Part shown: positions 1-55,448 of the stretch, piece after piece
Numbering within the stretch: the first letter of the stretch is position 1
Layout of the letters: the number at the start of each line of letters is the position of its first letter
NCBI GenBank assembly: GCA_024276425.1
Contig: JAJRXF010000175.1
Location: 1-55,448 of the forward strand
Source of the DNA: Actinomycetes bacterium
Lineage (GTDB): Bacteria; Actinomycetota; Acidimicrobiia; Acidimicrobiales; SZUA-35
Reading direction: 5' to 3'
DNA length: 55,448 nt
Notes under the pieces: generated by a model
Told to the model about the DNA's origin: nothing
The model's input: only the letters and a program-made list of their open reading frames with translations
Databases searched by the model: none
Program-made: the position numbers and the translations under genes

Positions 1-1
1 A

Positions 2-226
2 AGGGAGTTCCTATCCCTGACCGAAGGTCCTTCCCCCTTCCTGTTCACCTCCCATGCTGGCTTGACCGAAGCGTTCATCACCCACCTCGGGCCGGGCGAA
101 CACCCCAGCTTGAGACTTCGCGGTCTCCAAGCCAAGCGCTGCTTCGATCAGATGCTTTCCGACGAAGTGGCCTTGATCCGTCTCTCCAGGATCATGAAGC
201 TAGGACCGAACCAGGGAGCCCAATGA
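2..226 (+). CDS. C-terminal end of an unrecognised protein (partial at window edge)
   Basis: An open frame enters from the left edge and ends at TGA 224-226. The visible 74 residues are soluble in character and contain no motif I recognise. The stop overlaps the ATG of the next gene (ATGA at 223-226), so the two genes are probably translationally coupled and in one operon. Because the following gene is a flippase-like membrane protein, a role in envelope glycan or lipid synthesis is possible, but that is only an inference from context. Confidence 0.6.
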   Translation, partial: REFLSLTEGPSPFLFTSHAGLTEAFITHLGPGEHPSLRLRGLQAKRCFDQMLSDEVALIRLSRIMKLGPNQGAQ

Positions 227-1107
227 ACCTCCAGGAGATTCAGGCACATCCCCTTGTTAGCAAAGCTCGAAAAGGGTTGGCCGTCGTCGGTGTGATCCTT
301 GTCGCTTACTTGATCTACCGCAGCCGAACCGCTCTCATTGAGGCCATAACCCAAAGCCCAACAGTGTTCATGTTTGGGCTACTGGTCGGTTGTGTGTCAC
401 TCCTTATCCAGGCGGCTGGCTTTCGTACTTTCCCCAAAATCGGAGCCCTTGGGAGAGTAACCGTCAGCGACATTTGGTGCTCGGCCATAATTTTCAATCA
501 CATCTTCCCCCTGGCTGGTGGTCTTGGATATCGCTTCGTGGCTTTCAAGCTCAAGGGAGTCGAACTGAGGGATACCGGACGAGCAACGGCTTGGTTCTTG
601 GGAACTTCGGCTACAACCTCCATCGCAGCCCTGGCGGTAATTTCCATCTACACCCAAGTAGATGGCTACCTGGGCATCGTGGTAGCCCTAGCCCTCCTGA
701 CCGTCGTCCCCTTAGCGGCCCGCCGTTTCATGCCCGAGCAAACAAACTTCGCGTTCGCCATGATTGCCTATCAGTTGGTCCAAGTCTTCGCCATGGGGCT
801 CGTGGTCCTTGTCAGCGCCATCCTTGTTGACCTTGATCTGTCTCTGGCTCAAGCCGCCGCCCTCGGGTGCGTCATGCGTCTTGGGAGTCTAGTTAGCCTG
901 ACCCCAGCTGGCTTAGGTATCCAAGAGGCCATCATTATCGGGGTTCTGACCAGCTACGGGGTTAGCTCCCAGGATGGCTCGAGCACGGCGGTTATGGTTC
1001 GAATTCTGTACCTGGTCTCCGCGGTGATCATTGCCCTTGGTTCCCGAGTTCTGCTTCTTGGCGACCAGGGGGCTGGGTCGAAAGCGGGTCTCGGGTCAGG
1101 CGCATAA
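223..1107 (+). CDS. Flippase-like integral membrane protein (lysylphosphatidylglycerol synthase TM-region family, UPF0104)
   Basis: 294 residues with about seven or eight hydrophobic segments. The motif TPAGLGIQEAII near residue 226 matches the conserved Pro-Gly-Gly-Leu-Gly signature seen near the C-terminus of the UPF0104/AglD/MprF transmembrane family. It lacks any soluble aminoacyl-transferase domain, so it resembles the stand-alone members thought to move lipid-linked substrates across the membrane; the substrate cannot be told from sequence. The start ATG overlaps the stop of the upstream gene. Its 3' end overlaps the converging DUF2142-type gene by about 80 bp. Confidence 0.75.
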   Translation: MNLQEIQAHPLVSKARKGLAVVGVILVAYLIYRSRTALIEAITQSPTVFMFGLLVGCVSLLIQAAGFRTFPKIGALGRVTVSDIWCSAIIFNHIFPLAGGLGYRFVAFKLKGVELRDTGRATAWFLGTSATTSIAALAVISIYTQVDGYLGIVVALALLTVVPLAARRFMPEQTNFAFAMIAYQLVQVFAMGLVVLVSAILVDLDLSLAQAAALGCVMRLGSLVSLTPAGLGIQEAIIIGVLTSYGVSSQDGSSTAVMVRILYLVSAVIIALGSRVLLLGDQGAGSKAGLGSGA

Positions 1108-2626
1108 CCAGAGGTACGGCAACCACACCAGCGACGGTCAGAAGGAACATCCCAATGGCCCCAGGGCTGGAGGCCCATTGGCTACCGTCGGAGAAGTTGG
1201 GTACCACATAGCGATTGCTCATCTCAAGGCCATACTCGTGCCGCCACGTGATCCACAACACCGTCGATGCCGACATGACCCATGCGGTCGTAGCCAACTT
1301 GTTGATGAGTGCCTAGCCTGCAGGTACCGCCGTCCCTCCCCAAAGGATGAGGAAGGCCACCATTGTCGGTAGTACATATCGTCCCTGCCAAAGGAACGTC
1401 GTGATGAACATGAGGGTGGTAATGCCCAAGGCCATTACCACTAAGAAGTTCCAGGCAACTTTTCTCAGCTCAGCTTGCCCGGGGTTGGTCACCGACACCG
1501 CTGCCATCATCGCTGCGATGCAGCCAATGGAAATCACCATGACCAGGACCGGGAGAGGGGTATAGAGCCAGCCGAGAATCCCAATCCCTTCCCATAAAAT
1601 TCCGCCCCACCGGAGTAGAACCGCGACAAGGCTCTCGATCCCGGGATCCGGAAGTGTCTTGGTCGAGCTGGAGGATGTTCCCCAGCCAAGAATGGAATAG
1701 CCGAACCACGCCACAGCCAAGCCAGTCACCGCTCCTGCTGGTGCGAAGGCGGGGCGAACCACTCTGGCTAGCTCCTTCCAATCACTTGATCCTTGTGCGG
1801 CGGTTTCATAGCTGTGACGTATGTAGAGAAAGCCAAACAGCAACAAGCCACCAGCCCACAAGAACCCGAGCGGCCTCCCCCAGGCCAACCAGCCAATCCC
1901 ATAGGCAAAGGTAGCAATCACCGAAATGGGTACCCGTTCGGTTGTTGATCCCCTCGCTGAATGTCCCATGGATCGTGCCATCACAACCAGAGCGGTTGCC
2001 GCCGCCATTGCACCGGCAATCTCGACACCGTTCGGATTGATTGAACCAGCGACAAACATGGTCATCGGAGTCAAACAAACGACCAGGAAGGGAATCAGGT
2101 TGCGTGCGTGCTTACTGGCCAGAACAAAAGCCGGAACCAGAATTGACGCCACTACGAGGGATCCGGCGATCCTCCCGACGATCCCCGCAGTCTCTCCGCT
2201 GACGCCAAGTCCGGTCGAGGCTCGCATGGTGGCACCGACGAGCAAGTAGTAGGGGGGAGGGTACCGGAAAGTCCTCGTCGGTTGAGAGCCGATCCAAGGT
2301 TCTCCCTCGCAGCCAGCGGATGTCTCTGGAAGACGTTGGTAACAAGTTGGATCGGGTATCAACCCCACCGGAACATCGACATAGATGGCACAATTGGCCA
2401 GCGTCGCATCACAGTTTGGGGGGGTGTTGAGGACGTCCTGGCCAGTAAGTAGCCCCCAGGCATAAGCCATGTGGGCTGGCTCATCTGGGCTTCCCCCAAC
2501 CGGCGAGGCGTAAACCCACCCCAAGAGCGCAATCATGAGGGCCCCAAACCAGATGAGGGCCGTTCGAGTTTGAGGTGGTCCGGGGTCTATACCCGAGGTC
2601 GCGCCAGCAACATTGGGATTGGTCAT
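1028..2626 (-). pseudogene. DUF2142-type polytopic membrane protein interrupted by an in-frame TAG
   Basis: The frame opens with ATG at 2626 and runs 437 codons to TAG at 1315-1313. The same frame then continues without a shift for about 94 codons to a stop at 1028. The N-terminal part is a multi-pass protein with the SPDEPAHMAY motif near the first loop, typical of DUF2142 and related glycosyltransferase-like membrane proteins. The segment after the TAG carries a further membrane helix, a short extracytoplasmic stretch (NRYVVPNFSDGSQW) and a last helix, which is how such proteins normally end. The simplest reading is a nonsense mutation or sequencing error in a roughly 530-residue gene. Translation could still yield the 437-residue product. 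Confidence 0.65.
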
Positions 2627-2689
2627 CGAGAAGACCCTAGTACAGTACGCCTAGGAGGCTGGACCCATTCCTTGCAAAGGAATCCAACG

Positions 2690-2698
2690 TTGTCCACA
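2690..2698 (+). promoter_or_regulatory. DnaA-box-like site TTGTCCACA
   Basis: TTGTCCACA is the high-GC actinobacterial form of the DnaA box. It lies in the 190-bp non-coding stretch between the DUF2142-type gene and crgA and pairs with an inverted copy at 2732-2740. With only two copies, and no dnaA or dnaN in the window, this is more likely a regulatory or DnaA-titrating site than oriC itself. Confidence 0.5.
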
Positions 2699-2731
2699 GG
2701 CTAGGACCGAGTGTGCCCCTAATACACAGGT

Positions 2732-2740
2732 TGTGGACAA
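2732..2740 (-). promoter_or_regulatory. DnaA-box-like site, inverted copy
   Basis: TGTGGACAA on the plus strand is the exact reverse complement of the box at 2690-2698. The two nonamers form an inverted pair 42 bp apart (start to start), about four helical turns. A looser match (TAATACACA, two mismatches to TTATCCACA) lies at 2720-2728. Confidence 0.5.
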
Positions 2741-2817
2741 GATTGTGACCAGTAATCGTTCCGTAACCCAATCGACATCTTGGGTGATGGTGGGCGGTTT
2801 TGCCTAACGCTGGCCAC

Positions 2818-3102
2818 CTATCGGTACTGAGTAGCGGTCACAATCCCGCCAAGAATCATTCCGAGTCCGCCAAGAAGGTACCAATTTGATGGGGACCCAG
2901 GCAAGACATCGACATAATTCAGGAGGATGACTAGGACCCCAACGACCAACAAAGCGCCCATAAGCATGGGCACCCAACTCGGAGACGGGGTATAGACATC
3001 CCGAGATAGGGGAGCTCGAGGCGAGTCTTCGCTCACCTCGGCACCTTCGGGACGAGTTCCCTTGGGAGTTACCCGGCTTCTGTTCTTGTCCTGTCGAGCC
3101 AT
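2818..3102 (-). CDS. crgA: Cell division protein CrgA
   Basis: A 94-residue protein from the ATG at 3102, with a charged N-terminus and two membrane helices. The family signature is present: SPSWVPMLMGALLVVGVLVI leading into the first helix, then a second helix ending ATQYR. CrgA is a small actinobacterial divisome membrane protein that interacts with FtsZ, FtsI and other septal components. The longer frame upstream of 3102 encodes a non-conserved stretch and is rejected as the start. Position next to the TrpG-like gene and the pknB-pbpA-rodA cluster matches mycobacterial gene order. Confidence 0.85.
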   Translation of the reverse strand: MARQDKNRSRVTPKGTRPEGAEVSEDSPRAPLSRDVYTPSPSWVPMLMGALLVVGVLVILLNYVDVLPGSPSNWYLLGGLGMILGGIVTATQYR

Positions 3103-3165
3103 CGACCACAACCTTAGCGGGAATGAGCGGTTCGCGACGAAGCTAGCCCAGGTAGCCTCGCGGAG

Positions 3166-3756
3166 GTGCCCTCCAGGATCCTCGTCCTTGATAACTACGA
3201 CTCGTTTGTCTACAACTTGGTGCAATTTCTCGGAGAACTCGGCGCAGACCCCTTCGTCGTTCGTAACGACAAAGGCTCCATCGATGAACTAGATGCACGG
3301 AAGCCGGACGGAGTACTCATTTCGCCCGGCCCGGGTCGCCCCGAAGACGCCGGCCTCGCCCTCCAAGTCATCTCACACTTTGCTGGCAGGGTCCCGGTTC
3401 TGGGTGTATGCCTCGGCCACCAGTGCCTTGGCCAACTCTATGGCGGATCCGTGGTGCGAGCCCCTCAACTCATGCACGGGAAGACCTCTCTGATCCATCA
3501 TGTCGGAGTTGGGATCTTTGCTGGGCTACCCAACCCATTGGAGGCCACTCGGTATCACTCACTCATTGTTGAGCGCCAGGACCTGCCCCCAACCCTTGAA
3601 GTGACGGCCTCCACTCCAGACGGACTGATCATGGGCCTGCGACACCGTTCACTCGATGTTGAAGGGGTTCAATTCCACCCAGAATCGATCCTCACCATGG
3701 CAGGCAAAGACCTGCTAAGAAACTTCCTTGAACGCTGTCTTGGTCCAACACCCTGA
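3166..3756 (+). CDS. trpG: Glutamine amidotransferase subunit of anthranilate / aminodeoxychorismate synthase
   Basis: 196 residues of a class I glutamine amidotransferase. The nucleophile motif GVCLGHQ and the later His/Glu pair in VQFHPES are both present, as are the N-terminal [12 protein letters not shown] and the oxyanion [11 protein letters not shown] motifs of the TrpG/PabA family. It supplies ammonia from glutamine to a chorismate-using partner, making anthranilate (tryptophan) or aminodeoxychorismate (folate); the sequence does not decide which, and no TrpE/PabB partner is in the window. The GTG start at 3166 abuts a GGAGG-like sequence. The gene sits alone on the plus strand between crgA and pknB, converging with pknB with a 24-bp gap. 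Confidence 0.88.
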
Positions 3757-3780
3757 CCCACCCTGATCATTGTCGACCAA

Positions 3781-5793
3781 CTAGCCGCCAGCGGTCGTTG
3801 AGGTGGTGGATGAACTGGAGGTCGTCGTAGGCGTTGTTGTCGTAGTTGTGCTTGGAGCTTCGACCGGGCGCCCGACATTAATGGTTACCGGCGAGCCAAT
3901 CTCGAGGTTGGTATTAGGAAGGGGATCCTGCGAAATGACCTTGCCCGCCTCCGGAGCGTCTGCCACCACATCAACAAAGACAACAACCACTTCGAAACCT
4001 TTGGTTTGGATTGCCTGCTCAGCGGCCTGCTGGGTCAGTCCAACAACAATCGGGACCAGTTCTGTTTCGGGGCCATCGGACACATAGAGCAAGATCTTGC
4101 GGTCTTTAGAAACCGGAGTCCCGGCCGGTGGATCGGTTCGAATAACCAAACCCTTCGCCACATCGGAGGACGGTTCAAGAATTATGTCCGGATTGGGCAG
4201 CCCGGCCTGACCGAGGAGGTTTGAGGCTTCCCCATTGGTCTTACCTGCTACTTCAGGAACCTCGATTTGGGCTGCGCCGGTGGAGATTGTAAGGGTGATG
4301 AGCGTGTTCTCGTTGACATCCTGGTTCGGTTGGGGCGACATCCCAATGACGATGCCCTCATCATAGATGTCGCTGGCTTCACGAACGCGGTCAACTCGAA
4401 GCCCGATTTCGTTCAACTTCTGTTGGGCCTCGGCTTCGGTCAAACCGGTGACATTGACCAGGTTGACCGTGGCAGCCGCCTTCGAAACCATGATATTGAC
4501 GACGGAACCCTCGGCCAGTTCTGTTCCCTCCGCCGGATCTTGAGCAAAAACAAGACCAGGAATGGTGTCTTCATTATCTTCGAACACGGCGTTGGGTTGC
4601 AGGCCAGCGGCAAGCAGGGCTCGTTCGGCATCGGACTGGCTAGCGCCAAGCACACTCGGCGTACTAACGAGGGTGGCCTCCGGGTCTACATCGGTGGCAC
4701 CTCCAAAGGAGTTGACGATATAGAGGATCAGAGCAGCTAAAGCCAACAACAGCACCGCGAGCAAGACTAAGAAGACCCCATTGCGCCGGGGCGGTTCGAA
4801 GTACTCCTCTGCCGGAGTTTCTTGTTGTGCCGCGACCGCGGCGGGCATGGCCCGCGTTGAATCGATAACTGCGCGCCCGGATTCAGGCGCTCCCACAGTT
4901 GCCACGACCTCTGGCGCAGTGGCGGCAACGGCTGCCGCTGGCACCCCGTTGAGTGGCTGACCTTCACGAAAGCGTCGAAGATCGGCCCGCACATCTTCCG
5001 CCGAGGGGTAACGCTGATCTGGATTCTTGGCCAAGAGCCTGGCGATGATCCCCTCTAGCGATTTGGGGATGGCAGGGTTGATAGAGGTCGGGCGGGCTGG
5101 TGCTTCCTGAACATGCTTGTAGGCAATCGCCACCGGCGAATCACCGAGGAAGGGAGGATTGCCCGTAAGCATCTCAAACAACACGATGCCTAAGGAATAC
5201 AAGTCACTTCGAGGATCGACATTCTTACCCTGAGCCTGTTCGGGAGAGAAATAGGTGGCCGTCCCCATCACCGAACCGGTCTGGGTCAGGTCGTCGCCAC
5301 CACCGAAAGCCCGGGCTATTCCGAAATCGGTGACTTTCACCTGGCCAGTCGGGGTGATCAGGATGTTGCCTGGCTTGACATCTCGATGGACGGTTCCGTT
5401 GCGGTGGGCAAAACCAAGGGCAGCAGCAACATCGGTGGCAATCTCCGCTGATCGATCGGGGTGAAGCGTTCCCTCGGATCGAACAATTTCAGCCAGGCTT
5501 CGTCCTTCGACGTACTCCATGACAATGAAGTACGTGTTGTCGTGCTCACCCCAGTCGTAAACGGCCACAATACTTGGATGGTTCAGGTTGGCGGCAGCCT
5601 GAGCCTCCCGGCGAAAGCGTTCAACAAAGGTCGGCTCGGCCGCAAACTGTGGGAACAGAACCTTAACTGCAACTGGACGATCCAGGAGTTGATCCCGAGC
5701 CAAAAACACATCGGCCATGCCTCCACGGGCCAAGCGGCGGTGGAGTTCGTACCGGCCGTTGAGGACCGGGCGGGTGGGCGGCGAATCGGACAC
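3781..5793 (-). CDS. pknB: Ser/Thr protein kinase with extracellular PASTA repeats (PknB)
   Basis: 670 residues. The kinase domain covers about residues 14-277, with catalytic Lys44, the HRDVKPGN loop (Asp138) and DFG at 156-158, followed by an activation segment rich in Thr/Ser. One membrane helix lies near 340-364. Four PASTA repeats follow outside the cell, and the protein ends in a Thr/Ser-rich tail after about residue 645. PknB senses muropeptides or lipid II and phosphorylates division and cell-wall proteins, and PstP reverses this. It is the distal gene of the fhaA-to-pknB gene run. No separate pknA gene is present between it and pbpA, unlike in mycobacteria. Confidence 0.95.
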   Translation of the reverse strand: MSDSPPTRPVLNGRYELHRRLARGGMADVFLARDQLLDRPVAVKVLFPQFAAEPTFVERFRREAQAAANLNHPSIVAVYDWGEHDNTYFIVMEYVEGRSLAEIVRSEGTLHPDRSAEIATDVAAALGFAHRNGTVHRDVKPGNILITPTGQVKVTDFGIARAFGGGDDLTQTGSVMGTATYFSPEQAQGKNVDPRSDLYSLGIVLFEMLTGNPPFLGDSPVAIAYKHVQEAPARPTSINPAIPKSLEGIIARLLAKNPDQRYPSAEDVRADLRRFREGQPLNGVPAAAVAATAPEVVATVGAPESGRAVIDSTRAMPAAVAAQQETPAEEYFEPPRRNGVFLVLLAVLLLALAALILYIVNSFGGATDVDPEATLVSTPSVLGASQSDAERALLAAGLQPNAVFEDNEDTIPGLVFAQDPAEGTELAEGSVVNIMVSKAAATVNLVNVTGLTEAEAQQKLNEIGLRVDRVREASDIYDEGIVIGMSPQPNQDVNENTLITLTISTGAAQIEVPEVAGKTNGEASNLLGQAGLPNPDIILEPSSDVAKGLVIRTDPPAGTPVSKDRKILLYVSDGPETELVPIVVGLTQQAAEQAIQTKGFEVVVVFVDVVADAPEAGKVISQDPLPNTNLEIGSPVTINVGRPVEAPSTTTTTTPTTTSSSSTTSTTAGG

Positions 5794-5898
5794 AGCATGA
5801 AGAGGTTAGTGAGATCGCACCAAGAAAGGGCGCGCCCGGCAAGTTTGCTGGGAAACTCGACCCATTGATGCCACCGATTGTTGGGACATTCGCCTGCC

Positions 5899-7410
5899 CT
5901 AACTGTTGGCGAAATAGGTCTCGATCATGCTGGCCACAACGGGGCCAGCCACCCGACCACCCGTCTGTTCCGGGTCTGTCTCATTAGCCTCGACTAGTAC
6001 CGCAAGTACCAACTCTGGGTCGCCGTCAACGGGGCCAGCAAAGGCCACCATCCAAGCATGGGACAACGCTGGCACCGTGCCCAGTTGGGCGGTCCCCGTC
6101 TTCGCCCCGGTTAGGAGCCCGGGGAACTGGATGCTTCGACCGGTCCCGTTCTCAACCACGTTAACCATTGCGGTTTGGAGGTCGGCGGCCACCAGTTCAG
6201 AAATCGGACGCTGCCACACCGTCGGGCCCAGTTGGTCAACCACGTCTCCCTTCTTGTTTCGAATCTCACTTACTACCCGCGGTGCCATGATCTGACCGTT
6301 GTTGACAATGCCAGCCACCACCAAGGCCATCTGTAGGGGCGTTGCTGCAACATCAAACTGACCGATGGCGGCTTGAGCCAAGGCAGGAGAGTTTTCATAC
6401 ACGCCGGCCGGTATCTCCAGCGACGGGCTCCTGACCTGCTCACCATAGTCAGTGGGAAACTGGCTGGCTGCCGCCCCCGGGAGGTCAATAGGAGGAACCG
6501 TATTGAAGCCATAGGCCTGGGCCTGATCAACCATCCGACTGGGACCAACCAACTCAGCCCCCAGGCGAGCGAAGCCAACATTGCACGACGAGGTGATCAG
6601 AGCGAGCAAGTCTCCGCCACACGAACTCCCTCCAAAGTTGGAGATGGAGCGACTGGTTAGAGGTGGGGTGTAGCTGGTCTCGACGTCAAAGACTGGGCTC
6701 GTTAGCGTGACCACGTTGGCCTCCAGGGCCGCCGAGGCGGTGACCAGTTTGAAGGTGGAGCCAGGAAAGAAAATGTCCCGGTAGGCCGACGCTCGCAAGG
6801 GGTTCGCTTCATCGGCCAAAAGGTCGGCATAGGCTGCATTGACGGCCTCTCCATCTTGTGAGGCCAACAGGTTCGGGTCATAGGATGGATTTGACCACAT
6901 GGCCAGAATCTCTCCGGTCCGGGGGTCAAGGGCAACGACTGAACCTCGTCGTTCTCCCAAGGCATCTCGAGCCGCAGCCTGCAAATCGCGACGCAGAGAC
7001 ACGATCACCTGGCCAGTGGCGTCGGAATCGCCAAGCAGATCAGCGAGACCACTAAGTTGCAAACTTGGGGTGCGCCCGACAAGTTCGTCGTTGTAGGTTC
7101 GCTCAACCCCCGAGGCGCCAATGTTGATCGATAGGTAGCCGGTGATGTGACCAAACAGTTCCCCCTCCGGATACTCCCGTTGAAACGAGAATGGCCCGTC
7201 ACTGGGTACGGATCGGGCAATGACCACCCGGTCAGCGGTCGAAATCAGCCCCCGGGGGCGAGAGAAGTCGCGCTGGATCGTCCTGGTGTTGGCCGGGTTC
7301 TCACGAAGTTCGGTGTTGTTAAACACCTGAACACGATTGAGCTGCACAAACAAGATGGCGAAACAACCAAGCAGGACCACGAGCACATGACGAAGCGAGC
7401 GATCAATCAT
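5899..7410 (-). CDS. pbpA: Penicillin-binding protein, class B transpeptidase (PbpA)
   Basis: 503 residues with a single N-terminal membrane anchor (about residues 8-24), a dimerisation-type linker and a C-terminal transpeptidase domain. The active-site motifs are Ser218-Thr-Phe-Lys221, Ser275-Cys-Asn277 and Lys437-Thr-Gly. It cross-links peptidoglycan together with the SEDS glycosyltransferase RodA, whose stop codon it overlaps (7407-7410), so the pair is translationally coupled. The 105-bp space before pknB holds no gene. Confidence 0.94.
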   Translation of the reverse strand: MIDRSLRHVLVVLLGCFAILFVQLNRVQVFNNTELRENPANTRTIQRDFSRPRGLISTADRVVIARSVPSDGPFSFQREYPEGELFGHITGYLSINIGASGVERTYNDELVGRTPSLQLSGLADLLGDSDATGQVIVSLRRDLQAAARDALGERRGSVVALDPRTGEILAMWSNPSYDPNLLASQDGEAVNAAYADLLADEANPLRASAYRDIFFPGSTFKLVTASAALEANVVTLTSPVFDVETSYTPPLTSRSISNFGGSSCGGDLLALITSSCNVGFARLGAELVGPSRMVDQAQAYGFNTVPPIDLPGAAASQFPTDYGEQVRSPSLEIPAGVYENSPALAQAAIGQFDVAATPLQMALVVAGIVNNGQIMAPRVVSEIRNKKGDVVDQLGPTVWQRPISELVAADLQTAMVNVVENGTGRSIQFPGLLTGAKTGTAQLGTVPALSHAWMVAFAGPVDGDPELVLAVLVEANETDPEQTGGRVAGPVVASMIETYFANS

Positions 7411-8732
7411 GGCGTCAGGTCAGCCTCTGGCCTGGCGGATTTGGTGGACCGCAAGGCCCCGACGCTCGAATCTGGGGAGTTGGCGCGGTGAGAAATCTGG
7501 ACCAGAACCCCCAAAATGAGATAATTGGAGATCAACGACGAACCGCCGTAGCTCACAAAAGGAAGCGTCACACCTGTGAGCGGTAAGACTCGCAGGATGC
7601 CACCGATAATCACGAAGGTCTGGAAGCCCAGCAGGGCGGTCAATCCTCCGGCCAACAGCTTCTCAAAGTTGCTGCGCGCCTGATTGGCGACACGAAACCC
7701 TGCACTCACAAAAAGCAGGTAGGTCACCAGGACGGCGGTCGTTCCGAGTAGTCCAAGCTCTTCACCAATCGCAGCAAAGATCATGTCCGTTGCGGCGAAG
7801 GGGATCTTTCCCGGAGCCCCAAGCCCCAGCCCGGTACCAGTTAAACCGCCATCGGCCATGGCAAAGGAAGCTTCAGCGATCTGATAGCCAGCACCCTTGG
7901 GGTCGGCGAAGGGGTCGAGCCAGATCTCGACCCGGCGTTGCACATGGACGAAGAAGCGATAGGAGCCAACCGCCCCAACCGAAAACAGCACTGCTCCAAC
8001 CACCACATAGGCCGAGCGACCGGTGGCAGCATAAACCATGACAATGAACAAGGTAAAGAATAGGAGTGACGAGCCAAGGTCTCTCTCGGCCACCATGACA
8101 ATAAGGGCAATACCCCAAGCCAACAAGAGGGGACCAAGGTGCTTAATGTCTGGCAGGTGTAGTGGGCCAAGCCGCCGGGTGCTAATGGTTAAGAGTTCTC
8201 GCTTGTCGACCAAGAACCCAGCCAAGAACGTGGCCAAAACCACCTTGGCGAACTCGCCCGGCTGGATACTAAAGGAGCCAACCCGGAGCCAAATCCTGGC
8301 CCCGTTGATACTGACTCCAATGGGGGTCAGCGGTAAAAGCAACATGACAACGCCAACGAGGGCCAGGGTGTAGCGATAGGGCTCCAGGCGGCGCACATCC
8401 GGGAGGAAAACCAAGATCGCCGAGAAGCCGGCGAGCCCAATAAAGGTCCAGGCCGCTTGACTATCGGCAAGGGCTGGGTCGAGTCGAGCGATGATGACAT
8501 AGCCAAGGCCGTTAAGTAGGGCCGCCAGCGGCAACAGCAACCCGTCCGCAGATGCGGCGAAGCGCCTGACCACAAGATGGGTAGCCAACAACATGCCAAT
8601 GACCATGGCCAGGAAGGGAACAATGTTGGCCGGGAGTTCCGCGTTTCGCCCCAGACTGGTCAGCCCGTACGCGGCCACAGTGATGATTGAGGCCAGAACA
8701 AGGAGGCCAAGTTCCACCGTGCGCGGTCGCAC
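7407..8732 (-). CDS. rodA: SEDS peptidoglycan glycosyltransferase RodA/FtsW
   Basis: 441 residues with about ten to twelve membrane helices. The C-terminal signature FVSYGGSSLISNYLILG and the central periplasmic-loop region are those of the SEDS family, which polymerises lipid II into glycan strands. Coupling with the adjacent class B PBP and location in the pknB cluster support RodA rather than FtsW. It lies two bases downstream of pstP. Confidence 0.93.
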   Translation of the reverse strand: MRPRTVELGLLVLASIITVAAYGLTSLGRNAELPANIVPFLAMVIGMLLATHLVVRRFAASADGLLLPLAALLNGLGYVIIARLDPALADSQAAWTFIGLAGFSAILVFLPDVRRLEPYRYTLALVGVVMLLLPLTPIGVSINGARIWLRVGSFSIQPGEFAKVVLATFLAGFLVDKRELLTISTRRLGPLHLPDIKHLGPLLLAWGIALIVMVAERDLGSSLLFFTLFIVMVYAATGRSAYVVVGAVLFSVGAVGSYRFFVHVQRRVEIWLDPFADPKGAGYQIAEASFAMADGGLTGTGLGLGAPGKIPFAATDMIFAAIGEELGLLGTTAVLVTYLLFVSAGFRVANQARSNFEKLLAGGLTALLGFQTFVIIGGILRVLPLTGVTLPFVSYGGSSLISNYLILGVLVQISHRANSPDSSVGALRSTKSARPEADLTP

Positions 8733-8734
8733 GC

Positions 8735-10015
8735 TTAGTCCTCGGCGACCGGGTCGCTGTCCTGCTTCAACTTGACGACGAACTCACTGGCGTCATCCAG
8801 GGATCGCCACGACGACTGACTCGCTAACAGTTCTTGGGAGGTTCCATCCAACTCCGAAACCCTGATGCCAGTTTCGACAACGACTGAGGGCTCATACCAA
8901 AGAAACCCGTCGGGTCGCCCCCGTAGTAGGACAACTTCACCGTTGAGGTCATCGGCATACCAGGACGACTTCGCATACCAAGAAGTCGCCAGGAGGGCAG
9001 CCAAAGCAACACCAGCCAACCCAGCCCCAACCATGATGGTGCGGAGCCACCGTCTGGAGTCGTTTGCGCCCTCGATTGTTGACCCTTCGGGTGTTTCGTT
9101 TGTCATCGGAGCAGAATTGGTATCGCCGAGTTCGACCTCACCGGGGTCACTGTGGGAGCCGCCATTGAGGTTGCTAGCGCTCTCGGGCATGAGCAGGGTT
9201 TGAGTCCGACTGGGTGAGTCCTCGACCATGACCGGTGCAATCTCCTGGGTCTGGGAATGGTCTGGCACCTGCGCTGTGACGCTCTGACCACTGCCTGGCA
9301 GTGACTCCCCGGACAAAACGTCAACCACTGCGACAGTGACATTGTCTCTGCCACCATTTCGAACCGCCAGGGACACCAACTCATTCGCCGCCTCAGCAGC
9401 AGCGGGAAACTGTTGCAGTAGGGCGACGATTCCTTGGCTGTCGACCTCGTTGCTTAGGCCGTCTGAACACAGCACATAGCGATCACCAACCTCCAGATTG
9501 ATGGAGAAGAGGTCGACATCAACGGCTTCACCAATACCAAGTACCCGAGTGACGATATTGCGTTGCGGATGTGTTCTTGCCTCCTCCTCGGTGAGTCGCC
9601 CCGACCGGAGTAAGTCCTCGACCAGTGAGTGGTCCTCCGTTATCTGGCGAAGAACGCCGTTTCGAAACTGATACCCCCGCGAGTCACCAACATTGATCAG
9701 GCTCATGACCGCAGACTCATTGTTGACAACAGCTGCGACGATGGTCGTTCCCATTCCACGAAGCTCAGGGGCCGATGCAACCTTGAAGATCCTCCGGTTG
9801 GCGGCTTGGACCACCTTGATCAGTCGATCGGCCGAAACAGTACCTCGAACCCCACTGAGTTCTGCGATGGCCAGGGCCGCAGCCTTGTCACCACCGGCAT
9901 GTCCACCCATACCATCAGCCACTGCGGCCAACTGACCCGAAACCAGGGCTCGGTCCTGATTCGTTTCGCGCACTTGTCCAACATGGGTGGCGGCTGCGGC
10001 TTCGATTCGAATCAT
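8735..10015 (-). CDS. pstP: PP2C-family Ser/Thr protein phosphatase PstP
   Basis: 426 residues. The N-terminal 240 residues form a PPM/PP2C domain with the metal-binding motifs RETNQDRA, DGMGGHAGGD, CSDGLSNEV and GGRDNVTV. A linker, one membrane helix near residues 322-344 and a short extracellular tail follow. It reverses phosphorylation by PknB. The start overlaps the stop of fhaB by four bases. Confidence 0.93.
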   Translation of the reverse strand: MIRIEAAAATHVGQVRETNQDRALVSGQLAAVADGMGGHAGGDKAAALAIAELSGVRGTVSADRLIKVVQAANRRIFKVASAPELRGMGTTIVAAVVNNESAVMSLINVGDSRGYQFRNGVLRQITEDHSLVEDLLRSGRLTEEEARTHPQRNIVTRVLGIGEAVDVDLFSINLEVGDRYVLCSDGLSNEVDSQGIVALLQQFPAAAEAANELVSLAVRNGGRDNVTVAVVDVLSGESLPGSGQSVTAQVPDHSQTQEIAPVMVEDSPSRTQTLLMPESASNLNGGSHSDPGEVELGDTNSAPMTNETPEGSTIEGANDSRRWLRTIMVGAGLAGVALAALLATSWYAKSSWYADDLNGEVVLLRGRPDGFLWYEPSVVVETGIRVSELDGTSQELLASQSSWRSLDDASEFVVKLKQDSDPVAED

Positions 10016-10569
10016 CGGAGTTCCATAATCGTGCTGCCAACCTGGATGCGGTCACCTGGAGTGACTACCACTGGGGCAGTCACTCTTTTGCGATTGAGAT
10101 AGGTGCCATTGGTCGACCCAAGATCTTCGACAATAACACCGTGCTCCCCAGGTGAGACCCTGGCGTGCATCTGGGAAATATAGGTGTCATCGAGAGTAAT
10201 CTCGCATCCCGCCGCCCGGCCGATTGTGATCTGGCCATTCACCACGAAACTCGATCCGGCCGATTCTGGAGGTTCGACAAAAACCAGGCTCCGCCCAACG
10301 CTTGGCGCTGTTTTTGAACCGCGGCGAGATTGGTTGGCTGATCTGCTCGTCCCGCCCTTCCGCGATCCCTTCTTCTCGGGGGCCTTAGCCCTTGCAACCA
10401 TGTCTCGTTTTGCGGGAGCTTTTGCCCCATGCCAGGTGGCTTGGAGTACGCGGAAGAAGAAAAGATACAGCAGGGCCAGAAGGCACCAGCGAAGAAGAGT
10501 GAGCAGAGCATCAGGCACGCCTAGAACACGGTACAAAACCAAACGGCCAAGGGCGCGCCCCCAGCCCAA
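10012..10569 (-). CDS. fhaB: FHA-domain membrane protein FhaB (FipA-like)
   Basis: 185 residues: one hydrophobic segment near the N-terminus (about 24-42), a basic Lys/Arg-rich linker, and a C-terminal FHA domain (about 110-180) with the phosphothreonine-binding signature GRAAGCEI, then SQMHARV and DLGSTNGTYLN. It links kinase signalling to the PbpA/RodA machinery in actinobacteria. Overlaps pstP by four bases and follows fhaA after a 24-bp gap. Confidence 0.9.
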   Translation of the reverse strand: MGWGRALGRLVLYRVLGVPDALLTLLRWCLLALLYLFFFRVLQATWHGAKAPAKRDMVARAKAPEKKGSRKGGTSRSANQSRRGSKTAPSVGRSLVFVEPPESAGSSFVVNGQITIGRAAGCEITLDDTYISQMHARVSPGEHGVIVEDLGSTNGTYLNRKRVTAPVVVTPGDRIQVGSTIMELR

Positions 10570-10593
10570 ACTTCGCGGGGCACCGAGCGATCA

Positions 10594-11253
10594 TCAAACC
10601 AGCCGGAAGGTCATAGTTACGGTTCCGAACGTCAACTCATCCCCGTCACGAAGAAGCTGCCGTTCGACCTTGACCCCATTCACTCGACTTCCGTTGGTTG
10701 AACCAAGATCGACCAACGCATAAGAGTGACCATCCACCCGCAACTCGGCATGACGGCGAGAAGCGTTCGGGTCATTGAGCACAATGGTGCTATCTGTGAG
10801 CCGGCCAATGGTGGCGGTATCGCCAGGCAAGGGGAGAGTCGACCCATCAGGAAGTTCAAGGTAGACCGGGCTCGACGCCTCCGTAGACTCATCGAATCTG
10901 GTCTCCACCCGGAACACTCCTATCCGGAGTTCTTCATCGGGTTCGAGAGAAACGGTGACGTGCCCGAGAAACAGCAAGCTCTGCTCCCGAGCGTGTTCAC
11001 GGACCGTTCCGGACAGCTCTCGGATTAAGGAGTCCTGAATACTGACGAAACGCTCATAGTCAACGGGTGATAGGCGAACCGAAAAATCATTCGGGGCAAT
11101 TCTCTGTCCCCGAACGTCGATGGTCCGCTGCGCATCGATCTCACGTACAAGCTTTCGGCCAACTTCCACTGGCTGAAGACCAGACTTGAAGGCGCGGGCA
11201 AATATGCCCTCAACCATCCTTTCAAGCCGGTCTTCGAAACCTCGCAACGCCAT
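10594..11253 (-). CDS. fhaA: FHA-domain protein FhaA with N-terminal DUF3662 domain
   Basis: 219 residues from the ATG at 11253, giving the N-terminus MALRGFEDRLERMVEG that matches the usual FhaA start. A longer frame to 11352 exists but would run almost to the tRNA gene and adds non-conserved residues. The DUF3662 domain (about 1-110) is followed by an FHA domain (about 140-215) with GRLTDSTI, SRRHAEL and DLGSTNGSRVN. In mycobacteria FhaA binds phosphorylated MurJ/MviN to restrain lipid II export. First gene of the minus-strand cluster. Confidence 0.88.
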   Translation of the reverse strand: MALRGFEDRLERMVEGIFARAFKSGLQPVEVGRKLVREIDAQRTIDVRGQRIAPNDFSVRLSPVDYERFVSIQDSLIRELSGTVREHAREQSLLFLGHVTVSLEPDEELRIGVFRVETRFDESTEASSPVYLELPDGSTLPLPGDTATIGRLTDSTIVLNDPNASRRHAELRVDGHSYALVDLGSTNGSRVNGVKVERQLLRDGDELTFGTVTMTFRLV

Positions 11254-11355
11254 GGGGTTCAACAGTACCCGGCTCGTGCCCTTCGGTGTTGGCGCAATTG
11301 TGCAGATGTGGACCGCAATGACATGGCGACCGCTACCATCAAACGATCCCACTTC

Positions 11356-11439
<84 letters not shown>

Positions 11440-11601
11440 CTTCACATATCTCGCAGTTGTGGGAAACGATCAGACTTCCGACCTATGCGCTGGAGGTTCA
11501 CGGCTCATGATCGGACTTGCTACGATTGCCGCCCATATCGCGGCCAAGGTAATCAGGCCACCGAGCAGAGTCTGAATGCCGGGGTGAAGTCAGGAAACCC
11601 G

Positions 11602-12366
11602 ATGAGCACACCACGACCCCCCAAACCTGAGACTCTTCGATTCGTGGGTAGTCGAGGCCATGAATTGGCTGGCGTCTTGCATACGCCGGTAGGACAAGCC
11701 AAGGGCAGTGTGCTCATGGCTCACTGTTTCACCTGTTCCAAGGACCTGCACACCATGACCCGGCTGGCCAAGGGGCTGGCCGAAGCCGGTTACGCCGCCC
11801 TTCGTTTTGACTTCACGGGTCTGGGTGAGTCCGGCGGTGATTTTGCCAAGAAAACCGTTAGTGGCAATGTGTCGGACCTGGTGCGAGCAGCCACCGTCTT
11901 GATCCAACGGGGCTACGGACCGTGCGGACTGATTGGGCACAGCCTGGGTGGGGCTGCCGCCGTACTAGCTGCCCACAAGCTCAAGACCGTTCGCTCATTG
12001 GTCACCATTGGTGCACCAAGCGACGTCAACCACATTCGACACCTCATTAGCCCGTGTCCCGATGGCGACGGCACAAGCGAAGTCAGTCTTGGTGGACGCG
12101 TCTTCTCCCTAGACCGAGACTTTGTCGATGATTTGGAGAACCATGACGTGCTGGCACGGGCCGCCGAACTGGACCGCCCTTACTTGATTTTCCATGTGCA
12201 AGATGATGAGGTCGTCGAGTTCTCTCAAGGCGAGCAGATGTATGCCGCAGCCAGCGAACCCAAGAGGTTCCACACCCCAGAAACTGGTGGCCATCTGCTT
12301 GGGCCAAGACCAGCAGCAGAGGACGCTCTCACTACCATCGTCCAGTGGTTCGACGAAACCCTCTAG
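11602..12366 (+). CDS. Alpha/beta hydrolase, serine-esterase type
   Basis: 254 residues from ATG 11602, preceded by an AGGAA ribosome-binding sequence. The nucleophile elbow is GHSLGG (GxSxG), an oxyanion-type AHCFTCSKD motif lies near residue 40, an acid Asp is in HVQDDEVVEF and the catalytic His is in ETGGHLLG. This arrangement matches the hydrolase part of the alpha/beta hydrolase-OsmC fusion proteins, but no OsmC domain follows. Substrate unknown. The longer upstream frame would read through the tRNA and is rejected. Its end overlaps the converging methyltransferase by four bases. Confidence 0.8.
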   Translation: MSTPRPPKPETLRFVGSRGHELAGVLHTPVGQAKGSVLMAHCFTCSKDLHTMTRLAKGLAEAGYAALRFDFTGLGESGGDFAKKTVSGNVSDLVRAATVLIQRGYGPCGLIGHSLGGAAAVLAAHKLKTVRSLVTIGAPSDVNHIRHLISPCPDGDGTSEVSLGGRVFSLDRDFVDDLENHDVLARAAELDRPYLIFHVQDDEVVEFSQGEQMYAAASEPKRFHTPETGGHLLGPRPAAEDALTTIVQWFDETL

Positions 12367-13283
12367 ATCGCGTTCGGCTTCGTTCCAACGCCAACTAGCC
12401 ACCGACCGACCGTCTCGATCTGAATATTGGTGAGGCCCGATTTGGCCATGATGCGTCTCATGTCCTCCGCTTGGAAGGCCTGGTCATGCCCCTTGAGCCC
12501 AGCCACAGCCTTGGTTGATGGCTCAATATTGAGATCACTCACCACAATTCGGCCACCGGGTCGAACGACTCGAGCCATCTCATTGCAGGCCCCTTGGGGG
12601 TCATCCAAGTGATGCCACACAGCGGCACTCAAGGCACGGTCTACTGAATTGTCTTCCAAGTCCAAGTGCAGTCCGTCGGCGTGAACAACTTGGATCCGTT
12701 CAGACACACCGGCTTTCTTGGCGTTCTTCCGTAGCTGGTCCAGCATTTCCGTCGAGACATCGACGGCGATGACCTTGCCGTTTGGAACTTGCTCGGCCAT
12801 CAACAGGCTATGGAACCCTGAGCCGCAGCCAGCATCCAGCACCGTCTCATCCCCAGAAAGCTGCAAGAACTCCATCAACCGCTCCTCGGGCTTACCCATC
12901 TTCCATTCAAGAACCCGACGAAGCGGGCTGGTCAAGAACCACGCAGCTACTTGACCCTTTCGGCCCGAGAACTCCTCATGACTCAGCTCGCTGCCTGAAG
13001 AAGCATCAGCAGGTTCCGCCATCGCGGCTTCGGAGCCAGCCTCGGATTCGGTCGAACCTTGACCGACGGCGCGCTGCACCATCGGGAGAAACTCATTGAG
13101 CGGCACACGATGCACCTTCGCCGCACGCTTGACCGTGAGTAATCGGCCCACCGTCTTTCTCACGGCTATGCCGCCGACACGACTCACCCCGAAGGCTTCC
13201 ATCACCTCGGCAATATCGCCATATTCGGTCAGGATGTCCGAGACACGAGTGTTCTCGGTGATCATCAACTTGGTGTTATTCAT
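12363..13283 (-). CDS. DUF1858 domain fused to a class I SAM-dependent methyltransferase
   Basis: 306 residues from ATG 13283, chosen because GGAGG lies about six bases upstream. Residues 1-70 form a small DUF1858-like domain (ITENTRVSDILTEYG). An acidic/Ser-rich linker follows, then a Rossmann methyltransferase with SAM motif I LDAGCGSGFHSLL, motif II VIAVDVS and post-motif PGGRIVVSDL (UbiE/arsenite-methyltransferase-like). The DUF1858 portion is often found with redox or metal-cluster proteins, so a thiol- or metal-related substrate is possible, but nothing here decides it. Confidence 0.75.
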   Translation of the reverse strand: MNNTKLMITENTRVSDILTEYGDIAEVMEAFGVSRVGGIAVRKTVGRLLTVKRAAKVHRVPLNEFLPMVQRAVGQGSTESEAGSEAAMAEPADASSGSELSHEEFSGRKGQVAAWFLTSPLRRVLEWKMGKPEERLMEFLQLSGDETVLDAGCGSGFHSLLMAEQVPNGKVIAVDVSTEMLDQLRKNAKKAGVSERIQVVHADGLHLDLEDNSVDRALSAAVWHHLDDPQGACNEMARVVRPGGRIVVSDLNIEPSTKAVAGLKGHDQAFQAEDMRRIMAKSGLTNIQIETVGRWLVGVGTKPNAI

Positions 13284-13394
13284 CGGGTCCTCCAGGATCA
13301 TCACCAGTGTACGATCAATTTATTGAGACAAAAAGGCCTAGTATTGAGATCGAAGGGCTCGATTTTCGATACTTATCCGGGGTGGGCTACCGTC
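13284..13394. promoter_or_regulatory. Divergent AT-rich promoter region with a TCAAT/ATTGA inverted repeat
   Basis: This short region separates the minus-strand methyltransferase from the plus-strand LysR gene. It contains the inverted repeat TCAAT-N2-ATTGA at 13315-13326 and two direct copies of TATTGAGA, at 13321 and about 20 bp further. LysR regulators usually bind their own divergent promoter, so this may be the operator; the assignment is tentative. Confidence 0.35.
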
Positions 13395-14264
13395 TTGTTG
13401 GACCAGTTCGATGACATCCGCTTACGTGACCTGATCTTCTTTGACCGACTGGTTCAACTGCGAACCATCACCGCAGCAGCCGAGGACCTCCGGGTTCCCA
13501 AACCAACTGCCAGTCGCTGGTTGGCGTCCCTGGAAGCCAAGGTTGGCCATCAACTCATGGTCCGAGGTTCACGACAATTGACCCTAACCACCAAGGGTGA
13601 GTCCTTCCTTCGACAGATCCAGCCGCTGCTGGCCGGAGCCCGCACCCTGCGAGCAAGCGTCAAGAGCCAGCGCCCCCAAGGAACCTTGCGCGTCTCGGTT
13701 CCAATACCCATGCGGCGTCTGGTCGGTGGTTCGGTGATTAGTGAGTTTCGGCGCCAACTCCCCGACGTTCGACTGGAGATCCTCATCCAGAACGAAGCCG
13801 TTGACCTGGTACGCGATCGGGTGGACATCGCCATCCAACGGGGGCCAACTTCTGACTCATCTCTTTCCGTCCGCCACCTGGCCGAGGTTCCTCTCTGGCT
13901 CTATGCCGGAACCCAAACCTCTTCATCTGGATCTGATACGAGAGCTCTCATCGCCGCTCCTGGTGACGAGGCCCTCCTGCAGCCAACAATGCCTGACCTG
14001 CTTCCCGCGGCAGTAGTAGTGGACGACCGAACCTCGGTTCGCGATGCGCTGCTAGAAGGAGATGGGGTTGGAATCCTCCCGGCCTTTCTTGGTGAGCAGC
14101 CAAGAGCCAACGGCGTACTTCTCCGAAGCGGAAGCGAGCCCCTGTCGATCATCCAGATTGAAGCCGTGTCCCTTCCTGAACAAGCCAACGACATTCGAAC
14201 CCGCTCACTCTTGGAGTTGATCCTGGTCGAACTCAAAGATCTCCTCGGACAAGGCTCACCGTAA
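13395..14264 (+). CDS. LysR-family transcriptional regulator
   Basis: About 289 residues with an N-terminal winged helix-turn-helix (RTITAAAEDLRVPKPTASRWLASLEAKVG) and a LysR substrate-binding domain. The start is uncertain. TTG at 13395 or 13398 lies 8-11 bases after a GGGGTGGG stretch and gives the usual short N-terminus, while the frame is open up to a TTG at 13323. Effector and targets are unknown; the divergent methyltransferase is the obvious candidate. Confidence 0.82.
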   Translation: MLDQFDDIRLRDLIFFDRLVQLRTITAAAEDLRVPKPTASRWLASLEAKVGHQLMVRGSRQLTLTTKGESFLRQIQPLLAGARTLRASVKSQRPQGTLRVSVPIPMRRLVGGSVISEFRRQLPDVRLEILIQNEAVDLVRDRVDIAIQRGPTSDSSLSVRHLAEVPLWLYAGTQTSSSGSDTRALIAAPGDEALLQPTMPDLLPAAVVVDDRTSVRDALLEGDGVGILPAFLGEQPRANGVLLRSGSEPLSIIQIEAVSLPEQANDIRTRSLLELILVELKDLLGQGSP

Positions 14265-14298
14265 GCGGGCGGGGGCGGCAACGTTTGGCTTTCGGGGG

Positions 14299-15273
14299 CT
14301 AGGCCTGGCGGCGACGGATCTCGGCGGAGATTGCAGGCACAACCTTATGGAGGTCACCAATGACGGCATAGTCGGCCTTGACCACCATGTTCGCTTCGGC
14401 GTCGGTATTGATGGCCAGGATACGCTTGGAGGCCGAGGCCCCAACCCAATGTTGGATGGCCCCAGAAATGCCGGTGGCGATATAGATCTCGGGGGCGATC
14501 CTGGTGCCGGTCTGTCCAACCTGGTCGGAGTGATTGCGCCAACCATTGTTGGTGACCGCACGCGAGCAACCAACTCGACCACCCAACAGCTCCGCCAACT
14601 CTTCCAAGATGCCAAAGCCGTCTTCTGATCCAACACCACGACCACCCGATACCACCACCGGCGCCGTGGCCAGGGTGACCCCGCTGGTCTGGACTTGGCG
14701 ATCAACCACAATGCTGAGGCCCAGCTCGTCGTCCAGGTCGGGTTCGAATACTTCGACAGAACCCTCACCCGGCTCATCACAGTCCTCCCCTGGCACAGCG
14801 TGGTGGCCAAAGGTCACCAGTTTCACCTCCCCCGCCAGGGTGGCATCCTCCAGCAAGGAACCACCCCACTGGGCTCGTGTCACCGACCAGACGTCGCCGC
14901 TTGGGTCGATACTGAGACAGTTGGCAACAAAGCCAAGATTGGAACGGGCGGCAACCTGAGCCAAGACCTCGTTACCCCGATCGGTACCGATTGCCATGAC
15001 CGCCTCGGGTTCCGCCTCCTCGATCAGGTCGGTTAACGCCTGACCATAGGCCTCGGGACCGTAGTCAACCAGCAATGGGTCACTGACGATATGTACAACC
15101 TCGGCCCCACCCTGTGCCGCCTGATCGGACAGGGTTTGCGCCCCCTCCCCCAACAGAACAGCATGAAGCGCCTCACCCATGTCGCTGGCGAGCCCGCGCC
15201 CAGCGGTAAGGGCCTCGTCGTTGGCGTCGTTCCAGGTTCCCCGATCGTGTTCGAGCACGACTAACAGGCTCAT
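14299..15273 (-). CDS. etfA: Electron transfer flavoprotein alpha subunit
   Basis: 324 residues. The C-terminal FAD-binding domain shows SGGRGVGSEDGF, VGQTGTRIAPEIYIATGISGAIQHW and the ADYAVIGDL ending typical of EtfA. With EtfB it carries electrons from flavin dehydrogenases to ETF:quinone oxidoreductase. Its start overlaps the stop of etfB by four bases. Downstream placement in the dimethylglycine-oxidase operon suggests it serves that enzyme. Confidence 0.93.
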   Translation of the reverse strand: MSLLVVLEHDRGTWNDANDEALTAGRGLASDMGEALHAVLLGEGAQTLSDQAAQGGAEVVHIVSDPLLVDYGPEAYGQALTDLIEEAEPEAVMAIGTDRGNEVLAQVAARSNLGFVANCLSIDPSGDVWSVTRAQWGGSLLEDATLAGEVKLVTFGHHAVPGEDCDEPGEGSVEVFEPDLDDELGLSIVVDRQVQTSGVTLATAPVVVSGGRGVGSEDGFGILEELAELLGGRVGCSRAVTNNGWRNHSDQVGQTGTRIAPEIYIATGISGAIQHWVGASASKRILAINTDAEANMVVKADYAVIGDLHKVVPAISAEIRRRQA

Positions 15274-16037
15274 GACAGGACCCCGATTTCTTCCAGAATG
15301 TCCACAACGGCTGCCGCGGCGGTCTCATCCGTTCCCAAAATTACCGTCTCGGAAATGTTCTCGGTCGGCTGATGCAACTTCACCTGAACCTGGGCACCGG
15401 TCTCAGCGTCGACGTCAAGTTGGTTGAGTTCGACCTTCTTCGAGGCCAGACGTCCTCGCATCGTTGGGTAGCGGGGCAAGTTGATGCCCTCCTTGATGCC
15501 GAGCGCTGCCGGCCGAGGCATTCGGTAGATCTCAAACCCGCCGTCAACCTCGCGTCTAGCTACCACGGTGTCACCTTCCAAGTCGATTCCCTTGACACCA
15601 TTGACCATCGGGCGACCAAGCGCATGAGAGACCCGGATGCCAACTTGGAAGCCGCCCGAATCCGCACTTTCGTTTCCGAACAGGATCAGGTCGTAGGTCC
15701 CATTCTCTACCTCGCTGGTCTGGATGGCCTCGGTGATGGCCGCCGCCGTGCGCTGAGGGTCCCAACTCCTACCGTCGGTGGGAACCAGGATGATCTCGCC
15801 TGCACCAACGCTGGCGGCATAGCGCAATTGTTCGACCGCCTCGGCTGGCCCAAGAGTTAAGACTGTCACCGTGCCAGCCTCACGCTCGGCGATTTGCACC
15901 GCCTCTTCCAACGCACACTCCTCATGCGGACTGGTGGTAAAGCCGAGGTTGGAGGTGTCGACGGCCTGGCCGTCATCGGTGACATTGATCTTGGCCCCCG
16001 GCGCGGGCACCCGTTTGACGCAAACAAGGATTCTCAT
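15270..16037 (-). CDS. etfB: Electron transfer flavoprotein beta subunit
   Basis: 255 residues with the N-terminal MRILVCVKRVPAPG, the NPHEECALEEAV-like segment (here SPHEECALEEAV), and the family signature region VARREVDGGFEIYRMPRPA. It binds AMP and docks partner dehydrogenases. It lies 24 bp downstream of the dimethylglycine oxidase-type gene and is coupled to etfA by a four-base overlap. Confidence 0.93.
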   Translation of the reverse strand: MRILVCVKRVPAPGAKINVTDDGQAVDTSNLGFTTSPHEECALEEAVQIAEREAGTVTVLTLGPAEAVEQLRYAASVGAGEIILVPTDGRSWDPQRTAAAITEAIQTSEVENGTYDLILFGNESADSGGFQVGIRVSHALGRPMVNGVKGIDLEGDTVVARREVDGGFEIYRMPRPAALGIKEGINLPRYPTMRGRLASKKVELNQLDVDAETGAQVQVKLHQPTENISETVILGTDETAAAAVVDILEEIGVLS

Positions 16038-16061
16038 GACTAACCTCCCAGTCGTTCCCGC

Positions 16062-18581
16062 TCAGCCCTTAAGCCGGCTGTCTTCGGGGTCGAATGCCGA
16101 ACCCGTCGTGGCAACCACGGTGATGGGAAACAGTTCGTTCATGTACATCACCTTGAACTCGTTGCCAACAACAGCTAGATCCGTCGGCAGGTAGCCAAGC
16201 AGAAGGTACTTGCCGTAGGCCGCCCCGTTACCAGCGGTGGTCACACGGCTAACCCGGCCGTGGGAATCGACAATGCGCTCACCGTCGAGGGTCAAGATTG
16301 GCTCGTTTCCTCCCTGCATGAATCGTTTCCGGCCCTGAGAATCGGTGTGGTCCTGAACGGCGAAAGTACACATGGTGGCCAGCGGCCCAGCCTCACGGGC
16401 GGCCAGGTATGCCGCCTTGCCAATAAAGTCCGCAGCCTTCACTTTGGGGCGGGCCAGACCGGCCTCGACCGGGTTGTACTCGCTTTCGAGCTCAGCCCCC
16501 ATAAGCCGGTAGCCCTTCTCCAGCCGACCAGTGGTCCCATAGACACCAATGCCAGCGGGACGAAGACCAAGGTCTACTCCAGCTTCGGTCAGTGCATCCC
16601 ATAGGGCCGGCCCGTCCTCCCAGGAGGTGTAGATTTCCCAGCCGGTGTCACCGACATAGGAGATCCGGAACAGGCTGCAGGGTACGCCGGCGATCTGCGC
16701 ATCACGGTAGGAGCCATATGGAGAACCCTCGTGGCTGAGGTCAAAGTCGGTCAGCTTGGCCACAATGGCCGGAGCATTCGGTCCCCAAAGACCAATCGTG
16801 GTGACGTCCTGCGTCAGATCGGTAAAGGTGACCGAGCCATCGGTTGGCATGTACTTCTTGATCCAGAACTTATCTCGCCCTCCATCAAAGGCACCGGTGG
16901 CGATCCGAATCGTGTCCTCGCCAACACGCATCATGGTGAGGTCGGAATGGAACCCACCGTCGGGGGTAAGGAATGGGGTGTACACGGAGGAGCCAATGGG
17001 CTTGTCAGCCTTGTTGACCGCCAGGTACTCGGCGAAGGCCACCGCTCCAGGTCCGGAAAGCTCAAAGATCTGGAAGGCACTGAGGTCAACAATGGCGGCA
17101 TTTTCACGCAGGTTGAGCAGCTCGCCATCGATGATGGGCGACCACCAGCGGTTGTCCCACTCGACCTCGCGTTCACCCAAGCCGTATCGCTCGACCAGGT
17201 CGGCGTTGGAGTTGTACCACTGAGGGCGCTCCCAGCCTCGGGCGTCGAAAAACTCGGCTCCAAGGTCTTCCTCCCGAGAATAGAACGGGCTCTTGGCCAG
17301 GCCGCGCCGACTCTCCCACTGCTCGCTGGGGTGAACAATGCCATAGGTCTTGTTGAAGTGCTCCGCCGAACGAGCCCAGATATGTTCATCGCTTTTTTCC
17401 CACTCATAGAAGCGGGCAATGTCGGCGCCGTGGGCGTCAATCACGCGGGGATAACCATAGGTCATCCACTCGGCCACCACCTGAGCCATGCCGGGGCCTT
17501 CCTTGACCCAGACTGCTGCGGCCGACCACAAGTTGGCCACTTCGGGGGTTTCACCAAGGCAAGGCATCGCGTCGGGGGTGAGTGAGAGCAGGCCGTTGAT
17601 GGCGTATTTGATTTCGGCGTCACCGAGCATGTCCATTAGCTCGATGGCTTCTTCCATCTGCTGGTCAAAGTCGTCCGGGGTGAAGGGCAATTCGGTCGGT
17701 GAGAGCGCGGCCTCATCGTTGGAGGGGATCTCGTCGGGATGGAGGAAGATAGGGCGGTGAGCATAAGAACCGACCTCCATCGAGCCGGAAGACTGACGCT
17801 CATAGCAGAACGTGTCCATGTCTCGGACAATCGGATAGCCGATCTCATTGTTGGTTTCGGCCAGGATGTCCATCGGACCGACGTCAGCCATCTGATGCAC
17901 CGCTGGCACCAGGGGAATGCGGGCACCCGCCATGTTGGCGATGCGGTTTGACCAGACACCACAGGCGATGACCACATGATCAGCCTCGATGGTGCCCTTG
18001 TCGGTGACCACAGCCTTGATCGTGCTGAGGTCATGAGGTCCGTCCTCGGTGACCAGATCCAACACCTCGGTGTTGGCGAACACCTGAAGGCCGGTCTTTT
18101 CGATGGCCTCCTTGCGCATCACGGTTCCAGTTTCGAGGGAGTCAACCACCGAGACGGTCGGACAGTAGAAACCACCGAGTACAACATCGTCATTAATGAA
18201 GGGAACGAGTTCCTTGACCTCGGCCGGGGTTAGCAGATGAGCTTCGATACCCCAGGACTTGGCCGAGGTCATGCGGCGCTGGAATTCATCCATCCGGGCC
18301 TGAGTCCTGGCAACCTCGATGCCACCAGAGTCGGTACTGAGATCAAGATCCCGGTACTGGTTGGCGCTCTGCTCGCCAAGCAGTGCCATCTCCTTGTTGT
18401 GATCAACGGGGAAAATAAAGTTGGAGGCATGGCCGGTAGAGCCACCCGGGTTGGGTAACGGACCCTTATCGATCAGCACCATGTCGGTCCAACCAAGGCG
18501 GGCAAGGTGGCCGACCAGGCAGTTGCCAACGATGCCAGCTCCAATCACAACGACGTTTGCTTTTGTTGGAAATTCACTCAT
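16062..18581 (-). CDS. Dimethylglycine oxidase/dehydrogenase-type flavoenzyme with THF-binding GcvT domain
   Basis: 839 residues from ATG 18581 (MSEFPTKANVVVIGAG). The N-terminal FAD/DAO domain has GAGIVG at 14-19, and GSTGHASN places His51 at the position where dimethylglycine oxidase and sarcosine dehydrogenase attach FAD covalently. The C-terminal half is an aminomethyltransferase (GcvT-like) domain that binds tetrahydrofolate, so the methyl group removed from dimethylglycine or sarcosine can leave as 5,10-methylene-THF. The gene heads an operon with etfB and etfA, which argues for an ETF-linked dehydrogenase rather than an oxygen-reducing oxidase. Dimethylglycine versus sarcosine specificity is not settled by sequence. 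Longer starts up to 18695 are rejected. Confidence 0.85.
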   Translation of the reverse strand: MSEFPTKANVVVIGAGIVGNCLVGHLARLGWTDMVLIDKGPLPNPGGSTGHASNFIFPVDHNKEMALLGEQSANQYRDLDLSTDSGGIEVARTQARMDEFQRRMTSAKSWGIEAHLLTPAEVKELVPFINDDVVLGGFYCPTVSVVDSLETGTVMRKEAIEKTGLQVFANTEVLDLVTEDGPHDLSTIKAVVTDKGTIEADHVVIACGVWSNRIANMAGARIPLVPAVHQMADVGPMDILAETNNEIGYPIVRDMDTFCYERQSSGSMEVGSYAHRPIFLHPDEIPSNDEAALSPTELPFTPDDFDQQMEEAIELMDMLGDAEIKYAINGLLSLTPDAMPCLGETPEVANLWSAAAVWVKEGPGMAQVVAEWMTYGYPRVIDAHGADIARFYEWEKSDEHIWARSAEHFNKTYGIVHPSEQWESRRGLAKSPFYSREEDLGAEFFDARGWERPQWYNSNADLVERYGLGEREVEWDNRWWSPIIDGELLNLRENAAIVDLSAFQIFELSGPGAVAFAEYLAVNKADKPIGSSVYTPFLTPDGGFHSDLTMMRVGEDTIRIATGAFDGGRDKFWIKKYMPTDGSVTFTDLTQDVTTIGLWGPNAPAIVAKLTDFDLSHEGSPYGSYRDAQIAGVPCSLFRISYVGDTGWEIYTSWEDGPALWDALTEAGVDLGLRPAGIGVYGTTGRLEKGYRLMGAELESEYNPVEAGLARPKVKAADFIGKAAYLAAREAGPLATMCTFAVQDHTDSQGRKRFMQGGNEPILTLDGERIVDSHGRVSRVTTAGNGAAYGKYLLLGYLPTDLAVVGNEFKVMYMNELFPITVVATTGSAFDPEDSRLKG

Positions 18582-18654
18582 GGAGGAGACCTTCATGTAC
18601 TGGACCGAAATACCGTGCTGATTGTCCGTGGATTTAGTGGACCACACGCGAGTT

Positions 18655-18689
18655 GTTCTGTATGGTGGAACCGTTCTGCGATGTGGAAC
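18655..18689. promoter_or_regulatory. Tandem operator: two 17-bp palindromes with 18-bp spacing
   Basis: Two imperfect palindromes, GTTCTGTATGGTGGAAC (18655-18671) and GTTCTGCGATGTGGAAC (18673-18689), occupy the divergent space between the dimethylglycine oxidase-type gene and fhs. They fit the consensus GTNCYGYANNRYGGAAC, with one mismatch in the second. The same arrangement recurs at 28150-28184 and 35762-35796. Probable binding site of the island's IclR-family regulator. Confidence 0.7.
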
Positions 18690-18770
18690 CCTCAAAAGCT
18701 ACTGGACAAACTCTCCCCTGTCGAGCCTGGCGAGGGAGAACTCACCTTCACTCTAATTCGGAGCCGAGCC

Positions 18771-20468
18771 ATGGTATTTCCATCAGACCTTGAGATCGCA
18801 AAAGGGGCAACCCTGCGACCCCTCGATGAGTTGGCAGCGGGAGCAGGCATCCCAACCGAACTCATGGAACCCTACGGCCGTGGCACCGCCAAAATCTCAC
18901 TTGATGCCATCGAGGCAATGTCTGATCGGCCAAAGGCCAAGTACGTGGTCGTAACCGCCATCACCCCAACCCCACTCGGGGAAGGCAAGACCACCACCGC
19001 TGTCGGGCTAGGGCAGGCCTTCCAACACATCGGGTCCAGCGCCACCATCGCCATTCGCCAGCCCTCCATGGGCCCAACCTTTGGGATTAAGGGAGGTGCC
19101 GCTGGCGGCGGCTACTCCCAAGTTGTCCCCATGGAACTATTCAACCTGCACCTCACCGGCGACATGCACGCAGTGACCGCCGCCCACAATATGTGCTCGG
19201 CCATGCTGGACGCCCACCTATACCACGGCAATGAGTCCGGGCTCGACCCATACAACATCACCTGGCGCCGCGTCCTTGACGTAAACGATAGAGCGCTACG
19301 CAACATTGTGATTGGTTTGGGCGGACGACTCGACGGTGTCCCCCGAGAAACCGGATTCGACATCACCGCAGCCTCCGAAGTCATGGCCACCCTGGCCTTG
19401 TGTACCTCGCTCCAGGACCTACGAGAACGACTAGGTCGAATTGTTGTCGGCTACACCAAGACTGGGACACCGGTCACCGCGGAAGAACTCAAGGTGGCCG
19501 GTTCCATGGCCGTGATCTTGATGGAAGCCATTAAGCCGAACCTGATGCAGACCCTTGAAGGCAGCCTGGCCCTGGTTCACACCGGGCCCTTCGGCAATAT
19601 TGCCACCGGAAACTCCTCCATCGTGGCCGACCGAATCGGTATCCATAGTGCCGACTACCTCCTAACCGAAGCAGGCTTTGGCGCCGACATGGGGGCCGAG
19701 CGGTTCTTCAACATCAAGTGCCGCTACTCCGGGCTCGCTCCCGATGCCGCGGTACTGGTAGCCACGGTCAGAGGACTGAAGGCCCATTCCGGCAACCACA
19801 AGATCGTCGCAGGCAAGCCACTCCCCGAGGCCCTCTTGGCCGAGAACCCCGACGAAGTCCACCAGGGAGGGGACAACCTGCGTAAGCAACTGGGGAACAT
19901 GCAAATCCATGGCGTAACCCCGGTTGTGGCCATCAACGTCTTCCCCGACGACCACGATGCTGACATCGACGCCATCAAGGAGATAGCCCAGGAGTACGGA
20001 GCCCGCGTTGCGGTGACGACCCACTTCGCCGACGGTGGAAGCGGTGCAACAGAGTTGGCCCAGGCCGTCATCGAAGCCAGCGCCGAGCCCAGCAACTTCA
20101 AGGTGCTCTATCCGAGCGAGATGACCCTGCGAGACAAGATCAACGAGGTGGCAACCAAGGTCTATGGAGCGGATGGGATCGAGGTCTCCCCCAAGGCGGC
20201 AAAGCAGTTGGATACCTACGAGGCGGCCGGATTTGGCGAGCTGCCGGTCTGTATTGCCAAGACTCACCTGTCCCTTTCCCATGATCCAAAGCTCAAGGGA
20301 GCACCGACGGGTTGGACCCTGCCGGTACGGGAAGTCCGGGCCTCTGTTGGAGCCGGATTCATCTACCCGATCTGTGGCGACATGCGAACCATGCCCGGGT
20401 TGGGTAAGACCCCGGCGGCTATGAATATAGATATCGATGCCAACGGCGAAATCGTCGGATTGAGCTAA
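18771..20468 (+). CDS. fhs: Formate--tetrahydrofolate ligase
   Basis: 565 residues from ATG 18771, with GGAG at 18760-18763. The ATP-binding motif TPLGEGKTTT is at residues 67-76, followed by RQPSMGPTFGIKGGAAGGGYSQV (split motif across 95-117) and the C-terminal PICGDMRTMPGLG segment typical of FTHFS. It interconverts formate plus THF and 10-formyl-THF with ATP. Beside the betaine-demethylating enzymes it probably either releases formate and ATP from oxidised methyl groups or feeds formate into folates. Transcribed divergently from the dimethylglycine oxidase-type gene and followed eight bases later by the metF-like gene. Confidence 0.95.
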   Translation: MVFPSDLEIAKGATLRPLDELAAGAGIPTELMEPYGRGTAKISLDAIEAMSDRPKAKYVVVTAITPTPLGEGKTTTAVGLGQAFQHIGSSATIAIRQPSMGPTFGIKGGAAGGGYSQVVPMELFNLHLTGDMHAVTAAHNMCSAMLDAHLYHGNESGLDPYNITWRRVLDVNDRALRNIVIGLGGRLDGVPRETGFDITAASEVMATLALCTSLQDLRERLGRIVVGYTKTGTPVTAEELKVAGSMAVILMEAIKPNLMQTLEGSLALVHTGPFGNIATGNSSIVADRIGIHSADYLLTEAGFGADMGAERFFNIKCRYSGLAPDAAVLVATVRGLKAHSGNHKIVAGKPLPEALLAENPDEVHQGGDNLRKQLGNMQIHGVTPVVAINVFPDDHDADIDAIKEIAQEYGARVAVTTHFADGGSGATELAQAVIEASAEPSNFKVLYPSEMTLRDKINEVATKVYGADGIEVSPKAAKQLDTYEAAGFGELPVCIAKTHLSLSHDPKLKGAPTGWTLPVREVRASVGAGFIYPICGDMRTMPGLGKTPAAMNIDIDANGEIVGLS

Positions 20469-20476
20469 GGCAGCAC

Positions 20477-21361
20477 ATGACGTCTCTGAACAGATTCTCC
20501 CACAACACCACAGTGGCCGAAACGGTTAGGGCAGAGTCCCACCGACTCAAGCTCATCGAAGAACTCATCTTCGAGATTGTTCCGATGAAGAGTTTGGAGT
20601 CGGCCATTCTAGATCTGCCACCGGAGGCCGAGGTCTCGGTGACCTGTTCGCCAGTGAAGGGCATCGAGGAAACCCAACGGGTAACCGAACACCTCCTCCA
20701 AAAAGGGTTTCGGCCCGTTCCCCACATTTCGGCTCGCATGGTTCGAGACGAAGCTCACACCGCTGAGTTGGCCCAATGGTTCAGGGACAACGGGCTGACA
20801 AAGCTCTTCCTCGTCGGGGGTGATGCCGCCGAACCTGGGGCCTACCCGGACGCGGTCCAGTTCCTCAAGGCGCTGCTACGAACCGATCATGGGCTGCAAG
20901 CCATCGGCGTTCCCGCCTATCCAGACGGCCACTCCTTCATCTCCGACGAAGACCTTCAGACAGCCTTGTTTGCCAAGCAAGCGCTGTTGAGCGATGCCGG
21001 GGTCGAGGCCTACTGCAGTACGCAGATGTGTTTCAACCCCAATACCATCGCCAAATGGATACGGACCGAACGTGAGCACGGTCTGACCATGCCGATCCAT
21101 CTCGGAATATCCGGGGTAGTGGACAAAACCAAGCTGGTGAAGATGGGGGTGCGGTTGGGCATTGGACAGTCCTTGAGCTATCTGCGCAAGAACAAGTCCG
21201 CCCTGGTCAAGATGATGACCTCGACCTCCTATGACCTCAACGATCTCCTACTTCCCCTTAGCGAGGACATGGCCGACCTCGGAGTCGCGGCCCTTCACGT
21301 CTTCACCTTCAATCAGGTTGGGCCGACCAACCGTTGGCGGTTGGAACAACTCACTCGATAG
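20477..21361 (+). CDS. metF: Methylenetetrahydrofolate reductase family protein (MetF-like)
   Basis: 294 residues with a TIM-barrel MTHFR fold: FEIVPMKS near residue 32, LFLVGGDAAEPGAYPDA, IGVPAYPDGHSFI and a C-terminal ALHVFTFNQVGPTNRW that matches the family ending. It interconverts 5-methyl-THF and 5,10-methylene-THF. Next to fhs, and in the same island as a methyl-THF:corrinoid methyltransferase, it is well placed to oxidise methyl-THF derived from glycine betaine. It is a divergent MetF, so the electron partner (NADH, ferredoxin or other) is open. Confidence 0.83.
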   Translation: MTSLNRFSHNTTVAETVRAESHRLKLIEELIFEIVPMKSLESAILDLPPEAEVSVTCSPVKGIEETQRVTEHLLQKGFRPVPHISARMVRDEAHTAELAQWFRDNGLTKLFLVGGDAAEPGAYPDAVQFLKALLRTDHGLQAIGVPAYPDGHSFISDEDLQTALFAKQALLSDAGVEAYCSTQMCFNPNTIAKWIRTEREHGLTMPIHLGISGVVDKTKLVKMGVRLGIGQSLSYLRKNKSALVKMMTSTSYDLNDLLLPLSEDMADLGVAALHVFTFNQVGPTNRWRLEQLTR

Positions 21362-21371
21362 GACTCAGCGA

Positions 21372-22124
21372 TCAGTCCGCGTACTCGCAAAGCAAGGTGC
21401 CGAGCCCATCCGCGGCCTCAACCACCAGGAGGCCAATATCGTGGCTGTGATCGGGGTTGGGGAAGCGGTATTCGGGACCATGAACGTGGAGGGCGGCCTC
21501 GACTCCGTTTGGGCCGAGAACTGGAGCGGCAACCGAAGATATGCCCTCTGCGAACTCCCCAGCGGCCCACGCGTACCCGGCGGTTCGAATCTGGACGATG
21601 CGCTCACGGAGCTCATCAGCATCGGTGACCGATGAGGGAGTGACGGCGTCAAGTCCACCGGAGATAATCTCCTCAAGGTCAGCGTCGTCCATGAAGGCCA
21701 ACATGACCAGGCCGGCCGCTACGGTGTGGGCCGGAGCGAATTCACCGGTCCAGTCCCGTACCTGAACATCGTTCTCCCCGTCGACTTGATCGAGAAAGTA
21801 AACCCGTCCCTCCTCCAAGATGCTAAGCCCAGACGCCTCGCCGAGTTGCTCGGTCAGACCCAGAAGGAAGGGCCGAGAGGTTGCAACAAGACTGCGACCC
21901 TGGCGAGAAGTTCCAGCAATCTCCTCAATTCCGGGACCGAGTCGATAGTCGCCTCCCGCTTCGACCTGTTGAACGGCTCCCTCGCTCTCCAGAGCACTCA
22001 ACAAGCGAGCTACCGTACTTTTGGGAAGGTCTACTCGCTTAGCCAGGCCGGTCACCCCGATGGGTCGAACGGCGAGTGCTCGCAAGATGGAAAACGCTCG
22101 CTCGATAGATTGCACCCCGGCCAT
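21372..22124 (-). CDS. IclR-family transcriptional regulator
   Basis: 250 residues from ATG 22124 (MAGVQSIERAFSILRAL, the standard IclR start). An N-terminal winged HTH (VTGLAKRVDLPKSTVARLLSAL) is followed by the IclR effector domain ending GLLVVEAADGLGTLLC. It converges on the metF-like gene with a 10-bp gap. The only IclR gene in the window, it is the natural candidate to bind the three tandem GTTC/GGAAC palindrome pairs upstream of the betaine and one-carbon operons. The longer frame to 22229 is rejected. Confidence 0.88.
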   Translation of the reverse strand: MAGVQSIERAFSILRALAVRPIGVTGLAKRVDLPKSTVARLLSALESEGAVQQVEAGGDYRLGPGIEEIAGTSRQGRSLVATSRPFLLGLTEQLGEASGLSILEEGRVYFLDQVDGENDVQVRDWTGEFAPAHTVAAGLVMLAFMDDADLEEIISGGLDAVTPSSVTDADELRERIVQIRTAGYAWAAGEFAEGISSVAAPVLGPNGVEAALHVHGPEYRFPNPDHSHDIGLLVVEAADGLGTLLCEYAD

Positions 22125-22215
22125 AGCCAGCCAGGATAGGGCCTTGAGTGCCGTGATCGGTATCCCCGAATCTCCTAACCAGCAGACACGACCCAGGCTC
22201 TGCCCACAATCAGCA

Positions 22216-22242
22216 ACTGCCGGGCCCAAAGAGCCCGGCAGT
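22216..22242 (-). terminator. Strong hairpin between proX and the IclR gene
   Basis: A perfect 10-bp stem, ACTGCCGGGC at 22216-22225 and GCCCGGCAGT at 22233-22242, with a seven-base loop. It sits 27 bp beyond the proX stop. No clear T-run follows on the minus strand, while the plus side is followed by CATTTTC about 12 bp later, so it may be bidirectional or a transcript-end stabiliser. Confidence 0.6.
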
Positions 22243-22268
22243 CACATTCAGTCATTTTCTAACGCTAA

Positions 22269-23519
22269 CTAGCCAGCGGCAATAGCAGAAGCAATCCAAC
22301 CGTCGACGAGTTCACGGTTGGAGGCAATCCACTCCGAAGCGAGACCCTGGATGGCCTCATTGGTGTCGGCTCCAGCGGCCTGCTCGACATTGGCCAGAGA
22401 GACGTCGATTACCGATAGCTGGACGGCTTCGAACAGGGCCTTGGCTGCCGGGTTGGCGGCAAGGAAGTCGGCGTTGCCGGTGACCTGGATGTCAGCGGCA
22501 ACCCAGCCAAGACGACACTCACCGTCGGTGGCCGCACCAGGGCAGAACTCCGCATCAATCGCAGCGGTTCCCGGGAGTTGGCTGTAGGACTCGCCCCCCT
22601 CCTCACCCGTGGGGTTGGAATCGTCAATAACATCTTCGACCGAGAGCCATACAACGTTGCTACCGGGGATCAGTTCGGTGATATAGGCGCTTGGTGTCCA
22701 GGTGTAGATGACCATCGGGACATCGGAGTTGGCCTTGTCGATGGCCTCGGCGATCATGGCGTCATAGCCAGCAATGGTCTGGGTGATGTTGTCCCAACCA
22801 GAGAAGGCAATCTGAGCCTGGATGATATTGTCACAGGTCCAGCTCTCGGGACAGCCGTAAATGTCGGCCTTTCCATTGCCAGGCACGGGATCGGCGGCAT
22901 CAAAGGCGGCCAAGATGTCCGGATCGTTGTTGAGCTGGTCCAAATGGGTCAGACCAAACTCATCAGCAAAGGACTTGGTGACCAAGTACCCCTGCAGACC
23001 GCCAGCCATCATCTCGGCTCCAACAACTTCCAAGTTGTCACCAACCTTCGATCCGTCTGGCAGCTCAGGCTCCCACCAACTGGCGTGCCCTGGGTACCAA
23101 CTATTGGCCCAAAAGTCGATGTCGCCTTGGGCCATAGACAAGTAAGCCAACGATGGGCCAAGCTCAAGGTCGGCCGGGTCGGAGACCTCGTAACCGAGTT
23201 CGGTCAACAGTTGCTGGTAGAGGTATGCCTGGAAGTAGCCGGTTGACCAGTCAGCGCGAGCCATTGTCACACTGACGCCCTCGCCCGGGAGAGCTCCTTC
23301 GTCCATGGCGTCGTCTTCCATGGCGTCGTCTTCCATGGCATCGTCTTCCATGGCTGCCATTTCCTCTTCGGACATTGCGTCCTCGGTTGCATCGGCTGCG
23401 GGTGCGGCCGATGTTTCCGTTGCGGTCTCGGCTGCATCCTCGCTGCCACTTCCACAGGCCGCTGCCACCAAGGCAAAGACAACTGCGAGTGCGGCAAACG
23501 CGCGCTTATTGTTCATCAT
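22269..23519 (-). CDS. proX: Glycine betaine/proline-type ABC transporter substrate-binding lipoprotein
   Basis: 416 residues. A lipoprotein signal peptide ends in LVAAAC-G, so Cys22 is the likely lipidated residue. A low-complexity acidic linker (about 36-80, with AMEDD repeats) follows, then an OpuAC-type binding domain with WANSWYPGHASWWEPEL, an aromatic-rich stretch like those that cage trimethylammonium groups. It would deliver betaine, carnitine or choline to ProV/ProW, encoded 1.3 kb away on the opposite strand. ATG 23519 follows GAGGGGAG at about 10 bp. Confidence 0.9.
   Translation of the reverse strand: MMNNKRAFAALAVVFALVAAACGSGSEDAAETATETSAAPAADATEDAMSEEEMAAMEDDAMEDDAMEDDAMDEGALPGEGVSVTMARADWSTGYFQAYLYQQLLTELGYEVSDPADLELGPSLAYLSMAQGDIDFWANSWYPGHASWWEPELPDGSKVGDNLEVVGAEMMAGGLQGYLVTKSFADEFGLTHLDQLNNDPDILAAFDAADPVPGNGKADIYGCPESWTCDNIIQAQIAFSGWDNITQTIAGYDAMIAEAIDKANSDVPMVIYTWTPSAYITELIPGSNVVWLSVEDVIDDSNPTGEEGGESYSQLPGTAAIDAEFCPGAATDGECRLGWVAADIQVTGNADFLAANPAAKALFEAVQLSVIDVSLANVEQAAGADTNEAIQGLASEWIASNRELVDGWIASAIAAG
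23304..23353 (-). repeat. 15-bp tandem repeat coding the acidic linker of ProX
   Basis: Three full copies of a 15-bp unit (minus-strand GAAGACGACGCCATG; the third copy has one base change) plus a partial copy. They encode repeated Met-Glu-Asp-Asp-Ala units between the lipid anchor and the binding domain. The unit is in frame, so copy-number changes would lengthen or shorten the linker without a frameshift. Confidence 0.85.
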
Positions 23520-23746
23520 ATTTCTGGTTCTCCCCTCGAAAGGTGTGAAGGAAACTTAACGGGCCGAGGCCCGCGTATCCTGCACGACGGCACAAATCGT
23601 CACATGGGGATCGGTGACCACCAACAACATCTGTCATAGCCATTCACATGATTTATCAAGGTGAACCCGGCAACAGGGCGCTCGTCAGTCACGACCGCGG
23701 GCTGTAACAATTCCGTCGCTTTCATTGCCTTTGGGTGACGCAAGGG

Positions 23747-24289
23747 TCACCGGATAATGATCACATCCATGGTTGCTCGCCGAACAATCTTGGTAACCGT
23801 TGACCCGAGTGGGCCTTCGAACCGACCGCGGCCGTGGCTGCCAATGACGAGCAGATCGGCATTGTTGTTCCTGGCGACGCCCAGAATTGTTCGCGCCGTC
23901 TGGTTGTCTGTGCTCACCCAAGCCACGATTGGTTGCACACCCAATTCTGACAATCGCTGGCGGAGGCCGTCGGTTCGCTGATGAGCCGTGTCGGAAAAAT
24001 ATGTATTGAGAGGATGGTTCGCCTGCGAATCAGCCAACAGCTTTGGGAGGTGTTTCTCAGCGGCCTTTGCTCCCCCGGCTATGCCCAAAACTCCGGCGCC
24101 AGCTTCCCTGGCAAAATTCGCCACTTCTGTCACCCCGGTCGATTTGACCAAACTATTCAGGAATTCCCGGGGAAACTGGATGACGGTGACAAGAGTGACC
24201 ACGTCTCCCTCTTGGTGGATTCGCTCCACCATGGTCGCGGTCCTACTGGTGTCGATCGTGCCGTCGGTTGCTACCAAGATGTGCATCAT
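23747..24289 (-). CDS. Universal stress protein family (UspA fold)
   Basis: 180 residues, single USP domain. The C-terminal GSHGRGRFEGPLGSTVTKIV matches the ATP-binding G-x2-G-x9-G(S/T) signature, and the N-terminus MHILVATDG is typical. It probably acts as an ATP-binding stress protein. A 227-bp space separates it from proX; that space holds a small CGGGC/GCCCG hairpin near 23563-23576 in the proX leader and nothing else I can identify. Confidence 0.82.
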   Translation of the reverse strand: MMHILVATDGTIDTSRTATMVERIHQEGDVVTLVTVIQFPREFLNSLVKSTGVTEVANFAREAGAGVLGIAGGAKAAEKHLPKLLADSQANHPLNTYFSDTAHQRTDGLRQRLSELGVQPIVAWVSTDNQTARTILGVARNNNADLLVIGSHGRGRFEGPLGSTVTKIVRRATMDVIIIR

Positions 24290-24327
24290 TGTCCTGTTCG
24301 TGAGGTACTCGCTGCGCGGGCAGGCGG

Positions 24328-24630
24328 CTACTGCGACCTACCAGGCTTGGACGAAGGTTTACCCCAATCCTCGATGCAGCGTTCGGAAAGTGGCATCGGA
24401 AGGTTTGCGCGAAGCCGGTCACGTTCGGAGACAAAGGTACTTGGGGGCAGCCGTCGATCAAACGAGGCCAGATACGCCGAACCGTCTCGCTCGATTGCCT
24501 CCCATGTCAATCGAAACCCCGATCCGGTTGGTCCAGTAATGTCTCGTGCCGCATCGGCGGCTGTTGGGGGAATATGACGACGACCCTCACGCCGCAACCG
24601 CCGTTCCTCGATTAGGCCACGAATTCCCAT
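24328..24630 (-). CDS. Small hypothetical protein, Arg-rich
   Basis: 100 residues from ATG 24630, highly charged with a basic N-terminus (IEERRLRREGRRH) and no membrane segment. It has no family I recognise. It lies 38 bp upstream of the UspA-like gene on the same strand, so they could be co-transcribed. No clear ribosome-binding site precedes the ATG. A real gene is plausible but not certain. Confidence 0.4.
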   Translation of the reverse strand: MGIRGLIEERRLRREGRRHIPPTAADAARDITGPTGSGFRLTWEAIERDGSAYLASFDRRLPPSTFVSERDRLRANLPMPLSERCIEDWGKPSSKPGRSQ

Positions 24631-24798
24631 GTGTGTGCAAACCTCTCAACGCTAGCAAGACGATCTTCCACTACCACCTGGGAGTATCCTCCGGCCGTCT
24701 CGTAAAGGCAAGGGGTTCGGGAATCAAGTCGAGAAGAGGCCGGTCACTGGTCGGTCCGAAGAGCGGGTGCTACGGTCAGCGACGATCCAGGGGGACAA

Positions 24799-26022
24799 AT
24801 GGCTGAATCTGGCGAAGAAATTATCCGACTCGAAAACGTCTACAAAATTTTTGGGCCTCAGCCCCATGGTCGAGCCTTCGATCTCGCCAAGGCAGGTCTG
24901 AGCAAGAACGAGGTCCAGCGCCTCTCGGACCATGTCGTTGGTCTTCACGACGTCAACTTCACGGTGAACAAGGGTGAAATTTTCGTTGTCATGGGCCTAT
25001 CCGGGTCGGGTAAATCCACCGCAATTCGCATGGTCAACAAACTTCACGAGGTGACCTCAGGCCAGGTTTGGGTCGACGGAGTCGATGTGCAGACCCTGAG
25101 TGGGTCCGACCTCCAAGCCTTTCGTAGGGAGAAGATGGGCATGGTCTTCCAACACTTTGCCCTCTTCCCGCATCGCAACATCATCGACAACGTCGGCTAT
25201 GGCCTCAAGGTTCAGAAAGTTCCAAAGGCCCAACGAGATGTGGCCTCGATGCGAGCCCTGGCCCTCACTGGTTTGGAGGCGTACGCCCACAACGCTCCCA
25301 GCGAACTTTCCGGTGGTATGCAACAGCGAGTCGGCCTCGCTCGAGCCTTGGCCGCTGACCCGGACATCCTGCTGATGGACGAGGCCTTCAGTGCACTCGA
25401 TCCACTGATTCGCCGCCAAATGCAGGACGAGATGATGGAGATTCAAAACGAGCTCCACAAAACCATCCTCTTTATTACCCACGACCTCAACGAGGCGCTG
25501 CGCATTGGCGATCGGGTCTGCATCATGAAGGATGGCCGTGTGGTCCAAATCGGCACACCGGAGGAGATCCTGACCCAACCCGCCACCGGGTACGTGGCCG
25601 AATTCGTACAAGACGTCGACCAAGGACGGGTGATCGAGGTCCAAGAAGTCATGATGGATCCAATGCCTGTGGCCCTCAGTACCTCGATGTCTGACGCCCT
25701 CAACTCGCTTGGGGATCGGGCCGGAACCTTTGTCGTTGATGACAGTGGTCATCCCTCTGGCCTGATCACCAGCGCCGACATCGCCCTAGCACTCAATGTG
25801 GGCTCGACCAACCTGGTCCAAGCAATCCGCACCGATTTCGACCGCACCACTCCAACAGCGACCCTCAACGAGGTCTATGCCGCGGCAGGACGGGGCTTAC
25901 CTATTGCCGTGGTCGACAACTCCGGTGTCCTGGTTGGCAACCTCGATCCGCGCCTCATCATGGAAGAAATGGGTCGGGTTGAACAACTCATAGATGGCTT
26001 CGAGCGAGAGGTGTTCATGTAA
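24799..26022 (+). CDS. proV: Glycine betaine/proline-type ABC transporter ATPase with CBS domains
   Basis: 407 residues. Walker A GLSGSGKST is at 66-74, the signature LSGGMQQ at 170-176 and Walker B ILLMDE at 190-195. The long N-terminal helix before the core (GRAFDLAKAGLSKNEV) is typical of ProV/OpuAA. C-terminal residues of about 280-400 form a CBS pair, which in OpuA-type transporters senses ionic strength or nucleotides. The stop shares a base with the ATG of proW. Divergent from the small hypothetical gene, with a 168-bp promoter region. Confidence 0.94.
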   Translation: MAESGEEIIRLENVYKIFGPQPHGRAFDLAKAGLSKNEVQRLSDHVVGLHDVNFTVNKGEIFVVMGLSGSGKSTAIRMVNKLHEVTSGQVWVDGVDVQTLSGSDLQAFRREKMGMVFQHFALFPHRNIIDNVGYGLKVQKVPKAQRDVASMRALALTGLEAYAHNAPSELSGGMQQRVGLARALAADPDILLMDEAFSALDPLIRRQMQDEMMEIQNELHKTILFITHDLNEALRIGDRVCIMKDGRVVQIGTPEEILTQPATGYVAEFVQDVDQGRVIEVQEVMMDPMPVALSTSMSDALNSLGDRAGTFVVDDSGHPSGLITSADIALALNVGSTNLVQAIRTDFDRTTPTATLNEVYAAAGRGLPIAVVDNSGVLVGNLDPRLIMEEMGRVEQLIDGFEREVFM

Positions 26023-28133
26023 TGGGGGTCTACCAGTTAGCTCAGGAAACATCCAGCCCCGGCTTGTTTGACAACCGGGTACTGGACCAGTTCGAGATCC
26101 CCTTTGGGGCTTGGATTGACCAGTCCGTCGATTGGATCGATACCAAACTGGGGTGGCTCTTAAGCGCCATCGAGTGGCCGTTCTCCGTCCTGTTAAAGCT
26201 GGTGGTGGACGACTTCTTAGTCAAGCTTCCCTGGATCGTGGTGGTACTCGGCTTTTTCGTCCTCGGATCTCTCCTGCGCAACGTCAAGGTTGGAGCCTTT
26301 AGTGCCCTGGCTCTGGCCACGTGCGGGATCCTCGGGAATGCATACTGGATCGAGACGGCCAAGACCATTGGGTTTATCTTTGTCGCTGTTGTTCTCTCGG
26401 TCATTATTGGCGTACCCATCGGGGTGATGTGTGGGCGAGTGGATGCCATCTGGAAGGTGGTCAGACCCATCCTGGATGCTATGCAGGTGGTTCATTCCTT
26501 CGTCTACATGTTGCCGTTCATCTTCTTCTTCGGAATCGGCCCCACCTCGGCCACCATGGTGACGATGGTGTTCGCCCTCCCACCCCTTATCCGACTCACA
26601 AACCTGGGAATTCGCCAGGTTCCCGAGGACGTGGTCGAGGCCAGTCGGGCCTATGGCGCGCCAGAGAGTCGGGTCTTGTTCGATGTTCAGCTTCCGCTGG
26701 CTCGCCCGGCCATCATGACTGGCTTGAATCAGACTCTCCTGCTGGCCATTTCCATGTTAGGAATCGCCGCCATCATGGGAGCCGGTGGTTTGGGCCGCCT
26801 CCTCTTTCGGGCGCTGAGTAACCAGGACGTCAGCCTGGCCACTTCCGGTGGCCTTGCCTTCTTCCTCGTCGCCGTCGTCCTGGACCGGCTCTCCCAACCC
26901 GAGGATGGCGACGGCGGGAGCCTGGGTTCTCGTCTGCGCAGGGCATGGGCCCACCGTCAGGACCCCGAGGTACTGATCCCGGTAGAGAACCCCACGCCCT
27001 TGACCTCCCAGCCAGCGGGACCACGATTCGCCGAGGTTGGGGACGGGGAACAGCAATGGATGATCGTGACCGGCGTCGGTTCGCTCATTGGCATTCTTTC
27101 GGTTTTCCTTCCCTGGGTTAGTGATGCAGCCAAGCTTGGGTCATACGGTCGACGAATCGATGAATCACTCCCCGGTGAGACATTCAATGGGTTGGCAGCA
27201 TCGGGCGGTTCGTTCTTTGGTTACTTTGTCATCGCGTCCAGCCTTTTCATCCTCGGAGCGGTGGTTATGTCACGACGAACGCCTGGTCAAGGGCCCCGCT
27301 GGCTGGCCGCCGATGGGGCCATTATCGCATCACTTTTCATGTTGGCGACCACTCTGGGTTACGTGCTGGCAAGCCAGCCAGATACGGTCAATTCGGTCAC
27401 TAGGTTCGGTGTTTGGGTGGCTCTTGGAGGTTCGCTCATCACCACGGCCGCGTCGGCAATGTGGATCCGGGTCGCTCCCCACACCCCCCTTCATCCACTC
27501 ACTGCGGAGGTGTCCTGGGGCCGTGTACTGGCGGCGGCCGCCGCCGTGGTCGTCCTGGCCATTGGCTCAATCTCTGGCTGGAGTTTTGACTCCCGGGAGG
27601 ACGTGGTCTTTAGCCCCGAACTGCAAGCCCAAATCGATGACCTGAAACAACAGGCGGCAGACGACCCCAGTCAAGCTGGGCCCATCGGGGCCGAACTTTC
27701 CTCCCTGGTGGCCAGCGCCACCAATACCGGTGTCATTATCACCGATGGGGTGAGAAGCAGCGGGACCGGTCTAGGGATTTGGACCCTTGTTTTTGGGGCC
27801 CTCGGTTTAGCCGCCACCGTTCCGGCTTCGGGGGTGCTCGGACGTAACGACCACTCCGAATGGGTCTGGAGCGCGGTAGCCGCAGGTTTGGGACTTGGTA
27901 CCGCAGGCATCGCCGCCGGTTGGATTGCTACCCTGGTCCGCAGCGCTGATCCAAACTATGTGAGTGGTGTCGGGTCCTTTCTCACGTTCCTGGGTGGCAT
28001 GTTCATCGTGGCTGCCGCCGGACCGGTACTCAAGGAGTTCCGTCGAGAACGGGTCTATGACGACCTTCCCTCCATCGACACCATTCTGGATCTGACCGAA
28101 AAGGCCGATTCTCCGGAGTTGATCAGCGGCTAA
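26022..28133 (+). CDS. proW: Glycine betaine transporter permease (ProW) with a large extra C-terminal membrane domain
   Basis: 703 residues, about twice the usual ProW length. Residues 1 to about 295 are a standard ProW/OpuAB permease with the EAA-type loop EDVVEASRAYGAPESRVLFDVQLPLARP. Residues of about 340-690 add roughly eight further hydrophobic segments in two groups, separated by a soluble loop near 520-565, with no family I recognise. The frame is continuous and has no internal start signal I can see. Translationally coupled to proV. The extension could be a regulatory or sensor module, or an assembly partner. Confidence 0.88.
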   Translation: MGVYQLAQETSSPGLFDNRVLDQFEIPFGAWIDQSVDWIDTKLGWLLSAIEWPFSVLLKLVVDDFLVKLPWIVVVLGFFVLGSLLRNVKVGAFSALALATCGILGNAYWIETAKTIGFIFVAVVLSVIIGVPIGVMCGRVDAIWKVVRPILDAMQVVHSFVYMLPFIFFFGIGPTSATMVTMVFALPPLIRLTNLGIRQVPEDVVEASRAYGAPESRVLFDVQLPLARPAIMTGLNQTLLLAISMLGIAAIMGAGGLGRLLFRALSNQDVSLATSGGLAFFLVAVVLDRLSQPEDGDGGSLGSRLRRAWAHRQDPEVLIPVENPTPLTSQPAGPRFAEVGDGEQQWMIVTGVGSLIGILSVFLPWVSDAAKLGSYGRRIDESLPGETFNGLAASGGSFFGYFVIASSLFILGAVVMSRRTPGQGPRWLAADGAIIASLFMLATTLGYVLASQPDTVNSVTRFGVWVALGGSLITTAASAMWIRVAPHTPLHPLTAEVSWGRVLAAAAAVVVLAIGSISGWSFDSREDVVFSPELQAQIDDLKQQAADDPSQAGPIGAELSSLVASATNTGVIITDGVRSSGTGLGIWTLVFGALGLAATVPASGVLGRNDHSEWVWSAVAAGLGLGTAGIAAGWIATLVRSADPNYVSGVGSFLTFLGGMFIVAAAGPVLKEFRRERVYDDLPSIDTILDLTEKADSPELISG

Positions 28134-28149
28134 CGAAACAGCCGTTAGG

Positions 28150-28184
28150 GTGCCGTAATACGGAACGAGACCGCATAGCGGAAC
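28150..28184. promoter_or_regulatory. Tandem operator: two 17-bp palindromes with 18-bp spacing
   Basis: GTGCCGTAATACGGAAC (28150-28166) matches the consensus GTNCYGYANNRYGGAAC completely, and AGACCGCATAGCGGAAC (28168-28184) matches except for its first two bases. The pair lies between the proW stop and the LysR start, in the presumed promoter of the LysR-GFA-MFS operon. Spacing is identical to the pairs at 18655 and 35762. Confidence 0.7.
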
Positions 28185-28238
28185 ACTATTCGCCTCGTTG
28201 TGGTGGTTCACCTTGAGGAGACCTGCAATACTTTGCCA

Positions 28239-29129
28239 ATGCGACTCGACATTGATTCGCTCCGAGCATTCAGAGCCATCGTGGAGTCTGGAAGTTTCAC
28301 GGGGGCGGCAGCCCAGCTGTACTGCACCCAATCGGCGGTCAGTTGGAAGATCAAGAGACTGGAAGAGCGGCTTGGTCACCCCCTGCTCATTCGCAACAAT
28401 AAGGGGATCACCCTGACCACTATTGGTGAGAATCTCCTAGTTCACGCCGATCGAATTCTGGAAGCTCACGATGCTGCCGTTGCCAGCCTCGAACTCACCG
28501 AGCTTTCCGGAACCATTCGTTTAGGCTGCAACGACGAGCCCATCCTCAGCGAAATGGCCTCGATTCTGCAGGAATTTCGAACCAAGCATCCCAAGATCGG
28601 AATTCACACCAAGATAGGGCTCAGTACGGTGATCCGAGCCAGCCTCCGAGACGGCGAACTCGATCTGGCCCTGGTGCAGGTCATCGGCGACGAGCTTGAC
28701 CAAGACGACATCATCTTGCGCCGCGATCGACTGGCGTGGTGTGTGTCACCAGACCTTGACCTGACCGAGGACGAGCCCGTGCCACTTATCACCTACGGTC
28801 CACGATGCGTCTATCGACCAGTGGCCGAAGACCTCCTGCGCCAGGCAGGGCGAGATTTTGAGATTAGCCTCGAATGCGATTCTAGTAGTGGGGTCATGGC
28901 AGCCGTTACCGCTGGGCTGGGAGTGAGTGTCCTCAACCGAAGCCACCCAATGGCACCGCCCCAGGACAGATACTGGATCAACCACAACCTGCCGGAAGGA
29001 CTTCCGGATGTAAAGTTCGTTGCCCGTCGGAGCGCCAGGACACGCGATCCCGCAGTTCGGGCGTTAGAGGAGGCCCTAGTCGAGGGTGTGCGCGATGGCG
29101 CAGTTTTGACCCAACCCACCCAGCCATGA
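28239..29129 (+). CDS. LysR-family transcriptional regulator
   Basis: 296 residues from ATG 28239 (MRLDIDSLRAFRAIVESGSFTG). The N-terminal HTH (TGAAAQLYCTQSAVSWKIKRLEERLG) and the effector domain are clear. The GAGGAG at 28215-28220 is rather far from this ATG; TTG 28233 is an alternative start. It overlaps the decayed GFA-family gene by four bases, and an MFS gene follows. The tandem palindromes just upstream suggest it is itself under another regulator. Confidence 0.86.
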   Translation: MRLDIDSLRAFRAIVESGSFTGAAAQLYCTQSAVSWKIKRLEERLGHPLLIRNNKGITLTTIGENLLVHADRILEAHDAAVASLELTELSGTIRLGCNDEPILSEMASILQEFRTKHPKIGIHTKIGLSTVIRASLRDGELDLALVQVIGDELDQDDIILRRDRLAWCVSPDLDLTEDEPVPLITYGPRCVYRPVAEDLLRQAGRDFEISLECDSSSGVMAAVTAGLGVSVLNRSHPMAPPQDRYWINHNLPEGLPDVKFVARRSARTRDPAVRALEEALVEGVRDGAVLTQPTQP

Positions 29130-29423
29130 CCCAACCCACGTCAACCGGGGGATGCGCTTGTGGCGGGGTCCGCTACCTCATCGCCACCCAGCCTCGAAAT
29201 GTGGCCAACTGCCACTGTGAGCCTTGCCGCAGGATCACCGGCCATTTCATGGCCGCCACGGCCGCTCCGACCAGCGCCGTAACCCTAAGCTCAGACACAA
29301 CTCTGCGTTGGTATGACTCTGCGTTGGTATGACTCAACTAACACCGTGCAATATGGCTTCTGCGATCCCCAGATCGAAACGATCGCTGGCGACCGGACCC
29401 TGCCACCCGACAACCAGACGTAG
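29126..29423 (+). pseudogene. GFA-family (CENP-V/GFA zinc domain) gene disrupted by a 16-bp tandem duplication
   Basis: The start ATG overlaps the LysR stop. The first 60 codons show the GFA fold start: GGCACGGVRY with Cys10/Cys12 and NCHCEPCRR with Cys29/Cys31/Cys34. A 16-bp duplication at 29301-29332 then shifts the frame to a TGA at 29330-29332. Removing one copy restores LRWYDSTNTVQYGFCDPQ and runs to TAG 29421-29423. Even then the usual second Cys of the GFCxxCG motif and about 30 C-terminal residues are missing, so a further deletion is likely. Probably non-functional. Confidence 0.75.
29301..29332 (+). repeat. Perfect 16-bp tandem duplication
   Basis: CTCTGCGTTGGTATGA occurs twice back to back (29301-29316 and 29317-29332). 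Sixteen is not a multiple of three, so the duplication shifts the reading frame of the GFA-family gene and brings in the premature TGA. Confidence 0.95.
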
Positions 29424-29435
29424 CCAAGGCCGACA

Positions 29436-30755
29436 ATGAGCCAGGAAATTCCTCCCAAAGGCGCCGATGCTGGCCACGCCGGCGAAACTATCGATGTCGA
29501 TGCGGGGCCCTGGATACCTCGGTCCTCCACGGCCGCTGCCACCTGGGCACTCTTCCTTGGGCTTGGCCTGATCATGGTCGGAAACGGACTCAATGGGTCG
29601 GTTCTAGGCCTACGAGCCCAAGCCGAGGGGTTCGGAACTGAGATCACCGGTTTGATCATGGCCAGCTACTTCCTTGGCTTCTTGGCCGGAACCAAGTACG
29701 CCGAACACGCCCTCAAGAACGTCGGCCACATTAGGGTTTTCGCTGCCCTGGCCTCGGGGGCCTCCACTGTGGTTCTGATACAGGCTATTTCCGTCGCTCC
29801 CCTCACCTGGGCAATCACCCGATTCCTCTTTGGGGCCTGTCTCGCCGGAATCTACGTCGTTGTCGAGTCCTGGCTCAACGACATGGCGACGAACCAAACG
29901 CGGGGCCGCATCTTGAGTGTCTACATGATTGTTAGCATGGGGGGCATCGGGCTCGGCCAACTCATGCTTGCCATCGAGGATCGCTCGGGTTTCCGCCTCT
30001 TCATCTTTGTGTCGGTTCTCGTTTCGATGTCGCTACTGCCAGTGACCCTTTCCGCTAGCACCACACCTCCCTTAGTCGTGCCCGAACCGATGCCGCTTCG
30101 ACAACTTCTGAGGATTGTTCCCACCGGGGTTGTCTCCTCGTTCTGGACCGGAGCTGCCGCTGGCGTTGTGATGGGCATGGGTGCCTTCTATGGATCTCTT
30201 AGCGGAATGAGCCCGGGTCAGATTTCGGTTTTCGTATCCGCACCGATACTGGGTGCTTTGGTGTTTCAATGGCCGATCGGTTGGGTGTCCGATCGAGCTC
30301 CGCGACGCGGCGTGATGCTGGCGGTCGCCGCAGGCGGACTGACCGCCTCCCTGCTCTTACTCCTAGTCGACCCAAAGTCCGACGTGGCCGTCGTCTTGAT
30401 GTTTTTTCTTGGTGGAGCGATGTTCCCGCTGTATTCCCTCACCATTGCCTACACCAACGACTGGATCCGCCCGGAAGAGATTCTGGGGGCCAGTGCCACA
30501 CTGATTCGCGTGAATGGCAGCGGCGCAGTCGTCGGGCCGGTCGTGGTTGCCATCTTGATGGCAGCGGCTGGGGCATCCTTCTTCTACTGGACCCTGGCTG
30601 GGGTGCACGCCATCGTGGCGAGCTACGTCCTCATGCGAATTATCGTGAGAGATCCGCTCCCAGTTGACGCCCAGCGAAAGTATGTGGCCTTCCCCCTACG
30701 GGCGCTAGCCGGTGCGACCGGACTCCTACCCCGACGGCGGCGTTCTAGTCGCTAG
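29436..30755 (+). CDS. Major facilitator superfamily transporter
   Basis: 439 residues with about twelve membrane helices. It has an MFS-type loop (SDRAPRRG) between helices 8 and 9, and a fold similar to the YcaD/TsgA group. Substrate unknown; its position between a LysR regulator and choline dehydrogenase suggests an organic-amine or related solute. It follows the decayed GFA gene by 12 bp and converges on betA with a 32-bp gap. Confidence 0.85.
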   Translation: MSQEIPPKGADAGHAGETIDVDAGPWIPRSSTAAATWALFLGLGLIMVGNGLNGSVLGLRAQAEGFGTEITGLIMASYFLGFLAGTKYAEHALKNVGHIRVFAALASGASTVVLIQAISVAPLTWAITRFLFGACLAGIYVVVESWLNDMATNQTRGRILSVYMIVSMGGIGLGQLMLAIEDRSGFRLFIFVSVLVSMSLLPVTLSASTTPPLVVPEPMPLRQLLRIVPTGVVSSFWTGAAAGVVMGMGAFYGSLSGMSPGQISVFVSAPILGALVFQWPIGWVSDRAPRRGVMLAVAAGGLTASLLLLLVDPKSDVAVVLMFFLGGAMFPLYSLTIAYTNDWIRPEEILGASATLIRVNGSGAVVGPVVVAILMAAAGASFFYWTLAGVHAIVASYVLMRIIVRDPLPVDAQRKYVAFPLRALAGATGLLPRRRRSSR

Positions 30756-30787
30756 CTCGAACAGACCAACAATCGACCGGGTCACCA

Positions 30788-32428
30788 TCATGCCCGGAAG
30801 AAGTCAACCGTTTCGGGCATCAACGGAGTATTCCCCAGAATGAGATCGGCAGCCTTTTCGGCCACCATCATGACCGGAGCGTAGATGTTTCCATTGGTCA
30901 CATAGGGCATGGACGAGGCGTCCACCACCCGCAGGCCTTCGGTCCCACGAACCCTCATGGTCCGAGGGTCAAGCACCGAAAGCTCATCGGTGCCCATCCT
31001 GGTGGTGCAGGAGGGGTGCAGGGCCGTCTCGCCGTCTTGGCGTACCCAATCAAGGATCTGCTCATCGGTCTCAACTTCGGGACCGGGGGAGACCTCGCCC
31101 TTGTTGTATCGATCAAAGGCTGGCTGAGTCAAAATATTGCGGGCATGGCGAACGGCTTCCACCCATTCTCCTCTGTCCTGATCGGTCGACAGGTAGTTGA
31201 AAACCAGCTTCGGCTTGTCCTTGGGGTCGGTACTTCGAATCTTGACCGAACCCCGAGAGTCCGAATACATCGGCCCGATGTGAACCTGGTAGCCATGGCC
31301 GCCCTCGGGCACTGAGCCGTCATAGCGAACGGCAATGGGAAGAAAGTGGAACATGAGGTTGGGGTAGGCGACCTCATCGTTGGACCGGATAAAACCCCCG
31401 GCCTCAAAGTGGCTGGTCGCCGCCGGACCACGACGAAAGAGCCATTGCAACCCAATGAAGGGTTTACGCCAGTGGGCCAGGTACGGGGCCATCGACACCG
31501 GCTCTTTGCAGCCGTACTGGACATACACCTCAAGATGGTCCTGCAAGTTTTGCCCGACCCCTGGAACGTCGGCCACCACATCAATGCCAAGCTGTTCAAG
31601 ATCATCAGCCGCGCCAACTCCCGAAAGTTGCAGCAACTGGGGGGTATTGATGGCTCCACCACATGAGATGATTTCGGCTCCGCGATAGGTCGTTGTCTTG
31701 CCTCGGCTAACAACCTCTACCCCGGTTGCCCGGTTTCCATCAAAGACGATCCGGGTGGTAAAGGCTCGGGTCTGAACTTCGAGGTTGTCCCGATCCATCA
31801 CCGGATATAGATAGGCCCGAGCTGCACTAAGACGTCGGCCACGCAAACGGTTGGCATCAAAGGCCGCAAACCCTTCTTGTTGATAGCCGTTGACATCCTT
31901 GGTGATGGGATGACCGGCCTGTTGGCAGGCAGCGAAAAAGGCCTGGAAGAGTGGTGAGGTTGCCGGACCACGCTCCATCACCAGCGGCCCCTCGATCCCT
32001 CGGTAGGCATCCCCACCAGCCAGGCAGGTTTCCATGCGTTTGAAGTACGGTAGACAGTGGGCGTAGTCCCAGCTTTCCATACCAGGATCGGCCGCCCAGC
32101 GCTCAAAATCCAGTGGGTTCCCTCGCTGGAAAATCATGCCATTTATGGAGGAGGACCCACCAAGCACCTTGCCCCTCGCGTGATAGATCCTGCGACCGCC
32201 CATATGTGGTTCGGGTTCAGACTCATACTTCCAATCATAAAACCGGCTACCGATGGGATAGGTCAGAGCCGCCGGCATGTGGATGAAGACGTCCCACTTG
32301 TAGTCGGGTCGTCCGGCCTCCAGAACCAGTACATCATTGGTGGGGTCCTCACTGAGTCGGTTGGCCAGCGCGCACCCGGCCGATCCGCCGCCAACAATGA
32401 TGTAGTCGTACTTCTTCGTTGAACTCAT
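30788..32428 (-). CDS. betA: Choline dehydrogenase-type GMC oxidoreductase
   Basis: 546 residues. The FAD motif GGGSAG is at the N-terminus ([19 protein letters not shown]), the GMC signature 1 region [14 protein letters not shown] follows, and the C-terminus has [10 protein letters not shown] with the active-site His and [21 protein letters not shown]. This is the BetA pattern: choline to betaine aldehyde, and often on to glycine betaine, using a membrane electron acceptor. No betB aldehyde dehydrogenase is in the window. It lies 65 bp downstream of the MttB-type gene and is probably the last gene of the corrinoid operon. Confidence 0.86.
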
Positions 32429-32493
32429 CGCCTCTGGCGGTCCTTCGGTCAGGAGGTGGTTTTGAGTGTCTGTGCCCCATTACCGCACGCTTG

Positions 32494-34050
32494 TTAGTAC
32501 AACGCGTCCGGCATCTCCGACTTTCGTTTCCCAACATAGTCCTGGAGTTCAGCATCAATTGCCGCATCAAGGGGTGGTGCCTCATAGTCGGCCAGAAGTT
32601 GTTTCCAGCGGATGTTAGCTCGCTGGGCCGCATCGAGCCTGCCATCTTCTTCCCATTGTTCAAAGCTGTTGTTGTCGGCGATTTTTGATCGATAAAACGC
32701 AGTTTCGAAGTTCTGAAGGGTGTGGTCATTGCCAAGGAAATGTTGCCCGGCCGGATTGGTTCGGAACGCATCCATGGCTTGGCCATTCTCGGACATGTCT
32801 ATCCCCTTCGCGTACACCCCCATCATTCCTAGCTGGTCGGCATCCATGATGAGTTTCTCATATCCGAGACTTAAGCCTCCCTCCAGCCACCCAGCAGCAT
32901 GAAGAACAAAATTCACTCCGGCGTTCACCGTTGGGTGCAAGGTAGAGGCCGACTCATACGCCGCTTGAGCATCGGGAATCTTGGAGGCGGTGAATTGACC
33001 ACCCGAGCGAAAGGGAACCCCCAGGCGTCTGGCCAGGCCAGCCATGACATAGATAGCTTGGCCAGCTTCGGGTGTTCCGAAGGTCGGTGCGCCGGTCGCC
33101 ATGGACATGGAGGAGGCGAAGGTGCCAAAGACCACGGGGGCACCGGGCCGAACCAGTTGATAGTAGGCCATGCCCGATAGGGCTTCGGCCAGAGCCTGTG
33201 CAGCCAGGGCAGCGATCGTTACTGGTGACATTGCCCCGGCCAGAATGAAGGGGGACAGGATCGAGGCTTGGTTGGCCTTGGCGTAGACCGTGGCCGCTCC
33301 CAGCATGGTGGCATCCCACCGCAGAGGGGAGGATGCATTAATCAATGAGGTCATGACCGTGCGGTCTTGCAGGTCCCCACCAAAGGCAATCCGCGATAGC
33401 TCAACCGAATCGATTGCTCGCTCGGTGGCCGTAACCGAACCCATGTAACCCTTGTCGGAATACTTGATGTGGGAGTACACCATGTCCAGGTGCCGCTTGT
33501 TGACAGGAACATCAACTGGCTCACAAACCGTGCCACCCGAATGATGGAGATGGGGCAAGGAGTAGGTCAGCTTCACCACGTTCCGGAAGTCTTCCAGGGT
33601 GGCATAACGTCGCCCTCGATCAAGATCCATCACAAACGGGGAACCATAGTTGGGAGCAAAAACGGTGCTGTTATCCCCGATCTTGACGTTGTGTGCTGGG
33701 TTCCTCGCGTGCTGGATGAAGCTCTGCGGGGCGTTCGCCTGGACAATTCTGCGGCACATCCCCTTGGGGAAGTGAACCACCTCGCCGCGCACCTCCGCAC
33801 CGGCCTCGCGCCATAAATCCAGCGCCGATGGAAAGCCCTGAAAGGCAACACCAACCTCTTCCAGGATTATCTCGGCGTTCGTTTCGATCTGGGCATAGCC
33901 TGCCTCGTCCAACATGTCAACGGCGGGCAGGGTGCGCTCAAGATAGGCCACCGATTGCTCGGTGGAAGATACGCGGGCGGCCTGGCGCCCGCGACGACCT
34001 CCAGAGCGTCGGCGACGAGGTTTGGCCGGTGTTTGATCGGGTCTAGTCAC
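32494..34050 (-). CDS. mtgB: MttB-family methyltransferase without pyrrolysine, probable glycine betaine:corrinoid methyltransferase
   Basis: 518 residues from GTG 34050, preceded by AAGGAG. A basic N-terminus is followed by the trimethylamine-methyltransferase-like TIM barrel (NYGSPFVMDLDRGRRYATLEDF, FGTPEAGQAIY, VNAGVNFVLHAAGWLEGG). The frame has no in-frame amber, so the pyrrolysine of archaeal MttB is absent; characterised non-Pyl members demethylate glycine betaine, carnitine or related compounds. With the adjacent methyl-THF:corrinoid methyltransferase and corrinoid protein it forms a complete demethylation set. Glycine betaine is inferred from the neighbourhood. Confidence 0.84.
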   Translation of the reverse strand: MTRPDQTPAKPRRRRSGGRRGRQAARVSSTEQSVAYLERTLPAVDMLDEAGYAQIETNAEIILEEVGVAFQGFPSALDLWREAGAEVRGEVVHFPKGMCRRIVQANAPQSFIQHARNPAHNVKIGDNSTVFAPNYGSPFVMDLDRGRRYATLEDFRNVVKLTYSLPHLHHSGGTVCEPVDVPVNKRHLDMVYSHIKYSDKGYMGSVTATERAIDSVELSRIAFGGDLQDRTVMTSLINASSPLRWDATMLGAATVYAKANQASILSPFILAGAMSPVTIAALAAQALAEALSGMAYYQLVRPGAPVVFGTFASSMSMATGAPTFGTPEAGQAIYVMAGLARRLGVPFRSGGQFTASKIPDAQAAYESASTLHPTVNAGVNFVLHAAGWLEGGLSLGYEKLIMDADQLGMMGVYAKGIDMSENGQAMDAFRTNPAGQHFLGNDHTLQNFETAFYRSKIADNNSFEQWEEDGRLDAAQRANIRWKQLLADYEAPPLDAAIDAELQDYVGKRKSEMPDALY

Positions 34051-34071
34051 CGCTGTTCTCCTTGTCCGAAT

Positions 34072-34968
34072 CTACTCTGCTCGCTTGCGGCGCCGACCAC
34101 TACGCGCTCGGCCTCCGGTTGTGTTCGGATCTCGAAACTCGCTGATCCACGCCGAACAATTCGCATCGGTGCCCATCAAGACGTTGGCGGCCATGACCGC
34201 AGTCTTTGCCTCGGCATGGAGGGGATTCATGATGGCCGAGGTCATCCCCGAACCAATGGCCATGGCCAGGAAGCTGCCGGTGATGTTGTGGCGATTGGGT
34301 AGTCCGAAACTGACATTGGAGGCGCCACAGGTGGTGTTGACACCAAGCTCATCACGGAGCCGGCCCACCAGGGTAAAGACCTGCCGGCCAGCGGTGGCCA
34401 TGGCCCCAATGGGCATGACCAAAGGATCGACAACCACATCAGAGGTTGGGATGCCGTGATCGTTGGCCCGCTGAATAATCCGCTTGGCAACTTCGAAACG
34501 AACATCTGGGTCTTCCGATATTCCGGTGTCGTCGTTGGAGACAGCGACAACGGCGGCACCGTGTTTGGCCACGAAGGGGAGGACCCGTTCCATTACCTCT
34601 TCCTCTCCGGTAACGGAGTTCACTAACGGTTTGCCTTCATAAACGGAGATTCCGGCTTCGAGGGCTTCGATGATGGATGAGTCGATCGAAAGGGGAACGT
34701 CGGTCACCGATTGGACCAACTTGATGGCCTTTGCCAACAATGCCGGCTCATCCGCGAGGGGAATTCCGGCGTTGATGTCCAACATGTGGGCGCCAGCGGC
34801 CACCTGCGATAACGCATCGGCCTCGACCCTACTGAAGTCGCCATTCTTCATCTCCTGGGCGAGAAGCTTTCGCCCGGTCGGGTTAATGCGCTCACCGATC
34901 ATGACGAAGGGCTGGTCGAAGCCAATCACTACTTCCTTGGTGGCTGAGCTGAGAACTGTGTGGGTCAT
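34072..34968 (-). CDS. mtgA: Methyltetrahydrofolate:corrinoid methyltransferase (pterin-binding)
   Basis: 298 residues from ATG 34968, which directly follows the stop of the corrinoid-protein gene. The pterin-binding barrel shows FVMIGERINPTGRK, HMLDINAGIP, PLSIDSS and NVSFGLPNRHNI, matching AcsE/MtgA/MtvA-type methyltransferases. It would move the methyl group from the methyl-corrinoid to THF, making 5-methyl-THF for the MetF-like enzyme. A Lys/Arg-rich C-terminal tail (RARSGRRRKRAE) is unusual and echoed by the basic N-terminus of the MttB-type partner. Confidence 0.86.
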   Translation of the reverse strand: MTHTVLSSATKEVVIGFDQPFVMIGERINPTGRKLLAQEMKNGDFSRVEADALSQVAAGAHMLDINAGIPLADEPALLAKAIKLVQSVTDVPLSIDSSIIEALEAGISVYEGKPLVNSVTGEEEVMERVLPFVAKHGAAVVAVSNDDTGISEDPDVRFEVAKRIIQRANDHGIPTSDVVVDPLVMPIGAMATAGRQVFTLVGRLRDELGVNTTCGASNVSFGLPNRHNITGSFLAMAIGSGMTSAIMNPLHAEAKTAVMAANVLMGTDANCSAWISEFRDPNTTGGRARSGRRRKRAE

Positions 34969-34969
34969 A

Positions 34970-35704
34970 TCAGGCTGCATTTCGTCGTTCGGCGATGAGT
35001 TCGGTTGCCATGGATGCGGCAATTGCTGCGTCTCGGCAGTAACCGTCGGCCCCGATGGCTTCCCCAAACTCTTCGTTCAGTGGGGCTCCGCCGACAAGCA
35101 CGATGTAGTCATCGCGCATACCACGTTCGCGGAGGGTATCGATAACAACCTTCATATAGGGCATGGTGGTGGTCAGCAAGGCCGAGAGACCAAGAATATC
35201 GGGCTTGTGTTTCTCCAGAGCCTCGATGTACTCATCCACATCGGTATTGATACCAAGATCAACAACTTCGAACCCGGCACCTTCCATCATCATGGCCACC
35301 AGGTTCTTGCCAATATCGTGAATGTCTCCTTTGACGGTGCCAATGACGACAGTACCGATTGGTTCTGCTCCGGTTTCGGCGAGCAGGGGACGCAGGATCG
35401 CCATGCCTGCCTTCATGGAGTTAGCCGACAACAGCACCTCGGGAACAAAAAGAATGCCGTCACGAAAATCGATGCCGACAATACGCATGCCTTCGACCAA
35501 CACGTCGCCGAGAACCTTCTCGGCGTCCCAACCCCGAGACAACAAAATTTTGGTCCCCTCCGCGATTTCCTCCGCCAGCCCGTCATAGAGGTCATCCATC
35601 ATCTGAGTTCGGAGGTCGGCATCATCCAGAGTGGTCAAGTCAACTTCTTCGTCCTCAAACTCATCCCCGTCTTCAACAGCACCCGTACTCAACTCGTCGG
35701 CCAT
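34970..35704 (-). CDS. mtgC: Corrinoid (B12-binding) protein of the methyltransferase system
   Basis: 244 residues from ATG 35704, with a G-rich ribosome-binding stretch and an alternative GTG 12 bases earlier. An acidic N-terminal extension (about 1-30) precedes a helical cap domain and a Rossmann B12 domain with the cobalt-ligating motif Asp127-x-His129-x-x-Gly132 (GDIHDIG). It shuttles the methyl group between the MttB-type and MtgA-type enzymes. It is the first gene of the operon mtgC-mtgA-mtgB-betA and lies just downstream of a tandem operator. No reductive activator (RamA-like) gene is in the window. Confidence 0.9.
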   Translation of the reverse strand: MADELSTGAVEDGDEFEDEEVDLTTLDDADLRTQMMDDLYDGLAEEIAEGTKILLSRGWDAEKVLGDVLVEGMRIVGIDFRDGILFVPEVLLSANSMKAGMAILRPLLAETGAEPIGTVVIGTVKGDIHDIGKNLVAMMMEGAGFEVVDLGINTDVDEYIEALEKHKPDILGLSALLTTTMPYMKVVIDTLRERGMRDDYIVLVGGAPLNEEFGEAIGADGYCRDAAIAASMATELIAERRNAA

Positions 35705-35761
35705 CGACACCCCCACTTACCGAAACCAGCCCTCCAGCTCAGAAGAGAAGAGAGCCGATCT

Positions 35762-35796
35762 GTTCTACAATGTGGAACAGTACCGTATCACGGAAT
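35762..35796. promoter_or_regulatory. Tandem operator: two 17-bp palindromes with 18-bp spacing
   Basis: GTTCTACAATGTGGAAC (35762-35778) and GTACCGTATCACGGAAT (35780-35796) each match GTNCYGYANNRYGGAAC with one mismatch. They lie 58 bp upstream of the corrinoid-protein ATG, between the two minus-strand operons. Third occurrence of the same paired arrangement in the island. Confidence 0.7.
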
Positions 35797-35826
35797 CCAA
35801 ACCCCGTCGAGAGCACCTTGCTTTCC

Positions 35827-36810
35827 TCATGACCGGTCTCTATCCAACTGCTCTTGGCGAGTGCGCTGTTTGGCTAGCAAGTCTCCGGCTCCCCAGCGAC
35901 GGTCTTCTAATGCCAGGAGGATGGCCGCTAGATTGTCGTCTCGGATGCGCTCCAACTCTCTAATCGTGTACTGGCCGGACTGTTCATCTGACTGATCGGC
36001 AATGCGGTCAATCAACTCATCACTCAGTTCGGGGACGTCGGTCAATCTGGTCCACGGCCAGTTGAGGGCCTCCCCAAACTGGGCAATAAAGTGACGCATA
36101 CCGGCCTCGCCACCAGCCACTCGGTACGTCTCATACAAGCCCATTTGAGCCCAACGCAAACCAAACCCAAACCGAATGGCGTCATCGATCTCCTCGGTTG
36201 TAGCCACTCCATCGTTGACAAGCCACAATGCCTCTCGCCACACTGCCTCCAACAGACGGTCGGCAATAAAGGCGTCAATCTCGACTCGGACGTGGAGGGG
36301 TTTCATACCAACAGATTCGTACAGCCTCAGGGCTGAGCAGATCGATTCCGGTGACGTTTGCTGGCCTCCGACAACCTCGACCAAGGGGAGCAGATAGACC
36401 GGGTTGAAGGGATGACCAACCACGAGGCGCTGGGGATGTTCCAGCCTGGCCTGCAAATCGGTCGGCTTGAAGCCCGAGGTTGAGGACAAGATCAAGGCCT
36501 CTGGCGATGCCTCTTCCTCGATCTCGGCCAGGACCAAACGTTTCGTTTCCAACCGCTCCGGAACACATTCCTGAACAAAATTGGCGCCAGACACCGCTTC
36601 GGCCACTGAGCCGACCAGTCGCACCTGCCCCTGCCGGCCGGTATCCAGACCAAGGATGTCCCAAGCCCGCGTGGCATTGGCGTGAACCTCGCCCAGTATC
36701 CGCTCGGCTTCGGGTGCCGGGTCGCTGACCCAGACATTAAACCCACTGAGGGCAAAGCGAGAGGCCCAACCACTGCCGATGACCCCACAACCAACAACCG
36801 CCACTCTCAT
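35827..36810 (-). CDS. lcdH: L-carnitine 3-dehydrogenase (3-hydroxyacyl-CoA dehydrogenase family)
   Basis: 327 residues. An N-terminal NAD-binding Rossmann motif GCGVIGSGWA (8-17), then GHPFNPVYLLPLVEVVGG, and the C-terminal GFGLRWAQMGLYETYRVAGG typical of carnitine dehydrogenases. It oxidises L-carnitine to 3-dehydrocarnitine with NAD. Its ATG overlaps the stop of the BKACE gene that acts next in the pathway. Last gene of the Rieske-GS-BKACE-lcdH operon. The gene symbol follows family usage; cdhA is the Pseudomonas name. Confidence 0.86.
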   Translation of the reverse strand: MRVAVVGCGVIGSGWASRFALSGFNVWVSDPAPEAERILGEVHANATRAWDILGLDTGRQGQVRLVGSVAEAVSGANFVQECVPERLETKRLVLAEIEEEASPEALILSSTSGFKPTDLQARLEHPQRLVVGHPFNPVYLLPLVEVVGGQQTSPESICSALRLYESVGMKPLHVRVEIDAFIADRLLEAVWREALWLVNDGVATTEEIDDAIRFGFGLRWAQMGLYETYRVAGGEAGMRHFIAQFGEALNWPWTRLTDVPELSDELIDRIADQSDEQSGQYTIRELERIRDDNLAAILLALEDRRWGAGDLLAKQRTRQEQLDRDRS

Positions 36811-37715
36811 CAGTCGGGCCCTTGAAGCTGGAGCTGGTCTCGAACCTCACCGGGCCCCAGGATCGCCACATTCATACCTTCCAGGATGGCGACCGCTCGA
36901 CGAACCAGTTCCTCGTTGCTAGCCAGCGTTCCCCTTCCCAGGTAGAGGTTGTCCTCCAACCCAACCCGAACATTCCCCCCCGCGAGGGCCGCAGCGGCCA
37001 CATATGGCAACTGTTTGCGACCAATGGAAAAAGCCGAAAACGTCCAGCTTTCGGGAACGTTGTTGACAAAGGCCAGGAGGGAGTTGAGGTCGTTTCCTGC
37101 CCCCCACGGAACACCCATACACAGTTGAACCATCACCGGATCGTCGATCAGTCCCTGCTCAACCAAAGACCGGGCGAACATCATGTGACCAAGATCAAAC
37201 AGTTCGAGCTCGGGACGAACACCAAGATCCTGAACCAGCCTGGCCATGGCCTTGAGGGTGGAGGGCGAGTTAACCATGATGTAGTCGCCTTCACCAAAGT
37301 TCATGGTTCCACAATCCAGGGTGCAAATCTCCGGGCGGAGTTCGGCCACATGTTCCAGCCGCTCGCTTGCGCCAGCCATGTCCGTGCCGGTCTCATCCAA
37401 CGGAATGGGGAGCTCGGCCGAACCAAGCGTTAGGTCTCCTCCCATGCCTGCGGTCAGGTTGATTACCACGTCGGTGCTATCGGCTCGAATACGTTCCACT
37501 ACCTCCTGGTAGTAGTCAAGCTTGCGCGACGGCTCACCACTGAGCGGATCGCGCACATGGATGTGAACAATGGCAGCCCCAGCCTTTGCTGCGGCAATAC
37601 AATCACGGGCGATTGCGGCTGGGGTGACCGGAACCTTGTCGGACTTGTTGGTGGTGTCTCCACTTCCAGTAACCGCACAGGTTATGAAAACGCGATCGCT
37701 CATCAGGCGAGTCAT
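36810..37715 (-). CDS. Beta-keto acid cleavage enzyme (BKACE/DUF849), probable dehydrocarnitine:acetyl-CoA cleavage (CdhC-like)
   Basis: 301 residues, TIM barrel of the DUF849 family. Zn-ligand and active-site signatures are visible: ITCAVTGSGDT, VHIHVRDP (His-x-His), ICTLDCGTMNFGEGDYI, ELELFDLGHM and VRVGLEDNLYLGRG. The family condenses a beta-keto acid with acetyl-CoA. CdhC members take 3-dehydrocarnitine and give acetoacetate plus betainyl-CoA. Immediate coupling to the carnitine dehydrogenase gene supports this role. ATG 37715 follows AAGGAAG. The betainyl-CoA thioesterase (CdhB) is not visible here. Confidence 0.85.
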   Translation of the reverse strand: MTRLMSDRVFITCAVTGSGDTTNKSDKVPVTPAAIARDCIAAAKAGAAIVHIHVRDPLSGEPSRKLDYYQEVVERIRADSTDVVINLTAGMGGDLTLGSAELPIPLDETGTDMAGASERLEHVAELRPEICTLDCGTMNFGEGDYIMVNSPSTLKAMARLVQDLGVRPELELFDLGHMMFARSLVEQGLIDDPVMVQLCMGVPWGAGNDLNSLLAFVNNVPESWTFSAFSIGRKQLPYVAAAALAGGNVRVGLEDNLYLGRGTLASNEELVRRAVAILEGMNVAILGPGEVRDQLQLQGPD

Positions 37716-37742
37716 CTGGCTTCCTTCATCGGGTGAATAACG

Positions 37743-39158
37743 CTAGAAAAGACTGAAATACTCCTGGTGCTCCCAATCGGTAACGGCCGCTTGGAAGCGG
37801 TTGATCTCGAACCGCTTGATAGCCACTAGGTAGTCGACAAATCGGTGGCCTAACGCCTCACGATAAAAAGCACTGCTGTCAAGTTCGTTCACCGCCTCGG
37901 ACAGGCTGGCCGGCAGGCCCGGGACACGGTCACTGTAGGGTTCATTCGTTGGTGGGGGCGGCTCAAGTTTTCGCGCCATACCGTCCAGACCACAAAGAAT
38001 CTGCGAAGCAAGAAAGAGGTAGGGATTGGCTGCCGGTTCGCCAGCCCGGTTTTCGATTCGTGATGCCTCATCACCCACACCGCCCAGTACGCGAAGCATG
38101 GCCCCACGATTGTCGCGGCCCCACGAGAGACGATCCGGAGCAAGGGTGTTGGGATGGAATCTCTTGTAACCGTTGATAGTTGGGGTGGAAAACACGCAGG
38201 AGGCTCCGGCATGCTCAAGCAGTCCGCCAACATAGTGCCGCCCGGCCTCCGATAGGAGTTGCTCATCCTCGGAGGGAGCAAACACATTTCCGCCGCTTCG
38301 GGGGTCGACCAAGGACTGGTGAAGATGCCAGCCGTTGGACATGACGTTGGGCAGCCCAGGTCGACACATGAAGGTGGCGTGGTAGCCATGACGACGACAG
38401 ATCTGGCGGACTGCAGAGCGCAAAGTCACAAGGTCATCCGCAGCCTCAAGGGCACCGCTTACCCCAAAGGTGAGTTCGCATTGGGACGGGCCGAACTCTA
38501 CCTCCATTGAACGAAGTGGTAGTCCAAGTCCCGAGAGGTGGCGGTGCAACTCCTGATAGATGTCATCCCATTGATCCAGAACCGAGTCGGTCAGGTACTG
38601 ATAGCCAAGTGTCACTGGGTTAACGGCGGGAGGACAATTTGGCTGTGTGGCGTCGGCAAAGCTGGGGGTTTGAGGCATTTGCAGTTTGAAGATCGAGAAC
38701 TCAATTTCCAAACCACACCGGAACTCCAAGCCCACCCCCTCCAGTTTGACCAGAGCTTGGCGAAGCACGTTGCGGGTATCGAAGAGATTTGGGGCGCCAT
38801 CGGGGTCGACTAGGTCACAAAGAATCGACGCCGTTCGTTCGGCCCAGGGCAACACCCGAAAAGTTGAAAGATCGGGCATCATGACCACGTTGGCCGCGCC
38901 CGAGAACTCATCCATCTCCAAACCGGCTCCCCGCTGCCACACGGGAAATGCAGTGCGGTGGGAGGTATCTTTGAGTAGGAGCGAGGATGGCATGGTGCAG
39001 CCTCGCTCGACCACCGCTTGCAGTTCGTGCGCGACCAAGGCTTTACCCCGAAGCACCCCATGCTGATCGGCAAAGTTGAATCGAATCAGCTCGATCTGAT
39101 GCTTGGCGATCTGGTCCTTCACCGTGGCCAGAAGGTCTTGATTGGTGGATTGGCTCAC
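37743..39158 (-). CDS. Glutamine synthetase-like ligase (probable gamma-glutamyl-amide synthetase)
   Basis: 471 residues with beta-grasp and catalytic domains of the GS fold: FNFADQHGVLRGKA, GLEIEFSIF, SMEVEFGPSQCELTF, NGWHLHQSL and SRIENRAGEPAANPY. It lacks the consensus of biosynthetic GlnA and looks like the catabolic group that joins glutamate to amines (PuuA, GmaS, IpuC or aniline TdnQ types). It overlaps the Rieske oxygenase gene by four bases, an association known from amine-oxidising systems. The substrate may be an amine released from betaine or carnitine, but this is inference. Confidence 0.8.
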   Translation of the reverse strand: MSQSTNQDLLATVKDQIAKHQIELIRFNFADQHGVLRGKALVAHELQAVVERGCTMPSSLLLKDTSHRTAFPVWQRGAGLEMDEFSGAANVVMMPDLSTFRVLPWAERTASILCDLVDPDGAPNLFDTRNVLRQALVKLEGVGLEFRCGLEIEFSIFKLQMPQTPSFADATQPNCPPAVNPVTLGYQYLTDSVLDQWDDIYQELHRHLSGLGLPLRSMEVEFGPSQCELTFGVSGALEAADDLVTLRSAVRQICRRHGYHATFMCRPGLPNVMSNGWHLHQSLVDPRSGGNVFAPSEDEQLLSEAGRHYVGGLLEHAGASCVFSTPTINGYKRFHPNTLAPDRLSWGRDNRGAMLRVLGGVGDEASRIENRAGEPAANPYLFLASQILCGLDGMARKLEPPPPTNEPYSDRVPGLPASLSEAVNELDSSAFYREALGHRFVDYLVAIKRFEINRFQAAVTDWEHQEYFSLF

Positions 39159-40510
39159 TCCGAATGGCTCGCTGAACTACCTGGGGTGGCTAGGTCGCGA
39201 TCCCCCAGCGACCAGGGGGCCCGCTCGCGTCGTTGTTTCTCCCACCCAATCCAGTCATCGGCCCAGGAGTCGGGGTGGCCAAAAGCGTCGGTTGCCGCGG
39301 GGCCAATAATGGTGGCCGACTCCGCCTCGGAGTAGCGCAAGGGCGGGCTTTCCCCGTTGTCTAGCGCAGCCATGCCCGCCTCGAACAGTCGGCGAAACTG
39401 AACGATGCCGATGTCAAGTTTGGACAGGTGTTCCTTGGTTCGGTCCGCGATAGGTCCCAGAGACTCGACCGCCCACTGGTCATGAACATTGATGTCATAG
39501 CCCATGCCGGTGTAGACCTCGGTGGCCTGCTGCGCGGGGTCGAAGCCGTAGTTGTTGGACTTGTTCAGCTTTGACCGGTAGCTGGGCAATTCGATTTGGG
39601 CCACCCGCTGTTCTCGCATAGTTTCGCGGTCAACCTCATCGGTGAAGCTGGTGAAAATAGCATACCAATAGGTCGTGGTGTCGTTGATGGGGACGTGCCA
39701 TTGGGTAATGACCATGTCCCGACTCATGGGAATTGTAATGGCGTTGGGAAAGACACAGTTGGTGACCCGAACATGCAACTGGTCGTCGCTGATCTGTCGC
39801 AGGGTGATCAGGCGCAGTCCAAAATCGGTCTTGTCGACCTTGATTGATGGCCGCGGATAGTCCCGGAGCAGGCGGGTGATGGGAATGTCAGAATCGGCCG
39901 CCTTGTCGCGGAACTGCTTACCGTACTGCTCGTCGGGGTCTTCGTCGATGAAGAACCGATGCAAGAACGACGCATGGCTGGGATCGATGCCGACCTCCAT
40001 GGCCTGCATCCAGTTGCATTCCAGCAGCCCCTTGAAGGCAAAGGTGTGAGACTCGGGTGCGGCGAAGGCATCGAGGGAGGGAACCGGAGGCGGTTCTCCC
40101 TCGCCCAGGTAGGCGAACACAATCCCGTTGCGTTCGACACAGGGATAAGCCTTCTGGGACACATTAAGGTGGAACTTCGAACCGACCGGTTCAGCCCCCT
40201 GTTCGATGCACCGACCATCGGCGTCGAAAAGCCAGCCATGGAAGGTGCAACGCAACCCACCACCTTCAAGCCGACCAAAACACAGGTCGGCCCCACGATG
40301 GGTGCAGTGACGCTCCATCAGGCCATAGCGGCCGAACTCGTCTCGGAACAAAACTAACTCTTCACCCAGCAGGGTCACCGCAATCACCGGGCGGCTTTGC
40401 TCCAACTCCTCGACCAGCGCGGCGGGCTGCCAATAGCTGCGCAACAGGGCACCGCCTGAGGTCCCGGCACCGGTTTGTGTCAAGCGATTGTTCTGTTCCT
40501 GAGTGACCAT
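39155..40510 (-). CDS. Rieske non-heme iron oxygenase, catalytic subunit
   Basis: 451 residues. The Rieske cluster motif is Cys69-x-His71-x16-Cys88-x2-His91. The catalytic domain has GIDPSHASFLH, giving bridging Asp176 and iron ligands His179 and His184. The overall pattern resembles phthalate-4,5-dioxygenase-type alpha subunits. The bridging residue is Asp, unlike the Glu of carnitine monooxygenase CntA, so CntA identity is unlikely. No reductase or ferredoxin partner is adjacent. First gene of the operon running to lcdH; its promoter carries two TGGTACGTACCA palindromes. Confidence 0.84.
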   Translation of the reverse strand: MVTQEQNNRLTQTGAGTSGGALLRSYWQPAALVEELEQSRPVIAVTLLGEELVLFRDEFGRYGLMERHCTHRGADLCFGRLEGGGLRCTFHGWLFDADGRCIEQGAEPVGSKFHLNVSQKAYPCVERNGIVFAYLGEGEPPPVPSLDAFAAPESHTFAFKGLLECNWMQAMEVGIDPSHASFLHRFFIDEDPDEQYGKQFRDKAADSDIPITRLLRDYPRPSIKVDKTDFGLRLITLRQISDDQLHVRVTNCVFPNAITIPMSRDMVITQWHVPINDTTTYWYAIFTSFTDEVDRETMREQRVAQIELPSYRSKLNKSNNYGFDPAQQATEVYTGMGYDINVHDQWAVESLGPIADRTKEHLSKLDIGIVQFRRLFEAGMAALDNGESPPLRYSEAESATIIGPAATDAFGHPDSWADDWIGWEKQRRERAPWSLGDRDLATPGSSASHSE

Positions 40511-40620
40511 GGCTTTCCCCTTCGGCCCTACCCTTCAACGGTGGAGTCGGAAGGCTCTCCGAGTGTAGGAAAGGACCCTCGACCGGTCCAGCCCGATGAA
40601 CTTCGATCGATCCGACTCCA

Positions 40621-40632
40621 TGGTACGTACCA
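40621..40632. promoter_or_regulatory. GntR-type palindromic operator, copy 1
   Basis: Perfect 12-bp palindrome TGGTACGTACCA in the 192-bp divergent promoter between the Rieske and oxygenase operons. It fits the GT...AC half-site pattern of GntR-family operators. The GntR/UTRA regulator encoded at 42363 is the likely binder. Confidence 0.7.
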
Positions 40633-40651
40633 ACGATGTCCCCGCCCCGTA

Positions 40652-40669
40652 GAGTGGTACGTACCACTC
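40652..40669. promoter_or_regulatory. GntR-type palindromic operator, copy 2
   Basis: Perfect 18-bp palindrome GAGTGGTACGTACCACTC containing the same TGGTACGTACCA core (40655-40666). Its centre is 34 bp from that of copy 1 and about 40 bp upstream of the ATG of the oxygenase gene at 40703, a good position for repression. Confidence 0.72.
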
Positions 40670-40702
40670 ATCCGATCTGTCTCAGGTCCTGGAGTTCACA
40701 CC

Positions 40703-41803
40703 ATGTTGATTACCGACATCACCCACAATGCCAGCTGGCTCAACCTCCAGTTTTCAAACGGGTCACAGGCGAGCTATTTGGCGAGCTGGCTGCGAGACAA
40801 TGTCGCCGTTGGCCGCCACCAATCTGGCGGCCAAAGAACCTTTGACATCAACCTCATCGACCCAGTAACCATTTCGGGTGCCAACCTGGAGCAGGGACAG
40901 GTCAAGGTCAACTTCGATGGGCACGAACCGTTCTTTTTTGACCCCTACTGGCTCAGCAAATTTTCTCAGCGCGAGATCCCCGGAGCCGTGCCCGGTGGAC
41001 GTCCCCCGATCCACTGGGGGTCCGAAATGCAAAGCCAGCTTCCCTGGTTTGACTACCAGGACGCTCGGACCAACCAGGGCGTTCTCGCTGACCTCTTGGA
41101 AAGCGTGCTCATCAAGGGCTTCGTCCTCTTGGACCGAGTTCCCTCTGTCCCCGAGACAGTTCTTGACGTGGTTGATTTGTTCGGCTTCGTTCGCGTCACC
41201 AACTATGGGGCCCTCTTTGACGTTCGCGTCAAGCCCAACCCGGCCAACCTCGCGTTCACCAGCCAGACCATTGGCATGCACACTGACAACCCGTATCGAG
41301 ATCCCGTTCCGGGATTGCAACTTCTGCACTGCCTCATCAACGACTCCGACGGGGGCGAGAACCAACTGGTCGACGGATTCGCTGTGGCCAGCCAAATGCA
41401 GAGTGCTCACCCCGATGCCTTTCAGATGTTGCTGAACACTCCAGTCGAGTTCCGCTACTTTGAACCAGGATTAGCTGACCTGTGCCATCGAACTCCGTTG
41501 ATCACGGTCCGGGATGGCCTCATCACCGAAGTTCGTTACAACGCTCGCTCCATCCAGACCATTGACGTTTCGGCTACGGAGATGGCCAGCTTCTATGAGG
41601 CCTATCGCATCTTTGGCCAGGCCCTCCACAACGATTCCGCCAAAGTCGAATTTCGGTTGGAACCCGGCCAGATGATGATTTTCGACAACCAGCGGGTGCT
41701 TCACGGTCGCTCCTCCTACGGGGAGGGCGAACGTCACTTGCAAGGCTGCTATGCCGACAAGGACTCGCTTCGCTCCACCTTGCGACTAATGGGTCGATCA
41801 TGA
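40703..41803 (+). CDS. Gamma-butyrobetaine-hydroxylase-like Fe(II)/2-oxoglutarate oxygenase, TmpA-like candidate
   Basis: 366 residues from ATG 40703, with GGAG eight bases upstream. An N-terminal DUF971-like domain (1 to about 95) precedes the double-stranded beta-helix TauD/BBOX domain with Fe ligands His193-x-Asp195 and His334 (GMHTDNPYRDPVPGLQ; FDNQRVLHGRSSYGEG). The Cys-x-Cys-x-x-Cys zinc site that human and many bacterial BBOX proteins have after WLRDN is missing (here VAVGRH). It is coupled by a four-base overlap to a PhnZ/TmpB-like HD oxygenase, exactly the pairing of TmpA-TmpB, which convert 2-(trimethylammonio)ethylphosphonate to glycine betaine. The carnitine-forming BBOX reaction remains possible because carnitine genes lie on the opposite strand. 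Confidence 0.8.
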   Translation: MLITDITHNASWLNLQFSNGSQASYLASWLRDNVAVGRHQSGGQRTFDINLIDPVTISGANLEQGQVKVNFDGHEPFFFDPYWLSKFSQREIPGAVPGGRPPIHWGSEMQSQLPWFDYQDARTNQGVLADLLESVLIKGFVLLDRVPSVPETVLDVVDLFGFVRVTNYGALFDVRVKPNPANLAFTSQTIGMHTDNPYRDPVPGLQLLHCLINDSDGGENQLVDGFAVASQMQSAHPDAFQMLLNTPVEFRYFEPGLADLCHRTPLITVRDGLITEVRYNARSIQTIDVSATEMASFYEAYRIFGQALHNDSAKVEFRLEPGQMMIFDNQRVLHGRSSYGEGERHLQGCYADKDSLRSTLRLMGRS

Positions 41804-42366
41804 TGTCGGTGGTTGAGGAACTACGAACCCTGATGGAGGGCCGAGGGACCCAAGCCTATGGAGAACGAATCACCATCGCCGAACACTGCCTGCTCACCGC
41901 TCTTGCTGCTCAATCCGCAGGTGAGCCAGACACCATGATCCTGGCCTGCCTCCTGCATGATGTTGGCCACTGGCTCGACGAACCAGACGATGAGTTTGGT
42001 ATTTACTCCCACGCCGAACAGGGTGGCCGCTGGGTGGCCCAACGGTTTGGGCCATCAATAAGTGAACCGGTCAGACTCCACGTGGAAGCAAAACGCTACC
42101 TCTGTTCGCTCGACCCGGACTATCACCGTCGACTATCTCCCGCATCGGTCCACACCCTGGACCGCCAGGGTGGTCCAATGAGTAGACCCGAAACTTTCGC
42201 CTTCGCCAACACTGCCTTCCATCATGAAGCCACGGTGCTGCGGCGCCTGGAGGACGACCATGGGAAGAAGATTGGAGCCCCCGTCCCGGATCTCGATCGG
42301 TTTGCCCCCCTCCTGATGGAACTGACGATTGGTGCGGCCAAGACGACCGGATCGCACGATCTATGA
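41800..42366 (+). CDS. HD-domain mixed-valent diiron oxygenase, PhnZ/TmpB-like
   Basis: 188 residues. HD-type metal ligands are His29, His53-Asp54, His71, His94 and Asp152 (or Asp153), with spacing close to PhnZ (34, 58-59, 80, 104, 161). YGE precedes the first His by 7-9 residues, in the segment where PhnZ/TmpB carry their gating Tyr and Glu. HVEAKRYL and the Ser-rich SPASVHTLDRQGGPM segment are also the PhnZ/TmpB pattern rather than that of nucleotide hydrolases. These enzymes cleave the C-P bond of a 1-hydroxyphosphonate oxidatively. Overlaps both neighbours by four bases, so it is tightly coupled to the upstream oxygenase and the GntR gene. Confidence 0.78.
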   Translation: MMSVVEELRTLMEGRGTQAYGERITIAEHCLLTALAAQSAGEPDTMILACLLHDVGHWLDEPDDEFGIYSHAEQGGRWVAQRFGPSISEPVRLHVEAKRYLCSLDPDYHRRLSPASVHTLDRQGGPMSRPETFAFANTAFHHEATVLRRLEDDHGKKIGAPVPDLDRFAPLLMELTIGAAKTTGSHDL

Positions 42367-43184
42367 ATCCGAGTCCAGAACCTAGTGCCCGGGAGCCACT
42401 CTATGCCCAGATAGCTCAGCGGCTTGAAGTCGAGATCGAAACTGGGGTACTACAACCGGGGCAACGAGTTGGCTCCGAACGGTCACTCTCCCAACGGTTC
42501 AATGTCAACCGCCAGACCATTCGAGGAGCGCTGGAGGTATTGACGCTGCGCGGCATGCTACACAAGCAACCCGGGGTCGGAGCAGTAGTGTGCCCGCCGC
42601 GCCTGGAACGGGGAGCATCAGAGTTCTTCCACTTCACCGACCGAACCCACCAACAGGGGCAACGCCCCGGAGCAAAAGTGCTCTCGATCGAAACGGTCAA
42701 GCCATCACCCCAACTACAAGCCGATCTTGACTTGGCCACCGCATCCATGGTTCAGCGCATCCGTCGGGTTCGGACGCTCGATCAGGTCCCGGTCTTGCTG
42801 GAAACTTTCGAGATCTCCGACGACCTTGTTCCCGGACTGAGACGTTTCGACCTGGAACGACGCTCCTTCTATGAGGTTCTGCGTACCGAGTTTGATCTTT
42901 GGGTCGACCATTCGGATCAGAGTTTGGAGGCCGTGGCCTTGAACAAAGACGAGGGCCAGCTTTTGGGGCTGAAAGCCGGAGCCCCCGCCATGCTAGAGCG
43001 GCGTAGATCCTTCAGCCGGGACGGCCGCCCCATCGAATCAGGCACCGACTTGTATCGTGGCGACAGGGTCCGATTCATGACCACCTCAGCCACAATTGCC
43101 CTCGACCTCGTTGGCCATATCCGCGACGGATCACTGCCCCAGCCGCTGTCATTGGACGGACCGGCCCAAACCTTCGATAGTTAA
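42363..43184 (+). CDS. GntR-family regulator with UTRA domain (HutC/PhnF subgroup)
   Basis: 273 residues. The N-terminal winged HTH (LAQR..VEIETGVLQPGQRVGSERSLSQRFNVNRQTIRGAL region) is followed by a UTRA ligand-binding domain. HutC-subgroup members often control histidine, phosphonate or amine operons locally. It is coupled to the HD oxygenase gene and probably represses its own operon and the divergent Rieske operon through the TGGTACGTACCA palindromes at 40621 and 40655. Confidence 0.88.
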   Translation: MNPSPEPSAREPLYAQIAQRLEVEIETGVLQPGQRVGSERSLSQRFNVNRQTIRGALEVLTLRGMLHKQPGVGAVVCPPRLERGASEFFHFTDRTHQQGQRPGAKVLSIETVKPSPQLQADLDLATASMVQRIRRVRTLDQVPVLLETFEISDDLVPGLRRFDLERRSFYEVLRTEFDLWVDHSDQSLEAVALNKDEGQLLGLKAGAPAMLERRRSFSRDGRPIESGTDLYRGDRVRFMTTSATIALDLVGHIRDGSLPQPLSLDGPAQTFDS

Positions 43185-43187
43185 CCC

Positions 43188-43856
43188 ATGACCACAGATT
43201 CACCCGCTGTCACCATCAACAGTGTTCCACCACGAACCCTTCGGGCCATGGCCGACCAGCCCGTCGCTCCGCCTCCCCTGGACAAGAGTGCCCTCATTGT
43301 TATCGATGCCCAACAAACCTATGTCGACGGCATCGTCGCCCTTCCGGCCATCCAGGACGCGCTCGATCAGATCAGTGCCCTTCTCCACGCAGCCAGAGAA
43401 CAAGATCGACCCATCATCCATATCGCCCACGTCGGCCAGCCCGGAAGTCCATTTGACCCCGAGACAGGTGGGCGCATAATCGAAAGAGTGAAGCCAACAA
43501 GGGGCGAACTGGTTATCAACAAGACGTTACCGAACTCCTTCGCTGGGACCAAGCTAGAACAAGAGCTTGATCGGTTGAAGCGCCCAAACCTCATCTTGTG
43601 CGGCTTCATGACCCACATGTGTGTCAGTTCTACCGCTCGGGCGGCCCTCGACCTTGGCTACACCACCACAGTTGTTGGTGATGCCTGCGCCACCAGGCCC
43701 CTCCCCAATCCCATTCCAGGACCAACCATCCAAGACTCTCACGGCGCCATCTCCCCTGTTATCTCCGATACCGTCCTACATGAGGCGTCGCTAGCCGCTC
43801 TCGCCGACCGCTTCAGCTTTGTGGTTCGGGCAAAGGAGATTGCTGGCGACGGTTGA
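43188..43856 (+). CDS. Isochorismatase-like cysteine hydrolase
   Basis: 222 residues with the catalytic triad Asp40 (LIVIDAQQTY), Lys112 (VINKTLPNSF) and Cys145 (FMTHMCVSSTAR). The family includes isochorismatases, nicotinamidases, N-carbamoylsarcosine amidases and other amide hydrolases. It begins three bases after the GntR stop, so it belongs to the oxygenase operon. An amidase acting on a nitrogenous intermediate fits the context, but the substrate is unknown. Confidence 0.83.
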   Translation: MTTDSPAVTINSVPPRTLRAMADQPVAPPPLDKSALIVIDAQQTYVDGIVALPAIQDALDQISALLHAAREQDRPIIHIAHVGQPGSPFDPETGGRIIERVKPTRGELVINKTLPNSFAGTKLEQELDRLKRPNLILCGFMTHMCVSSTARAALDLGYTTTVVGDACATRPLPNPIPGPTIQDSHGAISPVISDTVLHEASLAALADRFSFVVRAKEIAGDG

Positions 43857-43940
43857 CTCAACCGGGTGGGCGTGGACGCGATCACACTCAGACAACTAGC
43901 TCTCGTTGGGCCAGCGCTCCCGGTGCCCTATTGTCTCAGG

Positions 43941-45050
43941 ATGTCAGCCGACAACCTCCAAAATTCCAAGGCCTCGACCCATCCCAACGCTCTGGCGGTG
44001 ACCGAGGAGGCAGCCCGGCTGGGGCTCAGCATTGAGACCCAGGAGTTCCCAGAGGGAACCCGAACCGCACAAGATGCAGCCGATGCAGTTGGTTGCGAGG
44101 TTGGGCAGATCGTGAAATCGATGATCTTTGACGCCGGCGGAACCCTCGTTCTGGCCCTCACAAGCGGGGTCAATCAGGTAGACCCACATCGTCTGGCCGA
44201 ACTAGCAGGGGCAACGGAGTGTGGTCGCGCCAATCCCGACCAGGTTCGGGCCGTGACCGGGTTTGCCATCGGAGGAGTGCCGCCCTTTGGTCACCGGCAC
44301 CCCATCCCAACCTGGATCGATCCCCACCTCCTGACCTTTGACCAAGTCTGGGCGGCAGCAGGAACCCCTCGACATGTCTTTGCCGTCGCTCCCCGAGAGT
44401 TGGCCAACCTAACTGGCGCCTTGGCTCGAGACTTCACGACCAACCCAGACGTCGGGGTCGGCCCCCACCCCAAACCGTGGCCAACCAACTCGCAGTACGA
44501 CGCCGATCTACTGAAAAACGGAGACCGGCGCAATGTTGTCGACGGCTACCGCTACTGGACCCTTGAGGCCATCATTCGCGACCTCGATACCAGACGACAT
44601 CCCTTCCATGTCGCCATCGAAAACTGGCAACACGACTTCAATATCGGAACCGTAGTTCGAACCGCCAACGCCTTCCTGGCCAAGGAGATCCACATCGTGG
44701 GAAAACGCCGTTGGAACCGACGCGGTGCCATGGTCACCGATCGCTACCAACACCTTCGTCACCATGGCGATGTTGACTCCTTCAAGCGATGGGCAATAGA
44801 GGCCGGTTTGCCCCTGATCGGGATTGACAATCTGCCCGGATCGACTCCATTAGAAACAAGCCGCCTGCCCCGGTCCTGCGTCCTGGTCTTTGGCCAGGAG
44901 GGGCCAGGACTTAGCGATACTATGCGCCCCGTGCTCGACCAGTGCCACTCAATCGCCCAATTCGGATCGACCCGTTCAATCAACGCCGGGGTCGCGGCTG
45001 GCATAGCCATGCACAGCTGGATCCAAGCCCACACCGAACCCAACCACTAG
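43941..45050 (+). CDS. Fusion of a YbaK-like aminoacyl-tRNA deacylase domain and a SpoU/TrmH-family RNA methyltransferase
   Basis: 369 residues from ATG 43941. Residues of about 10-165 form a YbaK/ProX-like editing domain (KSMIFDAGGTLVLALTSG, then GGVPPFGHRHPIPTWID). Residues of about 200-369 form a SPOUT methyltransferase with motif 1 NIGTVVRTANAF, motif 2 VLVFGQEGPGLS and motif 3 GSTRSINAGVAAGIAMHSW. Both parts seem intact. One removes mischarged amino acids from tRNA, the other methylates ribose in tRNA or rRNA, so a tRNA quality-control role is likely. The upstream frame to 43866 is unlikely to be translated. Its end overlaps the converging gene by four bases. Confidence 0.8.
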   Translation: MSADNLQNSKASTHPNALAVTEEAARLGLSIETQEFPEGTRTAQDAADAVGCEVGQIVKSMIFDAGGTLVLALTSGVNQVDPHRLAELAGATECGRANPDQVRAVTGFAIGGVPPFGHRHPIPTWIDPHLLTFDQVWAAAGTPRHVFAVAPRELANLTGALARDFTTNPDVGVGPHPKPWPTNSQYDADLLKNGDRRNVVDGYRYWTLEAIIRDLDTRRHPFHVAIENWQHDFNIGTVVRTANAFLAKEIHIVGKRRWNRRGAMVTDRYQHLRHHGDVDSFKRWAIEAGLPLIGIDNLPGSTPLETSRLPRSCVLVFGQEGPGLSDTMRPVLDQCHSIAQFGSTRSINAGVAAGIAMHSWIQAHTEPNH

Positions 45051-45679
45051 GCAGCACTCTTTCGAGCAGAAGAAGAGTTGCGGACCCGGGTCATCCATTG
45101 ACGCCACAGGATTTCCACCACCACCAACGCGACCAGCAGAACGAGCAGTCGAACGCCCCAGACCATGACTCGCCGGTACAAGACTGGACGCTCGACTACC
45201 ACTTCGATGGTCAGTTCCCGAACAAAGGCATTTGCGGCTCGACCGGGGGCTAAACCGGAGGAGGCCACATCCCCGGCTCGCGCGGCTGCCTCCTCATACT
45301 CCTCGGAGATGCTGGTGTAGACCCGGAGGTCGCGGTCAACAAGGAGCACGGCATCAACTTCTTCGCCCGCCTGCCGCACCCGAAGAGCAAAGGCCTTGGG
45401 GTCGGGCTGCGGGTCCTCGGCCAGGACAATAATGAGATTCAGGCCAGCCGATTGAGCACTAGCCAAGGCTTCGTCAAACACACTGGTATCAAAGTCTCCT
45501 CGAGAGCGAGCGACATAGATATTGCTGGGTGCTGCACCTTCGATGACTTCGGTCGGAGTTTCCGCCGAAGCGGGTAGGGGAAGACCGACAACGGCAACCG
45601 TTGACAACATGGTTAAACCAAGGCAAACCATCAGAATTGATCGAACGCCCCATTTGACGTGTGGTCGATTTCGATTCAC
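45047..45679 (-). CDS. Exported protein with C-terminal membrane anchor (TPM/Psb32-like)
   Basis: 210 residues: an N-terminal signal segment (about 12-38), an extracytoplasmic domain of about 130 residues and one C-terminal membrane helix (about 174-192) with a basic cytoplasmic tail. The repeated pattern GLNLIIVLAEDP and VDAVLLVDRDLRVY resembles the TPM_phosphatase domain, but similarity is weak. Function unknown. Confidence 0.6.
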   Translation of the reverse strand: MNRNRPHVKWGVRSILMVCLGLTMLSTVAVVGLPLPASAETPTEVIEGAAPSNIYVARSRGDFDTSVFDEALASAQSAGLNLIIVLAEDPQPDPKAFALRVRQAGEEVDAVLLVDRDLRVYTSISEEYEEAAARAGDVASSGLAPGRAANAFVRELTIEVVVERPVLYRRVMVWGVRLLVLLVALVVVEILWRQWMTRVRNSSSARKSAA

Positions 45680-45722
45680 TCAGGAGAGTGTGGCACGAGT
45701 GGAACCAAAAACGGCGCCAACA

Positions 45723-46520
45723 CTATCCCAAGATCCAGTCCCTCGACTTGTCATGATCGATGTCGGCATCGAAGAAGCGGTCGAAGGCCTCCTCGGTCCC
45801 GGCCTCATCTTCATCGGGGCCAAACCCGGAGCCTTGAGAGTTGGGATCCTCGGAGGAAGCCGCAGCCGCGGACCTGTCCATCTCCTCGAGATCCAAACGT
45901 CGGTGGTCAAGTTCGGTCGAAAGAGCCTCAAGTTCGGTCGTGAGCTTCTGCTTCTGCTCCATCAAGTCAGCAAGATCATTGCCTAAGGCCGTTGACTGGA
46001 GTGAAGTCTCTTCATCCAGGTTGGACAGGTCCTCACGCCTAGACTGAACGTTCGTTTCTTCTACTTCTAGTTCGTTTCTAGCGGCAACTAGTGCTTCCTG
46101 GCCCATGGTCAGGGCATCACGCTCCTGAGTCAACTCGTCCCGCTCCAAGACAAGTGCGTCGCGTTCCTGGCGAAGACAATCACGTTCCTCGACCAGAGCC
46201 TCAACTTCGGAGCGCAGAGCATCGGCCCGCTCGTCATGGGTTCTTTTCTGAATTAAGACGAGCGAGGTTTCAGCCTGAAGGGCGTCCCGCTCAGCCATCA
46301 ACTCCTGGAGGCGCTTTTGGACCTCAGAAGTTTCTTGTTTGATTGTGTCAAGAGTAACGCTGGCCGCAATGGCCTCTGGGGAGGTTCGACGCTCTCGGGC
46401 GAGATCCTCCAACTGTTTGAACGCGGCCAGCCGGGGGGCCGTGACCTTAAAGGCCTCTTAGTACTCAGCGAGACGCTTGCGTAGTGCCTCGACTTCTGGT
46501 TGGTTCTCTTCGGACGACAA
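45723..46520 (-). pseudogene. Coiled-coil protein gene interrupted by an in-frame TAA
   Basis: A TTG at 46520, five bases after a perfect AGGAGG (46531-46526), opens a frame that hits TAA at 46460-46458 after 20 codons (ending ALRKRLAEY). The same frame then continues (EAFKVTAPRLAAF) and stays open to 45723. From the internal TTG 46412 it gives 229 residues of almost continuous coiled coil with heptad units such as ERDALVLERDELTQERDAL, then an acidic C-terminus. The internal TTG has no ribosome-binding site. The best reading is a 265-residue coiled-coil gene with a one-base nonsense change (for example GAA to TAA) at codon 21, or a sequencing error. Function unknown. Confidence 0.6.
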
Positions 46521-46588
46521 CTCCGCCTCCTGCTCGATGCCTTCCCATCGGCAATTTGTGGCAGAAACTGAACGGACCTGTTGATCAG

Positions 46589-47338
46589 CTACTGACCAAA
46601 CATCCTTAGCCACTGTTCGATCGAGGACGGCTTGTAGACAATATTGCTCGCCCTCGTCTCCCCCATTGGTTTGGATGCCTCTGGAGAGTACTGATGACCA
46701 GGGAAAAGAATCGTGTCGTCTGGTACCTTAGAGAGCCGATCCGTCAGCGAATAGTACAACTGCTCGGCATCCCCACCAGGGAGGTCGGTTCGGCCACAAC
46801 CGTCCAGAAACAGGGTGTCACCCGATACCAGACAACCTCGAACCAGAAAACATTGGCTTCCGGGAGTGTGGCCGGGAGTGTGAATGAGTTCGATGTCGAC
46901 CTGACCAACGGAAACGGTGTCTCCGGAGACATGTCTAACCAGATGATCGTCGCCAACACCGGTGACTTTGGTCACCAACACCGCCTCCTCATCTTGCACA
47001 TGTACCGGAACATCAACGCGCTCCAGAAGCTGTGCGATGCCGTTGAGTTCGAATCCCATCATGGATCCTCCAACATGGTCGGCGTGATAGTGGGTTCCCA
47101 ACACCCCAACGAGCTTCATTCCGTCCATCTCAACAATGTCGACCAGGTCATCCGTGTTGTACGCAGGGTCAACCATCACCGTCTCACCAGTGACTCGGTC
47201 ACCGATGAGATAGCTAAAATTCACCATCTGTTTGGCAATGGGATCTTCAGTAGCAAAATCACGTCCGGCCAGAAGTTGACGGAAGTACAACCGGTCATTG
47301 TGTGAACTATCGATACTTGAGGGCGGCAATGTTGACAT
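46589..47338 (-). CDS. Metallo-beta-lactamase-fold hydrolase, persulfide dioxygenase / glyoxalase II-like
   Basis: 249 residues. The metal motif THYHADHVGG gives His83, His85, Asp87 and His88. HTPGHTPGSQ, SGDTLFLDGCGRTD and FPGHQYSP follow. The GCGRTD segment and the short length resemble ETHE1-type persulfide dioxygenases, but glyoxalase II-type hydrolysis cannot be excluded. The gene is transcribed divergently from pheA with a 40-bp gap. Confidence 0.8.
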   Translation of the reverse strand: MSTLPPSSIDSSHNDRLYFRQLLAGRDFATEDPIAKQMVNFSYLIGDRVTGETVMVDPAYNTDDLVDIVEMDGMKLVGVLGTHYHADHVGGSMMGFELNGIAQLLERVDVPVHVQDEEAVLVTKVTGVGDDHLVRHVSGDTVSVGQVDIELIHTPGHTPGSQCFLVRGCLVSGDTLFLDGCGRTDLPGGDAEQLYYSLTDRLSKVPDDTILFPGHQYSPEASKPMGETRASNIVYKPSSIEQWLRMFGQ

Positions 47339-47378
47339 AACCTCAAGGCTAGGCCGGAGGTCCCCCTAAGCTGAACCC

Positions 47379-48326
47379 GTGACCACCCAGCAACGCCGCA
47401 TCGGCTTTCTCGGCCCCTTTGGAACATTTACCGAAGAGGCATTGCGCAGCCAAAAAGATCTGCTGGATGCCGAATTGGTTCCCATGCGCACCTTCGTCGA
47501 TGTCCTCAACTCCACCCAGAATGGAACGGTTGATCTGGGATTCGTCGCCATAGAGAATGCCATCGAGGGAACGGTCAATGTCACCCTCGACACTCTGGCC
47601 TTTGATACCGAGCTACGAATCCAGCGCGAAGTGGTGTTGGACATCAAGATGAACCTAATGGCCAAACCCGGCACCAAAATGTCCGACATCAAGACGGTGA
47701 TGTCTCACCCCGTCGCCAACGCACAATGCCGTCAGTATCTGCGCAAGAATCTCCCCGACGTTGAGGTGTTGCCGGCCAACTCCACCGCTGAAGCTGCCCG
47801 CCTCACGAGCGAAGCACAGGGCATGGCCGCCCTTGGCCCTGCGTCGGCAGGCAAACTCTACGGCCTAGACCTTATGGGGGTCGACGTCGCCGATCTGAAG
47901 GGAAACCAAACCCGATTCTTGGTCGTGGGGTCCGAGGGTGTTCCGGCCCGAACCGGGAACGACAAGACCACCGTGGTGTTGGCTCAGCACGAGAATAAGC
48001 CGGGTTCTTTGGTCGCGATCCTGCACGAGTTCTCAGCCCGCAACCTCGATCTAACCAAATTGACATCCAGGCCAGCTCGCCCCGCCTTTGGCGACTCACA
48101 CACCGCCCTTGGTCAGTACTCTTTCATCATCGACATTGACGGCCACATTGATGACGACATACTGGCCAACTGCCTTGTCAATGTCCGGGCAAAACATGCC
48201 GACGTAAAGTTCTTGGGCAGTTATCCGGCCGCTGGGAACGGCTCCACCGAGAAACGAGTCGCTGCCAGTGAGGCGTGGACACAAGCCACAGAGTGGATGA
48301 ATCAGATCCGAAACCAGGTCTACTAG
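47379..48326 (+). CDS. pheA: Prephenate dehydratase
   Basis: 315 residues from GTG 47379. The catalytic domain begins RIGFLGPFGTFTEEAL and contains NQTRFLVVG with the active-site Thr-Arg-Phe. The ACT regulatory domain (about 190-285) has ENKPGSLVAILHEF and the phenylalanine-binding region LTKLTSRPARP, a variant of the usual ESRP. It converts prephenate to phenylpyruvate in phenylalanine synthesis and is probably feedback inhibited by Phe. Confidence 0.92.
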   Translation: MTTQQRRIGFLGPFGTFTEEALRSQKDLLDAELVPMRTFVDVLNSTQNGTVDLGFVAIENAIEGTVNVTLDTLAFDTELRIQREVVLDIKMNLMAKPGTKMSDIKTVMSHPVANAQCRQYLRKNLPDVEVLPANSTAEAARLTSEAQGMAALGPASAGKLYGLDLMGVDVADLKGNQTRFLVVGSEGVPARTGNDKTTVVLAQHENKPGSLVAILHEFSARNLDLTKLTSRPARPAFGDSHTALGQYSFIIDIDGHIDDDILANCLVNVRAKHADVKFLGSYPAAGNGSTEKRVAASEAWTQATEWMNQIRNQVY

Positions 48327-48340
48327 GTGGTCAGGGTGAA

Positions 48341-50497
48341 CTAGTCAGCGACGTCGCTCTGGTCGGCGACTACGTGAGTTACCGGAACACTCAACTGTTT
48401 TTCGGCCCGACCCGCTAGATCAGCTCGCAACCAGCGCGACATTCCATGGGGGAAGGTGGACAAGATGACTCCTTCTGTCCCGTCAACCTTGATGGCCGAC
48501 TCGATCGCCACCATGGCATCACCATCGGTCACCTCACCGCTAGCCCGAGCTCCGAGATTTTCGATCAGTTCCAGTTGGGTTTCCAGCCGATGGCGAACAG
48601 TTGCGAGTTCGTCGTTGGTGTGCATCGGTAGAACAACATGGAAACGACTCGGCCCCGGCATCGCTACCAACTTGGCGATCTCATCGGAAAGCTTCTTTGA
48701 GCCCAGTGTCTGGTTTCCAACGACCACGTAGCGGCGACCACCAGCTCCCGGACGCTGTAAAACCGGCGCCAACCAGCCCGTGTCCATCCGTTCCAAGGCA
48801 AATTCTTGACCGCGTGCCCGCAAGATGTCGGACCTGGTGCAGATCCCCATGAGGGTGTTGGTTTCGTCCGTGACCGGGAGATGACTGACATCCTCGTCCA
48901 CCATCAGCTTGAGGGCATCCACCAGATTCGACTCCGGACTGGTTGTCACCACGTCGTGGGCCATGACCGACTCCACCCGTGCCTCATCATCAACTCCGAC
49001 GGCGAGTAGGTCTCGTTTGGTCACCATGCCGACGCAGTGACCGTCGTCATCGACGATCGGATAGGCCCCGCGCCCGCCCCGGGCGATTTGGGTTGTCACC
49101 TCACTCACCAAACTGTCGGCTTCGAGGGTGTCCACGACCCGGTTCATAACATCCGATACCGGTGTCGTCCGCAACGAGTCCACGGTGAGTTCACCCCCAA
49201 CTCGAATGCCTCGCCGGGCAAGCTTTTCGGTGTAGAGGCTGTGGTCGGACAAGGCCGTGGCCACGAGAGCAGCCAACACGGTTGCCATCATCAAGGGAAG
49301 CAAAACGTTAAAGTCCCGGGTGAGTTCGAAGACGAAGACAATGGCAGTGAACGGTGCCCGAGTTGCGGCCCCGAAAACAGCCGCCATAGCCACAACCGCG
49401 TAGGCACCCGAATTGATTTCGGGCCCGGGCAAAACCTCATCAACCACCGCGGCGAACAAGCCTCCGAATGTGGCCCCCATGAGCAGGACCGGGGCCAGGG
49501 TGCCACCAGAGGTGCCCGAACCAAGAGCCAGCCACCACGACACCATCTTGGCTACCAGCAGTATTGCCAGCGTGGTCAAGGCCAACTCTCCGGCCAACAC
49601 CGACTCGACCACCTCAGTCCCGACACCAAGTGACCGAGGAACGAGCAAACCAATAGATGCAAAGCCCACAGCACCAACGGCTGGCTGCCAGAACTCCGGC
49701 AAGCTCAAATTGCGAAAGACTCGCTCGGAGGTAAATAGTCCCTCTTGGATAACAATGGCAACCAGCCCGCAGGCCAACCCAAGAATGGCGTACAAGGGAA
49801 GGTTTGTTAGGCCGGCATAGTCATGGGTCGGAACCCCAAACAAGGGGCCGTTCTCAAAGATGGCTGAGTGCACACCACCAGCGATACTGGCCGAAACAAC
49901 CAGCGGAATGAGTGACCGCATGGAGAATTCGAACAACAACAACTCGATGGCCAGCAAAACCGAGGCCAGGGGGGCACCAAAGATGGCTGCCATACCAGCG
50001 GCCGCTCCTGAAGCAAGCAAAATCTTACGTTCGGAGGGGGAGACCGGCACGATCTGGCCAACCATGGATCCAATGGCTCCGCCAGTGACGATAATGGGAC
50101 CCTCAGCGCCAAAGGGGGCACCGGTACCAATAGCAATAGCGGCCGAGGTTGGTTTAGCCACAGCAGCCTTTGGGTGCACTCGGGACTGTTTACGCAGAAC
50201 GGCTTCCATCGCCTCTGGAATGCCATGGCCCTTGATTATTGGTGCCCAACGAGCAATGCCAGCAATAACAATGGCACCCAAAACAGCAATGATCGGAAGG
50301 CGGATTGAGGGTTCAACGCTTGATATGTCAGGAATCTCACCCCATCCAACTCGCCCAAAAAACGCGAGGTTCGTGAAGAGGGAAATGAGACGAACAAGTA
50401 GGTAGGCGGCACCACCGGAGAGCCCGCCAACGCCCGCACTTAGGCCGACGAGAAGCAGGAGTCGTTTGGAATCGGTAACCGAAGGTCGGGATGCCAC
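48341..50497 (-). CDS. ClC-family chloride channel/antiporter with CBS pair and extra C-terminal domain
   Basis: 718 residues. The membrane part (1 to about 430) shows GHGIP at 90-94 (the GSGIP selectivity motif with His for Ser), GAEGP with the gating Glu132, and GTSGGTLAPVL. A CBS pair follows (about 440-560) with DVMNRVVDTLE and ESVMAHDVVTTSP. The last 140 residues form an alpha/beta domain (RRYVVVGNQTLG, TEGVILSTFPHGMSRWLRADL) resembling a stress-protein or nucleotide-binding fold. Likely a Cl-/H+ exchanger gated by cytosolic ligands. Confidence 0.88.
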   Translation of the reverse strand: MASRPSVTDSKRLLLLVGLSAGVGGLSGGAAYLLVRLISLFTNLAFFGRVGWGEIPDISSVEPSIRLPIIAVLGAIVIAGIARWAPIIKGHGIPEAMEAVLRKQSRVHPKAAVAKPTSAAIAIGTGAPFGAEGPIIVTGGAIGSMVGQIVPVSPSERKILLASGAAAGMAAIFGAPLASVLLAIELLLFEFSMRSLIPLVVSASIAGGVHSAIFENGPLFGVPTHDYAGLTNLPLYAILGLACGLVAIVIQEGLFTSERVFRNLSLPEFWQPAVGAVGFASIGLLVPRSLGVGTEVVESVLAGELALTTLAILLVAKMVSWWLALGSGTSGGTLAPVLLMGATFGGLFAAVVDEVLPGPEINSGAYAVVAMAAVFGAATRAPFTAIVFVFELTRDFNVLLPLMMATVLAALVATALSDHSLYTEKLARRGIRVGGELTVDSLRTTPVSDVMNRVVDTLEADSLVSEVTTQIARGGRGAYPIVDDDGHCVGMVTKRDLLAVGVDDEARVESVMAHDVVTTSPESNLVDALKLMVDEDVSHLPVTDETNTLMGICTRSDILRARGQEFALERMDTGWLAPVLQRPGAGGRRYVVVGNQTLGSKKLSDEIAKLVAMPGPSRFHVVLPMHTNDELATVRHRLETQLELIENLGARASGEVTDGDAMVAIESAIKVDGTEGVILSTFPHGMSRWLRADLAGRAEKQLSVPVTHVVADQSDVAD

Positions 50498-50568
50498 TAA
50501 GGGCTCCCCGGAGTGGTTGTCGGCTTCGCTTTCATCGGCGTCAAGGATGCCACGGATATGCCCCGCTC

Positions 50569-51501
50569 ATGCTGACGCTAGATTTGCGGCCTGTGTCTAT
50601 GCTCTCGCTCCTACTCGACGTCCTTGGACCCGTTGTTGCCATCATGGCCCTGGGCGCGTTTATCGGGGATCGGCTCGGTATTGACATTCAGTCCCTGTCC
50701 CGGATGGCCTATTGGGTACTCGGCCCGGCGTTCGTCTTCGACGTTTTCGCCGATAGTCAGTTGGCGGGGAGTGTGGCTCTCCGGTTGATGCTTGCTGGCC
50801 TTGGTGGCATGGCGGCCGCCGCGGTGGTCATGGTCTTGGCCAATCGCCTGGCTCGTTCCAATCCTTCCGAACAGGCAGCGGACATCATGACCTCGATCTA
50901 TGGAAATGTCGGCAATACCGGTCTTGCGGTCTCGGTGTTTGCCTTGGGTGAGGGCAGCTTGGCGGCCGCCGGTGTACTCATGCTGACCATCAATATCGTG
51001 GGGATGATGGTGGGGATCGCACTGGCTGCTGCCCAATCCGACGGGCTCAGAACTGCTATCTGGCGCGCCTTGCTGGCCCCGATGAGTCTGGCGGCCGCGG
51101 TCGCAATCCCCATCAATATCGCTTCGTTTTCGGTGCCGACTCTGGCCGAGCGCAGCATTGGACTGTTGGCTGGTGCCCTCATTCCCGTGATGTTGTTCGC
51201 GCTCGGCATGCAGTTGACGGCGGCCGGGCGGTGGAGTTTCACCCCTGGGCTCGGGGCCACGGCGGCAGCCAAGTTGGTGGTTGCTCCCCTGGCCGCAGTT
51301 CTGGTGGCCAGGTTGGTTGGCCTCCAAGGGAATGACCTGGGTGTGGTCGCCATCCAGTCGGCCATGCCACCCGCTGTGTTCTGTCTAATCGTTGCCCGCG
51401 AACACGATTTGGAACCCCAGCGAGTCACTGCCAATGTGGTTGCTCTAACCCTGCTATCTCTGCTTAGTCTGCCGGTTGTGCTGGTCCTGGCCGTTCCCTG
51501 A
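50569..51501 (+). CDS. AEC-family (auxin efflux carrier-like) permease
   Basis: 310 residues from ATG 50569, about ten membrane helices. The NVGNTGLAVSVFALGEG segment and C-terminal QSAMPPAVFCLIVAREHDL match the AEC/MdcF family, where this Pro-rich loop is conserved. It transports an organic anion or similar solute, identity unknown. The true start could be ATG 50599. Longer frames into the divergent ClC gene are rejected. Confidence 0.82.
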   Translation: MLTLDLRPVSMLSLLLDVLGPVVAIMALGAFIGDRLGIDIQSLSRMAYWVLGPAFVFDVFADSQLAGSVALRLMLAGLGGMAAAAVVMVLANRLARSNPSEQAADIMTSIYGNVGNTGLAVSVFALGEGSLAAAGVLMLTINIVGMMVGIALAAAQSDGLRTAIWRALLAPMSLAAAVAIPINIASFSVPTLAERSIGLLAGALIPVMLFALGMQLTAAGRWSFTPGLGATAAAKLVVAPLAAVLVARLVGLQGNDLGVVAIQSAMPPAVFCLIVAREHDLEPQRVTANVVALTLLSLLSLPVVLVLAVP

Positions 51502-51613
51502 AACTCCCAGCGCCCAGAAACGGTGTACGCGTCCCCTCCTAGCCGCCAACCCACATCACCTGCGCCTGTAGCCTACCATCGCCCGAAACGGCAACACGAT
51601 CCGATTGGCTCTC

Positions 51614-52771
51614 ATGGGCAAAGCACATTTCTCTATCTTTGGATTTCCGGTACGAATCGAAATCAGTGCGCTTTTTATTGCGGTGTTCATCGGGTACCAG
51701 GTGGGTTCCGACGCCTTCATGTTGATTGGAACGTTCTTCGTTTCAATTCTCCTACACGAACTCGGCCACGCGGTGGCCTTCCGACGCTACGGCAGTTCTT
51801 CCTTCATTAGCATCCATGGCATGGGCGGGACGACTACCTCCTTTGACAGCCAACGCCTTACTGACCGACAACACATCATCGTCTCCTTGGCCGGGCCTCT
51901 TTCCCAGCTCTTCCTACTCGGCATTCCCGCCATTATTGGCCAGCTCATCTACGGTCCCGCCGGCCAACTCGGGTTCTTCCTTCGGGTCATGGTGTTCATT
52001 AATGCCGGGTGGGCTCTCATCAACTTGGTACCCCTCTACCCGCTGGACGGAGGCCAAGTTTTGTTACGGGTTCTGCGAGTCCGCAACGCCAGGGACCCCT
52101 GGCGGGTAACCCAGATCGTGACCGTAGCGGTGGGTGTCCCCCTGGCGTTCTTGGCCTACCAGCGGGGCTACCAGTTTGGTGCGTTCATCATCGGCTACAT
52201 GATCTTGCGAGGAACGATGAGCCCCCCGCCAGGCTCAAGCTCCATTCAGGTCGCAGCACAACAAGCTCAGGCAGACCATCGAAGAACCAACATCACTGGG
52301 CCGGGTCGAGACGCTGCCATTCGACAAGCCTATGAATGCCTCTTGGACGGCAATACCATGCGGCTGCAGACTCTTACCGGGTACCTACAGGGCCAGAAGA
52401 ATCGAGCCACGCTGGTCACTTTGAAACAGTGGGAGGAGTTGATCAATTCTCAACCAGGGCCAACTCAGCAAGCTGCGGCTCACTCCGGTGCCCAGTCTCA
52501 GTCCGACATTTTGCGGGCTACGTCCCTAACTGTTTCCGGAGCCACCCCATCCTCCACCGGTATTGGCCAGCAGCTTCTCATGGCTATCACGTCGCCCGAA
52601 CTCCTTCCCGCTGTTGTGATCTTGGACCGCAACCAGAAGTTGGAGGAAGCACTAAGCACCATTGACGACGACGGGTTGGCTGAGATCCGTGATGCGCTTG
52701 TGAGCGGTGGGTTGCCCCAACAACAGATGGCAGTTAGTCGAATGCTCCGACTTCGGGGCGAGGTTTCCTAG
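51614..52771 (+). CDS. M50-family (site-2-protease-like) membrane metalloprotease
   Basis: 385 residues from ATG 51614. The zinc motif LLHELGHAVAFRRYG has His48-Glu49 and His52, and the second motif NLVPLYPLDGGQVL supplies the third ligand Asp. Four to six membrane helices span the first 215 residues. The remaining 170 residues are soluble, with two helical repeats ending in LPQQQMAVSRMLRLRGE. It probably performs intramembrane proteolysis of a regulatory or signal protein; the substrate is unknown. Confidence 0.86.
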   Translation: MGKAHFSIFGFPVRIEISALFIAVFIGYQVGSDAFMLIGTFFVSILLHELGHAVAFRRYGSSSFISIHGMGGTTTSFDSQRLTDRQHIIVSLAGPLSQLFLLGIPAIIGQLIYGPAGQLGFFLRVMVFINAGWALINLVPLYPLDGGQVLLRVLRVRNARDPWRVTQIVTVAVGVPLAFLAYQRGYQFGAFIIGYMILRGTMSPPPGSSSIQVAAQQAQADHRRTNITGPGRDAAIRQAYECLLDGNTMRLQTLTGYLQGQKNRATLVTLKQWEELINSQPGPTQQAAAHSGAQSQSDILRATSLTVSGATPSSTGIGQQLLMAITSPELLPAVVILDRNQKLEEALSTIDDDGLAEIRDALVSGGLPQQQMAVSRMLRLRGEVS

Positions 52772-52778
52772 AGGTCGC

Positions 52779-53570
52779 CTACGGCGAACCGGTTGAGGAG
52801 ACCAGGTAGCGGAGTGACAGGCGATCCGAGGTTCGATCGGCAGACATTGTGCAACGCTCCCCCGCCAGCAAGGCCTCGTCATAGAGGAATGGTTGGTCGA
52901 ACTGGTTGAACGAAACTCGGATGGACAAGAGGGCTGGCTGAGCTACTTCGACCTCCAAGAGTTCGGCGTCGGAGGCAACAAGACCGACCGCGGTGATGGT
53001 TTCGGTGGCCATGGCGACCGTCCACCCAGTGGCAGCCTCAATCGAGTCGTACAGAGAATCGTTGATCAGACTGCTCTGCTCCTTCACTCTGGCCGACGTG
53101 GAGCCCCCCGGCAGCACATCGATGGTCGGATCGAGGTAGCTGCGCTGCAGGGCGAAGGGTTCACCTTGTACCAGGCGAAGCCTTGTTATGCGTTGTATGT
53201 CTCCCTGGATTCCCAGGGCGACCGCGGAGCTTGGATGGCTATCGGCCGCCATTGTGGCCACATCGAAGATCTTGGATGTCAAGGCAACTCCAGCCAGGCG
53301 CATTTGTTGAGCGAAACTGGAAAGGTTGCCGAGGTTGATGTCGACCGGATTGTCAGTGACGAACGTTCCGCGACCGCGCACGGTGCGGATCAGACCATCA
53401 ACCTCCAGCGCAGCAATTGCCTGACGCAACGTCATTAGCGTTACCCCGAAGGAATCAGCCAACACAGCTTGAGATGACAACCGCTCCCCAGGGACAAGTT
53501 CGCCATCGAGAATTCGGCGCCTGAGCAGGTTGTAGATGGCCTGGTACTTGGGCACCTGAGGGGCTGGCAC
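52779..53570 (-). CDS. GntR-family regulator with UTRA domain
   Basis: 263 residues: an N-terminal GntR wHTH (LRRRILDGELVPGERLSSQAVLADSFGVTLMTLRQAI) and a UTRA effector domain. It lies 36 bp downstream of the FAH-family gene in the same direction, so it may be a co-transcribed local repressor. It converges on the M50 gene with a seven-base gap. Not obviously related to the quaternary-amine island. Confidence 0.85.
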   Translation of the reverse strand: MPAPQVPKYQAIYNLLRRRILDGELVPGERLSSQAVLADSFGVTLMTLRQAIAALEVDGLIRTVRGRGTFVTDNPVDINLGNLSSFAQQMRLAGVALTSKIFDVATMAADSHPSSAVALGIQGDIQRITRLRLVQGEPFALQRSYLDPTIDVLPGGSTSARVKEQSSLINDSLYDSIEAATGWTVAMATETITAVGLVASDAELLEVEVAQPALLSIRVSFNQFDQPFLYDEALLAGERCTMSADRTSDRLSLRYLVSSTGSP

Positions 53571-53606
53571 GCTTGGGATCGTACCAGTGAGAGATCGCTC
53601 TCGGCT

Positions 53607-54443
53607 CTACCTACAGCGGTTGACCATCACTCCGATTCCCTGGATTTCGGTTCGAATCTCATCACCTGCCTGAAGCCAACGAGCGTCCGGCAGACCAACT
53701 CCAGCAGGGGTTCCGGTGAAGATCAGATCGCCCGACTCAAGCGTCAGGATTTCCGACAGGTAAGAAACCAAGAATGGAATGTCGTAAATCATCTGGCTAG
53801 TTCGAGCATCTTGGCGTTTTTCTCCGTTAATCCAACAGCCGATTGTCAGATCGGCCGGGTCATCGAAGGAATCCACCGACACAACAACGGGACCGATTGG
53901 TCCATAGGTATCGCGTGACTTGCCAAGGGAGAACTGGGGTGGGGTGGCCGCCTTTTGTAGCACCCGATCACTGATGTCTTGGCCGCAGGTCAAACCGGCG
54001 ATACGGGACCAGGCCTGCTCGGGTGTGACGTCCCGGGTGAGGGAGCCAATGACCACCACCAGTTCCGCCTCATAATCGCTGGTTTGTGATCGCAACTCGA
54101 TTTCCCCAGTTGGGGCGTTGATGCAACTGGGATACTTGGTAAAAACCACCGGCACATCCGGCACCTCAGACCCGGACTCGGCCGCATGGTCTCGGTAGTT
54201 CAACCCAATACCAAATACCTTGGCCGGGTCGGGGACTGGAGGGTCTAACACCTCCGCTGAGATCGGGCCGCCAGCTTGGTCGGAGGTGAGTCTACGGGCG
54301 ACCTCACCCAGTTCTGTAAAGCGAGTAATCGCCTCCATCGGGTCGCAGCTGAAGTGGCCGGAGGTGACCCGCTCCAGGTCATACCACTGGTCGGCAAAGA
54401 CAAGGGCGGCTCGACCCTGAACGTTGGCAAGAGTGAAAGGCAT
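53607..54443 (-). CDS. Fumarylacetoacetate hydrolase-family protein
   Basis: 278 residues of the FAH/HpcE fold: FGIGLNYRDHAAESG, the metal-binding DYEAELVVVIG, TCGQDISDR, and the C-terminal FTGTPAGVG. Family members hydrolyse or decarboxylate 2-oxo-acid intermediates of aromatic or sugar-acid catabolism (for example acylpyruvases). The substrate is unknown. Followed by a GntR gene and preceded by the NAD(P)HX-repair gene after 17 bp. Confidence 0.85.
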   Translation of the reverse strand: MPFTLANVQGRAALVFADQWYDLERVTSGHFSCDPMEAITRFTELGEVARRLTSDQAGGPISAEVLDPPVPDPAKVFGIGLNYRDHAAESGSEVPDVPVVFTKYPSCINAPTGEIELRSQTSDYEAELVVVIGSLTRDVTPEQAWSRIAGLTCGQDISDRVLQKAATPPQFSLGKSRDTYGPIGPVVVSVDSFDDPADLTIGCWINGEKRQDARTSQMIYDIPFLVSYLSEILTLESGDLIFTGTPAGVGLPDARWLQAGDEIRTEIQGIGVMVNRCR

Positions 54444-54460
54444 TGATCAGACGATAATGC

Positions 54461-55448
54461 TCAGCTCGAGAGTTGCTGTGCAATCAGGTCCGGCAAGTCG
54501 CTGGCCACGAGTCCAACGGCCATCCCCCTCATCCCGGCCCGGCCGTGTAACTGGGCCCCAAGAGCGGCAGCCATCTCGGGTTTGAGTCCTAAGGCAAGGC
54601 CCGCTCCGATGATTCCGCAAAGTACATCTCCGGTTCCGGCAGTGGCCAGGCGGGAGTCGCCCGCCGTAGCCAGCCAGGTCTGTCCATCTGGCGCGGCAAT
54701 AATGGTGGTTGGCCCCTTGCGCAGCACAATCGAGCCGTAGTCCTTGGCTACTGTCAAGGTGGCAGCGATGCGATCCTGATTCGAGTCGTAGCCACCGGCG
54801 TCGGAAATCAGTCGGGCAAACTCGCCGTCGTGAGGAGTGAGGATGGCGGGAATCGGTCGAGACCGAAGGCGTTCCTGATGGCCGGCCACCGCATCGAGCG
54901 CCCCGGCATCAACCACGATCGGGCCAGGCCAGGAGGCCACAATCTGGCGGGCGTCGTCGGCTTGTGAGCTTGCCAACCCGGGGCCAATAACCAGCGAACC
55001 GACCCGGTCTGTGGCGCCAAGGACGATCTGGCTCCAACCCGGGCCCGGGGTCAGTGGTCGGACAACGGCCTCGGTCGGGGCATCAAGGTTTATCCCTGAG
55101 CCGGGTGAGGACATCAGCACGTAGCCGGCCCCGGCTCGGGCGGCGGCCCGGGCGGTCAGATGGATCGAGCCTGACATGCCTGGGCTTGCGCCAATGACCC
55201 ACACTGCACTCTGCCATTTGTGGGCTTGAGGGCCGCGGCGGGGCCAATTGTCCAGGTCGCTGTCCTGGACCCAGTGGGTTGTGGGTTCAGTCTGGGTCCT
55301 CCCGTGCAATAGCGGACGGGTGGGGATCCCAATATCGGCCACCTCGATCTGGCCGACCAACCCTGCGCCGGGCCACAACAACAGACCAGGCTTGGGCGCG
55401 ACGAAGGTGACGGTTCGGGTGGCTCGCAGCGGACGTCCACTGATCTGC
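54461..55448 (-). CDS. nnr: NAD(P)H-hydrate dehydratase / epimerase, partial (5' end outside the window)
   Basis: The visible frame starts beyond the right edge and ends at 54461. The first residues (SGRPLRATRTVTFVAPKPGL) match the end of the NAD(P)HX epimerase (YjeF N) domain. The rest is the ADP-dependent dehydratase domain with VIGASPGMSGSIHLTARAA, VVDAGALDAV, ILTPHDGEFARL and the nucleotide-binding TAGTGDVLCGIIG. Together this is the bifunctional enzyme that repairs hydrated NAD(P)H. The first TTG inside the window is not the true start. Confidence 0.88.
   Translation of the reverse strand, partial: QISGRPLRATRTVTFVAPKPGLLLWPGAGLVGQIEVADIGIPTRPLLHGRTQTEPTTHWVQDSDLDNWPRRGPQAHKWQSAVWVIGASPGMSGSIHLTARAAARAGAGYVLMSSPGSGINLDAPTEAVVRPLTPGPGWSQIVLGATDRVGSLVIGPGLASSQADDARQIVASWPGPIVVDAGALDAVAGHQERLRSRPIPAILTPHDGEFARLISDAGGYDSNQDRIAATLTVAKDYGSIVLRKGPTTIIAAPDGQTWLATAGDSRLATAGTGDVLCGIIGAGLALGLKPEMAAALGAQLHGRAGMRGMAVGLVASDLPDLIAQQLSS

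Follow-up and report, generated by a model that had tools for sequence, protein, structure and literature searches.

The window, the 55,448-nucleotide stretch analysed here, is the entire contig C158 of a 3.95-Mb genome, 96.1% complete, of an uncultured actinobacterium. It contains a three-gene cassette on the forward strand, preceded by two copies of a short palindrome:

40621..40632, no strand: putative operator copy 1, TGGTACGTACCA, which with copy 2 is the sole exact match in the genome
40655..40666, no strand: putative operator copy 2, TGGTACGTACCA, at the centre of a 20-bp near-palindrome
40703..41803, + strand: OxyA, TmpA-like Fe(II)/2-oxoglutarate oxygenase, 366 aa (PDB, NCBIfam, tree)
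41800..42366, + strand: HD protein, TmpB/PhnZ-type diiron oxygenase, 188 aa (PDB, TIGR03276, fold, tree)
42363..43184, + strand: GntR/UTRA regulator of the HutC subfamily, third gene of the cassette (PF00392 and PF07702)

The longest open reading frame for oxyA begins at 40475; the ATG at 40703, located just 3' of the operator pair, was chosen as the start and gives a protein near the length of its relatives. As originally predicted, a TauD-family Fe/2OG oxygenase (PF02668, 146.2 bits) overlaps an HD gene (PF01966, 28 bits) by four bases, ATGA, and a HutC/PhnF-type GntR gene follows, itself overlapping the HD gene by four bases.

Chemistry of the TmpA–TmpB type is known from a marine alphaproteobacterium. 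Among solved structures, TmpA (PDB entry 6npb) is the best sequence match of OxyA, with an E value of 7.1e-70, compared to 1.6e-41 for human BBOX (PDB entry 4bg1) and 1.4e-29 for DfmD. OxyA scores 355.8 bits on the NCBIfam TmpA model NF049936, under the cut-off of 400, and 304.8 bits on the BBOX model TIGR02409, under both the cut-off of 414.75 and its own TmpA score, while the trimethyllysine dioxygenase model gives 172.7 bits (cut-off 268.3). Oxygenases of the same clade fall on either side of the 400-bit TmpA cut-off: L037 passes with 420.5, L034 fails with 366.2. Sequence identity is 34–35% to TmpA in the Foldseek alignment and 38% to three plasmid-borne TmpA relatives. The predicted model of OxyA is of moderate confidence (pLDDT 75.4), with loops 177–188 and 200–204 below pLDDT 50. 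In a fold search with this model, TmpA came out on top (E 8.3e-34) and BBOX second (8.1e-30), a gap that appears modest and would by itself be indecisive.

In TmpA, the phosphonate is contacted by Asn187, Asn287 and Arg288, according to PMC9296572. Asn187 and Arg288 are kept in OxyA as N182 and R282, while Asn287 is replaced by A281. Across 47 aligned rows, the Arg288 column is Arg in all 37 HD-paired oxygenases and in none of the ten others, and the segment HTDNPY is distributed in the same way (37/37 and 0/10). Asn187 is less discriminating, with Asn in 36 of the 37 HD-paired rows (Asp in L097) and also in six of the ten others. The Asn287 column is variable among the HD-paired rows (Asn 16, Ser 15, His 3, Pro 2 and Ala 1, the last being the window); the 16 rows of the OxyA clade comprise 15 Ser and the window Ala. 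At the columns of TmpA Tyr173, Phe177 and Tyr190, which from BBOX work we take to be the aromatic cage positions, OxyA has Y168, F172 and F185. Aromatic residues for the trimethyl group are a common property of these enzymes according to PMC9296572. The L097 oxygenase also contains Arg288 and HTDNPY, but in its HD partner AKRYL and QGGPM are missing, and the alignment of that partner to the window HD protein spans just 56 residues; being of another type, this partner means that the two signatures mark HD-paired oxygenases and not strictly phosphonate enzymes.

The HD protein is closest to TmpB (PDB entry 6npa, E 4.2e-31), with PhnZ next (5.7e-20). It scores 133.8 bits on the TmpB model NF049941 (cut-off 300), 170.7 on TIGR03276 (cut-off 214.6) and 114.1 on the Gimesia-type model NF052439 (cut-off 300). 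Its predicted model has a pLDDT of 89.9, and all ten fold matches at E<=0.001 are TmpB or PhnZ chains. A phosphohydrolase reading of the protein was set aside on grounds of fold, as the predicted model matched zero hydrolase structures at this threshold. As first described, the protein has the ligands H29, H53, D54, H71, H94 and D152 together with the segments AKRYL and QGGPM; H57 is kept as well. None of the ligands varies across the 20 rows of an alignment with relatives. According to PMC8177086 and PMC11203657, HD oxygenases of the TmpB/TIGR03276 type have an H...HD...H...H...D motif plus a fifth His; read from the HDxGH column, H57 would be this fifth His. The residues common to TmpB and PhnZ are also kept (K98, R99, S113, S116, Q123, R148 and K156). 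A YxxE loop is a feature of TmpB and PhnZ according to PMC8177086; the loop of the window protein is YxE (Y20-G-E22), one residue short, and YxxE occurs in only 8 of 70 family rows.

In the oxygenase tree (47 rows), the HD-paired oxygenases form a 38-row group together with TmpA and L087, with support of 99/97. Outside this group are human BBOX, plasmid enzymes without an HD partner, a Sulfitobacter enzyme adjoining carnitine genes and a C115 paralogue from the window's own genome; OxyA is thus not nested in BBOX. OxyA belongs to a 16-row Acidimicrobiales clade (100/100), located outside the TmpA subclade and sister to TmpA plus a second clade of the same order, although this last support (81/83) is not strong. 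The tree is flagged for two long rows joining each other, L087 and L097. It left out 23 of 67 rows: 21 second copies from genomes already represented, L016 (cut by a contig end) and L048 (truncated). L087 (G000:C195:6144-7190) is a paralogue from the same genome as the window that has no HD gene; its matched stretch contains an in-frame TAG, and in the tree it forms a long branch within the HD-paired group. In the HD tree (66 rows), the HD proteins with TmpA-like partners and TmpB form a 39-row group (98/90) with PhnZ outside; the window protein, with its diiron residues, lies in this group, as do L010 and L059, for which no partner was detected. The HD alignment skipped 21 second-copy loci, and the tree dropped four more, three second copies and L048. 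The L097 HD protein was unmatched and hence absent from the tree. The HD-paired label of L045, L082 and L097 was assigned manually; a Phn-HD-type frame was confirmed behind L045 and L082 but not L097. The second Acidimicrobiales clade (L061–L065) attaches differently in the two trees. The family placement in the original prediction of a TmpA–TmpB pathway therefore stands, on the trees and on the best solved matches, and neither of the refuting outcomes named with it for the sequences, an oxygenase within BBOX or an HD protein short of diiron residues, came about. The substrate in that prediction is a putative one: both proteins score under the TmpA and TmpB cut-offs, Asn287 is replaced by Ala and the loop is shorter.

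Beyond the window, the close clade comprises 17 genomes (L034–L048, G214 with L058 and G277 with L059). The oxygenase gene lies 5' of the HD gene in 16 of these 17 (one, L048, is truncated), a pairing that exceeds chance. In the stretch fetched for L059 no oxygenase was found; its close-clade HD gene (L059:9300-10497) adjoins a gene for a LysE-type exporter. A gntR gene follows the pair in five of the 17 relatives (L034, L035, L041, L047 and L048). In a phylum-wide sample of 396 genomes, the only close-clade member was in the window's own genome, and 397 genomes sampled from the order yielded 14 with a match at E<=1e-45, of which nine are close-clade (own genome included) and five second-clade. 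In the second clade (L061–L065) the HD gene precedes the oxygenase gene, the two being fused in L062 (563 aa), and an MttB-family gene is found about 4.5–4.7 kb away in all five loci, with 42–44% identity to the window's MttB. Histidine-utilisation genes adjoin the pair in two of the 17 relatives, with the order HutH-FGase-OxyA-HD-GntR in L035 (L035:3-4624) and HutU-deformylase-like-HutF-HutI-OxyA-HD in L037 (L037:1-8825). A phosphonate transporter suspected from gene sizes beside the pair in L042 and L044 proved to be an SDR-SDR-LLM oxidoreductase series. Plasmid-borne pairs are annotated as 'TauD/TfdA family dioxygenase' or 'gamma-butyrobetaine dioxygenase' plus 'HD domain-containing protein', which is close to the automated labels that had been anticipated.

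The two TGGTACGTACCA palindromes begin 82 and 48 bp upstream of the oxyA start. The pattern TGGTN4ACCA, picked after inspection of the window, was found in the 120 bp before oxyA in 7 of the 16 loci examined, where 0.03 would be expected with uniform base use. It is present in all five examined loci with a GntR gene (the window, L034, L035, L041 and L047) and also in L040 and L046, which are close relatives with no adjacent GntR. In the nine loci where it is absent, a weaker form, GGTGTANACC, is found in four. In L035 the putative operators sit between the hut gene and oxyA. PMC4494728 gives, as a rule for operators of the HutC subfamily, four nucleotides between GT and AC; the putative operators match this spacing and lie near their own operon. 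An oxyA–HD–gntR cassette with a palindromic putative operator is a frequent arrangement of the pair in Acidimicrobiales.

Upstream of the cassette, the window encodes a set of proteins of betaine and carnitine metabolism, in line with the surroundings first proposed:

39155..40510, - strand: divergent Rieske oxygenase with a LigXa-like C-terminal domain; context, outside the cassette
37743..39158, - strand: glutamine-synthetase-like ligase; context
36810..37715, - strand: BKACE beta-keto acid cleavage enzyme (319.6 bits), presumably cleaving 3-dehydrocarnitine
35827..36810, - strand: carnitine 3-dehydrogenase-like protein (PRK07531, 511.6 bits, cut-off 592)
34970..35716, - strand: corrinoid protein, MtgC-like (NF047996, 209.6 bits, cut-off 370)
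34072..35067, - strand: methyltetrahydrofolate:corrinoid methyltransferase, start codon uncertain (PRK07535, 355.7 bits, over the cut-off of 259)
32494..34050, - strand: MttB-family methyltransferase (PF06253, 728.6 bits), probably for glycine-betaine demethylation
24799..26022 and 26022..28133, + strand: ABC ATPase and permease, near the OpuAC-type protein
22269..23519, - strand: OpuAC-type glycine-betaine-binding protein; context
16062..18695, - strand: DAO/FAO_M/GCV_T protein, dimethylglycine- or sarcosine-dehydrogenase-like; context

A formate–THF ligase is also encoded in the neighbourhood of the pair, and the gene set fits the use of glycine betaine. No recognised phosphonate gene, transporter included, adjoins the pair in the window. 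Elsewhere in the genome, a PhnD-type binding protein is encoded on contig C2 (162.5 bits, over the cut-off of 112.05), with ABC-ATPase- and permease-like reading frames beside it, judged by eye. A search of the genome for C-P lyase gave no PhnJ match, the E. coli control being positive.

The genome G001, of the same genus, separates the cassette from the carnitine genes. Its carnitine operon keeps the window's gene order of carnitine dehydrogenase, BKACE, GS-like ligase and Rieske oxygenase, interrupted by an MFS gene and followed by one for an isochorismatase, and its Rieske protein is 80% identical to that of the window, yet no cassette lies beside this operon; the 3.2-kb gap between the Rieske and isochorismatase genes contains IclR- and AraC-type regulators in its stead. 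The G001 cassette sits on a separate contig, C125, accompanied by a TGGTN4ACCA site of its own, and in 20 kb around it, where most reading frames are unannotated, no betaine enzyme was recognised by similarity to the window proteins. The cassette is therefore modular, and its placement beside betaine genes is lineage-specific: the betaine genes on which the neighbour-based argument of the original prediction drew are present, but their proximity is suggestive and not conserved. The G001 Rieske gene has no TGGTN4ACCA in front of it, so that the putative operator sites travel with the cassette; co-regulation of the Rieske operon by these operators, an appealing idea from the window by itself, was set aside on the same observation. 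The pattern has a single match in L131, elsewhere than upstream of the Rieske gene.

Fusions and unusual pairs were also encountered. In related genomes, single chains of about 680–990 aa, some of them truncated where a contig or locus stops, join a type I phosphodiesterase domain (PF01663) to Phn-HD and TmpA-like parts (L014:682-3018, L018, L023, L027, L030, L033, L009, L071 and L109–L120). The phosphodiesterase domain of these fusions was matched in 16 of 198 related genomes and not in the window's own; in all 12 loci returned, HTDNPY and HDxGH are in the same frame as the phosphodiesterase. Such a fusion is possibly a one-chain enzyme for phosphonate esters. Near the fusion in L092 are genes for an adenosine deaminase and a drug-type ABC ATPase. 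A Labrenzia plasmid (L081:5820-8403) has TmpA-like, HD and 'alkaline phosphatase family' (PF01663) proteins encoded by three neighbouring genes, the last only distantly related to the fused phosphodiesterase (24% identity, E 4e-8). On a Pseudomonas aeruginosa plasmid (L097:4920-10877), the TmpA-like gene and the HD gene of another type adjoin genes for choline transport, choline dehydrogenase and aldehyde dehydrogenase, and could be a related pair whose substrate differs. On a Rhodococcus plasmid (L083:6117-7513), a Phn-HD-type gene adjoins a gene of the phytanoyl-CoA-dioxygenase family, not a TmpA-like one.

On what was observed here, namely the order of the genes, their family placement, the metal ligands, the two signatures Arg288 and HTDNPY, the recurring putative operator and the modular nature of the cassette, we consider it probable that the pair is a divergent actinobacterial TmpA–TmpB system acting on a trimethylammonium phosphonate and yielding phosphate and glycine betaine. 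OxyA would hydroxylate carbon 1 of the phosphonate, most likely 2-(trimethylammonio)ethylphosphonate, and the HD diiron oxygenase would, with O2, split the resulting (R)-hydroxy compound at its C-P bond into phosphate and glycine betaine. The GntR/HutC-type protein would probably repress the operon at the two TGGTACGTACCA palindromes until an effector binds, and the glycine betaine would feed the MttB, MtgC and methyl-THF proteins encoded nearby and the dimethylglycine enzymes. Both reactions, the substrate, the repression and the downstream flow are modelled on TmpA and TmpB and on general knowledge. The L097 pair near choline genes had been counted as support and was withdrawn; its HD partner being of another type, the weight given to this reading was lowered slightly.

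Of the alternatives, the one that survives best, although we regard it as unlikely, keeps the chemistry and changes the substrate to another amino- or alkylphosphonate (mono- or dimethyl-aminoethylphosphonate or 2-aminoethylphosphonate), which would yield sarcosine, dimethylglycine or glycine. It is consistent with Ser or Ala at the Asn287 column in 16 of 16 clade rows, with the sub-cut-off scores of both proteins, with a clade separate from the characterised TmpA subclade and with PhnZ homologues of differing substrates (PMC10574752), while the conserved aromatics Y168, F172 and F185 and the surrounding genes suit fully methylated betaines. A non-phosphonate betaine as the substrate of the pair, for instance a trimethylated histidine derivative, seems very improbable: hut genes adjoin the pair in L035 and L037, and the signature-bearing L097, near choline genes, has an HD partner without PhnZ/TmpB-type residues, but the window HD protein keeps the residues common to TmpB and PhnZ, the L037 oxygenase is above the TmpA cut-off, the L035 operators separate the hut gene from oxyA, and the stretches mapped for the remaining 15 relatives gave no hut match. 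The reading of OxyA as a gamma-butyrobetaine dioxygenase feeding the carnitine dehydrogenase and BKACE, with the HD protein an unrelated phosphohydrolase, draws on those two genes at 3–5 kb, on the Sulfitobacter BBOX-type enzyme near carnitine genes and on the TIGR02409 score, but as the main reading it is rejected on the tree, the HMM scores and the signature residues, and is highly unlikely given also that oxygenase and HD stay paired in 16 of 17 relatives, that their mapped stretches (some just 4–6 kb) have no carnitine-dehydrogenase- or BKACE-like gene and that the G001 carnitine operon has no adjacent pair.

Set beside the characterised systems, the window pair resembles TmpA–TmpB of Leisingera caerulea (PDB entries 6npb/6npc and 6npa) in combining an oxygenase with an HD protein, in fold and metal ligands, in the Asn187 and Arg288 contacts, in the segment HTDNPYRDP and in falling in the same tree groups. 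It differs in the replacement of Asn287 by Ala, the YxE loop and the GntR cassette with its palindromic putative operator; the TmpA-type plasmid loci L080 and L081 have instead a LysR gene directly upstream, and L079 a LysR gene further off. PhnY*-PhnZ, acting on AEP, and the Gimesia PhnY*-PhnZ, acting on methylphosphonate, share with the window pair the ligands and the logic of an HD diiron C-P oxygenase, but PhnZ falls outside the 39-row group and the Gimesia-type score is below its cut-off. BBOX is similar to OxyA in overall fold and in sequence across almost the full length, but is without Arg288 and HTDNPY and outside the HD-paired group. DfmD, of dehydrofosmidomycin biosynthesis, has the same substrate as TmpA (PMC9296572); it is a distant relative of OxyA, far in the tree and also without Arg288 and HTDNPY. 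PhoF, a fungal PhnY-PhnZ fusion described in PMC10574752, is a precedent for the fusion of oxygenase and HD protein, to which the fusions in relatives of the window, not the window itself, add the type I phosphodiesterase domain.

No report of an actinobacterial TmpA–TmpB pair was found among titles and abstract beginnings of the open-licence literature, nor an open-licence paper combining Acidimicrobi*, phosphonate and PhnZ. The chemistry itself is already known; what is new here is most likely a distinct actinobacterial branch with its own putative regulatory switch. As a tentative further possibility, the Acidimicrobiales oxyA–HD–gntR cassette could represent, within oxidative C-P cleavage, a specificity class of its own, with Ser or Ala at Asn287, and a mobile self-regulated unit that has here landed in a corrinoid/folate betaine locus, in which case one locus could make phosphate, methyl-folate and glycine from a choline-like phosphonate. 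For annotation, Arg288 and HTDNPY provide two residue signatures that separate HD-paired from BBOX-type oxygenases, where adjoining carnitine genes could mislead, and the cassette offers a predicted inducible switch that is open to direct testing. If the TmpA–TmpB reading is true, the oxidative cleavage of trimethylated phosphonates reaches beyond the Alphaproteobacteria to a distinct branch of the Acidimicrobiales, which appears to include a Candidatus Microthrix genome and apparent ocean metagenome bins.
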